Positions 1 through 64,000 of a stretch of 64,000 bases of DNA are shown one piece after another. The DNA is taken from NCBI GenBank assembly GCA_026874595.1, contig CM049316.1:53577676-53641675 (forward strand). The letters run 5' to 3'. Each line of letters opens with the position of its first letter. Position 1 is the stretch's first letter. Origin of the DNA: Sipunculus nudus (Eukaryota > Annelida > Sipuncula > Golfingiida > Sipunculidae). The position numbers and the translations under genes were made by a program. The notes under the pieces were generated by a model. That model was given only the letters and a program-made list of their open reading frames with translations. It did not search any database and was not told where the DNA came from.

Positions 1-803
1 CACACAATAAGTATTAGAATGTTACATAACTGGCTGACATAAGTGCTCAATATAAAACATGACAATATGCCCCCAACCTAAAGTATCTCTATGCCCAACA
101 TTTAGACAACACCTTTACTAATAGCTAATATCCTGATAACACACCGCAGTATAATGAAGCCAGCTTCAACTATGATATTACATAAGGTGCTGTGGTGACA
201 AGTATTCAGTAAAATTTGATGTACCATCAGCCTTGGAGCAATCTTGAGGTAACATATCAGAATGACAATAAACCAGTGATATATTGACAAATATGATAAG
301 AATTAATAGCCATATCAGTTTCTCCACAGACAATATTATGCTGACCAGTTACATCTGCCACTTTTGATATTCATACTGTGTTTGTTTGTGTATTTGGTAA
401 CCTCGTATATAAGACTACGCTCACTTTTTAGGTCCAAATATTGGTAACAATTATCTGCGAATATCCATGAGGTGGCACCTGCTAAGAATTAGCATGTCCA
501 GAGTCTTCAGTACAGGGCATTGATACCCTCTTTTTTTAAATTAAAAATGTCAGTCTTCATATACTATATCCCACCACTGTACTGCCACTTTGGTAAACAC
601 AAGGCCACATGTACGTCTTCACCTAGACACAGAACATGACTGGTCACATAACATATGCTAATAAACAGTTAAAATGTTGAATTAATTTCCCTTGTTACAT
701 CCTGATACAACATTAAGTACACTTGGATTACACCAAGCATTTCTCCATGGCAAGAATATATCTGTTTCTATCTGCCTCCCCCTTCACTGTGCAAACCTTA
801 TAT

Positions 804-823
804 CCCCCCCCCCCCCCCCCCCC
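804..823 (+). repeat. Poly-C tract (20 C)
   Basis: Uninterrupted run of 20 cytosines. Similar C-tracts lie at 1130-1141 and 1193-1208. Low-complexity intronic sequence. Confidence 0.95.
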
Positions 824-1129
824 GCCTCCATTCATTTAAACAAGTGCCAGGTATGGTAATTATTCTTACAGACTAACAGCTGATCAACATATATGGAATG
901 CTGTGACACTTCCATTAATTAATATAATCTTCAAGTGAACTCTTAAAAAAAAAGTACAGAAATTTACAATCACTGCCATCTTTGTACTTAGCACATAGCT
1001 CACTCCTGAACAATTGAGACCAAAAGCATCCACTTTGAACCACATGATTCTTAGAGTTATACGGAATAAAATGTTTAATATGGGCCTTTCAAAGGAAGAG
1101 AACAGGATTGCCACAAATCCCTCCTCCTG

Positions 1130-1208
1130 CCCCCCCCCCCCTTTGCCTGAGTTTGGGGTTAACATTTACAAAATCAGGATTGTCATAAATAACCCCCCCC
1201 CCCCCCCC
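1130..1208 (+). repeat. Two further poly-C tracts
   Basis: C runs at 1130-1141 and 1193-1208 lie in two similar stretches (AGGATTG-TCA/CCA-AAATCCCTCC versus AGGATTGTCATAAATAA before the C run). They look like a short local duplication carrying the tract. Confidence 0.85.
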
Positions 1209-2084
1209 AACTCCTGTCCCCCACCAAAAAGTTTTCCAACAGGTTTTCTAGTGGTCACAGCTCAATTGGATGTAGTGTTTTAACTAGCTTTTTGTATCAC
1301 TGTTGAATTATGACTTTAGCTGAAAATCATGAATATTCATAGTTACATTCCTGTTACTGACCATCCAGGCTAAGCTCATTCTGGTAATGTCCAGCAATGA
1401 AAGCTGATACTGAATAATATGATGAGTTTTATGCATACTCATGACTAAGGTCATAAAGCAAAAGATCTGTTCTCATCCACATCCCAGCCATCATAAAGAT
1501 CAAATCAAAACCAAATCCAGGGAAGCCTATACTTAACAAGTCACCAGACACTGACATGTACTAATGATTCCCAGGGAAAATCCAATGCAGGGCCAGTGTT
1601 CTCAGTGAGCAATTTAGTAATGTTTGAGGAAACTAGTTCTTTCAGAAGTTGCGAGTGTGATTAAGGATCAAATTATCTGAATCAGAACAGGCCAATCAGC
1701 CTTATTAAAATGCATGAAAATCCCACAAGATACTCCCAGAAACAGTATGACACACAGAGGCTGCCATGTCATCTACAAAAAGGATACACTAGTTTGGGCA
1801 ATAAACAAGTTTTTAATTATGCAGCTAATTGGCCAAAAGCATACAAAAAAAACATCTCATTGAATGGCACACCAATGATTGCTATGATTCACTCTTGCGA
1901 TCTCAACATATAGAAACCTACACAGAGTAGAGTTTGGTCATAAGTACACGATGTATTGTATCCCCAGTCTGAGAATTAAGTCAGGGATACTATGGTTTCA
2001 GTATTGTTTTGCTCAAAATATTTCACACATCTTTTTCAAACTCTACAGGCTGGTTTAGAGGACAAAGTCCATGAAAACTGAGTT

Positions 2085-2275
2085 AATTACATCTATTAGG
2101 AGAGTGACCTTGACCTCAAATACATACATTTCGGGTGAAAATCATGTAACACTTAAGATTTTTCAAGACAGACTGCTTGGATTCTAAAGGTCAAGTAGCT
2201 ATAAGATCTTGGAATGGATAGGTTTGTCTTGTCTGGAAGACCGATGGAACTGTCTGTGGTCTTTTTGCCATTTTT
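2085..2275 (+). repeat. Degenerate copy of the TGACCTTGACCT dispersed repeat
   Basis: Contains AGAGTGACCTTGACCT, then GGTGAAAATCA, then an AAGATCTTGGAATGGATAG-like stretch. This is the same order as in the 330-bp tandem units at 59.8-61.3 kb. A single old copy; no coding capacity seen. Confidence 0.55.
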
Positions 2276-5200
2276 GCACAGTTAAATATACTTCTAATAC
2301 TGCATGCCACAAGAAAATACTTTTGCCAATATAATTTAAAAAACTATCAGACAGATTTCTCTCATATTGTGCACATGCATGCATACATGCGGATCAGATG
2401 AAGAACCTGATTGACTTTGAGGTAAAAAAAATCTTTGATGAAAGCAAGAATTTAATGGTTCTCCTAGTTATCAGGACTTTCCAGTATATTTTATGATGTT
2501 TACAAGAGCTGTTCAGTCTAAATGACAGATCTATAAAAATCACACAATGAGTATGATGAGATGAGACAGTAGCAATTCACTGTAGAGTTAATGAATATGT
2601 TGTAAACAGCAAAACACTAAAAGCCATTCATAGAAAATCCACCGTAGTTTAATGTATTATCTTAATTGTTTGCTGACATTAAAAAAAGGAAAACTTTCAC
2701 AGAGCAGAGTTGAAATTGTTTAACCATGGTCTTTGTCTTACTCTGTAAAATTGTATATGACTGGTGGTCGGGTTGGGTCTTGCTTGATGGAGCTTTCTTT
2801 TGAGTAGTGAAATCTTGGCAGCATAAACCTCCCACATGACTGCAAGTAATGGTTTCTGGATTATATCTAGTCTGATGGGTAAGAACATCGAAATTGTTAG
2901 AATTATCAAATAAATAAAATATTCTTATCACATGGTTGGTTTCATCTTCGTTCAAAAAGCATTTCCATAAGCATGTCATATAGACTATCCTGTGAAAAAA
3001 AGTGTTACCCTGCCGTGAAGCAAGATAGTTCTGGTTCATTATAGCTACCCATATCAGACTCCAGTAGATGGATGTCACAGCTATTTGCCATGACAGTGAC
3101 ATACTCAGAGAAGTATCCTGTTTAATAATAGGCTTAAACATTAGCAGAAAGCAAGTAAATTCAAGTGGCCTGTTGGGGATTCTTTTTAAAAGATATGTTT
3201 ATTTGTGGCATGATCAGTAACAAAAACTTCACTGGTGTAATTTCCATAAATTGAATTGGATTGCCGTTTGCCAGACACAGGAGTTGCTGAAGGTAATTGA
3301 GTAGGTAATGGTTGCTTTCTTTTGTTGGTAATATTATATAATGGGTTAAATTCATTACATATTTATAACTATTTTCCAAGGAGTACACAACTTTGTCTTT
3401 GATATTTTGTGAGACAGTAGTAACATATACTTCAGTTATTCTTCAAAGAAAGCTATGCTAATGTAGTTTTAGAAGTTTATTGGTATAGACAAGTATTTGT
3501 TGTCTTTGAAAAACAGTAAATAATCAAAGACACGCCTTCATTATACTTCCTTACAGAGCATTGAGAAAAAATAAAAGAATGCTTGGCAGAACATGTCATT
3601 CATGGCCCCCTCCTGTACAACTTTTATTTTTTTCCAGGCCAGGTAGAGGTAGAAATGTTTAACTCCCATTCATGAGTGCACACCAGTGGATAAAACACAA
3701 TCAGGCTAACTTACAGCAGTTTGGAAGTAGGAAAGTAGGAGTTAGTGGCACCAGAAGCTCAAACTGATAATGAACAGTGCTTATTTATAGCAGTGACAGA
3801 TTCAACTGTTCAGTTCTTGCCTCAGTTTCCAAATTTCTTCACTAAATGGCACCAACTTGCCAGAAAAAAGCATACACAGAATGTGAGCCTACATGAATAT
3901 CTGGATCCATGTGTACAAAAACACTAACATTTAAAAATTTCCTCTGTAATACTAAATGCTACTGTCAACAGGATTACTGGTTATACAACCCCCATCTCAA
4001 GTTTCTAAGATCAATAACATGAGGATAAGATCAATAACATGAGAATAATGTAAATGAGATGGAGGATGAATTCATACAATGAAAATCCTTGGCTGTAGAA
4101 AATCCAATTGTTTTTAATTAAGTCATGCATGTAATCTAACAGCACTCAGACATCAGAAACAACTAGGATGTTGTATAAGTTGCTAGGCCCTTTTGATGAA
4201 ATCTGGTAGAAAACTAAATATAGTATGTCTGTATTCCAATGCACAATACTTGATTACTCTTTGATAGTTTGTTCTGTAGTCCAGGTCATAGGAAATCCAT
4301 TAGTAGAAACAGGATTTCAACTTTGGTTGTCCCTCCTCCAGTGCCATCCAGACTTGTTATGGGTTTAAATGCATAGAATTTTGGATGAACTTCTATAAAA
4401 TTAATAACTAATATTAAAATATATTAATCATTACCCTTCAGGGCATCAGAATGAAAAGAATGGCTTATTTTGGAAAACCTCTCCTTATGGGCATTTCTCT
4501 TATGGTGACACCTGTCTGTCAGGGAAACATGAAGACTATGAGGGTCATAACCTCTCTTAAATGGCCACCTCTGTTATGGACAAACACAGTACTCCAGTAA
4601 CAGTAAATCTGAATTTTGTGACATGGGATCCTGAGCTGTAATGATCACCAACTGACTTTTAAGTGTAAATTTCTTAATTATGTGAAAGTTTGTACTAGCT
4701 GCCTTCATAGTGTGCAGTCTCAATTCAGAGTTCGTGAACGATCCCTTTACCTTTGCCATTTGAATTAACTTAAAAGTTATACTTCTTTTGTGAAAGATTA
4801 CTAAAATATAATCAATCTAGTTTCACTTCAAGAACACAATATTTAGCATATTACTCAATGAAAAGAAAAATGTCTTGAAGAAGCATTAATCTGGACTTGG
4901 ATTTAAAACCTGTCATAGGTTTTTGTTGTTGTGATTATGACAGTAAAGTGGTCAGAAACGATTTCGTTGATCAAATCTGAAAGTGAAAAATCTGAAAGTA
5001 ACAGAATTTACATTCTGTAGGCCTGTACTCCAGTAAGTTTCACATTCAAGATGGTCTAGTTCCTTTTTTTGGGCAGAGTTATTCAATCATAACTTACAGT
5101 ATGTTTTTCAGATCCAATTGGTCAGTTTACCAGAAGACACTCAAGTGACATCTGATAAACATGTCTCTTATAACTACAAAACTGGAAGCATTTAATTTGT

Positions 5201-5613
5201 CTGGTTAGGAAAAAGTTACTTTAACAAGCGCATGCTAATCATTAATAAACTCCTAGCCTGAATGCTGCCACAGACATATGACATTAATGCAGCTGTTTGT
5301 GAAGAAAACGAGTCTGGCCATCTTTGTAGATCAAGAGAGTAACCAGAAACTCATTAAAGACAGCTCTAAAAGTGCAAAAACACTGGCCAGATGGTTCCAT
5401 CAAGCCAGGGCCTTGTATGTCTAGATTTAGATTTAAGTATGGTTTTGAAACCTCCCGCCAGCACTGTTGGTTCTGCTTTCCCACAGTTCAGGCATCTTGA
5501 GTGTAAGTCCTTAGTGTATATGCATGTTCATGGTGGCAATAAAAATGGTGTGCTCTTCAGAGCAAGTGTTCTGACACTTTACCTCACTTACCAGAATGAT
5601 TTGGTCTTCAATA

Positions 5614-6256
5614 CACACTTAGTCATACAAACAGTTGTTCTCTAAATATGTTCTGCAGTCCAAACACTTAGTCATACAAACAGTTGTTCTCTAAATATGT
5701 TCTGCAGTCCAAACACTTAGTCATACAAACAGTTGTTCTCTAAATATGTTCTGCAGTCCAAACACTTAGTCATACAAACAGTTGTTCTCTAAATATGTTC
5801 TGCAGTCCAAACACTTAGTCATACAAACAATTGTTCTCTAAATATGTTCTGCAGTCCAAACACTTAGTCATACAGACAATTGTTCTCTAAATATGTTCTG
5901 CAGTCCAAACACTTAGTCATACAGACAATTGTTCTCTAAATATGTTCTGCAGTCCAAACACTTAGTCATACAGACAATTGTTCTCTAAATATGTTCTGCA
6001 GTCCAAACACTTAGTCATACAGACAATTGTTCTCTAAATATGTTCTGCAGTCCAAACACTTAGTCATACAAACAGTTGTTCTCTAAATATGTTCTGCAGT
6101 CCAAACACTTAGTCATACAAACAATTGTTCTCTAAATATGTTCTGCAGTCCAAACACTTAGTCATACAGACAATTGTTCTCTAAATATGTTCTGCAGTCC
6201 AAACACTTAGTCATACAAACAATTGTTCTCTAAATATGTTCTGCAGTCCAAACACT
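5614..6256 (+). repeat. 49-bp minisatellite, 13 copies
   Basis: Unit reads roughly ACACTTAGTCATACAAACAG followed by TTGTTCTCTAAATATGTTC and TGCAGTCCAA. The motif TCTAAATATG recurs at 5641, 5690, 5739 and so on to 6229, always 49 bp apart. Units differ only at two or three sites (AAACAG/AGACAA/AAACAA), which points to recent expansion or homogenisation. The array is intronic, about 1.5 kb before exon 7726-7860. Confidence 0.97.
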
Positions 6257-7725
6257 AGAGGCCCGATGGTGTTTCATGAAGAGTCTTTATTTTTTGTATC
6301 AAAAGTGATTGATGTATGGAAGATGTTTATTTTCTTACCGATTGTTATTTATGACATATGTGGATATGTCTCCAAGTATGTAATTCAAGAATGTGTCTTC
6401 TAGGTTTGGGAGTTATTTGTTCAGTATTTATGTGTTTCATCTGTAGAATCATCTTTGTCTTTGTACTGAGTGATGTATTGAACAGTTTTGTTTTGCCTCA
6501 TAGAGAGGGACAGATATAGCAATGTCTTGCTTACAGGTATGTTATACATTCATAGCCAGAAAGAATGTAGTTAAACATACACTATCCTTTGGGAATCTAG
6601 ATGTCTGAAGAAGGAACCATTAATACAAGTATTATTCATTGATCAAGAGAGTCAGACCTGTAGCTGAGATGACTTGCATTGATTCATTTGCTGTTCAAAG
6701 CATCTATATCTGTCGTCTCAGCAAGGTGTTACACTCCAACTCTGCTCTGCTCTGCTCTGTCATTTTCTTTCTTTTTTTCTCTGTCATTTTCACTATATTT
6801 CCTTCTCGTTCTGTCCTTCTTTCTTAATCTTACATCCCTGAGACATACCAAGTGAAAGAGAGTCATAACAAACACATGTTTGTTAAAGCTATAACTTTTG
6901 TTTTGCACAGTTTTCATATATGGGATGTTTTTTCTAATGATGTTATTCATGTTTGCAATATATAAATGACTCAGAATAAAAATTATTTACATAAAAAACA
7001 GCAGGAGAGAACAGCAGGAAACACAATAATCCACTCATATACCCTTATTGATACACATGAATGATGCAGTCATAAAAATGTGTTAAGTCCTAGATATGTT
7101 TCTGGGGGTCATTTTGAATTAATTACTTTGCCTGTGTCCAGAACAGTGTGGGAGCAGTGATAGTTTGGACATGTTTTATTGAAAGATTAAAAGTTAAAGT
7201 AGTTTTCATTCACAAAATTCAACACAAATATATTTGATTAATAGCTGGCAAAATCAAAAGTAAAGTGTTAGTTTAACATTGTAGGTTTTAGATAGGGAGT
7301 TTTTCCTCAGATTTGAAACCTAAATTAATGTCTGTACAGAAATCTCTCTGAAACAATTTTGGTAAAAGTGATATTTGGTCCCACAGTTTCCTGATTATTG
7401 TTTTCAACATATCAGACTCTGTGTTATTGCACCATTAAAATGCAGTTTGAACTACCTATAAAGATGGGTACACCATGGTACATATTAGAAAACCTATCTG
7501 ACATGTGACAACCATGATCGACCTATGCAAAATTGTCATCAAGCAAGTATTTTTGAAAATAAATCTGAAATATCCCTATAACAGAAGAATCATTATACTT
7601 AAGGAAGACAAAATCAAATTTAATCAAAATATTTACATTTCCATCATAAATAAAGAATGAGCACATGATGGAATATTTGGTGAATGTACATCATAAGAGT
7701 TTAATACATTTTATTTTGTCTTCAG

Positions 7726-7860
7726 GAACAAACAGAGGAGGTCACGAGAAAGTTGGTAGAAACACAGGACAGGGAACAAGAACTCAGACGCAGCTTGAAT
7801 AGTCTTGAGGAATCAGCCGCCAAAATGGAAGCAGAAAAACTGAAGCAGCTTGCACAGGAG
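7726..7860 (+). CDS. LRRCC1: LRRCC1-like exon 1 of window
   Basis: 45 codons, phase 0 at both ends. The acceptor is TTTTGTCTTCAG and the donor GTAAAATC. It begins EQTEEVTRKLVETQDREQEL and ends AEKLKQLAQE, a regular heptad-like coiled coil with almost every residue charged or polar. Reading past the donor meets a stop within three codons, which supports the exon end. Upstream exons are expected outside the window or unrecognised before 7726. Confidence 0.85.
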
Positions 7861-10800
7861 GTAAAATCATAAACTGTTATATATATAGGAGCTGAGGATA
7901 CCAGGTTCAGTCCAGGATCCAACTGCTGACACCAAAATGTTGAAAGCTTAATGCAACTTCTGAGATATACTTAAACTTATAATCAATAAGGAAATTTCAC
8001 TATTATTTGCCCTTTTAGAGTATAACTTTGTTAAAAAATTCTAATATCCCTATAAATGAACTGCTTTTACAGTAAGTGTAGTGATCATAATTATACCTTT
8101 AACATTTATGGTTGACAATAGCTGAAACAGCTTCATGGTCAATGGGTTACTTGTTCAAAATTTTGAAGCTGGTGAAGGTTTGAAGCAAACGGTTTGTAAC
8201 TTGGAAAATGTTAATGTTTAAAATCCATGGCACACTTAAGTGTTTGAATATTTTCTGATTTTGTACTTTCATATAAAACCTGTTGACTTTGTTAAGTGTC
8301 ATTTGATATCCACAGGTGTTCCGTATGATTGATAATCAATGTGTGCAGATTTTAATTGTAAAATCCTGAACAAAAACTCAAGATTATCAAATAGCTTCTG
8401 TGGACAATAACAAGTGCGATTATCAAATTACTAGCCATGAATGACAGGCCTGAAATTTCAGGTGGCATTGTGGAGGAAAATCGGTAAATCTTTTATGGCA
8501 GCTAGACTGAAGACATCTGGTTGTAGAGAATCGTGGCTACTTTATTACAAAGAATTACCTGACACCTGTCAGCTTAACAGATGATTAGTAAACCCTAGAC
8601 CTGGCTGCCATCTAGTGCTTGTCTTCATCTGTCCAGGCAAAGTGATTACTCTTACACCTAGTTGCCATTTGTTAAAATAAGGACAGAACCTTGCTCTTGT
8701 ATATGATGTGACCAAATGTTTCAGAAGTAAGCTACAACATGATGATTGGTAATGATCGAAGCATTTAAGATTAAATGCTTTCTGCTCATAGGCTTTGGAA
8801 TAAACCAGGTATCATAGATGTTTCTTCAGAGATGTTCAATATTACAATGGAGGATTATATGCCATCCATCACAGTACCAGTAACTGGTTTTGTAACATGA
8901 AAGCCTGCTTGTTATATAACCAGGCTGTATTATCTCACCACCTCCCACACCGATCTACCTGTGGCTGTTTGTCAGAGCTTGCTGATAAGTTCCTTCATTT
9001 TTAGTGATTTTAACCACTTTTTTAACACCAATCGTGAATTTATGTTTTATATTTGATTATAATTTAAATATTTCAGCCTGTTAAAATGTTTTCAAAATCA
9101 TCACTGCATGTTGTGGTGATAAATCTTGTCTTTTTCATTGTTTTTCTTTTCAAGATTGTTAATCAGTTTTATAATTTATCAACCTGTTACATGCCTCTTG
9201 CTTATGTTTCCTTGTTCATATGACTTTTAGTTTGGTAGATAATATGAAAGAAGTTCACATTTTCTTTATTAAATTTTCCTTTTAGGCAATACTAAAATAG
9301 AGAAAGTTGGCAACTTAGTTTGCAAATACATTGATAATATTGTTGCATTACTATTTTGACCTGAAAAGATAAACATGAATATGAAAGAGTGTTTATTTTT
9401 ATAACTGCTCTTACTTTTTTACAAGAAAATGTACCAGAAATAAAAAAAATTTGTTAGGGCCTGGGATGTTTGAAAATATATACTTGTTTAAATAACTTGT
9501 GTTTTACATTGATTTGACATTAAACGGGTCTAAAACTTCCTGAACTGACAATACCATACAGATAAGTCTAATCACATAAGGCAGATCAATGGTATAATGC
9601 ACATTTGATTTGTTTGGCTGAGTTCTCAACAGAAAGAGAATCTCTTGATTTAACAGCAGCTACAAGAGTGTCGATGAAAACTAGGAAACAAAGCTAATCT
9701 GTGAACAAAAACTAAATGACTCTATGTGGTGAATGGGGAAGTGTGTCAGACAGATGCAGATATGACATTTCAGTAAATGGCTCATGCATAATAACTTCCC
9801 AGTAAACTACAGCCTGCCTGAGAGGCCATATTTGTGCCATGTTAAGGTGGATATAATAAATTAAATGGCGGCTTAGTCTGTGTATAGGGTCATCAGTGAT
9901 CACGGCATATCAGCTCGCAAAACCTGCGTGGGCATAGTAAAGGTCAGAGGGAATGGCATTCTACTAGAGTCACGTGGACCTGAAACCACTGAGACATATA
10001 TATATACCTGTTCCTTAACTTTTTGATTAATTAAAATGTCTTTGTGAATAGACCAGAAGTTCCATGTCCTCATAGTTCTAATTGAATACATAATGTCACC
10101 ACATGCAGTCCTCTAGCCATCATACATTCAAATTTGTTTTACTTCTCCATAAATTGAGACATTTTTTTTACAGAAATGTTACTGTGGCCACGGTAATGTT
10201 TCTTAAATTATTAATTAAAAGTTTTAATTTGTTAGTAAGTTTAGTAACTCTGATTAAATCAATCAGGATATAATATTAAGAATTACATTAAAAATAAAGA
10301 CAATATACAGGCATGCCAAATCACTCTTTAAAAAAGTCACACTTTCTTTGAGAGAATTTCCTGAAAATGAGGCTAATAACTCTTTTTTCTCCCTTTTTTT
10401 CAGCAGCACTCTTTTTATGCTCTTTTTTTCAGTGAAAGATTCAGATTTATAGTATTTCTCTCCTGCTTTAACAGTCCAGTTCGAGCAAGAATTGGAAATT
10501 TCACAATTTTTATGTGTGCAAAGGTCCAGCATATGTGTCACAATGTTGAATATCACATATGTGGGATATGCCTTTTCCTTTGTGCAGGGGGATGTGCACA
10601 GTGTATGTTTCTGACTTTGGGAAGGAAGAATATACATTTGTAGTATGCGAAGCACATTTTTATTCAGTCTAAGATAAAAAAATGTGGAATTTGGCACTAA
10701 CTTTACTCTTTTTTCACTCTTCATTTCAAAGATGTCAACTCTTTTTTTCCAGAGCATTGACTCTTTTTTTTTGGTCATTTTCTTTTGGCAGGCCTGATAT

Positions 10801-13032
10801 AGCATCAACAGTTATCTCTTAAGAATGCCTGGTGAGCATGTTTGATGCTTGAGCTCACTCCTAAATTTTTTGTCCCCAAATCTGATTAAATAAAGAACTG
10901 TACCATAAGTGTCCTTCATGTAGGTTTAATGACACATAAAGGTCTCCTGAATTAGGTTTTCTGACAAATAATGTTATTAATTTGCCTGAGTAGACTGATG
11001 TACCTGATGGTTTAATTTTTATTATTATTTATTTTTTTGTTGTTGCAGTTTAGGCTTTGCATCAGCTTATTCACCATAAGAATTAGGGTTTGCCTGTAAA
11101 AATGTGGTACAGCAGCAAGATGTTTTATATATGAACCTAAAAGCTTACCCTCAAGAAGTCAGCGTAATACTACTTCTTCAGTGACCTTAGTTTTTAGAAG
11201 CCTTAGAGGCTTAAGGGCTATTGTCGTCACCCAAGCCGTCCGTCCGTCCAGCGTGTGTTACCATTCACCTTGTTAGCAGGATATCTCAAAAAAGATTTAC
11301 TGTAGGAATTTTATTTCTTTGGTGCTGATGTACGTATATTAACAAAATCTCAGTAAAGTTCAAAGATGGGTGACTTTGACTTATTTTTAGATGTTTTACA
11401 GCGTATTATAGAAAAAACATTCTCAGGAACCACTGGGTGGATTGTTATAAAACATGCTATGATTATTGGCACTGATGATCTGTAACTGCTGCACAAGGTT
11501 TGGGGCGCCACCTCCAATTCTGATTTTAAAAGCTCTTTTAAGCAGTGTTAAATGTTATTACCTTCTTAATAAGATTTGCTTAACAGCATACTTAATAAAG
11601 GTTAGGATCTGATAGGTGACATGTGTTGCCATTTATGTGAACCAGGCTCCCAGTCTGTCTTGTCCATGGCTTGTCAGTGCTTGTCTGTTAAGTTAGCTTT
11701 GCCTGATCAGTACCGGTAAACGGAAATCCTCCATATGCAGTTCACAAAATTTAGTCTATAAATATGGTGAATTTGTCATTTTCTTGGATGTAAGAAAGTA
11801 TACTTCCTTCCTTACCTTCCTATATTTGTGCAAATGAAGGCATATCTTTTATATTTCTGTGTATAGACAAGCAAACATTAAAACAAAAATAGAAATAGGT
11901 ATCCTAAATTATTTAACTGGGGTTTACATGATTACGTGTCAGTTGGACGGGCACCAGCTGGACGGGTCCCATTTAGATGGTCCCAGTTGGACGGGTCCCA
12001 TTTAGACACTATGTTATATTTATGTGACTTAATTACATACCTAAGAAGCCAGGGATTGAAGCTTTATGAGAAAGCCTAACTAAAATAATAAAACTTTATA
12101 TATGTTGATCAAACACGGTATAGCTTTGAAATTTTATGCAAGCCCTGATACCTGTGTACATGAATTACTGTTCAAAGAGCTTTAGATTTTAACTGTTATA
12201 TTGTTGTCTTCCTTGACGTAGCTTTCGTGAAAACTGAAATCATTATATTCTAATATTTTCTAATTCATCAGAGTTACAATGACGAATCAACATGCAATCA
12301 AATGTCAAATAAATTTGCGATATCTACTATAATAACCGTCGTGCAGTCGACATGCTCTGCCAATTAATGTTAATAAGCAAAATATATAGGCTAGGTTTTG
12401 GAGAATTCCCATATTTTATTCCGATATATCACATAATCCATGTGCTGCCATATTGTCAGACCAAAATTATGCACATTTCCAAGAAACAAGAGTAGAAAAT
12501 CAGTTTGGAAACTCCTTACCACATCAGGGATATATGAAAGAGAAACCTGTACCTCTATATCACGGTCAGCGCACTTCAAAGGGAAGCGAGGTCTCATTCT
12601 AATTAACTTATTGTTTGAATAACGGGACTAATTAAGTTGCGTTTCACAATGAATATTATGGTAAGGCATTTTATAAGTGCAGTAAAAACAGCCGTTACCC
12701 TTTGATAGGTGTTTAATTAATCAATAAGACACAACCCCACAAACAAGGTAAACAGAACAACAGTTATCTCTCGTGGTCCCTTCTATTATTTACCGAAAAT
12801 GAACAGAGGAAAGGCTTTATGCATGTAAATATACACATTTATGTTTTTCTGTGTTGTTGTATATATTTTAGATAAAGTTGGTATTCACTTATACAAACAC
12901 TGCAAGATGGTCGCCCTCCGATACGATTTAACTTTTATCCCATAGCCTATGCTTTTCTCCTACGCACAAATGATCCTCTTGTTTGTATCTGATAGTATAC
13001 TAATAGTATACTGTCTCTCTCCTCTCATTCTC

Positions 13033-13072
<40 letters not shown>

Positions 13073-13282
13073 ATTCCTTCTATCAAACAATTTTTTTAAT
13101 TACACATAATTTATAAATATGTTCTATTACAATCTTTCAACTTATTTTTTCACCTTCTGTTTCTCTCTGTGCTTTGTTTTAAATATTACCCCTGTCATTA
13201 TATATGATTTATTTTCCTTTACATTCCATTATATTCGGTTTATTTATAACAGCTATACTTCAGTCTCCCATACTTTTATTCA

Positions 13283-13334
<52 letters not shown>

Positions 13335-16300
13335 AGTTACCCCTTTAATCAATCATTCTCTTCTTAATTACCCATTAATTATATATAAATATGTTTCATA
13401 TATTACAATCTTACTTTTGGACTTTTTTTTCACATAATCATTCTTTTCTTTTCGATTTTTGTTCAAGTAATTTTTTCCCAAATTTTTATAGTTTTTCTTC
13501 TATGATCCACTCAGTTTTTAATTATATTTTCATTTTTTATTAGGTATGTCATCTATTATTCTTACTCTCAAAATTTTCACGTTATTGCTCACATGTATAA
13601 AATCATATATAACATTTGTTTATTACGTATTTATTACTGTTTTTGTTCTCTTTTGCTTTTTTTCCTTCATTAGTTGTCTCTTGCATATAAAACTATTATG
13701 GTTTATTTAATATTTTCAAAATAATAATTCACGTGTTTTTTTTTTTAAATTTCCCTGATTATTTCAGTTACAACAGTTACAACATGGCTTAGACAACCAG
13801 TGCAGAACGAAACTTAATCACAGTAACTGGTTAATTAACATGAAGATGCACTTATGTGGTTTCCCTTTGAAACGTGGTACCGTAAAAGTCGTTGCAGAAG
13901 TCGCGACTTGTACTAGGAAATCGAATTCTAAAAACTAGAATTTTCTAGCAAAGTCGGGGTGCGACTTGTAATACGTACTTATCCCGTTTCTGTCAGCTTT
14001 CCCGGTACATGGAACGACGTCAGTTGAGCGATAATCGGCAATACCTTTAACCAGAGCTTTGTGAAACGTCTTTCCCCAATAATTTACACTTTTAACCATC
14101 TCTTATGTTATATTTTGTGAACTGACGAAATTTTCATTTTATTAACATTAAATGCAAATTTTATATTTGCCCAGTTCAAGACCTACCCGTTCTGACAAGT
14201 CGCCATTCAAGTGACACTTCCTAATCTGCGTTACTATTATATCATGAGTCAATTTGACGCATATGCCAGTCTGCCGCTCTTTGATGTACATTTCCTTTCC
14301 GTTTAACTATATGGGTATGCTTTCCATAATGAAAAACTCGCGGTTCCATATCCGTTTATGCATGTAAAGTTGCGTCACATTCAAGCTTGATCCACTACAC
14401 ATACGTCGTGAATTTTTTTTGCCTGCCCGGTTGATCGCTGAATACCAGCTGACCTTTGAAGCCGTGTAGCGGAAGTTCAAGCCCCGGGTCACCCGTGCAA
14501 TGACCTTTACATCCCCATGTCAACTAAGCCTTCCGTGACTGATATCCACAATTATAAACTCTCATATTAAGAACCATTAGGTCACTGTCACCATCTCGTG
14601 GTTTTCAAGCGTTTTGGATAACAATGTTATAACGTTTCACGTGAGCTACAAATATACGATTTGCTTCGAGTGTTACCCGTGTCTCTTTCAGGACGATCGT
14701 ATGCCCAACAATATGGCGGCACGCATGCATTACGGTCAATCGTGCGTTGACGTATTCGTGATTTTTTTTAATGAAGACACATTAATCAATACAATGAAAT
14801 AACAAACACCATTTAGGTATATATTTTATTTACTTAAAATGCCACATACGCACCTAAATTCCACGGGAACCGGCACCGTTTGGTGTCATGACGGATCTGG
14901 TTTAACACGGCTGAGTTTGCCATACATCCAAGCCACTTGAATATAATCACTGATAACGATGGAAATTGGGTTTTCCAGATATTATCAAAGAAAAATAAAT
15001 CATTAGTCCCAGTAAATATAATATCTGTAAATTCAATTATGTTTATTTTACGTTAACTGACCGGTCAATAAAGCGTTCATTATCCCCCTGTTGACTGACA
15101 TATATTTCAGTGATTTCAGTAATACCGTGCATGTGCCGCGCCTAGATGGTAAGTTGTAACACTTAATTGAAGGGTTACTAAATTCAGTTTTAGAGCCCCT
15201 TTAAGAAATTAGGTGAATAAATTCAAACTGAATTAATCTTTCCATCTTTCAGTTGTCTTAAGTCAGTTCAAATCATGCCCAATGCGACGGATTGGGACTC
15301 GTCACGCGTACGCAAACTAATCACAGTCTAATGAATCCACCCTACGTTTGACGATCTTTAACAATTTAAAGAGTAGCTCGATTGTGATAGAATTTTGCCT
15401 CATACTCTTTTAGTTTATTAATACAGTCATTTAACTTGATATTTGTATTCTAATGTTACCTAACCTAGTAAGAAACGGCAACAATAACATCGTTTCACAG
15501 CACAAAATGTTATCCGACGCAGCTGACTTTGGCACTGTACAAATCTTACCTGACAATTGAACCCCGACTTTATATGTTAAGATTCTGTTGTTATTCCTTA
15601 AATATAAACATTGTATTAAAGCTGTCCAATTATTTTTACGTTTAAATGGTTTATCTAGTTTATAAACCACAAAAGTACTACGGGGACGTTGGTTGTAGTC
15701 TTGCATCGCAAGGAATGATACTCAAATTCCAAAAGTATCAGGTGGTTGGGACGCCTCCGAAGTCTGGGTGCGACCTATATTATGGACTTTTCCTGAAACT
15801 AAACTTGAACGGCTATTCCCCAGGGGGATCCTAAAAGTCAGGGTGCGACTTGTAATAAGGATGCGACTTCTGCAACGACTTTTACGGTAATATGGGATGT
15901 ACAGTTTTCTCATTCCTGTTAAGGTCTGTGAAGACAGTGATTTATACATACATTTATTAAAGAAGTTAATAAATCTGTGTGAAATCTATCTATCTATCTG
16001 TCTGTCTATCTCTCTATTTAACTATCGCTCTATTTATCTATCAACTAAAATAATAGGCATTGTAGGATACAAGTCCGTAAAGAAGCACTGAATTTAATAC
16101 TAAAATAATAGGCAGTCTAGGATAGTCCACACATGTGAGTATAGAAGCACTGAATTCAATAACTAAAGGATATTTATGAAAGAAAAATATATAACATTTG
16201 AAATGAATAACTCATATTTTATTGATTGACCACGTAACTCGGCTTTCAAATAAGAACAATTCTGATTTTATTGATATCATAAACAAGCAATAAAATTTAA

Positions 16301-19300
16301 GCTCTGTTCTCATTCCAATAAAAAATTCTGAACTGCATTTCTTTTAAGATAACATCTCATAAAATATCTTTCCAATAAATAAATTTGATATATACTTCAA
16401 CGATGCCAAATACATGACGTTTTGATGATTGCATTTTATGTCGCTAGTTAGCCGGGTGTTCTATGTATATAGGCCATAAATCTTTCATGGCGTTGCAAAT
16501 TGTTCGAAATTTTCATATATACAATTAAAATATAACAATTTTATATATATATAAAACAAGACAAAAATATTACAAATTATCCTTGATATTACAAGTTAAG
16601 TGATAATAAAACGAGACATTGTAACGCTTGCACATGATGTCGGCGTCGCCAGTCAGCCGGATGGTCTATGTAAATAGGCCATTCTTCCTTCATGGCATTG
16701 CAAATGGTTCGATATTTTCATATATACAATAAAAATGCTAAATAAATGTATTTCTTTATATTTATATATCGATGTATATATATGTAATAAGACAGCAAGA
16801 CAGCAAAATACCCTAGATATTGCTAGGTTAGTGATAATAAAACGAGACAATGTAACGCGTCGCCATATAGCTGGGTGGTCTATGTGAATGAGCCGTTCTT
16901 CCTTAAGGACATTTCCAACTGCTTGATATTTTCATATTTACATTCATAATGCTATATATAATATAAAAAATGCATGTATTATAGCCTTTGTTTATTAAAC
17001 CCATATGTTATTGATAGAGCGTCTGACTGGGACCCGTTCAACTGGGACCCATCCGACTGGGACCCGTCCAGATGGGATCGAAAAAATCCGACACGTCTAT
17101 CTGAAACCCGTCCATTTGGGATGACACTGTTTACATTATTACATAATCAGTTGATTCATCATGTAACCATATAATATGAATTTATGGTTCTTCTAGTTTT
17201 ATGTTTTCTATACATGGGGCATGGGATAACCCTTGTTACCTGGAGCAAATCTGAAATGTTCTAGCTGTTGTTATATTACCATGTAACTTCGGTGGATGTG
17301 GCATTTAAATCTTTACTCTAAGCTGCAAAATTCAAACTTAAACCCTACAGTCTAGCTTGTATTTGACTAAGATATTAAGTTTATTTAAGGTTGGCAAAGC
17401 TTTGGTTATGTTAGATTAGTTGATGCAGTGTCTTTCTCTTATTCTTCCAGACTAAAAATGCACAAGAGGCAGACATGAGAGCAGCAGCCAGCAGAAGAGA
17501 GTGCGAGATGTTAAACCACAGTGTTAATGGGCTGAGGGAGCAGGTCCGTCAACTACAGGAGCTGTTATCCAGCAGAGAACAGGAACACAGGTCAGTCAGC
17601 AGTCACACCTTTACTGGTACAGACCCCTCACCTTGTCTGTCCACTACATACTGTCCAATTACCCACACCCTCAACAAGACAAAGTAATTAAACAGTCACT
17701 CCATATCACTAACTGAGTTCTTTGGTTGGAACAGAGGTAGTTTATTTACACTGGAAAGTAAAATTATCATATAGAAAATGCATCGAGTCTTTTCAAGAAT
17801 TCTCCACACTTAGCTAAATTGCTGATAACATTGTAAATTTAAAAAAGCCAAAAGTTAAAATTAATGTGTTTCATTTACTTGAAATGGGATATCTGACTGT
17901 CCACAGGGCTAGAAATTTGCGAGATTTTTCACTAGACAGAAGGATCCTTGGATTGTTGTCTTATTGTTGGTATCGATTAGCCTAACATTTGTTTCCAGTT
18001 GTCATGCTTGTACATGGAAGGGGTTTATTTCTGTAAATTGTCTTATTTGAAAGGAGGATTAAATTAACATGTTTCCTTGCTAAAGCAGTTAAATTTTGTT
18101 TGCATTCAATAACACTATAGTTAGATTTAAAGAGCTATGACAAGGTCCAGAGACATTTGATTCTGCTGTTAACTTTACTTTGCATATTGGATAAATTCTG
18201 TCAAAAAATTTTAAGGAAAAAATAAATAAGAAAAGTGGATTTTGTCCTTATATCATTCTTTTTGTTTAAATACAGTTGTCATTATTCATTTGATGAAACC
18301 ATTTTGTACAATTTAATATTACAGAAAAGCTGCCTCAGGATCAGGGTTAATTTATCTACTTTGATATCATATCTAGCAGAAAATGATTTGATCCAGGGAG
18401 TAATTAATGTTCCAGTTGATTACAGTCTAAATGCTTATAATGAGAGATGATGTAGGGAGAGTTACAGACCATTGAAGTGTAATGTGAGCTCATCCAGAGG
18501 TTTAAAGGAGGGAGAAGAGTAAACCTTGATTGGCATTTTGTAGGGATGAGATGACCCATTTGATAGGGGCTTATACAATTTCCTAGAAGACACACAGCCA
18601 CAAATGATATTTTATGACTGAGATCATACACTTGATAATTGGTTGTAAAACACCCGTAGTGACACTTGGATGAAAAACACCATCCATCTCCAGGCCATCA
18701 GTCTTGTGGTAGCCAGATGTACTAAGAAGAACAGGTTTACCTTCTGTAACAAAAAGGAGGCAGAAAGTGCAAACGGAGCATGGTATGTCCTTAACAATTA
18801 CGCAGGAATATTGAGATTTTCCTCATGCAAGGACTCTATATGTTATCATAATAACATATTTGATAACTTGTATTTCATGCAAGATACCTATATGGAAACG
18901 TTCATTACTGACATACATATTACATGTTGTATTGATAGATCTGTTACTCCTGTGTTTATCGATCACTTAGCATGGTCACCTGCCAACATCAAAACAAGCA
19001 CTTAATTGACTTCAGCAGCACCCGGCAAACTTGGATAGAGGCGAAAATAGGATTAGAGAGTGATCAAGTTTGTCTACAACCAAGGAAACAATTCATGTTG
19101 ATTTGCTTAGATCAAAGGTCAAGGTCAAAGAAATATCATGTATTGTAAAATCTTCAGTCCTTTTATCACAGAATGATGTGCCCTGGTCCGGTTTATAGTA
19201 TGTAAAATCAGTGATATGTAGGTCAAGGTTATAGAAAATATCAAAGTGTATTGGGATGTACTTTGATATAGTATCATTAATTTATGTTTCTGCCAGTCAA

Positions 19301-22300
19301 AGATAAAGATATCTTTAATTTTCCTACATTCCTCTTGTTTTCTTAAAAGTGTCTGAATGATTCAAGTTAAAGAAAAAGAAAATCATCAGGTATCCTTTAT
19401 TATCAGGCATTATTCTCTTGTTATTTTCTAATCTACTCTGAACACTCAGTGACTACAGAAGTACTGTTGCCTTTTTGTTGATGGTATATTGTGAAGGGAA
19501 TGCCATGCAAACTCCTTTTTCAGTGCATATTTTCAAAGACAAAGTTAATATCTCTGTGTTTTCTTCTGAGAAATATTCCATTGCTTTATAACAGGTTTAA
19601 AAGTAAAAGGAATGTCATTAGGCCAAACAAAATAGTAAGGTTTTGTTCTCAGGCATGCTTTTTCAGAAAAAAATGTGGGCGGGCAATTTTATTTTTTTTT
19701 TTACCTTTTTAGCTCAGCTGACTATAAGTCATCTGAGCTATAGTCATGGGCCATTGTCCATCATCCGTCCGTCTGTCCGTCCGTTAGACTGGCACATTTT
19801 GAAAAACGTTAGACCTATGAATCCAAAATTTGGCAGACTGTTAGATGTCCCCAATACTGTCCCACCATACCAAATATCGGGTCAATATGACTTTGTTCCT
19901 TTAAGATATTTAGGAAAAACCACAAATTTCCATTAAAAACCTATTATCACACTTGAGGACCAACTTATATAAAAAACACTCATCTGTTTCTCTTAATATT
20001 TACCAGAAGTAATCTCCTATATATTTCCTATATACATGCCAGAAATTAAGTCCGTTAAGTATAATTTCTATAAGTTATGGGCCCGAACATAATGGACTTT
20101 GTAAAAAATCAGGAAAAATATTTACTCACTTAACATGAAAAATTTTGAAACTAGAGACTATTTTCCCAAGTATATAACTTTGTTTAATAAAGATTAAGTT
20201 GTTTACCCAAAATAAGATCTGAATTATGTAAATTTGTTAAGTTATTAGCATAAAAATAAAATCAGTACCTTAAATTTTGCCCAACTTTGACCATGGCACG
20301 TTTTTTTCCTGTTAGTACTTTTGATTTAATTTTCACAGCATGTAAACATAAGTATTTAATTTGTTTAAATCTGAAATTTGAAAATAAAAGCTTGAAAATT
20401 AGACTAGTTATGGATTTTTTTTCTTGAGGCTCTATTGTAGTCATTTGCTCTGTCCAGATGCAGGGTCCCACTCCAGGTCACTGGAAGTCAGCTATGCCAG
20501 GGTTTCTGATTTGTTACAGTCACTGGGGGAGATGCCCTGCTGTGACAGGTGTACAGTTATATCACCACCCCAATCCCCCCCCCCTCCCCCCCCCCCTCCT
20601 CAGAATTGTGAAATCTGAATCAAGTATTATTTTTAGATATTTATTGATTTGCAAATTTAAAAGATATATTTTAGTGGTAAAAAATAAATATACATTTGTA
20701 TGCATGATGTGGTGTTATCTGACAAGATTGAGATTTATGATGATGCAATTTAGAATTATGAATCAATGTTTATATTCAGATACATATGTTATATTGGAAA
20801 TGTATAGAAATATAAACTTAAAATAAAAAAAAAAATTGATGTGATAAAAAGTGAGGATCTAATACAAACATTTTTTCATTATTGATTCCTGTGCACTGAA
20901 ACATTAGTTTTTATTGCAAATGTGTAAAATATATTTAATTAAAAAAATAATAGGATTAGAAAATAATTAAGATCTTATTGAAACATATTCTTGCCTTAGG
21001 AGAATATAACATTAAGTGATCAGCTCTGTCCATCATCTCTCAATTATCATTAAATATATATTAATTATGAATTTTTTCCTATAAGCACTGTTGAAATAAC
21101 TTTCATATGCTGTATGTTTTTGGAATTAAGCTATTTAAGTCTGAAATTTGAAAGCAAATTATATATTCAGTTCTGTTTTATTGCAGATGTTAAACTTTAA
21201 AAACAATTGATATAATAAATAAATTAATAAAAAATTGAAACTTCATATATTATCAGCTTTGTTTGTCTACCAGTCTGTCTGTCCTTTTTTAAATATTATT
21301 TACTTATGAATGAACTTTTTTATCCTGTAAGCATTTTTGAATTAAGTGAAAATCCTATGTATGTACACTATAATAATACAGATATGTTGTAACTCCCACC
21401 ATTCCCCCCGCCCCCACCACCACCAAGTCTTTTCATCTGTGTACTGGGGACATTAGTTATAATTCAACTGTATATATTTCATAAAAAAATACATAGATTT
21501 AATAATATATATCATAAAAAATAGGTTCAGTTGAACAGTTGAACTACTGAAATGTCAACAGTTAATCAAAGAGCCAGCTAATGAACATGGTAATAGTAAA
21601 GATCATTTGTTCACAAACTGCTCATATGCTTCAGTTTCAACATTCGGAAACACATGGTCATGTCACAAAATATTATTTACAACAATTTCTTGCTCATCAA
21701 TACAAACCAATCATATAAACCAACCATGCATGGCCTATATTACCTCTTCCTCTTACACTATCTCCATTTGATATTATTTTAGACTTTTACCTTCAAGGTC
21801 AACTTCAGCTGAGCACAGTGACCCATGGGTCCCTTGTCTGTATGTTCAGATAAAAATGTTATATGACCAGGGAAAAGAAGAATAGCAGATACTTTTTGCT
21901 AATAGGTAAAAGCACACTACATAACAAAGGAAATTTTTTTTATCAAAATTGTATTATCTTATCTCCTTGAAAGAAATGTCTTGGCAGCTGGAGCTTAAAA
22001 TTGGTAAGTTTCTATTGAAAATCAAATAAAAATTATTGATGCGTGGGAAACGCAGACAGTGCCTCAGAACCATACTTTATTTTTTTTGGCCTTAGGTTTT
22101 GAAATTGTAGGGGAAAGTCTCTTGAAATTTGTTCTTCCTGGAATATGAGTATGTAGGAATGAGACCCATTGTTAGAAGTTGTGTCTATTAGGGCCTAAAA
22201 TGTTTGGAAACTCTAACCCTTTACCCATAGATGAAAAAAAATTTTCAGAAATCTTAAACCTTTTGTCCCTGTGTCTGTTGTCGAATTAAAACAGTGTCAA

Positions 22301-25300
22301 GACCACCTAATTTGTCAATGAATGTAAAAACATCAAACTCAGCTTTTGTCCATGGATTAGAAAAAAGTTTAATGTTTGCTTTATGTTCATGGATTAAAAA
22401 CGTGCTGAAAATTAACTTTTGTCCTTTGATAAATATATTTTGAAACCTGTGGAATGGTCGCAAATATTTCAAAATTCTTGTCCAGCAGACATTGGAATAC
22501 AAAAACAGTATTTGAAAGAACATTAACTATCAGTTACAGCCATGAAATTTCTGGGTTTTTTTCTATGACATTTTATCTGTGTGAGCTTTCCTCTAGGAAT
22601 ACAGACAAATGAAGTGCAATCTTTTTGCTCCAGTTGATCATAATTTATTTTGGCAGTGTGTCACTTTCAGTAATGTTGTAATGTCCATATTCTTTTCCAA
22701 TGACATAAAATCATTGGTTATGACAGTCAGTAAAAATGTGTTTGTAATACCACATATTGCTTCTAGCCTTGGATAAATCATTTAATAGCTGCTTGGTACT
22801 CATATATAATATTTATGGCAATCAAATCAATGCTAGCTAGGCTACAGAAATGTCCCAGCATGCGCAGATATTAAGGTGACTCTCATTCAGTCATAAATGT
22901 ATGTTTTGTGGCTTCTGTTGTCCTGGTGATATTTTTGGCTGTAAGATTGATATACTCATTTCCATTGTAGCTGGAATGTTTATTTTAATTAAAATGAGTA
23001 ACTAGGGGAATGGTTTCATAGCCGGGTTTATATTTGCTCATTAAAATCATGCTCATTTTATGTCTAGATATAAAACCCTTCAGTCTGATGTTTATCTTCT
23101 TGGGTCTTTCAAAAGAAGAAACACAGATGTGACTGCATCATAGATTTCATGCCAAAGAGGTTCTTCAACTACAGTGAATTGGTATTTTAGCTGGAGAACC
23201 ACAGGCATGGATTTTTTAGCGAACCTTTGAGCTTATGCGATGGTGTGGCGTCGTCAGGCGTCCTTCGTCTGTACCTTACCCATACTATCTTGAAAACAGC
23301 AAGAGTTAGCATCCCAAAATTTTATGCAAAAAATTAGTCATTTAAAAAACTCTATCGGATTTTGTTTTTTTTTGGCTAACTGCATTTTCATAGATTTTAA
23401 TGGGAAAAAGCTAAAAAAGCTTTAAAAATCTTCTTCTCCAACAACTGTTCAGCCAAATAGTCCAATATTTCACAGAAATGATTCCTGGAACAATCTTTTT
23501 CAAGTTTGTTTGAATGGTTTAAGTTCGGTGATTTTTGGCCGAGTTACAGGAAGTTGAACTTCGTCATCTGTCCAAAAAAGCATACTAAAATTACAGTCTC
23601 AGAAACAGCAGGAGCTATCATCACCAAATTTTAAGCCAATGTTGGTCACAGGAGTCATATCTGAAATTGAGGTATTGGTGGCGCCACCTGCATCGGCCTT
23701 TTTTGTACAGGGGTCATCAGTGCCCGTATCATACTGACGGCTATAAAAATCTTCTTCTCTGAAACCATATGGCCAAATTGTTTAATATCGCACAAAAATA
23801 TTCCTAGGGTAGTGCTTTCTGAAGTTTGTTCAAATGATCTCAGTTCAGTGACTTTTGGCTGAGTTATGGGAAGCTGAATTTAGTCATATGCCGTACAGCC
23901 CATTTTAGCTCAGTGGCTACAAAGATCTTCTTCTCAAAAACCACTGGGCCAAATTCTTAAATCACCCACATTAATCATCCTTAGATGTTGATAATTCAAG
24001 TTTGTTCAAATAGTTCTGGTTCAGTGATTTTTGGCTGAGTTATGGGAAGCTTAACTTAGCCATTTTGCTGTATTTTCCCATATGAGTTATAAACCTGTAA
24101 AATGCTTTTTGACTGACGCCAATTTGTTTAATATTTTACAAGAATAATCCCCTGAATAATTCTTATAATAATTGTCTTTTATGGTTCCAAAGAATGAATT
24201 TTGGCTGAATTATAAGGATTGAATTGAGTCATTTTACCATATATGTTAGCTGTGTGAAGCAGATACATCTAGCCTGGCACCAGTTTATCCGCATCCGTTA
24301 CATTTTGCCTCTAGACATTTAGATTTCAGGTTATCTATGGAAAATATTGGCAAGAATGTATTTAAAGGCTTTTAAAAAATGTAGATTTATGATTTTAGAT
24401 ATTCCTCATGCCAGGCAATGTTTACCATCACAGGTATACAGCTCTCTCTGGGTATATAAAGAATCCTGTACATGGATTATAAATAATTAGATCCATACTC
24501 AACTTAATTCAAGATTTTGCCATCAGTGAGATGTATCTGTATTATAATTTTGCATTCAATATGCATCTGTAGTAATTTTAGCGAACCTGTGAGCTAATGC
24601 AATGGTGTGGCGGCGTCCGTCGTCTGTACATTAACCCATACTATTTAGGAAATGACTGGAGCTAGCATCATGAAATTTAATGCAAAAAAATTAGCCATCT
24701 GAAAAACTCTGCATTTTCATAGATTTTATAGAGAAAAAGCTAAAAAACCTTTAAAAACCTTCTACTCTGAAACGGTCAAGCCAAAGTGTTCAATATTTCA
24801 CAGAAATAATCTTTTGTACCATCTCTCTAAAGTTTGTTCGAATGGTTCAAGTTCTGTGAATTTTGGCTGAGTAACAGGAAGTTGAACTTAGCCATCTCCA
24901 AAAAAGCATACTAAAATGACAGTCTCAGAAACAGCCAGAGCTATCATCACCAAATTTTATGCCAGTCTTGGTCAGATTAGTAATATATGAAATTCAGGTA
25001 TTGGTGGTGCCACCTGCATTGACCTTTTTTTGTACGGGGGTCATTGGTCATCTGTACATTAACCCATAATTTCTCAGGAATAGCAGGAGCTACCATCCCC
25101 AGATTTTAAGCAATAATCTGTCACATATCAAATGTTGTGGGATTTGGCTTATTTTTTTTGCTATCTGCATTCACTTAAATTTCATAGGAAAAAAACTGAA
25201 AAACCTTTAAAAATCTTCTTCTTGTAAACAGTCAAGCCAAATTGTTCAATATTTTACAGAAATGAACCCAGAGGCAAACCCTCTCAAGTTTGTTCAAATG

Positions 25301-28300
25301 GTTTGCATTTGATTTAGTGGACTTACACAAATTTGAACAGTCATTTGGCAAAGTAGGCATACTAACATAGTAATTTCAGAAATGACAGAAGCTAGTATTA
25401 CCAAGTATTGTGCAAATGTTGGTCACATGACTCATATTTTGAAGTTGCAGATTTTGTGATTATGTCAGCTTGAAGAATAAAGCATTTTAGCCCAAGTCTT
25501 TCAGTATGTGTAAACAGATTTACCAACAGGCCAAGATTGTGTGTGCATCTTTAAAACTGTTTCAGATTTGGCAACAGATCCAGAGTTCATTCAGTGCAGC
25601 CAGATATAGGTCAAGAGTTCAATCAGTGCAGCCAAGCACAAGGCATGTGATCACCTCATGGGTGACATGTGAACACCTCATGAGCACCATGTGATCACTT
25701 CATGGGTGTCATGCCCCTCAGGGCAGGGCCCCTGCATGAGCTTATGCAATGGTGTCGCTACTATTTCAGTGCTTTGGTGCAATGATTGAACTCTTGAGCC
25801 AGATAAAGGTCAAGAGTTCAATCTGTGCAGCCAAGCACAAGGCATGTGATCACCTCATGGGCACCATGTGATCACTTCATGGGTGTCATGCCCCTCAGGG
25901 CAGGGCCCCTGCATGAGCTTATGCAATGGTGTGGCTACTATTTCAGATATGGTAAACAGGCTAGAGGTCAGTCTTGATCTATTTATAGCTATGGCAGACT
26001 GCCAACTGTATCAGATTAGGCAACAGGTCAAGAGTTCACTCAGTTCAGCCAGGTATGTGCCAGGAGTACTATCAGTGCAGTAGCTGCATTCTATTTATAG
26101 CGTTGGCAGACTGCCCACTGCTTCAGATTTGGCACCAAAGTTCAGCCTGGATCTATTTATAGCTTTTGCAGACTGCCAACTGTGCCAGATTATGCAACAG
26201 GTCAAGAGTTCACTCAGTTCAGCCAGGTACAGGTCAAAAGTTCCCTCAGTCTAGCCAGGTGCAGGTCATGAGTTCACTCAGTGCAGTAGCCTGAGCCAGC
26301 AAATTTGTCACAGTTCACTCGGGTCAACTGCCTTTCTCACCTAAGCCTGGTCAGCCCCATGCATCAGACTCAAGGTAAGTTTGATGTATTGGCCTGATAT
26401 TTTGACCTGTCTATGTGTCTTTGATGGCTTTCTCGTTCACAAGACAGGTGTCGCCACCTTCAATGACTTTTGCACAGTGAATGTGCCTGCTTATTTCTAC
26501 AGTGGAATTTGATATATCAGCCTGAAATTGGGCATATATATACATATCGAATACCTTTGTTGTATACAAGACTGGTGGTGCCACCTACAATAATTTTTGC
26601 ACAGTGTGTGTCCCTGCTTATTTTCAGGAGGGGTTTGATATATCAGTCTGAAATTGGGCATATGTATATATCTCTGATAGCTTTGTTGTATACAAGACTG
26701 GTGGTTCAAGCTACAATCATTAGCTCAGCTGACTATATATAAGTCATCTGAGCTATAGTCGTGGTCCATTATCCGTTGCCGGATGTCTGTCGTGCCGTCC
26801 GTCCATCCAGATGTCCGTCCGTAAGACTGGCACGTTTCGACACCATTGGACCTGCGAATCTGAAATTCGGCATACAGTTAGATGTCCCCAAAATCTCCTA
26901 CCATGCCGAAAATTGGGTCATTAGGACATTGTTCCTTTGAGATATTAAGGAAAAACCTCAATTTTTTATTAGAAATCTTTTTTCACACTTCAGGACTGCC
27001 TAATATCAAACCACTCATCTGGTTTTCTTCATATTTACTATAAATATTCCTCTATATAGTTCCTATGTACATGCCAGAAATTAAGTCAGTATTATTTAAT
27101 TTAAAAAAGTAATGGGCCCAAATATTATGGACTTTGTAATGAATTCAGGAAAGACATTTGGTCACTTAAGACCAAAAGTGTTAAAGGTAGGGACTTTATT
27201 TCAGTAATACAACTTTAATTAACCAAAATTTAATTGTAAAGCAAAAATTAGATCAAAATCTGTTAAATTTTTTTTAAATATTAGCAAAAATAAAAATTGG
27301 TACCTTAAATTTTGCCTAACTCTGGCCACGGCACGTTTTTTTCCTGTAAGTACTGTGGATTAAATTTTCACACCATGTGCACATAAGGATTTAATCTGTT
27401 AAAATCTGAAATTTGAAAATAAAAGCTGCAAAATTAGGCTAGTTATTGAATTTTATTTGGAGGCTTTTGTTGTATTCCCTTACATTGTCAAGCAGTCCAC
27501 TTTGGTGACTGTAGATCATTCAGTGCAGCTCTCTCCACTAAGTTGAGCTTGATCAGGCTGTCTGCAGTTAATACCATACCACAGGGAGCCTTTTTTTCTG
27601 GCACCCCCCCCCCCCCCTATTCTGTTGACAGACCTGTACTATGAACTAGATGAATCTTAAAATTAACATTTTTTTCAGCAACGAGCAGTAACAATGGAGA
27701 CCCCTCCCCCCACCCACCCCTTCAATACACAGGACTAATAAACAAGATGATTTATAATTTTAATGTTAAATAAATTCTTTTTTATGAGACTTGGACAATT
27801 TTGATTGTTTTAAGAAAAAAAAATCAGGAATTTAATCCTAATATTCAAATGTGATAAAATATTAGGATCTAATGTAAGTGCTAACTTACAAGATTTAAGA
27901 AGATATAAATACTTTGTAGCATTTCATTCATATCTCTTAGAGTATTAAAATTAGGAATATTTGACAAACTTTGTGGGATTAATTTTCAACTCATATGGCC
28001 ATATATTTAACTTTTGAAAACTTAATTACCTTCAAAAATTATTTGTTTATGAAATGTTACTTTTATATGTTACTTACCGTAGGCCTATTTGTTCCCTTGG
28101 TGCATCACTAAATGGTTTACCTCATGTCCATTATTCTATAATTTGCAGAGTTTCATTTTAGCAGGGCCATTTTCTCATAGCTTTTCTAATAATAATATAC
28201 ATGAAAAACCAAAAGAAATAAAAAATATTTTGCAGTTACTAATATTTTCCAAAATTCAGCTGAGCGATGTGACCCATGGGTCCCTTGTTTTTGTGTTATG

Positions 28301-31300
28301 TGCACTCATGCCAGAATTTCAGCAGTGATGTTTGTGTAATTGTTTCTTATTCAAAATGTTTAGTAATTGCATCATTCATATACATGAGAAGTAATGGTCC
28401 AGCATTGAAGCATTAAACCTGGTGTATTTCCCGATGCACAGGTTCACATTAGGCCTGTAGGCCTTGTTTAAATTAAAATATGAGAATCATAGTCATTAAA
28501 AAATTAGAACATTATTCAATTAATATGGAATACTTATACACATGTAAAATTGTTCATGTTTGACATGACATTTTTAGGTGGATATGACTGGATTCAGCAT
28601 CATTATAAATACACATAATCATGGGCACATATTTGTCAATTATTTACCTTATCATATTGTCAATCTTGTCACTTCAGAGTGTTGTTTGACTGTCACACTT
28701 TGTGAGACTAGCTGCAAGGTTAACTAACTGTGTCAAAGTCCAAGGCCAGAGATTATGTAACATAAAAAATTACATCAAACTTGAAACTGAATCTATAGTG
28801 CTGCCGATCCCATTTATAAATTTAAAAATATATTTGGACATTTCTCATATGAGGTTAACAAATCTTAAACCTGCCCTTTGCAACACTGTCATATACATTA
28901 TTAATTTTAGATTATAATAAAATGGAAATTAGATATGCTGTAATTATGGTATTTGCTGAACACTAAAATATACATTGTATGATTGTATTATGAAGATTGT
29001 ATTATGACTCAATGCAAAGTCTCTCAGCTGAATATCATGACCAAATGGTGACTTTTTATAATAGTAAAACTTTGAGTTCAAACTAAATACTCATAAATAA
29101 AACTCATGTCTTTTCTCTCATGAATTGTAGGAAGGAAATGGAAAGAAGAGTCTCACTTGAAAGTCCAAAGCTTCAGGAAATAATAAACCGTGAGCGTTCC
29201 AAACAGGAGTCACATCACACTCAACAGCTGCAGCTTCAGCAACAGCAGTAAGTATACCCACATGTTACATGGTCAGCGTTCCAAACAGGAGTCACATCAC
29301 AATCAGCAGCTGCAGCTTCAGTGACAGCAGTAAGCATACCCACATGTAACAAGGTCAGCGTTCCAAACAGGAGTCACAGCACACTCAACAGCTGCAGCTT
29401 CAGCGACAGCAGTAAGTAAACCCACATGTTACACGGTCAGTGTTCCAATCAGGAGTCACAGCACACTCAACAGCTGCAGCTTCAGTGACAGCAGTAAGCA
29501 TACCCACATGTTACATGGTCAGTGTTCCAAACAGGAGTCACAGCACACTCAACAGCTGCAGCTTCAGTGATAGCAGTAAGTATACCCACATGTTACACGG
29601 TCAGTGTTCCAAACAGGAGTCACAGCACACTCAACAGCTGCAGCTTCAGTGACAGCAGTAAGTAAACCCACATGTTACACGGTCAGTGTTCCAAACAGGA
29701 GTCACTTCACACTCAACAGCTGCAGCTTCAGCGACAGCAGTAAGTATACCCACATGTTACACGGTCAGTGTTCCAAATAGGAGTCACATCAAGCTCAACA
29801 GCTGCAGCTTCAGTGACAGCAGTAAGCATACCCACATGTTACATGGTCAGTGTTCCAAACAGGAGTAACAGCACACTCAACAGCTGCAGCTTCAGTGACA
29901 GCAGTAAGTATACCCACATGTTACACAGTCAGTGTTCCAAACAGGAGTCACAGCACACTCAACAGCTGCAGCTTCAGTGACAGCAGTAAGTATACCCACA
30001 TGTTACACAGTCAGTGTTCCAAACAGGAGTCACATCTCACTCAACAGCTGCAGCTTCAGTGACAGCAGTAAGTATACCCACATGTTACACAGTCAGTGTT
30101 CCAAACAGGAGTCACATCTCACTCAACAGCTGCAGCTTCAGTGACAGCAGTAAGTATACCCACATGTTACACAGTCAGTGTTCCAAACAGGAGTCACAGC
30201 ACACTCAACAGCTGCAGCTTCAGTGACAGCAGTAAGTATACCCACATGTTACACAGTCAGTGTTCCAAACAGGAGTCACATCTCACTCAACAGCTGCAGC
30301 TTCAGTGACAGCAGTAAGTATACCCACATGTTACATGGTCTGTGTTCCAAACAGGAGTCACTTCACACTCAACAGCTGCAGCTTCAGTGATAGCAGTAAG
30401 TATACCCACATGTTACACGGTCAGTGTTCCAAACAGGAGTCACTTCACACTCAACAGCTGCAGCTTCAGTGACAGCAGTAAGTATACCCACATGTTACAT
30501 GGTCAGTGTTCCAAACAGGAGTCACAGCACACTCAACAGCTGCAGCTTCAGTGACAGCAGTAAGTATACCCACATGTTACATGGTCAGAGTTCCAAACAG
30601 GAGTCACATCTCACTCAACAGCCGCAGCTTCAGCGACAGCAGTTAGTATACCCACATGTTACGCGGTCAGTGATGATAATTTCAATGTCCTCAGATCCAT
30701 GGAAATCCTGCACTTTGGACATTCTAAGTCCTCATGAAAAAAATAAATGCATCCACACAGAAAAAATAGGAAATACTATTATTGAAAAAAATAATGAAGA
30801 AATTTCTGTATATTTTCAATAATAACTGTTCTTGTATCTTTTGACATCAAGTTTCATTCTTGTGCAGATAATCAACATTTAAAGTATAAAAATGACATTT
30901 ATGCCCATTGTTTCCTTTGTGAATATGGAGCTGTTAGTATGATTGTAGGTAAACTTCAATCCTTACTATGAACATGCGATCATGTTTGTGTTCTCTATCT
31001 GTTCCCTTAACTTGATGAGCTGGCCTTGTCCATATGACAAGATCTTCACAAATTTAGTTTTATAGAACAAAATTCAACCTTCAGCTTGTTAAATTTTCAA
31101 TTTCATCCTTTTTCATGTACACCTAATAATAGCAAGTGATATGTGAGGAAACAGGATTTGGGAACATTATTGTCCTTGGTGATCAAAACCTTAATGAACC
31201 TGTCAGAACCGTGTGACTATATCTGCAGCGATAATAATATCAGCTAATAATAGGAGGCAGATTCATGGCCATGAGAACGGGCCACAGAGGAAGAATTCTA

Positions 31301-34300
31301 GTTCCACAGTACTGACTTTCATGACCTGAAACACATCCAGTCTTTAATATTGTTGACACAAGTGTCTCATTTCTGTTCTATCTTTGTGTCATATTTTCAT
31401 TTGATATGTTTGTATATACCCAGTATTATTTTGTTATTTGTCTAACAGGAACATTTTTTCTTTCTGCTTCCTTTTCACTTGCTGTTTCATAGTCATGTAT
31501 CAGTTATGCATTTCCATGGGCTTTATATTTAACCAAATATTCATAACATAAAACACTGTATCTCCAGTCTATGTACAGCCTAAGAAAAGGCCCACTCATT
31601 GCCAGTGATGCCCCCCATATGTCCTGGTCTGACATCGGCTTAACATGGAGTTAACATCGGGATATGTAGAGGACACAATTCGGTGACATAGGAATAACAT
31701 TTGGAAGTGGAGAATCTGAGAAATATTGGGATATATTTCAATATGTTCAGAAATGTTTATAATCAGCATGATGTCTGGACACGTCAGGGTGACATCATGA
31801 GATATTGGGGTGACATCGGGACACGTGGGGTTAGGGAAGACATCTGGACAACACGTCAGGGTGACATCAGCAATATGTGAGCCAACCTTTAGACCTATTA
31901 AAAAAGGTCAAAATGCATCTTTCTTTGAAGTTGTTTTATACTTAGATTAAATGTTGGTTTCTTTTGCTACTATTTTGTTACCTGCAGGGTGAAGGACTAT
32001 TTATAAATGCTTCCTCGCTCTTTTTGATGCTGTTCTTATAATTTTTGTTTTCATTGGGGAAGATATGTTGTTTCATTATAAATTACTAGCTACCATAGAT
32101 GTGCTGAGTGTCTTTTAGTCAGGACGTGGTGTATATAACCATTATCATTATCATGCAATGTGTCCTTTGTTATGAGACCTTTGAAGTTTTATTGTATCTT
32201 TGAGGCTAGTCTTTGATGTCATGAAATATTGAGAGAAAGTGGTTTTGTAATAATTGATTGTACCATCCCATACCTCCTGATAGAGAAGTTTTCCAACCTT
32301 AGGGCGGAGTCCTACAATTAAAGATGGTTATTTTCAATTAATAATTCAAAGTTATTTTTTTGCCAATGTACTTATGACATGTCTGATATCCCTCTCCAAT
32401 ATTTTTCGTACATTCCAGAAAAAATTCAGTTACAAGACGCAATAGCTTCTATACCATTACCTGGCCAATAACAAGAAACAATAGTTTCTACACCACTACC
32501 TTGCCAATAACAGGAAAACAATAGTTTCTACACCACTACCTGGCCAATAACTAGAAACTATAGTTTCCGCAGCAGTACCTGGCCAAGTACTAGAAACAAT
32601 AGTTTCTACACCACTACCTGGCCAATTACTAGAAACTATAGTTTTCGCAGCAATACCTGGTTAAGTACTAGAAACAATAGTTTTCACAGCAGTGCCTGGC
32701 CAATTACTAGAAACAATAGTTTCCGCAGCAGTACCTGGCCAATTACTAGAAACAATAGTTTTCACAGCAGTGCCTGGCCAATTATAAGAAAAACAATATT
32801 TTCTACACCACTACCTGGCCAATTACTAGAAACAATAGTTTCCGCAGCAGTACCTGGCCAATTACTAGAAACAATAGTTTTCACAGCAGTGCCTGGCCAA
32901 TTATTAGAAACAATATTTTCTACACCACTACCTGGCCAATTACTAGAAACAATAGTTTCCGCAGCAGTACCTGGCCAATTACTAGAAACAATAGTTTTTG
33001 CAGTAGTATCTGGCCAATTACTAGAAACAATAGTTTCTACAGCACTATCTGTCCAGTAACAAGAAACAATGGTTTATACACCAATACCTGGCCAGTATCA
33101 AGAAACAATAGTTTCTACACCACTATCTGGCCAATCACTAGAAAAAATAGTTTCCACAGCAGTACCTGGCCAGTAACAAGAAACAATAGTTTCTACACCA
33201 CTACCTGTCTAATAACAAGAAACAATACTTTATTCAGCAGTACCTGGCCAGTAACAAGAAACAATAGTTTCTACACCACTACCTGTCCAATAACAAGAAA
33301 CAATAGTTTCCACAGCATTACCTGGCCAGTATCAAGAAACAATAGTTTCTACACCACTATCTGGCCAATCACTAGAAAAAATAGTTTCCACAGCAGTACC
33401 TGGCCAGTAACAAGAAACAATAGTTTCTACACCACTACCTTTCCAATTACAAGAAACTATAGTTTCTAAACCACTACCTGGCAAGTAACAAGAAACAATA
33501 GTTTCTTCACCACTACCTGACCAATTACTAGAAACAATAGTATCTACACCACAACCTGGCAAGTAACAAGAAACAATAGTATCTACACCACTACCTGGCC
33601 AATTACAAGAAACAATAGTTTATACACCAATACCTGGCAAGTAACAAGAAACAATAGTATCTACACCACTATCTGGCCAATTACAAGAAACAATAGTTTA
33701 TACACCAATACCTGGCAAGTAACAAGAAACAATAGTTTCTTCACCACTACCTGGCGAATTACTAGAAACAATAGTTTATACACCACAACCTGGCAAGTAA
33801 CAAGAAACAATAGTTAATTCACCACTACCTGGCCAATTACTAGAAACAATAGTTTATACACCAATACCTGGCAAGTAACAAGAAACAATAGTATCTACAC
33901 CACTACCTGGCCAATTACAAGAAACAATAGTTTATACACCAATACCTGGCAAGTAACAAGAAACAATAGTTTCTTCACCACTACCTGACCAATTACTAGA
34001 AACAATAGTATCTACACCACAACCTGGCAAGTAACAAGAAACAATAGTATCTACACCACTACCTGGCCAATTACAAGAAACAATAGTTTATACACCAATA
34101 CCTGGCAAGTAACAAGAAACAATAGTTAATTCACCACTATCTGGCCAATTACTAGAAATTATAGTTTCCGCAGCAGTACCTGGCCAGTAACAAGAAACAA
34201 AAGTTTCCGCAGCAGTACCTGGCCAGTAACAAGAAACAAAAGTTTCCGCAGCAGTACCTGGCCAGTAACAAGAAACAAAAGTTTCTACAGCACTACCTGG

Positions 34301-37300
34301 CCAGTAACAAGAAACAATAGTTTCTACAGCCCTACCTGGCCAGTAACAAGAAACAAAAGTTTCTACAGCCCTACCTGGCCAGTAACAAGAAACAAAAGTT
34401 TCTACAGCCCTACCTGCATTAACAAGAAACAAAAGTTTCTACAGCCCTACCTGGCCAGTAACAAGAAACACTAGTTTCTACAGCCCTACCTGGCCAATAA
34501 CAAGAAACAATAATTTCTACACCACTACCTGGCCAGTAACAAGAAACAATAGTTTCTACACCACTACCTGGCCAATTACAAGAAACAATAATTTCTACGC
34601 CAGTACCTGGCCAGTAACAAGAAACAATAATTTCCACACCACTACCTGTCCAGTAAAAAGAAACAATAGTTTCTACGCCACTACCAGACCTGTAACAAGA
34701 AACAGTAGTTATTTTGACATGGCACCATTTATAGACAGTTTATAAAAATAAACACACAGGTCTTGGATCCATTTGAATGTGAAATCAATCTAAGAAACTT
34801 TACAGAATGTCACTCTGGAGCCTAAGTAATTTCCTGACCTTACAGCTTAAATATTAACAACCAATCATGGTCACTTGACAAATATCACTTCATCATGCAC
34901 AATAACTTAAGTTGGAAATGACATCAGTATAAGTAGTGTCATACTACATCACCAGCCTGCATTCAGTTTACAAGTTTGTGGCCATACACAATGTAAACCT
35001 CTCAGGTTCCTTTAAAAAATATGGTACATACAGTATTAATCAGACACTTGTTTCAATCAGACAAAAAGCTTGACAGCATCAGGAGGCTCTAAATGCTGTT
35101 ATCCTGGTAGTTAGACTAAAACCTTTCCTTTTGACCACATTTCCTCATACTTAGACTGGTCTTTAAAGTACACCACTGTGAAAATTGCAGCTTGAGTAAG
35201 GACAAGTCACACCTGTGAGTGATCACGTAACTCTTAATGGTCATCTCAGTCTGCTACAAAATAGATGAAGCCATCAGCAGAAAACCAAGCTGCAGCAAAA
35301 TAACATTCTACCATAGAGTTTGAATACTATTCCTTGGAAAAAAAAAAAACAGTCACTATAGAGTCATAGTCAAGCATTGCCATATCTTCATTAACATGTA
35401 ATTTATAATGATACCTACAGCATGGTGTGAGTTATAATCATATATTCTTGTATGTCCTGGTAGCTCACTTGTTATCTGTATACCGGTACATCATTAAACA
35501 TCAGGCATGTTATCAACTGGATATACATTGGCGGTGAAGCAAAATATTCATTGGGGGGCCTAATAGTAGATATCCATGACATACAAATGGAAAATTTTTA
35601 AAAACTGTTTGTATACTACTGCATTCTAATGCATTTTTTGCTGTCATTTATTGGTCAATGCTTACTTTAAAAGAAAAAAAAAGAATATATATATCAACTT
35701 TGCAATATTTTTTTTTGCACCTCAAATTCTAGGGGGTTTATATATATATATATATTTATATATATATACATATATATATATGCACTTATGGGGTTGATAT
35801 AGGGATGGGGCAGTCTATTACAGTCCTGTACAGGAGAATATACTAACTGTACTGAGAAATACTGGTACTCCTTATGTTTTTCCATCATAATGTGCCACTG
35901 GGGGTCCCCCCCCCCCCCTCCCAGTTCCATGGGGTATGATGCAAGATGCCAAACCTGTTTCATGGCCTGTCTATTACAGAGTTTAATAGCCCAACTAGTG
36001 AAAGCAATCAGGATCAAATTGACAAACTGCACTTCCCTGGATGTACCAAACTCTGCACTTATCCTTGTTGAAGTTTGTGCATTGTGCAAGTTCATTTTAG
36101 TTTGAGCTAAGAGAGAGTGATCATATTTGCTTGATAACATGGGTCGTTACGTAAGATGTTATGGATTTTTCTGATTGGGCAGGCCAGTATGGAGGCTTTA
36201 CCAATCGATGTGCCAGCTTGTCCTATTTATGCACAACTTGGAGAAAATACTTTGCATGGTTCTTCATGTCCATGTTTATGTATAAATGACTTTTTTTGTA
36301 AAACTCTGTTCACACATTAGTCAGACATTACATGTAATGTCATTTTTAAAGTGCTGTTGTTGTATGTATTTGGACCTTTCTAATGGACCAGGGTATATAG
36401 GTGCTGATCTTTCCAAGACCTAGGGCAAAGGTGTTTGCCATAGTTTTTCTCACTCTTCTGACAGTAGTATATAGCAGCTGGTCATGAAAATTTATTGTAC
36501 CCATGTTTTGCAAAAAGGTTCTTCCATTTCACCCATGAGTGACAGGCACTAGACCCTGGTCAAGGACTGTCAATTGGATGCATCCTTTTTACCAGGAGTT
36601 TGACTTTACCTTAAGGTGTGGCACAATGGTTTGTCTTTGACTACATGGAGGTGTGGCACCATGGTTTGTCTTTGACTACATTAAGGTGTGGCACCATAGT
36701 TTGTCTTTGACTACATTAAGGTGTGGCACCATGGTTTGTCTCTGACTAGATTGAGGTGTGGCACCATGGTTTGTCTTTGACTACATGGAGGTGTGGCACC
36801 ATGGTTTGTCTTTGACAACATTGAGATGTGGCACCATGGTTTGTCTTTGACTACATTGAGGTGTAGCACCATGGTTTGTCTCTGACTACATTAAGGTGTG
36901 GCACAATGGTTTGTCTCTGACTACATTGAGGTGAGGCACCATGGTTTGTCTCTGACTAGATTGAGGTGTGGCACCATGGTTTGTCTTTGACTACATTGAG
37001 GTGTGGCACCATGGTTTGTCTTTGACTACATTGAGGTGTGGCACCATGGTTTGTCTTTGACTACATTAAGGTGTGGCACCATAGTTTGTCTTTGACTACA
37101 TTAAGGTGTGGCACCATGGTTTGTCTCTGACTACATTAAGGTGATGCACCATGGCTCGTCTTTGACTACATTAAGGTGTGGCTCCATGGTTTTTCTTTGA
37201 CTACATGAAGGTGTGGCACTATGGTTTGTCTTTGACTACATTAAGGTGTGGGACCATGGTTTGTCTTTGACAACCATTACAAGCAAAAATTATGACATTT

Positions 37301-39350
37301 GGAGACATCTTGAGGGTGCAATGAAAATTAAAACATAGCCACTATGACATGTGGAGACATCTGCAGGGGATAATAAAAACTAAAACATATTGATAGGACA
37401 AGGGGCGGACATAAATTCCATGAGCTTGTTAATGCTAGCCATTGATAACTATCAAGCACTATTATTTATTACTGCTACTGCATGTCACTGTAGACTCGAA
37501 AAGAGAAAAGTGTCTCAGACCCAGAGGCAAAGTGCATATGACTGTTAGTGTTATCATCAGATATATCAGACTATAAACCCTGTACCCGTAGATTAACATG
37601 AAAAGAGCAATTCCTAAGGTCAAGCTGCTGATTCTACTGATTTTTTTGTCATTTCACCTTGAATGCATACCTCCTATGAGCAGATGTCCCTAGTTCAACC
37701 ATAGACCATCTATTTTTGTCTCTTTTACTGTCACACTTCATGTTTGAAATACATTCATTTCTTAATTAATCAGTGAACCTGCCTTTTGCCCATCCATTGT
37801 AACTCATATGCGAAGAAAATTCAAATATGACATCCAGCCAGCTTTTGGTAAGTCTTCATGGAAACCTGGAACTGGGTCATTGACCTATAATCAGTGAGCA
37901 ATATGGCAAAAATTCATTTTTTCCTCACAATAAAAGTCAAGTTATTTATTCTTTGTTTTCAAGGTTGCTGAACACATGTTTTCCCATTGTATCATAAAAT
38001 TGAACTAATGTGCTCCATTTATACGTGTCTTTGTCAAAAGCTTTAAATACACTTTTAACTAACATTGGTGAATTACATCCAGTCCATTTTGAGCTCAATT
38101 TAAAAAAGCTACAGCAGTTAATGATATATTGAAATTTGCCTAACATGTTGATCATACTTGTATTTTGTTATCAATTGATCAGGAGCAGTGCAAACATCTG
38201 TAATTAATTTTTTAAACAACAAATTCCTATGCATGCATCTTTAAGAGAATTTTGTCAGGTTTATAAGTTTGTGTCCTGCAGCTGAGTTCTTACACCTGGA
38301 GGTTTTGGCCCTGGGATGGTTAAGCTATTTAGGAAGCTAAAAATCAAATCTTTAGTTTAGCAGATTGGTCACAGTTCAAATGTTAATCTGCAAGGTAGAC
38401 TCTTCTAAAGACTGAAGGGCTGTATTAGAGGCAGCACATGTGACTGTCCCGTCCATGTGACAGAACCAGTAGCTCCCACAGGGCAGTCATATAATGGACA
38501 TCACATGACCAGGAGGTGTCATCCCACAATTCCAATACCAATTACCACCAGGGCAGCCTGGTTGGGTGGTGATGCAGGCAGGGAGGGATGCCTGGTATGA
38601 TGCAGTGTCTTAGCACTAGTGTGATTTGATCGTTCTTCTGAGACGCTGCCAGCAAGATGAGGACAGACTATCCAGTGTTAATCGGGTTACTGCTCAGCCA
38701 CACTTGATGTTCCTGCGGACACCAGACCACTTATCTGGTTTCATGTCACAGAAAGCGAAGCAAGTCTTTTGAAACAGAATCACGGTCACATTCTCCTTGT
38801 CATGACAGAGGAACATGAAGGGCGTAGATTGTTAATTTAATTAACTATATCCTACTCTCATTACATCTTATTCTTACTGCATAATCAAAAGGGCTGTCCA
38901 TCATTTCTTTGATATCAAGGGATGTAATCAAACTAAATTCAACACTCATCAAAAGTACCTTCCAGGATTATTAGAATAACTTGTGCAAATATTAGTCATT
39001 GTTATTTTCATTAAGAGTAAATGCTTAAATGTATTACCTTTTCTGTCCATTGTCCTTATTACCCATCAGTGCTGAAAGCTTACCCATGGTCATTTATCAT
39101 TTCATTTGACATTCTAATGGTTATGATTTAGAGATTTTGAGTCAAATGCCTATAAGCTGTTCATGTGCACCAAAATATCAGATATTCCTATATCAGACTT
39201 TTCATCAGACTGTTTAAAGAGTTTTTCACAGGTCACATCTCTGATCATTTTTATTGGGTTTGACAACAAAGCTCTTTCTTTATTTCTCTCTCTCTTTCTT
39301 TCTCTTTCTCTCTCTCTCTATCTCTCTCACACACACACATACATATATGT

Positions 39351-39426
<76 letters not shown>

Positions 39427-42400
39427 TTAGAGTTTTTCATCCTTTGGTCATCCTGATTGTAAATTAGAACTTAAATTAAGTGAAGATAGACTTATGCTGT
39501 CAGAGAAAAAAAGTTTAAATAGTTTAAATGAAACATGGTATTTCTTTGATTTCTGGGATCTTAAATTAAGGAGAGTCAATTTGTGATGTTTTTGGTTGGC
39601 ATTAATTATTTGTCGAGTTAAATAAAATCAGGTCATGTTTAACTGTATATATGTTATGGCTTGCCTGTGATCTCCATTGAACCATGGATATCACACAGGA
39701 TTGATTCATCATACAGTGATACAGTGAAGGCATGTACATTATGGAAACTTAAATATTTTTTATAAAAAAGTTGTTACTTTATTTTTTTTTAGTTAAATGC
39801 AAAAGGATTCTGATTTTCTTGATCATCCACATAATTCATCCCAGCTATCTTTTCTTGATCATCCTGCAAGCCTTGGTGGTTAAGAATTCCTGAGTTTAAA
39901 TTTTGATTTTGTCAGTATTGTTTCTTGGTTGTATTTTCAGGCTAGATCAGTTAACCCGACAGTACTCTGAGCTGGAGGACGAGTTTCGGGCAGCCCTCCA
40001 GATTGAAGCTTCTCGGTATAATGAGGTCAGTTTGTCCCATTTAATCATCATGAAACACTTATATATAGCTATAAATAGTTTGATTTTTCTCTGAATATTT
40101 GTGGTAATCAGTTATTCCAATTTCACTTCAGTTAGAATTTCCAAAAAGATGGCATAGAGGTTTAGACATGGATTGAAGATCATGTCATATGTTCTGGAGA
40201 TGCTTTTACTTCTAATAATTTTGTATAATAATTCATGTTAAAAAAGAATGTTACAATTGAGTCTCAGTATTCAGCATTTTCTGTAATACTTTTCCAGAAG
40301 CCTTGGCCATTTCCTTGACATGGCAACATTCACCAAACAACTTAGTGAACAGTCATACAAAACTAGAAGTCAGTATTTATTCTAAAAATATGTGGCTGAC
40401 ATATTGATTTTGGCTTTTTACCTTGTTTACTTGGGGGCACTCTAATCCTGATAGTACCTTTATAATCAAGTAATACGTCCTGATCATGTGGGACATACTT
40501 TATATGGCATCACATTTAAGGTGATGTCAGTCTGTGTGGAGAACACCCCCTCACAGATGACCAGATGACGTCAACCCTGCCTGTTGTGTTGTTATGTACC
40601 AGGGATTATGACCAGGGATTTCCTGCATGGGTGCATCTTATGAGTATTTCCTTTGATGTAGAGTCATGTGAGGTCATGTGATATATAATGTCTGTGCTGC
40701 ATCAACTACATATGACCTGTTGGGTCTGACATCCATGCGGATGTCACAGTGTGAACACAGGGAATAGATTTTAATGTTTGATTAAGACACCAGAGGTCAG
40801 CATGTTAATGCAAGCCAGGATCGCTGTCTGATCCACTGAGATTGAGTTATCTACTGTTATGGTAGCCTTTTTTCAAGCTTACTTTGCAGTTCTGACACCT
40901 CCATACTTGAACAATTAAATTGTGGCCATGCAGGAACCTCTTAATTGTCAAGACAACTGTGTAAATACATAGTTGTTAATTTTATTATTAACTCACCTGT
41001 GAGCTATAGCCAAGGTGTATGTCTGTAGTCTATCATCTGATGCCTGTCAGTACAAGCAGCTTATTTCAGGAATGGTTTGACAGATTTTCCTGAAATTTTG
41101 TATATAGGTGTAAATTAAACGGGCTAAGTAAGTCACAAACCAGATGGCTCCACCAACATTTTTTGTGTGATTTTTTGTGCTTTTTTGTGTGTTATGGGCT
41201 CATGAGAAATTGTATTCTATTGAGCGTTGTTAATTCCCAGCTTCCACAGTAAACCTGACCATCTGATCCTATGTAACAAAATATGACATAATGATTTACT
41301 GAGTGGTAGTTGAAGAAACCAGATAGGACCACCGCGTCACTAATATCTGTGAAATCAGATAGAACCACCGCGTCACTAATATCTGTGAAATCAGATAGGA
41401 CCACCTCATTAATATCTGTGAAATTAGATAGGACCACCGCGTCACTGATATCTGTGAAATCAGATAGGACCACCGCGTCACTAATATCTGTGAAATCAGA
41501 TAGGACCACCGCGTCACTAATATCTGTGAAATCAGATAGGACCACCGCGTCACTAATATCTGTGAAATCAGATAGAATATATGAAGTATCTGGAACATCA
41601 ACAGTGCAGTCTCTTACACAAAGTATTTTTATTTGGTTTTGGTTGTTTAAGAGAATGTCAGAATACCATACAGACTTACTTTGTGACCTGTCACACATTG
41701 TTGAAGGTCTGACCAATCAAGAACAGGCTGGACAGTCAGGGAAGAGGGATGTACCAGTATCCCCATGAACCTACACAAACCAGCCATACCCCCAGTACTC
41801 CCTACTAAGACACTCTAAACTAATTGTTGTAATCATCACCAGTGAGTAAGAATCACATGCCAGGGGCAGGATGAAACATAGTGGTGAAGTCCTTAGACTA
41901 CTGAACTGGAGGTCACAAGTTCACACCCCACTGATGCCTCAAGGGCAACCTGGTGAAATCTCACATGTGAAAAAACACATAGTCTTTATGGTATATGTTT
42001 ATACCTTCAGCCTCATTCAATAGACACTGACACTAACAGACCATGGACCCATAAATCAGGAAAACTAAAAAAAAAACTAGAATACGGGTAGTCGACAAGC
42101 GACTACGTGTATCCGCCTAAATCAGAGTGGAACGGGTGAAGTGAGGCATGGATTGAGTGGCAAGGGGAAATAGAGTGAAGTGTTGCATATTAGCATGGAT
42201 GTCTGCAGCCAAATGGTGTATGTAGGTTGCGCCACCTACCACAAAATCCAGAAAGCCGCCCAAGTTGTATACATATGTAAAATTTGAGGCAGACAAGTCA
42301 AACCACTATATGTTTATGAGTGATTTTAGCCCCTGGCAGACAAACAGATGGACGCTGTGCAAAAATGGTTGTAGGTAGCGCCACTAGTTTTGCGTATGAT

Positions 42401-45400
42401 AAAGAGCTATGTGAGAACTAAACACATGCAAAAGTTTGGCCCAATCGGTCAAACGGTTCCCAAGATATGAGCTTGGATGTCTGCTGCATAAACTAGAATG
42501 CAGGTGGCGCCACCTGTCATAAAATCAAGAGAGCTGTCGGGGATGTATAAACCTGCAAAATTTTAGGCAGATATGTCAAACCACTGCCCAGATATGAGTG
42601 ATTTTATCCCATGGCAGACAAACAGACGGGAGCTGTTCAAAAATGGCTGCAGGTGGCGCCACCAGTTTTGTGTATGATAAAGAGCTATGTGAGATCTATA
42701 CACATGCAAAATTTTGGCCCAATCGGTCAAACGGTTCCCAAGATATGAGCTTGGATGTCTGCAGCGTAAACATGAATGTAGGTGGCGCCACCTGTCATAA
42801 AATCAGAAAAGCTATCCAGGATGTATACGCATGCCAAATTTCAGGTGAATTAGTCAAATAACTGCAGAGATATGAGTGATTTTATCCCAAGGCAGACAAA
42901 CAGACAGGAGCTGTGCAAAAATGGCTGCAGGTGGTGCCACCATTTTTTGTGTATGTTATAAAGCTCTCCAAGGGCTATATTTGTGCAAAAAAATTTTCCT
43001 GATCCGTCAAATGGTTCCCGAGATATGTGGGTTTATGTGTGGAAACAGACGCACAAACGGACAGAGAGCGCAGAGGAAAGGTCAGAGGTCAAAACAAAAA
43101 TCGGGGCGCAGCAGTTCACTTGTGACCCGAACATAATCCCGGGTTTCGTAAAATTCCGCCCAGCAGTTACGGAGGAGTTCTCCGGACACCTACGCTGCGG
43201 CGGCGGCGGCGGCGTGCAGAGAAAACATAGTATCCGCAAAACTCTGTTTTGGCGGATACAATAATACATAGCCCAGCACTGTGCTGTCTTGAGTCAAGCA
43301 TTTTGTATACTACCACAATTTTTGAACATTTCCCCACAGATGTACTAAAATATCAAACATATGAAAAATTGGAATTTCCTGTAACACAGTGTTCCTACAT
43401 TTTATCAGTGCTAAAGTGATACCCTTAATATGTTCAAATGCCCACATTGTCATATGATAGCACACAGGGGCATATACAGTTTTTTGTTTCATTTTTAAAG
43501 TACTGGGATTGTTATCTGTTAATTTCTTTTTCCCTTATTAGAAATGTTAACATTTTGCACAGTTCGGTAAAAAAGGTTAATTGGTGATCACATATCACTC
43601 TGTTTAAAAATAAAAAATGGGACCATGTTCATGTAAATAATGACAAAGAGATAACATAAACAATATTAAGTCTTTCATTTCTTTTTCCATCACAAGAATC
43701 CGTACATTTGTCATAATGGATGTTACAGATGGTTTTTTATCTGATTGTTCTGACTTTCTGCCCTGAATCTGTATTTGTAATAACCATTAGTTGTCTGTCT
43801 GTGAGAGGACCATGATGATGCCTAGCATGCCACCAGGTGATTAGGAAAACTCTCATTATCATCCAGCACATCCTCAAACTAGAATATGGGTAGTCGACAA
43901 GCGACTACGTGTATCCGCTTAAATCAGAGTGGAACGGGTGAAGTGAGGCATGGATTGAGTGGCAAGGGAAAATAGAGTGAAGTGTTGCATATTAGCATGG
44001 ATGTCTGCAGCCAAATGGTGTATGTAGGTTGCGCCACCTACCACAAAATCCAGAAAGCCGTCCAAGTTGTATACATATGCAAAATTTGAGGCAGACAAGT
44101 CAAACCACTATATGTTTATGAGTGATTTTAGCCCGTGGCAGACAAACAGATGGATGCTGTGCAAAAATGGTTGAAGGTGGCGCCACCAGTTTTGCGTATG
44201 ATAAAGAGCTATGTGAGAACTATACACATGCAAAACTTTGGCCCAATCGGTCAAACTGTTCCCAAGATATGAGCTTGGATGTCTGCTGCATAAACTAGAA
44301 TGCAGGTGGCGCCACCTGTCCTTAAATCAAGAGAGCTGTCGGGGATGTATAAACCTGCAAAATTTTAGGCAGATATGTCAAACCACTGCGGAGATATGAG
44401 TGATTTTATCCCATGGCAGACAAACAGACGGGAGCTGTTCAAAAATGGCTGCAGGTGGCGCCACCAGTTTTGTGTATGATAAAGAGCTATGTGAGATCTA
44501 TACACATGCAAAATTTTGGCCCAATCGGTCAAACGGTTCCCGAGATATGAGCTTGGATGTCTGCAGCGTAAATGTGAATGTAGGTGGCGCCACCTGTCAT
44601 AAAATCAGAAAAGCTATCCAGGATGTATACGCATGACGAATTTCAGGTGAATTAGTCAAATCACTGCAGAGATATGAGTGATTTTAACCCAAGGCAGACG
44701 AACAGATGGACACTGTGCAAACATGGTTGCAGGTGGCGCCACCATTTCTTGTGTATGTTATAAAGCTCTCCAAGGGCTACATTTGTGCAAAAAAATTTTC
44801 CTGATCCGTCAAACGGTTCCTTAGATATGTGGGCAGCGGCGGCGTGCAGCTGAAAACATAGTATCCGCAAAACTCTGTTTTGGCAGATACAATTACATAT
44901 AGTATACATCAAATACATCAAACCAAGCTCTTACTGCTGAAATAGCTTTTATATCGACTTGTTTTCGCAGCTGTCCCAGAACCAGACTTTTGTGTTCTTT
45001 CAACTTTTCTTGAATAGAGAATTGTAAAAGAGGACCACAAGATTATGAATAACCGTGCCAGTACTGTAGTGGTTCAATTGTCAGCCTCAGGAGTCACAGT
45101 CTAAAGGTCCATGGTCCAGGCCAAGTCATGATCTAGCTTTCTCCATTGATTTATTTTTTTTTTCTGCTTAGAACTTCAGATTTTGTTTAATTTGCACTTA
45201 AGTGAGTAGATGATGTTAAACACAGAAAGTAGAATGTGAATTCAGTATTGATTATGTAATGTTTGTCCTCATCTTGATGCAGTACATACTGCCACCATTA
45301 AGTAGGTCATTGTATTATTCCTGTAGAAAGCTGATATTTTATGGTACATAAGTCTTCATTGAAGGATTTATGCCTGTGGGGATTTGTTTTTTAAAGTTAA

Positions 45401-48400
45401 GGTGCTGGACTAACTGTCAGGGAGTATATCCAGCAAGGTTTGCTTATATTATGTTTGTGGTATGTAAGTCCAAGAAATATATTCCTCTTACTGAGAAAAA
45501 TATTGTCCTTCGTCAGCTCTGTCCATCAGAACCAAGGCAACTCCAGTTAGGTCACACCATGCATGTAAGTGGGGGAAACAGTCACTCTGCATGCTCAGAT
45601 AATTACACTGAAGGTTTCCTCTACTGTTAGTGAATGACATCAGTCATGCCTGAAGATGGGACAAATAAATCACCCTATCTCTGAATGTTAAAGCTTCCTT
45701 TTAACAAAAACATATTATCATTATTCAGGTTTCCCCTAAAATGTAATGTATTGTTCTTTAGGTCTTACCTTTACCTTCTACAAAATTTCATCCAAATATC
45801 CTAAACTTTTTTTTTACATTTTTTATATATATATATATATACTTATATATTTTAGTGTCTCTTTTTTTGTTATGCTGAATGAACTTTTTTTTTATCTGAA
45901 TATGAACATCTGTAGAATTCAGTTTTGGAAAGGACTATGTAAAGGGGGTTAATTCATGCTTCCTGTCATTTATATCCTTATGTTAACCAGGCCTGATGTT
46001 TACCCAGCTGTGGACCCTTGGGTCATAACAATGAGCAAACCTCCAAAGGTACATTTGTTTGTTACTCACGCATGTCCATGGGGCATGGCCTTCCAATCAC
46101 ACCTACAGTGCGCTCACCCAAGATGGAGGCCATTCTTGAAAGATCTCACAAGAGATCTTGAAAGATCCACCAGATTAGCTGAGGGTCAACTAACAAGTCC
46201 CCCGGCTTTCATTCCTGTGCTCTTCCTCTGTATCACAGAATCCAGTGCTTTTTGAGAAAATTTACAACCAACAAACAGCTGCAACAATATACATCACCTG
46301 GTGGAGGTAGTCATCCTTCCAATTCTCATTTAACTTTAATCTCTGTGTAAAACTAGCCATAAGCAACATGTGAACATGATACAACATGAATATATATCAT
46401 TACAGATGATAATCCATAATGTGATTAATGGATAATTTTATGGCATAATGGTGAGACTGATAGCTAATCAGCATCTGTTATTCTTTAGTTCAGGCATTTT
46501 TGCCAAAGTTTTAATTAACTTGTTTGATACAGCTGGTTTATGGACACTTTAGGACATTTCTATAATAATAAATTCCATAATAATATGTTGGTTAATTTCT
46601 TGCCTCCATTACACCAAAGCTACTTCTCCCATCAGTGCTCTGTCATTATTAAATTGAGCAAATTTGCTGAGCTATAAAGCTAATAAACCATGTGATTGTC
46701 TTTTCAGCCAGATATAAATCTGAATCATTCTTGATATAAGGCTGGAAAATTGCGAGGTTTTAATTGGATATGATAACTCCATTGATCTGATTCAATTTCA
46801 TCTGATTATTACTGATGTTCTTCATGTCATTTTTAGACACAGACATTTATTATTGCAGTATAGTCAGTTTCTAAAATAGACTGCCATATTCTCCAAGGAG
46901 ATTAAAAACTGGAGAGTTTGACCCTGATCTTCAAAGTAAAATTTGCAGAAATCTGGGTGATTGTGAACCCTATAACTTTTGAAGTACTGATGAGTTCCCC
47001 GCATATTTTGCACAGATATTGGGTCCACCATGTTCTTTGACATGGTCAAAACATGTGACCTTGATCTACAAGTTCAAACAGCCAAATTATAGTTAATCAT
47101 CTTTTTTATAAATATAAACTTATTTATTTAACATGGATTGTACAAATAGTTGTTATAACTAATTGCGGCATTCTCCCTGGCTTAGATTGTGGTGTTTGGT
47201 AGAGGAAACTGGAGAACCCGGAGAAAACCTCTGGCCTTGAACGGGCAACTACAACCCACTCTCATAGCCACTCCCAGATCGAACCTGGGTCACCAGCAGA
47301 GAGCCAAGCATTTTACCGCTCAGCTGTCCGACCCCTTAGTTTCTTTAGGAAACCTTGTGAATGTGATATCTTATATTTTGTTCTGAAATATTTTGAAAAA
47401 ATGTTTAAACCAAGTTCTCAGAGGGGTGTGAAAACTGGTTACCTTGATCTTAGTCTTATTCTTCTCTTTGGCTTTTGTGAAAGAGGGTCAAAGATCTCAC
47501 AAGTTCACATATGAAGTTGATCCAAATTTGGCTTTCAGATGATTAAATTCCTATTGTAAATGTAAGGCTAAAATGTCATGCTAGTCGGCTGACTGACATG
47601 GCCCATAGGTCATGTAAATTATTCTTCATTTCTGCATGATGGTGTTGTTAGAAAGAACACAAACATATATACATATTAAGTTGTCATTCTGGTTCATTTT
47701 AAATAAGAACATATACTTAAGACCTTGTCAAAAATGACAAAAAAATATTTGTCCTGTTTTGTTTTCAGTGTGATTTTTGGTATCTCTCTTATGTACGAGT
47801 ACTGTAGTCAAGGCTGCCAGCTTCTTACCTTACATACATACACGCACAAGGTACAGTAGTCCAGGCTGCCAACCTCTTACCTTACATACACACATACACT
47901 AGGTACAGTAGTCCAGGCTGCCAACCTCTTACCTTATATACACACATACACAAGGTACAGTAGTCCAGGCTGCCAACCTCTTACCTTATATACACACATA
48001 CACAAGGTACAGTAGTCCAGGCTGCCAACCTCTTACCTTATAAACACACATACACTAGGTACAATAGTCCAGACTGCCAACCTCTTACCTTACATACACA
48101 CATACACAAGGTACAGTAGTCCAGGCTGCCAACCTCTTACCTTATATACACACATACACAAGGTACAGTAGTCCAGGCTGCCAACCTCTTACCTTACATA
48201 CACACATACACTAGGTACAGTAGTCCAGGCTGCCAACCTCTTACCTTATATACACACATACACCAGGTACAGTAGTCCAGACTGCCAACCTCTTACCTTA
48301 TATACACACATACACAAGGTACAGTAGTCCAGACTGCCAACCTCTTACCTTATATACACACATACACAAGGTACAGTAGTCCAGGCTGCCAACCTCTTAC

Positions 48401-51400
48401 CTTACATACACACATACACTAGGTACAGTAGTCCAGGCTGCCAACCTCTTACCTTATATACACACATACACAAGGTACAGTAGTCCAGACTGCCAACCTC
48501 TTACCTTACATACACACATACACTAGGTACAGTAGTCCAGGCTGCCAACCTCTTACCTTATATACACACATACACAAGGTACAGTAGTCCAGACTGCCAA
48601 CCTCTTACCTTATATACACACATACACAAGGTACAGTAGTCCAGGCTGCCAACCTCTTACCTTACATACACACATACACTAGGTACAGTAGTCCAGGCTG
48701 CCAACCTCTTACCTTATATACACACATACACTAGGTACAGTAGTCCAGGCTGCCAACCTCTTACCTTATATACACACATACACAAGGTACAGTAGTCCAG
48801 GCTGCCAACCTCCCACCTTATATACACACATACAAAAGGTACAGTAGTCCAGGCTGCCAACCTCTTACCTTATATACACACATACACAAGGTACAGTAGT
48901 CCAGACTGCCAACCTCTTACCTTATATACACACATACACAAGGTACAGTAGTCCAGGCTGCCAACCTCTTACCTTACATACACACATACACTAGGTACAG
49001 TAGTCAAGGCTGCCAACCTCTTACCTTATATACACACATACACAAGGTACAGTAGTCCAGACTGCCAACCTCTTACCTTACATACACACATACACTAGGT
49101 ACAGTAGTCAAGGCTGCCAACCTCTTACCTTATATACACACATACACAAGGTACAGTAGTCCAGGCTGCCAACCTCTTACCTTATATACACACATACACA
49201 AGGTACAGTAGTCCAGGCTGCCAACCTCTTACCTTACATACACACATACACTAGGTACAGTAGTTAAGGCTGCCAACCTCTTACCTTATATACACACATA
49301 CACAAGGTACAGTAGTCCAGACTGCCAACCTCTTACCTTACATACACACATACACTAGGTACAGTAGTTAAGGCTGCCAACCTCTTACCTTATATACACA
49401 CATACACAAGGTACAGTAGTCCAGACTGCCAACCTCTTACCTTATATACACACATACACAAGGTACAGTAGTCCAGGCTGCCAACCTCTTACCTTACATA
49501 CACATACACTAGGTACAGTAGTCAAGGCTGCCAACCTCTTACCTTATATACACACATACACAAGGTACAGTAGTCCAGACTGCCAACCTCTTACCTTATA
49601 TACACACATACACAAGGTACAGTAGTCCAGACTGCCAACCTCTTACCTTATATACACACATACACAAGGTACAGTAGTCCAGGCTGCCAACCTCTTACCT
49701 TACATACACACATACACTAGGTACAGTAGTCAAGGCTGCCAACCTCTTACCTTATATACACACATACACAAGGTACAGTAGTCCAGGCTGCCAACCTCTT
49801 ACCTTATATACACACATACACTAGGTACAGTAGTCAAGGCTGCCAACCTCTTACCTTATATACACACATACACAAGGTACAGTAGTCCAGACTGCCAACC
49901 TCTTACCTTATATACACACATACACAAGGTACAGTAGTCAAGGCTGCCAACCTCTTACCTTATATACACACATACACTAGGTACAGTAGTCAAGGCTGCC
50001 AACCTCTTACCTTATATACACACATACACTAGGTACAGTAGTCAAGGCTGCCAACCTCTTACCTTATATGCACACATACACTAGGTACAGTAGTCAAGGC
50101 TGCCAACCTCTTACCTTATATGCACACATACACTAGGTACAGTAGTCCAGGCTGCCAACCTCTTACCTTATATGCACACATACACTAGGTACAGTAGTCC
50201 AGGCTGCCAACCTCTTACCTTATATACACACATACACTAGGTACAGTAGTCCAGGCTGCCAACCTCTTACCTTATATACACACATACACTAGGTACAGTA
50301 GTCCAGGCTGCCAACCTCTTACCTTATATACACACATACACTAGGTACAGTAGTCCAGGCTGCCAACCTCTTACCTTATATACACACATACACAAGGTAC
50401 AGTAGTCCAGGCTGCCAACCTCTTACCTTATATACACACATACACTAGGTACAGTAGTCAAGGCTGCCAACCTCTTACCTTATATACACACATACACTAG
50501 GTACAGTAGTCAAGGCTGCCAACCTCTTACCTTATATGCACACATACACTAGGTACAGTAGTCCAGGCTGCCAACCTCTTACCTTATATGCACACATACA
50601 CTAGGTACAGTAGTCCAGGCTGCCAACCTCTTACCTTATATACACACATACACTAGGTACAGTAGTCAAGGCTGCCAACCTCTTACCTTATATACACACA
50701 TACACTAGGTACAGTAGTCCAGGCTGCCAACCTCTTACCTTATATACACACATACACTAGGTACAGTAGTCCAGGCTGCCAACCTCTTACCTTATATACA
50801 CACATACACAAGGTACAGTAGTCCAGACTGCCAACCTCTTACCTTATATACACACATACACAAGGTACAGTAGTCCAGGCTGCCAACCTCTTACCTTATA
50901 TACACACATACACTAGGTACAGTAGTCAAGGCTGCCAACCTCTTACCTTATATACACACATACACTAGGTACAGTAGTCAAGGCTGCCAACCTCTTACCT
51001 TATATGCACACATACACTAGGTACAGTAGTCCAGGCTGCCAACCTCTTACCTTATATACACACATACACTAGGTACAGTAGTCAAGGCTGCCAACCTCTT
51101 ACCTTATATACACATATACACTAGGTACAGTAGTCCAGGCTGCCAACCTCTTACCTTATATACACACATACACTAGGTACAGTAGTCAAGGCTGCCAACC
51201 TCTTACCTTATATACACACATACAAAAGGTACAGTAGTCCAGGCTGCCAACCTCTTACCTTATATACACACATACACTAGGTACAGTAGTCCAGACTGCC
51301 AACCTCTTACCGTACATACACACATACACTAGGTACAGTAGTCAAGGCTGCCAACCTCTTACCTTATATACACACATACACAAGGTACAGTAGTCCAGAC

Positions 51401-54400
51401 TGCCAACCTCTTACCTTACATACACACATACACTAGGTACAGTAGTCAAGGCTGCCAACCTCTTACCTTATATACACACATACACAAGGTACAGTAGTCA
51501 AGGCTGCCAACCTCTTACCTTATATACACACATACACCAGGTACAGTAGTCCAGACTGCCAACCTCTTACCTTATATACACACATACACAAGGTACAGTA
51601 GTCCAGACTTCCAACCTCTTACCTTACATACACACATACACAAGGTACAGTAGTCAAGGCTGCCAACCTCTTACCTTATATACACACATACAAAAGGTAC
51701 AGTAGTCCAGGCTGCCAACCTCTTACCTTATATACACACATACACTAGGTACAGTAGTCCAGACTGCCAACCCCCTTACCTTACATACACACACACACTT
51801 GGTACAGTAGTCAAGGCTGCCAACCTCTTACCTTATATACACACATACACAAGGTACAGTAGTCCAGACTGCCAACCTCTTACCTTACATACACACATAC
51901 ACTAGGTACAGTAGTCCAGGCTGCCAACCTCTTACCTTATATACACACATACACAAGGTACAGTAGTCCAGGCTGCCAACCTCTTACCTTACATACATAC
52001 ATACACAAGGTACAGTAGTCAAGGCTGCCAACCTCTTACCTTACATACACACATACACTAGGTACAGTAGTCAAGGCTGCCAACCTCTTACCTTATATAC
52101 ACACATACACAAGGTACAGTAGTCCAGACTGCCAACCTCTTACCTTACATACACACATACACTAGGTACAGTAGTCCAGGCTGCCAACCTCTTACCTTAT
52201 AAACACACATACACTAGGTACAGTAGTCCAGACTGCCAACCTCTTACCTTATATACACACATACACTAGGTACAGTAGTCCAGACTGCCAACCTCTTACC
52301 TTACATACACACATACACTAGGTACAGTAGTCCAGGCTGCCAGCCTCTTACCTTATATACACACATACACTAGGTAAAGTAGTCAAGGCTGCCAACCTCT
52401 TACCTTACATACACACATACACTAGGTACAGTAGTCAAGGCTGCCAACCTCTTACCTTACATACACACATACACTAGGTACAGTAGTCAAGGCTGCCAAC
52501 CTCTTACCTTATATACACACATACACTAGGTACAGTAGTCAAGGCTGCCAACCTCTTACCTTACATACACACATACACTAGGTACGGTAGTCAAGGCTGC
52601 CAACCTCTTACCTTATATACACACATACACTAGGTACAGTAGTCAAGGCTGCCAACCTCTTACCTTACATACACACATACACTAGGTACAGTAGTCAAGG
52701 CTGCCAACCTCTTACCTTACATACACACATACACTAGGTACAGTAGTCCAGACTGCCAACCTCTTACCTTATATACACACATACACAAGGTACAGTAGTC
52801 AAGGCTGCCAACCTCTTACCTTACATACACACATACACTAGGTACAGTAGTCCAGGCTGCCAACCTCTTACCTTATATACACACATACACTAGGTACAGT
52901 AGTCAAGGATGCCAACCTCTTACCTTATATACACACATACACTAGGTACAGTAGTCAAGGCTGCCAACCTCTTACCTTATATACACACATACACTAGGTA
53001 CAGTAGTCAAGGCTGCCAACCTCTTACCTTATATACACACATACACTAGGTACAGTAGTCAAGGCTGCCAACCTCTTACCTTATATACACACATACACTA
53101 GGTACAGTAGTCAAGGCTGCCAACCTCTTACCTTATATACACACATACACTAGGTACAGTAGTCAAGGCTGCCAACTTCTTACCTTATATACACACACAC
53201 ACTAGGTACAGTAGTCCAGGCTGCCAACCTCTTACCTTATATACACACATACACTAGGTACAGTAGTCCAGGCTGCCAACCTCTTACCTTATATACACAC
53301 ATACACTAGGTACAGTAGTCAAGGCTGCCGACCTCTTACCTTATATACACACATACACTAGGTACAGTAGTCAAGGCTGCCAACCTCTTACCTTATATAC
53401 ACACATACACAAGGTACAGTAGTCCAGACTGCCAACCTCTTACCTTACATACACACATACACTAGGTACAGTAGTCCAGGCTGCCAACCTCTTACCTTAT
53501 ATACACACATACAAAAGGTACAGTAGTCCAGGCTGCCAACCTCTTACCCTACATACAACACCCTATAGGATGGTAATGGCTAAAGATAAATATACAGGAT
53601 CTAGGAGAGAACTATGCCAGCTTTATGCCTAAGGGACAGTAGCCTAGCATACTAACTACTTCCCACTGACTGTATACATGGTTAATGATTGTAAAGTTAT
53701 TACTTTGACAACTCTAACATCTTTCATTCTTTATTTGGTTCAGCTTCAGAATGCATATGAGAAAATCAGCACAGAATCAGCAGAAAACAAACAGGCTCTC
53801 ATAGCTGCTCAGAGGAAAGATGAGAAGTCTTCAAACATAATCACTGAACTTACCGCAGTAAGTGTCTTCTCCTGTAAGTTGGTTTGTGAACTGAGCATAG
53901 TTTCACTGCAGTTTGTAATAGAACTGCTACTAGTGTATACATCTGATGGGGAAGTTATAATGTACTGCTAAGGCATGGAGGTCATGAGGATAACAGGTAC
54001 ATTATTCATGAGCTGGAGTTGACAGCAGTGTGAGAGTTTTGGCCATGTTGTGTATTAATTGTATTGGAGGAAATATTTGCTTTGTGAGGGCGGTGAGGTT
54101 TAACATTCCCCTTCCCCCAGCATTACTAAGGCCACATTGTTTACTCATTCTTTTAGCTAATTAATACTTCTCTCATTGCATTGTTTTCAGCTTCAACACC
54201 ACCCCTGGAACTCCCCAAGCTAGGCCCAATCTTTTTACTTCAAAATGTCATGACTTGTTTTAATTAAAAACAGTTTAGAACCAACTGTGAAATTTGTACC
54301 TTTTTTGTCGTTGAATATTTCTGGAAATTAATTTCATTTACTTTGTAAAGATTTATGTCATTTCTTCTGGCATTTAATGTGGAGAAATTCATTTTGGAGG

Positions 54401-57400
54401 AACTGATTTCAAGAATCATGACTATCTGCCTTACACATAAATCAAAACCAGTGTGACTCTGTTACTTGTCACAGCTGGAATGTTGGATATTTTTATTGTT
54501 CTTGTGCCATTCATCTGAAGATAAAACCTGCAGTTGTGAGAGTAAGTGGTTCTGGTATTGTTTAACTTCTGGATGCGGTAATGGCCAGCAAATAAGGGAA
54601 GCATATAGATTTTCAGGGCTAAGAGGAGGTATGATAAACATTGGGAACTTGAACTTGGCACTTTACCTCCTTTTTAGCTTAGTTTAAGTTCTTTTATGGG
54701 ATATAGAAATCAGTCTTATTTCATTGTCCATCCAGCCATCTGTCCTGCTGTTCACTGGGAAAACATCATTGATTTTATACCTAAATATATCATACAGTTA
54801 TAACATCCATTCAGGTCCTGATGAAATCTCCATTCTTATATAAAATAGATTGTCATGGCCTGTTTCCTTTAATTCAATTCTAGGCATGTTGAAAGTTGGA
54901 CTCATGTTAGTGAGTCATTATATCTTAAATTTAAAATTTACAATAATCATTTTTTTCACTCATACATCTTGGTCAGAATGTAAAATTTGAACAAATTTAC
55001 CCCCAAAATGCCAAAAGTATTTTTGGAATTTCATGGTATGGGCCCTGTCATTTCACATTTTCAGTTCAGCAGTCAAATCTTTTCCATTGGATCTTAAAAT
55101 TGAAATGATGTACTTCAGACAGATGTATAACAGTATCCATGTTATAGGAAGTTTTGCTGTGAAAATTAGCCAGTTTTGAAAAATAAATACCAATTGCTCT
55201 ATCATCAGAATAAATTTTCAATAATGACTGAATCAGTTGTCCTGAAATTTGTTTGAATGTGGTGCATATTGATCTGCGTTAGCATTTTCTGTTGTTTAAG
55301 ACCAGTGCTGCCACCCATAATCCCCATGTTTTAACACATATTTTCCAGAAGTATCATAGGTTGAGCTGAGCAGACAAATGGTTTGCATGGAATAAGAGGT
55401 TATGTTTCACTGACAACTATATGTATGTGTCATGATTCTTCAGAACTGCTTTTGTCACATTGGTGATTTTGGGAAATTAATTAACAACTATTTAAGTAAA
55501 ATCAGTATTGATGTTTCTTTCCATTTCCTGTTTTCTTTCTCTTGGAGCCAGATTTCTTGGATGATATCAGGTCATATAAGTGGCAAGTTCTGGACATCAG
55601 ACTCAAGCCATGATCGATCTATGTCTCACTCATTTGTGACAACATAGTTGTTGTATGTTTATACTGTAAAATCATTTTGAAAAAGTGTATGGAATCGAAG
55701 CATATTTGTTTTTATGTATTCTAAAATTGTAAGTAACTGAAGGGATCAAATGACTGTTCTCCTTTATGTAGTCTATATTGATCAGATGTTCCATCCTGCA
55801 TAACAAATAATCTTTTTATTGGATTTTGAATTCAGAATACTAAGCAGAATTTAAGGCCAAAATGTCCTGAAAAGTACTAATATAACTTCCAGACTGAACT
55901 CTTTAATTTGTGTCCAAATTGAAATGCTGGGGACAGATTGTTCATGCGTGTGTCATCACTATGTCAGTGCTGTGAACCCTGAGAGGTAAACTCAGATTTT
56001 CCGTCAAGAAAATTGGAGCTGAGATCATAAACTGTTTGGACGTAATGATTTTGTAGTCTGTTGCAATCTGCTCGACGCTGGACAGACACATATCTGCCTT
56101 GTGATTTATGTTTGTTGATATGAATCTCCATATTGTATTTTGATGATCACAGCCAAGGCTTGAAGCCCTGCACTTCTTTTGTCAGGAAAGTACAGGTGTT
56201 TACATAATAAGTAATCTTTTTTCGTTTTGTGTATTTCTTCTTACAGTATTCTACCCGTTGATGTGATAGTCTTTGTGAATCAGCAGAGTACGTTGCATGG
56301 ACTAATATACTTTTAAGTACCACCTGATCTGATACTAATAAGTACTTGTATTTTGTTTTAATCCCTGTGATATATTTGTTACCCACACCATCCAACTCCA
56401 GTTTAACATACCAGGTTAAAGTCAGAGCAAACAAAAATACTGTGGTTGCTTTTTTATTTGCAAGGCTGAAATTTCACGCTTTCTTCACTTTGAAAGTCTT
56501 GCAAGGGTTTCATTTTTGTGATTGCACCAGAATCTGTGTACTCTGAGTACAGCAGTATTTGTACTGATTTTAAATTTAAGATGACAAACCTTCACTTCCT
56601 CATTCATTTCTAGTTCATTGATTTACTTGTGATTTGTGTTACAGTCAATATTTCCCCTGCAAATACTGCATATTTTGCAATAATTAATGCTTGTATTAAT
56701 TTATATTTGTGATTACTTTACATTACTTTACTTTACATAAAACCATTGCAAATAACAAGGCAACCACAGTATAAGGCTGCAATAAAAACAAATATGTCTT
56801 GATTTGGTATTTCTCTTCAAAATTATTATGAGACTGGATGAGAGCAGAGAGTATTTGAGTCCTGTCACTGGTTATTCATAGATTTTTATCAACCAAGGAC
56901 ATTGGCCTTGGACTTTTTGAAGAGGTAGACCTAGCTTGGTGGTCAGGTACCCATGTACATCTGTGTGTTACATCAGGTTAAGGTTACTATGTGTTTTTGT
57001 TTGTGTAGATGGTCAAGGAGCAGAAGGGAAGAATCTCAGAGTTATCCAAGTCAAAACATGAACAGACATCACAGTACAAGGTACGAGGAGGCAAATATTA
57101 CTGATTTGATAAAGAACAGAAAATCAGTTACACTTTAAAGTGCAGTAGTGCAGTGTATGGCAAGAACTGCTGTGGATAAAACCAGTGTATGGCAGTAGAT
57201 AATTATAACAGAAGTAAAGTTGTGACTCTTCATAGTGTCCAAATTAGGTTTTAATAAATAGATTTCAATGCAGTTGAATGCATGGGAACATTGAATCATA
57301 GAAATATTGAAGACTAAAAATAGAGAATAAGCCTCTTAGTGTAAGGACCAAGCTGTTTGTTTCCATAATCTTCCATAGATTTAATTAATAATGTTTTCTC

Positions 57401-60400
57401 TATTTATACTTCAGGAAAGAATTGATGTTTTAGAAGCTCATGTTGAGGAAGCCAGGAAAAGAATGGTGCAGTTGGAACTTTTAAAGAAGGTATGTGTTAA
57501 TATATATACCCTGCTAACATAATGAGATCTGTACGTTTTTATTCTGGCCAAAGGTCAAATGAGACTGATTAAACAGTATTGGTGAAAGACTTTTGCCTTA
57601 AGTCTTAAAAGAAGAAATAAGAAGTCATTGTTTTCTCACAGTAATTTACATAGTAATCAAGGATTTTGGTGAAAATTAGACTGTGGTTAAGAGAAAAAAA
57701 AAACATATGCAGCTAGTCAGATAATTTTTAACTCAGCTGACTATCAGTCATGCTGGGCTATAGCGATGGGTCTTTGTCCGGCGTCCTTCCGTCTGTCCGG
57801 CCGGCCGGCCGTCCGGCCGTTAGCAGGGCACAAATCCTAACGGTAGGGGCTAGGGCCATGAACCCTATGCAGTCTTAGAGGTTATAAAAAGATCTCCTTG
57901 CAAACCTGAAATTAGGTCACTGCGACCTATATTCTCGAAGTAATGGGGTGTGTTTGCACCCCCAAGAAATAACTCTTTGAGAAAAAATTTTCATCCCAAA
58001 CCTTCCATCTTTCACATACAGCTCACCTAACAACAGGGGAAGAACCATAATTTTTTTTAGGTCAAAGGGTCAAAGGTCAAGGTCACAGGAGCCTCTTCTC
58101 TGAAAAGCCTGTGGATGCATTTTAAGCCAACCCTTTCATCCCAATTCTTTGATCTTTCACATATAGCTCACCTACTAAGTTGGAGAAGAATCCTATAGAT
58201 TTTGAGGTCACAAGGTCAAAGGTCAGGGTCACAGGATCCACTTCTTTGAAAAGGTAGTGGACACATTTCAAGCTAGACTTTTCATTTCAAACCTTCCAGC
58301 ACTGATATCGCTTCTCTGCCAACAGGGGAAAAGACCTGTTGATTTTGAGGTCAAAGGTCAAGTTCACAGCACCCACTTCTTGCGTGGAGTCATTTTCAGA
58401 CAAACTTTTCAATCTGTACCTTCCATCTATCATATATGGCTTACCTACCAATAAGGGAAGAAGCCTATTGATGTTGAGGTCAAAAAGTCAAAGGTCAAGG
58501 TCACAATATTTAATTGTTCTAAATGCTTGTGAGCATATTTCAAGTGTAATTGTTGAACCCAAACCTTCAGTCTTTCACATATGCCACATCAATGCATCAC
58601 TCAGTTTGACTCAAACTTCATATTTATGGGTCTTTTTGCTTGAATAAATAACTTATTGATTTTGGGGTCAGCTGGTCAGCAGGTTAAAGGTTGCAGGTCA
58701 AAGTTATTCACCCATTGGTTGCCAAGTAATTACACCAGATTTAAGTGGTCAGTAGTTACCCATCATTTAGAAAGAATCCAGTTGATATATGGGCAAAAGG
58801 CCAAGGTCATAGGTCAGGGATGTTCACAATTACTTATTTTATAGACCATCTCTATTTTTCTTGTATATATAACCATCCCACTCCAGCTGGTACATCTCCC
58901 TGTGTGGCTGTAATTGTTAGTGACACTGGTGACATATGACTCCCTTTTGTATCAGCCTATTAAGTGATAGGGCTCATTGATAAGTACCTCGTTACTTCAT
59001 AACAAAAACACTGTTGTCAGAATGCTTCAGCCAGGCATTAAGACTATGAGAGTATAGTATTAAGGTTTAGCTACTGATTTATAAGATGATGGGAACATTT
59101 TGCAGTTTATTTTAATGAATCCTAGCAATCAACTTAGTTTCCTAGATATCTGAATATTTTAATATATATCACCACATATGAAAGCAAGTGTTTGTTCTCA
59201 TAATATTTGGATGTGTACCTTGATTTAGGATGGCTTTTTGTTTTATTTCAAGACTCTTAGTCATGCTTTCTGCATTTCTTTTCTTTCAGGTTTGGCAGTT
59301 TACCTACCCTGCTGACCCCATTGAAAAGCAGAGTGATAATAAAAAATATTGGACTTACACTTTTTACAATTGCATATCTATAAATCTGATATGAGGGCCT
59401 GGACATGCCTTTTGAATTATTTTGGGCATTTATTACTGGATAATTTGCCCCAAGTTTGGTCTCTTATTGGAGAATGTGGGATATCAAATGTCATACTTGT
59501 CAGAAATCCATTATGTCTGCCAGTTAGCCACCTTAGAAATTCTTTCTTCAGGGCAGTTTCAGTAATTTTTCTTTAATGTTTGGTCCGATTTAGAGAATGT
59601 TTGTTGTCTGATTTCAGACTTGTCAGAAGTCCAATATGGCCACCAGGCAACCATCTTTTAATTCCTTTTGATCATATTATCTCAAGAACAGTTAAAGTGA
59701 ATGCAGTTGGATGTATATTTATGTAATCTTGTAAAGGATTGGGTCAAATATTTCTGAATAAATATTACCATCATTTATAAAAGTGCAGTACAGTTGGCTT
59801 GTATTGAATAAAAATTCATACAGAAGCACCTGTTTCTCAATAATTGTATCGCCAGACATAGTCTGGAGATACTATGGTTTAGGCACGGTCGCGCCACCGC
59901 CGCAGAGATTTCTTTTGGACACAATAACTCAAAAAATATTTCATGAATCTTTACCAAACTTGGTATATGTATAGATATGGGTGAGAGGACGACGCCTATT
60001 TAAAATGAGGTCATGACCTCAACTAGGAGAGTGACCTTGACCTTGAATAGGTTCAGTTTTGGGGAAAATCACACAAATTCTTAAATATCTCAAGAAAACT
60101 TGCATGGATTGATCCCAAAATCAAGTTGATCGAAGACCATGGATAGGGTTGTCATGTTCCAGAAACTGGTGGAGCCACCTATTATTCTTTACTTGTTTTC
60201 ATGCCGTAATATCCGCAAAATTGCTACTTGACAGTACTGTGAGCATTATAAGTCAAAAACTAATGGACAGATTTCTTTCATATTATGCAAATACATAGAT
60301 ATGGGTTATGGGATGATGTTTATTTAAATTGGGGTCATGACCTTTCCTATGAGAGTGGCCTTGACCTTGAATATTGCCATATATGGTGAAAATCACACAA

Positions 60401-63400
60401 AATCATTAATTTCTCAATAAGGGATGCATGCATTGGTCCAAAAATCAACTTGACCAAAGATCTTGGATAGTAATGTCATGAACCGGAAACAGGTGGCGCC
60501 ACCTGTTATTCTTTTACTTGTTTTCGTGCCGTTTAATACCCCATCATTGCCACTTAACAGTACATTTATAACCTGTGAGCATTATAAGTCAAAAACTAAT
60601 GGACAGATTTATTTCATATTATGCATATACATAGACATGGGTTATGGGATGATGTATATATAAATTGGGGTCATGACCTTTCCTATTAGAGTGGCCTTGA
60701 CCTTGAATATTGCCATATATGGTGAAAATTACACAAAATCATTAATATCTCAATAAGGGATGCATGCATTGGTCCAAAAATCAACATGGTTGAAGATCTT
60801 GGAAAGTATTGTCATGTACCGGAAACAGGTGGTGCCACCTGTTATTCTTTTTCTTGTTTTGTGCCGTTTAATACCCCATCATTGCCATTTATCAGTACTG
60901 TGAGCATTATAAGTCATAAAAAACTAATGGACAAATTTCTTTCATATTATGTATATACATGGATATGGGTTATAGGATAATGTTTATTTGAATAGGGGTC
61001 ATGACCTTTCCAATGAGTGGCCTTGACCTTGAATATTGCCATATATGGTGAAAATCACACAAAATCATTAATTTATCAATAAGGGATGCATTGATTGGTC
61101 CAAAAATCAACTTTAACGAAGATCTTGGATAGTGTTGTCATGTACGGGAAACAGGTGGTGCCACCTGTTATTCTTTTACTTGTTTTCGTGCCGTTTAATA
61201 CTCCATCATTGCCACTTAACAGTATTGTGAGCATTATAAGTCAAAAACTAATGGACAGATTTCTTGCATATACATAGACATGGGTTAGGGGATGATGTAT
61301 ATTGAAATTTGGATCATGACCTTTTCTATGAGAATGACCTTTTCTATGAGTGTGGTCTGGTATTAATTGTTGCTGAAGATGGGGGGCCTATTCTTAAAGG
61401 GGGGGGGATTAATTGTCTGTGGATACTATGGCACCTGCGGTGCCAAGAAATATCTAGTTCTAACATGTATTTCCTTGATTTTTGCTATATATTTTGATCT
61501 TATATTTGCCCTTTGTGGTGTTCCTTTTGAGACTGACAGGTTTCAAGCAAGCTGTTGGAATAGTTCCTGATAGCTTAACAATCATGCATTTTCCTCAGAC
61601 CATCAATTCACTGTGTTTTAACCAGACATAGGTGATATATATTTCTGTTGTCATAGAAAATTTTCAACAAATTGGCAAATTGGTTCTTCAAAATTTGACT
61701 GGAAGTTGTGAATCTCAGTCCATGATGTCACAGGTCATGCTTGGCAGCTGAGCATCATGACCCATGGGTCACTTGTTTTAGAAAGAACCTTGTTACTAAA
61801 TACTAACATTTACATGACATTGGTGAGCTAGGTAAGGCGAAGTAAATTGATGTATAACTCATTATAGGTGTATATCACAGGGCTGAACAACAGCACTTCA
61901 TTTTTGTTTTTAAATAGCAGAATAGCCTTTTTCTATACCCAACTATAAATAAAATATTAATATTATATAATTCGTTTTGGTTATATAGAAAAAATAAGCG
62001 TAATTTCTTGACTTATTTTTCTTGACGAGATATGTGTATGTGACTTCATTGACAAATATACCAAATGTGGGTTCTTCATAAACATATATAGATCAGCTAT
62101 ATAGAACACTTAAATGAACCTATATTAAAAAAAAAATGAGGGTTCAACACCTAACAGGCTTCTACAGTTTAATTATGTGAATAATATATAGTAGCATTTT
62201 ATAATTTAGAATATACAAAAATAAGCATCACTTCTTGACTTATTTTTCTGGACATCTTGCACAATGTCTTTGACTGCCATCAGAAATACCAAAAGTTAAT
62301 TCACTTGGCACAGAATAAATGTGGGTTAATTCACAGACAGAAATGTTGAAGTCCGTAAAATTAAAAATGTGAGTCCCCATGTTGAGTGTCTATTATGCAT
62401 TGATCTCACATTTTTCAGCATAAAAATTTGTGCAGTCAGTTTTTGAAGCCCCCAACAATGTGGGCCCTGTATAATACCCCAGTACCTATAACTCGGTTGC
62501 CCAAAATAAAAGATGTGTGTCACATAGAATACCAGTAGAGAGTGAGTAGTGATTCCTTTGTTTGTATGTTGAGTTCTGACTCTGGATAGGCCTGTGTTTA
62601 CAAGTGCACAAGAGCAGCATCATTAGATCTGGCGAACAATTTGAGAACATTGAAGCTCCCTCCAGACTGTATGCATTCAGCATTTACTTTTTAGGAGAAA
62701 ACAAAGCTCCAGTCTCAGGTGCAGGCTCAGGAGTCTGTGATTGAAGGACTCAAGTCTGAGCGCAAGTTATGGGGCCAGGAGCTGGCACAGCAAGGTGAGT
62801 ATTTATTGATGGTGAAGTAATTGATACTTGAGTTTGCCGGAGGAAAAGAATTGAATTAGAAAAGAGTATAGCAGCCAAGATAGGAAAGGTAGACAACAAA
62901 TGTGCATTTAAGCCTTTGGCATCCCTTGATTGGTCAGTTTCATTCATGTATTACATTTTTTAGGCCAAGACAGTCATGGCAGCTCCTGATTGACAGCTGT
63001 TGGAGTCCAACACACTGTGTTTATGTTGACGCCTGTGATCGTGCCCGGTCCATCTGTTTAACACTCCTGTACAGGAGTAAGCCAGTAGTTTTAGGGCAGT
63101 ATTTTAGCAGGTGCCAAGACACTATTTCTTTTGTTTATTTAACATGTTTTATAGGTGTTTTTTAGGTCCCTTTAAATATGATTCTGTGGAGATGTCATTA
63201 TATGATTAATCAAACTGGAAGCACAACTGAAAAAAGTTAACTTTTTGCAAATAAAGAATATGGATGAAAATACAGTTTACATTTGATAAATAGTGATACA
63301 GTGGACACATGTACCACAGATAGCTATAGACATGATGACTTTGTTTGACATATTGGTTGTTACTGTGTCTGTACATTAAGGACAGCATGGCTTGATTGTC

Positions 63401-63851
63401 TGCAGCACATTGTAAAAGCTGTTACTTTATGTATATCCATGTATTTATATATGAACAGCATATTATCATAAATTTGTCATTTATTAGCCATATAGACAAT
63501 TATGAATTGTACATATATTTTTATTGTTGAGCCATTTACTTGGTCTCTGAGGAGATATGTACTCAGCCCCACTAAAAAAAGGAATCCTATATGGGTCTGG
63601 CTTTTGTTTTTACCAAGAACATATAAAGTCTATTATATTCTTATGTATGACATAAACAAGAACTGCCTAGAACAAGAACACATCTGGGACACTCATAGGG
63701 TGGGGTTTACAGTTATTGAATGTCTTTAGCTTTATGCATTGAGATTATCATTGTTTTAATAGGGGCCTCACTTGCTCAGGACAGGGGCAGACTTGAAGCG
63801 AAGATTGAGTCCTTCTCTACGGAGGTTGTGTCTCTGAAGAAACAGCTGGAG
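7726..63851 (+). CDS. LRRCC1: LRRCC1-like centrosomal coiled-coil protein, internal part (nine exons, partial at both ends)
   Basis: Joined coding exons: 7726-7860, 17451-17590, 29131-29247, 39941-40025, 53744-53857, 57009-57080, 57415-57489, 62695-62794, 63763-63851 (927 nt, 309 codons). Every junction has AG/GT borders, and exon phases chain without a shift or stop, which is strong evidence for one transcript. The product is low-complexity coiled coil rich in E, Q, K and L, with no membrane segment or catalytic motif. Segments such as LTRQYSELEDEFRAAL, GLKSERKLWGQELAQQG and ASLAQDRGRLEAKIE match my recollection of the C-terminal half of LRRCC1. Family knowledge: LRRCC1/VFL1 proteins sit in the distal centriole or basal body and help set centriole and cilium architecture; they carry N-terminal leucine-rich repeats, expected upstream of this window. 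The name rests on memory, not a search; another centrosomal coiled-coil protein is the main alternative. Confidence 0.75.
10263..10808 (-). other. Uncharacterised 181-codon open frame, probably not a gene
   Basis: Open on the minus strand inside an intron. It is Lys/Ser-rich with repeated KKES/EKK-type stretches near both ends (residues 9-35 and about 125-145) created by poly-T runs on the + strand. I recognise no domain, signal peptide or catalytic motif, and codon use mirrors the AT-rich intron. It could be a relic of a dispersed repeat or chance; transcript support would be needed to call it a gene. Confidence 0.15.
11198..11560 (+). repeat. Dispersed repeat fragment with GGCGCCACC core
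   Basis: Begins near AGCCTTAGAGGCTTAAGGGC and continues through a CCGTCCGTCCGTCC stretch and text like 'AGGATATCTCAAAAAAGATT'. It ends at TTTGGGGCGCCACCTCCAAT. The order (palindromic start, CCGTCCGTCC, long AT-rich middle, GGCGCCACC) matches other dispersed repeats here at 23.2, 24.6 and 41.0 kb. Non-coding. Confidence 0.55.
11936..12006 (+). repeat. Left terminal inverted repeat of the 5.2-kb element
   Basis: Three to four subunits of GTTGGACGGGTCCCA type. Its reverse complement is found at 17021-17127 with roughly 80 percent identity by eye. Confidence 0.7.
13033..13070 (+). repeat. (TC)n microsatellite
   Basis: Pure CT dinucleotide run. A second run lies at 13286-13331. The sequences 3' of both runs are related (AAATATGTT...TTACAATCTT), so the microsatellite and its flank were duplicated with a spacing of about 270 bp. 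Confidence 0.9.
13286..13331 (+). repeat. (TC)n microsatellite, second copy
   Basis: Long CT run in the downstream half of the local duplication described for 13033-13070. Confidence 0.95.
13880..15887. mobile_element. 2.0-kb element with perfect 25-bp TIRs and TA flanks (pogo/Tc1-mariner-like)
   Basis: Left end 13880-13904 starts CCGTAAAAGTCGTTGCAG, and 15863-15887 is its exact reverse complement over 25 bp. Each end is bounded by TA (13878-13879, 15888-15889), the target duplication expected for Tc1/mariner-pogo elements. Subterminal GTCGGGGTGCGACTTGTAAT (about 13953) recurs as GTCAGGGTGCGACTTGTAAT (about 15837); such GTGCGACTT motifs are, as I recall, typical of pogo/Tigger-type ends. The interior has no full transposase; one short minus-strand frame may be a remnant. 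It is nested within the 5.2-kb element and so inserted later. Confidence 0.8.
14307..14492 (-). pseudogene. Possible relic of a transposase N-terminus
   Basis: A 61-codon minus-strand frame inside the 2.0-kb element. It contains FRYTASKVSWYSAINRAGKK followed by a basic stretch. The order (YTAS, Lys, Ala, Gly-Lys) faintly recalls the N-terminal DNA-binding region of pogo-type transposases, but no DDE domain or intact helix-turn-helix can be followed. Local GC content is higher than the surrounding intron. This may be chance. Confidence 0.2.
16425..16975 (+). repeat. About 210-bp tandem repeat, three degenerate copies
   Basis: Copies are anchored at 16439, 16645 and 16858 by GTCGC-(C/T)AG-TAGCCGGGTG-type text, then GGTCTATGTAAATAGGCC, a CTTCCTTCATGGCATTGCAA stretch and ATATTTTCATATATAC. 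Spacing is 206 and 213 bp. It sits just inside the right inverted repeat of the 5.2-kb element and is probably part of it. Confidence 0.8.
17021..17127 (-). repeat. Right terminal inverted repeat of the 5.2-kb element
   Basis: Subunits read GACTGGGACCCGTTCAACTG and similar, the inverse of the left end. One extra, more diverged subunit (17101-17127) lies outermost and ends in TGACAC. Confidence 0.7.
17451..17590 (+). CDS. LRRCC1: LRRCC1-like exon 2 of window
   Basis: 46 codons plus 2 nt (phase 0 in, phase 2 out). The acceptor is TCTTATTCTTCCAG and the donor CAG|GTCAGT. It starts TKNAQEADMRAAASRREC and continues through LREQVRQLQELLSSREQEH. Heptad leucines in the second half fit a coiled coil. 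The split codon AG|G joins to the next exon as Arg. Confidence 0.88.
19710..21840 (+). mobile_element. AGCTCAGCTGA-family dispersed element, copy A (2.1 kb)
   Basis: Starts with a near-perfect hairpin (14-nt arms, one mismatch): TAGCTCAGCTGACT, loop ATA, AGTCATCTGAGCTA (19710-19740). CCGTCCGTCTGTCC follows. It ends near TTCAGCTGAGC and the 12-bp palindrome GACCCATGGGTC (21820-21831), then CCTTGT. The start GCTCAGCTGA and the end TCAGCTGAGC are inverted complements. The interior shares with copy B a stretch from CCTTAAATTTTGCCCAACTT (about 20270) onward and a C-rich tract (20575-20600). No transposase frame, so it is presumably non-autonomous. Confidence 0.7.
20575..20600 (+). repeat. C-rich tract in element copy A
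   Basis: Three C runs broken by single T. Copy B has a comparable C run (27604-27617) at a similar internal place, so the tract belongs to the element. Confidence 0.85.
23209..25450 (+). repeat. Composite of dispersed repeat modules (two copies of one element head-to-tail)
   Basis: TTTTAGCGAACCT-TGAGCT-ATGC and ATGGTGTGGCG-CGTC begin copies at about 23215 and 24587. Each copy has repeated modules with 'AAATCTTCTTCTC', 'CAGCCAAAT-GT-CAATATTTCACAGAAATGA' and 'TTTTTGGC-GAGTTA-GGAAG-TGAA', roughly 150-320 bp apart. Copy 1 includes GGTGGCGCCACC at about 23676; copy 2 has GGTGGTGCCACC at about 25004. Non-coding; partial modules continue to about 25450. Confidence 0.7.
25605..25950 (+). repeat. Direct duplication, unit about 180-200 bp
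   Basis: TCAAGAGTTCAATC...GCAGCCAAGCACAAGGCATG occurs at 25611 and 25810. The following GTCATGCCCCTCAGGGCAGG block occurs 177 bp apart. The first copy carries an extra 22 bp (GTGACATGTGAACACCTCAT plus GA), itself a partial duplication. Shorter variants of the AGAGTTCA-TCAGT-CAGCCAG motif continue to about 26290. Confidence 0.85.
26380..26720 (+). repeat. About 127-bp tandem repeat, 2.7 copies
   Basis: Copies start at about 26382, 26510 and 26636 with TGATATATCAGCCTGAAATT-like text. Each contains a GTATACAAGACTGGTGGTGC-type stretch, giving CAGGTGTCGCCACC, CTGGTGGTGCCACC and a decayed third form. The array abuts the start of element copy B at 26721. Confidence 0.85.
26721..28293 (+). mobile_element. 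AGCTCAGCTGA-family dispersed element, copy B (1.6 kb)
   Basis: Start hairpin TAGCTCAGCTGACT (26721-26734) pairs with AGTCATCTGAGCTA (26742-26755); the loop is longer than in copy A (TATATA-rich). A CCGTCCGTCCATCC stretch follows. The interior from about 27300 is plainly homologous to copy A from about 20270. It ends TTCAGCTGAGC then GACCCATGGGTC (28271-28282) and CCTTGT. Same orientation as copy A; no coding capacity. Confidence 0.7.
29131..29247 (+). CDS. LRRCC1: LRRCC1-like exon 3 of window
   Basis: 117 nt: one base completing Arg, 38 codons, two bases (CA) completed by the next exon to Gln. The acceptor is CATGAATTGTAG and the donor CA|GTAAGTAT. It reads KEMERRVSLESPKLQEIINR and ends in a Gln-rich run, QQLQLQQQ. 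The last 54 nt (29194-29247) are the founder part of the 82-bp repeat that fills the next 1.4 kb. Placing the boundary at GTAAGTAT rather than further on is supported by phase: the next exon continues in frame. Confidence 0.88.
29194..30669 (+). repeat. 82-bp minisatellite built from an exon/intron boundary, 18 copies
   Basis: Copies start at 29194, 29276, 29358, 29440 and every 82 bp to 30588, with no change of length in any unit. Unit 1 is 54 nt of exon 3 plus 28 nt of intron, including the 5' splice site. Copies 2-18 repeat both parts. Copies 2-17 keep CAGCAGTAAG (a GTAAG donor); copy 18 has GTTAG. Most downstream copies carry TGA where the exon has CAA in the Gln run, and a few carry CGA. 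Each copy ends in GTCAG before the next exon-like part, an AG that could act as a weak acceptor but has no clear pyrimidine tract. Confidence 0.97.
32427..34712 (+). repeat. 39-bp minisatellite, about 58 copies
   Basis: Unit is close to TACCTGGCCAATTACTAGAA plus ACAATAGTTTCTACACCAC. Variants alternate at CCAATTACTAG/CCAGTAACAAG and ACACCAC/GCAGCAG, with higher-order blocks of several units visible (for example 33.5-34.1 kb). Each unit has inverted arms GAAAC...GTTTC around AATA or TATA; GAAACTATAGTTTC is a perfect palindrome. Because 39 is a multiple of 3, long minus-strand frames with a 13-residue repeat (ETIVSCYWPG-type) arise; they have stops and no exon signals, so I read them as by-products. 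Confidence 0.95.
35735..35782 (+). repeat. (TA)n-rich tract
   Basis: Imperfect TATATA runs at 35742-35782. A separate C run (about 35907-35921) lies downstream. Confidence 0.85.
36604..37274 (+). repeat. 35-bp minisatellite, about 19 copies
   Basis: Unit is close to CTACATTGAGGTGTGGCACC followed by ATGGTTTGTCTTTGA. The period is constant; substitutions are scattered (TTAAGG/TTGAGG/TGGAGG, CTTTGA/CTCTGA). Intronic, no coding sense. Confidence 0.95.
39277..39423 (+). repeat. Compound (TC)n-(AC)n-(TA)n microsatellite
   Basis: TC-rich tract to about 39328, a short (CA)n at 39328-39338, then a (TA)n run of roughly 70 bp to 39423. It ends about 520 bp before the exon acceptor at 39940. Confidence 0.95.
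39941..40025 (+). CDS. LRRCC1: LRRCC1-like exon 4 of window
   Basis: 85 nt: one base completing Gln, then 28 codons, phase 0 at the end. The acceptor is GTTGTATTTTCAG and the donor GAG|GTCAGT. The peptide contains LTRQYSELEDEFRAALQIEA and ends SRYNE. This is one of the segments that most strongly suggested LRRCC1 to me. Flanking intron on both sides has stops in this frame. Confidence 0.9.
40988..41215 (+). repeat. Dispersed repeat fragment (ACTCACCTGTGAGCTA start)
   Basis: Starts ACTCACCTGTGAGCTATAGC, a short imperfect palindrome, then text like 'GGAATGGTTTGACAGATTTT'. A GATGGCTCCACCA core lies near 41145. It resembles the hairpin-CCGTCC-GGCGCCACC repeats elsewhere in the window but is short and decayed. 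Confidence 0.5.
41321..41574 (+). repeat. 36-bp minisatellite, 7 copies
   Basis: Unit is close to AGATAGGACCACCGCGTCAC followed by TAATATCTGTGAAATC. One unit (about 41393-41425) is 33 bp through a 3-bp loss. All unit lengths are multiples of 3, so 12-residue repeats stay open on both strands (DRTTASLISVKS-type on +, DISDAVVLSDFT-type on -). There are no splice signals or start context to suggest an exon. Confidence 0.95.
41866..41990 (+). mobile_element. Probable tRNA-derived SINE fragment
   Basis: TAGTGGTGAAGTCC (41880 on) resembles a pol III A box. About 30 bp later AAGTTCACACCCC (41917-41930) resembles a B box. This order and spacing match a tRNA-related head. The tail beyond about 41990 is not recognised. 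Not a functional tRNA: no cloverleaf or CCA-ready acceptor can be drawn. Confidence 0.45.
42078..43262 (+). mobile_element. GTAGTCG-hairpin element, copy 1 (1.2 kb)
   Basis: Begins ACTAGAATACGG, then hairpin GTAGTCG-ACAAG-CGACTAC (42088-42106), then GTGTATCCGC. It ends with hairpin GTATCCGCAAAAC-TCT-GTTTTGGCGGATAC (43230-43259). The 5' GTATCCGC and 3' GCGGATAC also pair as terminal inverted repeats. The interior is tandem modules of about 140-150 bp, each with a GGTGGCGCCACC-type core (about 42216, 42372, 42505, 42652, 42781, 42932) and 'GAGATATGAG' / 'CAGACAAACAGA' text. No coding frame of note. Confidence 0.8.
43876..44893 (+). mobile_element. GTAGTCG-hairpin element, copy 2 (1.0 kb)
   Basis: Same orientation as copy 1 and about 610 bp after it. 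Start hairpin at 43890-43908, end hairpin at 44861-44890 (one arm altered to GGCAGATAC). It is very similar to copy 1 module by module but lacks roughly 170 bp matching the region of copy 1 around 43030-43195. Cores GGTGGCGCCACC recur at about 44178, 44304, 44455, 44583 and 44733. Confidence 0.8.
45053..45140 (+). mobile_element. Decayed SINE-like head
   Basis: TAGTGGTTCAATTGTCAGCC, then about 30 bp later AAGGTCCATGGTCC, mimics the A box/B box layout of the unit at 41880 but with weak boxes. May be chance. Confidence 0.3.
47165..47335 (-). mobile_element. tRNA-derived SINE with conserved central domain
   Basis: On the minus strand: head GGGGTCGGACAGCTGAGCGG (A box 47316-47326), B box GGTTCGATC (47277-47285), then a central stretch AGGTTTTCTCCGGGTTCTCC ending CAGTTTCCTC (47202-47232). 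Box order and spacing are those of a tRNA-related SINE. The TTTTCTCCGGG...TTTCCTC block resembles the conserved central domains shared by SINE superfamilies of marine invertebrates (from memory; exact superfamily not asserted). The short 65-codon + strand frame here is antisense to it and is rejected. Confidence 0.75.
47794..53557 (+). repeat. 52-bp minisatellite, about 110 copies (5.8 kb)
   Basis: Unit is close to GGTACAGTAGTCCAGGCTGC, CAACCTCTTACCTTATATAC, ACACATACACTA. Variant sites travel together: CACAAGG/CACTAGG, TTATATA/TTACATA, CCAGG/CCAGA/CAAGG, rarer ATGCACAC. They form higher-order blocks; the first two thirds mix types while about 52.9-53.3 kb is nearly pure CACTAGG + CAAGG + TTATATA. 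Lengths are almost always 52, with rare losses (for example one 50-bp unit near 49.5 kb). The minus strand of each unit reads TATAAG|GTAAGAG, a consensus 5' splice site in antisense. Confidence 0.98.
53744..53857 (+). CDS. LRRCC1: LRRCC1-like exon 5 of window
   Basis: 38 codons, phase 0 at both ends. The acceptor is TTATTTGGTTCAG and the donor GTAAGTGTC. It begins LQNAYEKISTESAENKQALI and ends SSNIITELTA. Strong coiled-coil character. It lies about 190 bp after the end of the 5.8-kb minisatellite, so the array must be crossed and spliced out. Confidence 0.9.
53858..57008. other. Intron of 3.2 kb
   Basis: Phase-0 intron. About 54677-55350 looks like a worn dispersed repeat (TTTTAGCTTAG start, CCATCCAGCCATCTGTCC, and AGTGCTGCCACCCATAAT near 55305). 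The rest is AT-rich with only short frames. Confidence 0.65.
57009..57080 (+). CDS. LRRCC1: LRRCC1-like exon 6 of window
   Basis: 24 codons, phase 0 at both ends. The acceptor is TTTGTTTGTGTAG and the donor AAG|GTACGA. It reads MVKEQKGRISELSKSKHEQT then SQYK. The ATG here is an internal Met, not a start. It is short but conserved in the order expected after ...ITELTA of the preceding exon. Confidence 0.88.
57081..57414. other. Short intron of 334 bp
   Basis: The only intron under 900 bp in the window; phase 0, GTACGA donor and TTTATACTTCAG acceptor. No repeats seen in it. Confidence 0.8.
57415..57489 (+). CDS. LRRCC1: LRRCC1-like exon 7 of window
   Basis: 25 codons, phase 0 at both ends. 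The donor is AAG|GTATGT. It reads ERIDVLEAHVEEARKRMVQL then ELLKK. Hydrophobic a/d positions (I, L, V, M, L, L) follow heptad spacing. Exons 6 and 7 together form one continuous coiled-coil segment. Confidence 0.9.
57731..58960 (+). repeat. AGCTCAGCTGA-type element with 130-145-bp AGGTCA-rich modules (copy C, 5' part)
   Basis: Starts ACTCAGCTGACTATCAGTCA followed by a CCGGCCGGCCGGCC stretch, the same layout as copies A and B. It continues with at least four modules carrying 'CCTTCCATCTTTCACATA', 'AGCTCACCTA', 'AACAGGGGAAGAA' and an AGGTCA cluster at 58059, 58205, 58348 and 58477. A GACCCATGGGTC end typical of this family lies only at 61759, so either this copy was split by the 59.8-61.3 kb repeat or the two ends are unrelated fragments. 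Confidence 0.65.
58059..58503 (+). promoter_or_regulatory. Cluster of nuclear-receptor half-sites (AGGTCA), sequence match only
   Basis: Direct repeats spaced by one base: GGGTCAAAGGTCA (58067-58079), AGGTCAAAGGTCA (58213-58225 and 58348-58360), AAGTCAAAGGTCA (58485-58497). TCAAGGTCA occurs at 58077-58085 and 58495-58503. AGGTCA direct repeats with one spacer are the classic RXR/HNF4-type site and TCAAGGTCA the ERR/SF-1-type site. They occur because the repeat module carries them; binding or enhancer function is not shown. Confidence 0.3.
59800..61345 (+). repeat. About 330-bp tandem repeat, four to five units
   Basis: Cores at 60167 (GGTGGAGCCACC), 60491 (GGTGGCGCCACC), 60827 and 61153 (GGTGGTGCCACC) are 324-336 bp apart. 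Between cores each unit has TTGCCACTTAACAGTA, TGTGAGCATTATAAGTCA, AAACTAATGGACA, GGGGTCATGACCT, GTGGCCTTGACCTTGAAT, CATATATGGTGAAAATCACA and GATGCATGCATTGGTCCAAA. The first unit is older (starts near CAGACATAGTCTGGAGATAC); a truncated fifth ends near 61345. 60488-60507 is a perfect 20-bp palindrome. No coding content. Confidence 0.85.
61744..61780 (+). mobile_element. 3' end of an AGCTCAGCTGA-family element
   Basis: CAGCTGAGCATCATGACCCA continues through the palindrome GACCCATGGGTC (61759-61770) to ACTTGTTTTA. It matches the 3' ends of copies A and B. Its 5' partner may be 57731. Confidence 0.6.
61975..62330 (+). repeat. Worn direct duplication, spacing about 225 bp
   Basis: AAAAATAAGCGTAATTTCTT plus GACTTATTTTTC (about 61990) recurs as AAAAATAAGCATCACTTCTT plus GACTTATTTTTC (about 62217). 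A related CATTGACAAATATACCAAA / CATCAGAAATACCAAAA stretch follows each. Confidence 0.65.
62695..62794 (+). CDS. LRRCC1: LRRCC1-like exon 8 of window
   Basis: 33 codons plus one base (phase 0 in, phase 1 out). The acceptor is CATTTACTTTTTAG and the donor CAAG|GTGAGT. It reads EKTKLQSQVQAQESVIEGLK followed by SERKLWGQELAQQ. The Trp in an otherwise polar coiled coil (KLWGQEL) is distinctive and is one basis for the family call. The final G plus GG from the next exon makes Gly. Confidence 0.92.
62795..63762. other. Intron of 968 bp
   Basis: Phase-1 intron, AT-rich, no repeats recognised; the frames seen in it are short and lack exon signals. Confidence 0.75.
63763..63851 (+). CDS. LRRCC1: LRRCC1-like exon 9 of window
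   Basis: Two bases completing Gly, then 29 codons, phase 0 out. The acceptor is CATTGTTTTAATAG and the donor GAG|GTGATG (weaker than the others). It reads ASLAQDRGRLEAKIESFSTE then VVSLKKQLE. With the preceding exon it gives ...GQELAQQG-ASLAQDRG, the junction I recognise from LRRCC1. The coding region continues past the window. Confidence 0.9.
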
Positions 63852-64000
63852 GTGATGTATATGTACACTGCATCCTTTGATGTAGCTGTAAAGAATTGGA
63901 CCTTAAGGGGCCGAGTCGTAACTGATGGAATCAAACCTGTCTGATTGAATAACTGACCTAGACATTGATTGGGATCAGTATGGTAAAACTGCAGTTATTG
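63852..64000. other. Start of next intron (continues outside window)
   Basis: Follows the GTGATG donor; 149 bp of AT-rich sequence with nothing recognisable. Confidence 0.7.

Follow-up and report, generated by a model that had tools for sequence, protein, structure and literature searches.

A minisatellite across the 5' splice site of a Sipunculus nudus exon, and arrays of apparently similar kind at exon ends elsewhere in the genome

The locus described here raises the question of how an exon end is chosen where its 5' splice site is the first in a long series of near-identical copies, and of whether an array of this sort is a singular occurrence. The window, meaning the whole stretch of 64,000 nucleotides that was analysed (G000:C11:53577676-53641675, in a genome of 1.43 Gb), holds part of a gene in which an 82-bp minisatellite begins inside a coding exon and runs on into the following intron. 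The array was interpreted from its own copies, from the reading frame of the gene, from computed pairing of its donors with U1, and from the edges of comparable arrays sampled over the genome.

Anatomy of the 82-bp array and its host gene

The features of the array and of the exon on which it begins are as follows.

29131..29247, + strand: exon C, 117 nt, contributing its final 54 nt to copy 1
29194..30669, + strand: 82-bp minisatellite, 18 copies, unit of 54 nt exon-derived and 28 nt intron-derived sequence
29248..29253, + strand: donor 1, GTAAGT, alone among the 18 in leaving the frame open
29249..29251, + strand: TAA that falls in frame upon use of any later donor (17 of 17 later donors tested)
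29330..30564, + strand: decoy donors GTAAG at 82-bp intervals in copies 2-17, with GTAAGC in copies 2, 4 and 8
30642..30647, + strand: donor position of copy 18, GTTAGT, from the unit alignment

The original prediction had described 18 copies of exactly 82 bp with no indel, and on this an independent run of Tandem Repeats Finder (TRF; 29196-30672, period 82, 18.0 copies, 94% matches, 0% indels) agrees with alignment in the register 29194 + 82k. The 18 units so aligned each differ from the consensus at 2-6 positions, with six differences in copies 2 and 18, five in copy 8, four in copies 1, 3 and 4, and two or three in the other twelve; 23 of the 82 columns are variable. Copy 1 comprises the last 54 nt of coding exon C followed by the donor GTAAGTAT, and a frame and junction test bears out the proposed division of the unit into 54 nt of exon end and 28 nt of intron with the donor. 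Direct reading of the units likewise finds GTAAG kept in copies 1-17, as had been stated, with GTTAG in copy 18. The CAA codon of copy 1, said to have become TGA in most downstream copies, has done so in 14 of the 17, the remaining three (copies 3, 7 and 18) having CGA.

Copies 11 and 12 are identical, as are copies 10 and 13, and on this basis a recent origin of the array is plausible. With regard to a possible escape of the outer copies from homogenisation, sequence distance set against spacing gives a Mantel r of 0.21 (p 0.05) among copies 2-17. A non-exhaustive search of the genome with the 82-bp unit gave 18 matches, all of them in the array itself.

The exons that could be joined to exon C, together with one further candidate, are these.

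L005 5545-5644: exon X, in the joined open frame
L006 1219-1337: exon Y, in the joined open frame
7726..7860, + strand: exon A (EQTEEV...LAQE), phase 0, donor GAG/GTAAAA, open frame joined with its neighbours
17451..17590, + strand: exon B (TKNAQE...REQEH), ending CACAG/GTCAGT, in the joined open frame
39941..40025, + strand: exon D, the next after C, in the joined open frame
53744..53857, + strand: exon E, in the joined open frame
57009..57080, + strand: exon F (MVKEQKGRISELSKSKHEQTSQYK), in the joined open frame
63763..63851, + strand: likely further exon G (ASLAQDRGRLEAKIES...KKQLE), a candidate outside the frame joined through F

Exon C is preceded by the acceptor TTGTAG and followed by its donor, its frame stays open through D, E and F, and the intron between C and D (29248-39940) measures 10.7 kb. 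It had been numbered exon 3, which holds for the exons seen within the window; among the exons joined (X, Y, A, B, C) it is the fifth. As a candidate name only, the host gene is likened to LRRCC1: exons B-F are identical to a putative stretch of the human protein at 71 of 143 positions without a gap, the C-D junction included. In Pfam the best match of the host gene (E 0.096) is to an unrelated family, in the PDB there is no match at E < 0.01, nor did a simple scan for LRR motifs turn up a convincing LRR exon in the 40 kb upstream. Exon C was also considered as the last exon of the gene, its TAA at 29249 being a genuine stop and the array 3' UTR, a reading rejected on the ground that exons D, E and F carry on both the frame and the LRRCC1-like protein.

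Donor choice and the predicted effect of the decoys

The ladder of 16 GTAAG decoys after the true donor, as originally proposed, is correct as sequence (copies 2-17); an effect of the ladder on splicing is conjectural. When each of donors 2-18 is joined to exon D, the TAA directly follows the glutamine run and is separated from the end of the lengthened exon by 78-1390 nt. The further claim that only the first donor leaves the protein open is thus upheld by the joins of all 18 donors to exon D and by the frame of 294 codons, without a stop, that results when exons X, Y and A-F are joined at the first donors of this array and of the second array described below. As donor 1 yields both the normal 117-nt exon and the sole open frame, it is the expected splice site, and the first copy is very probably the one still in use.

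Most of the decoys are hardly distinguished from donor 1 by their computed pairing with the 5' end of U1, which is -7.5 kcal/mol for donor 1 and, for the 16 GTAAG decoys, -7.5 in 11, -7.2 in two and -4.5 in three, the weaker three being the GTAAGC copies 2, 4 and 8; values for the donors of exons A, B, D, E and F lie between -5.6 and -8.0. Conservation does not set the decoy donor columns apart either: of the 82 six-column windows of the 82-bp unit, compared over copies 2-18, 60 are as invariant as the donor columns or more so, and in copies 2-71 of the second array, with its 32-bp unit, this is true of 9 of 32. There is therefore no sign of selection on the decoys, which, on this evidence, are probably tolerated by-products.

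The events that would account for the locus can be set out as follows. A tandem duplication may have copied 82 bp, made up of the final 54 nt of exon C and the first 28 nt of the intron; unequal exchange or slippage could then have raised the number of units to 18, with all growth on the intron side and the true exon end staying with the exon-side copy. Were a later donor used, the exon would be lengthened by 82-1394 nt and would acquire a stop at its former edge. The usual rule for nonsense-mediated decay asks for a stop more than 50-55 nt upstream of an exon junction, and any transcripts that used a decoy donor would likely be targets of decay.

Arrays at exon ends elsewhere in the genome

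The capture of the exon boundary had been presented as a singular event, a view that does not stand, given a second such array in the host gene and many others in the genome. The second array (L005 5635-7922, window coordinates -14041 to -11754) consists of 71.5 copies of a 32-bp unit and spans a donor; about 41 kb separate its end from the 82-bp array downstream. Its copy 1 includes 10 nt from the end of exon X, followed by the donor GTATGT, which is present in 68 of 71 units. Read-through from exon X into the array continues for 60 residues, with a stop at residue 61, so that an immediate stop is not common to both arrays. Thus 2 of the 8 joined exons of the host gene end in a donor-spanning array. 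A 40-bp array with GTGAGT in its unit (L004 6862-7954) was considered as a third case in the gene and rejected, no exon being seen there.

The region is altogether very rich in arrays, with up to 111 copies, and TRF finds five further intronic minisatellites in the host gene.

5615-6256 of the window: minisatellite, 49-bp unit, with no exon seen at its left edge
32432-34710: minisatellite, 39-bp unit
36607-37279: minisatellite, 35-bp unit
41315-41575: minisatellite, 36-bp unit
47799-53557: minisatellite, 52-bp unit, whose right edge stops 186 bp short of exon E

Several places near the gene, namely 42187-42955 and 43989-44757 of the window, L004 2280-3044 and L006 269-1012, have longer units in tandem (about 270-278 bp, x2.7-2.8) whose consensus is similar; they apparently represent a dispersed element with short internal arrays.

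For the genome as a whole, the consensus donor 9-mer CAGGTAAGT was required three times, with the same motif reversed as control. At a spacing of 25-55 bp there were 400 matches as against 144 for the reversed motif, and at 56-86 bp, where partly the same arrays recur at double spacing, 388 as against 143; matches to AAGGTAAGT numbered 263 as against 59. Single sites, array copies included, differ little (15,332 for the donor motif, 12,946 reversed). Because motif matches overlap inside arrays, distinct arrays were counted instead, and among the matches listed, which cover the first 28.5% of the genome, there are 14 distinct CAGGTAAGT arrays and 2 reversed (Fisher p 0.0097 on motif occurrences).

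The exon-side edge was examined in 25 donor-motif arrays, being these 14 at 25-55 bp spacing, 9 at 56-86 bp and 2 from the single-motif list. The array starts on the 3' end of an exon in 18, is not at an exon in 6, and falls in neither class in one (L190); at L183 TRF reports no array. Shift comparison finds 7-60 exonic nt recurring in the array for 17 of the 18, and 3 nt in L180. The exons of 11 of the 18 have a Pfam or PDB match at E < 0.01.

L012: ABC transporter, below Pfam's own cut-off
L014: 3-hydroxyacyl-CoA dehydrogenase
L018: XPD, 30 exonic nt duplicated
L021: thioredoxin
L180: TPR, below Pfam's own cut-off
L182: EGF, below Pfam's own cut-off
L184: importin-13, 12 exonic nt duplicated
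L185: serine carboxypeptidase, below Pfam's own cut-off
L187: Tmemb_cc2
L188: permease, below Pfam's own cut-off
L189: SRPK1, 30 exonic nt duplicated

In XPD, importin-13 and SRPK1 the match reaches the end of the translated exon, and the copied stretch therefore lies in conserved coding sequence. The other seven exon ends (L009, L010, L011, L013, L019, L020, L186) were recognised by eye from an open frame and a plausible acceptor; L011 (PH, E 0.016) and L020 (DNA-PKcs, E 0.67) have weak matches, L010 has no match in the PDB, and L009, L013, L019 and L186 have none in Pfam. Of six distinct AAGGTAAGT arrays among the matches listed, two are at exons, two are not, and two belong to neither class.

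As a control, both edges were inspected in 9 of the 10 reversed-motif arrays listed, with 20 of the 21 edge open reading frames put through Pfam, some cut to 110 residues. None of the nine was seen to span an exon end, two of them lacking a captured edge, and the contrast of 18 of 25 with 0 of 9 gives a Fisher p of 2e-4, or of 7e-4 when only the classed arrays are compared (18 of 24 with 0 of 7). One reversed-motif array (L204, G000:C10:38694450-38695150) begins 10 nt past the end of a cadherin exon, the donor not included, and some arrays are accordingly merely near exons. In light of these comparisons, donor-spanning arrays look like a large class in this genome, far above the reversed-motif expectation.

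A sample drawn blind to repeats consisted of 60 of 138 kinase-domain matches, mainly partial-domain ones without stops, one window (L056) being shortened by the contig end. Donor-spanning arrays occur in 2 of the 60 (L047, 65 bp x 8.2; L091, 89 bp x 2.4; 95% interval 0.4-11.5%), a sample that may include exons lacking a donor, and an acceptor-spanning array in one (L083, G000:C4:81946589-81947604, 45 bp x 4.4), numbers too few to rank donors against acceptors. Past another kinase exon (L042, G000:C9:48357959-48359043) an array begins about 10 nt into the intron, the donor again not included.

Acceptor-motif arrays, of which there are 10 distinct, gave 31 matches as against 1 reversed. Three were read by eye as exon starts: L030 (G000:C2:4429800-4431000), whose exon matches USP39 (PDB, E 1e-15), and L032 and L034, whose exons have no Pfam match. 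L038 is adjacent to an exon start, L031, L033, L037 and L039 are not, and L035 and L036 fall in neither class. Units bearing TTTGCAG run into the exon starts of the USP39-like (L030) and kinase (L083) exons. The donor and acceptor motif searches are not directly comparable because TTTTGCAGG, with 45,917 single-site matches as against 6,861 reversed, is also frequent outside splice sites.

The class would comprise tandem arrays whose first copy lies on the 5' splice site of an exon; beside it there are also arrays at 3' splice sites. It is quite possible, if still somewhat doubtful, that 5' splice sites are hotspots of minisatellite birth or survival, with a few percent of exons affected, several times the rate at random intronic points; the strength of such a donor bias is uncertain, since the density of intronic arrays found by TRF may be high in general.

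Known systems and competing explanations

Minisatellites with splice donors in their units are also reported in human, where the 6-16 gene (IFI6) resembles the present case in this respect. According to the title of Turri 1995, its minisatellite supplies a transcript with several splice donors; in the 82-bp array such use would be hypothetical. The closest parallel is in lancelets, where the globin genes BflGb6 and BflGb9 have tandem repeats spanning exon-intron boundaries, both 5' and 3', according to passages of PMC3087553, which take the term "mirages" from work on Adh3 (Canestro 2002, as cited there). The same passages ascribe length instability to mirages, state that RT-PCR of Adh3 and the globins suggests no interference with regular splicing, and propose that new introns and exon shifts have arisen from the globin mirages; PMC3902484, in the portion drawn on here, adds PGBD5 and TnC as lancelet mirage genes, with splicing reportedly intact. 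Like the lancelet mirages, the 82-bp array has a minisatellite-like unit lying across an exon/intron boundary with its splice signal, and an authentic boundary, here judged by sequence, that stands beside its duplicates; by these features it is a mirage of the published kind. Unlike in the lancelet reports, the phenomenon is counted here in samples of arrays and of exons from one genome (18 of 25 donor-motif arrays and 2 of 60 exons, respectively), and a confirmed case reaches a copy number of 71.

Human segmental duplications also contain internal tandem repeats at exon-intron boundaries, and splicing can change there (PMC2812944, in the portion drawn on); the cases described in that portion are recent paralogs with novel introns, whereas exon C seems to retain its normal form. 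A paper on abalone, in its part used here, names only an intronic minisatellite. No genome-wide count of boundary-spanning arrays was found in the literature searched, which consisted mostly of papers outside subscription. What is new is probably the abundance of mirages in a genome outside the lancelets. A search of this genome for a GFP domain gave no match, which argues weakly against a lancelet, and a search for a mollusc hemocyanin domain likewise gave none, although a missing match does not prove a missing gene.

Taken together, these data make it very likely that the 82-bp array is a mirage-type minisatellite born from the end of exon C, with the decoys as by-products, and that it is one of a genome-wide class. 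An unlikely alternative is that the ladder is regulatory, some transcripts using decoys and thereby undergoing graded, copy-number-dependent nonsense-mediated decay. Such a role would fit the 13 of 16 GTAAG decoys that match or nearly match the U1 pairing of donor 1, and a stop that every later donor leaves at least 78 nt upstream of the end of the lengthened exon, which is sufficient for decay by the usual rule. However, the decoy donor columns show no excess conservation, the 32-bp array does not share the immediate stop, and lancelet mirages reportedly leave splicing undisturbed (PMC3087553 and PMC3902484, in the passages concerned). It is improbable, too, that the donor cluster aids the 10.7-kb intron, its U1 sites blocking premature cleavage and polyadenylation or strengthening exon definition, so that arrays at 5' splice sites are favoured. 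This would explain why donor-motif arrays mostly begin on true donors and reversed-motif arrays do not, but the same want of extra conservation in the decoys speaks against it, as do the loss of GTAAG in copy 18 and the presence of arrays at acceptors as well.

The direction of the process could also be the reverse, the exon end having been recruited from a pre-existing intronic array. The exonic part of the unit is rich in glutamine and shows little conservation in the alignment to LRRCC1, as such an extension of the exon would predict; yet that alignment keeps the exact length with no gap, and elsewhere the duplicated exonic parts lie in conserved protein (in XPD, importin-13 and SRPK1), which makes recruitment very improbable. 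That the array is an artefact of assembly is scarcely credible, given that its copies bear distinct variants and that many similar arrays stand at unrelated exons. With the mirage reading thus preferred, exons that end in near-identical donor ladders, if there are many of them, would offer natural tests of 5' splice-site choice, with copy number as the variable and the first donor, the nearest donor, exon length and frame as candidate rules. Mirages would then be a major genome feature outside lancelets, providing a large natural series on donor choice and a view of new introns and exon shifts as they arise. In gene annotation, exon ends may easily be mispredicted in mirage-rich genomes.

About 17 large contigs seem to hold most of the genome sequence, and a separate observation concerns the unplaced contigs of the assembly. 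Nine matches to COX1, of near-equal score and without stops, lie on such contigs (L022 1231-2964, minus strand; C60, C61, C62, C66, C72, C74, C75 and C89 of G000). The one that was read, in L022, has a COX1 of bacterial type. Among GTDB genomes its 80 best listed relatives reach only 52-58% identity, which points to an uncharacterised bacterium in the assembly, perhaps a symbiont.
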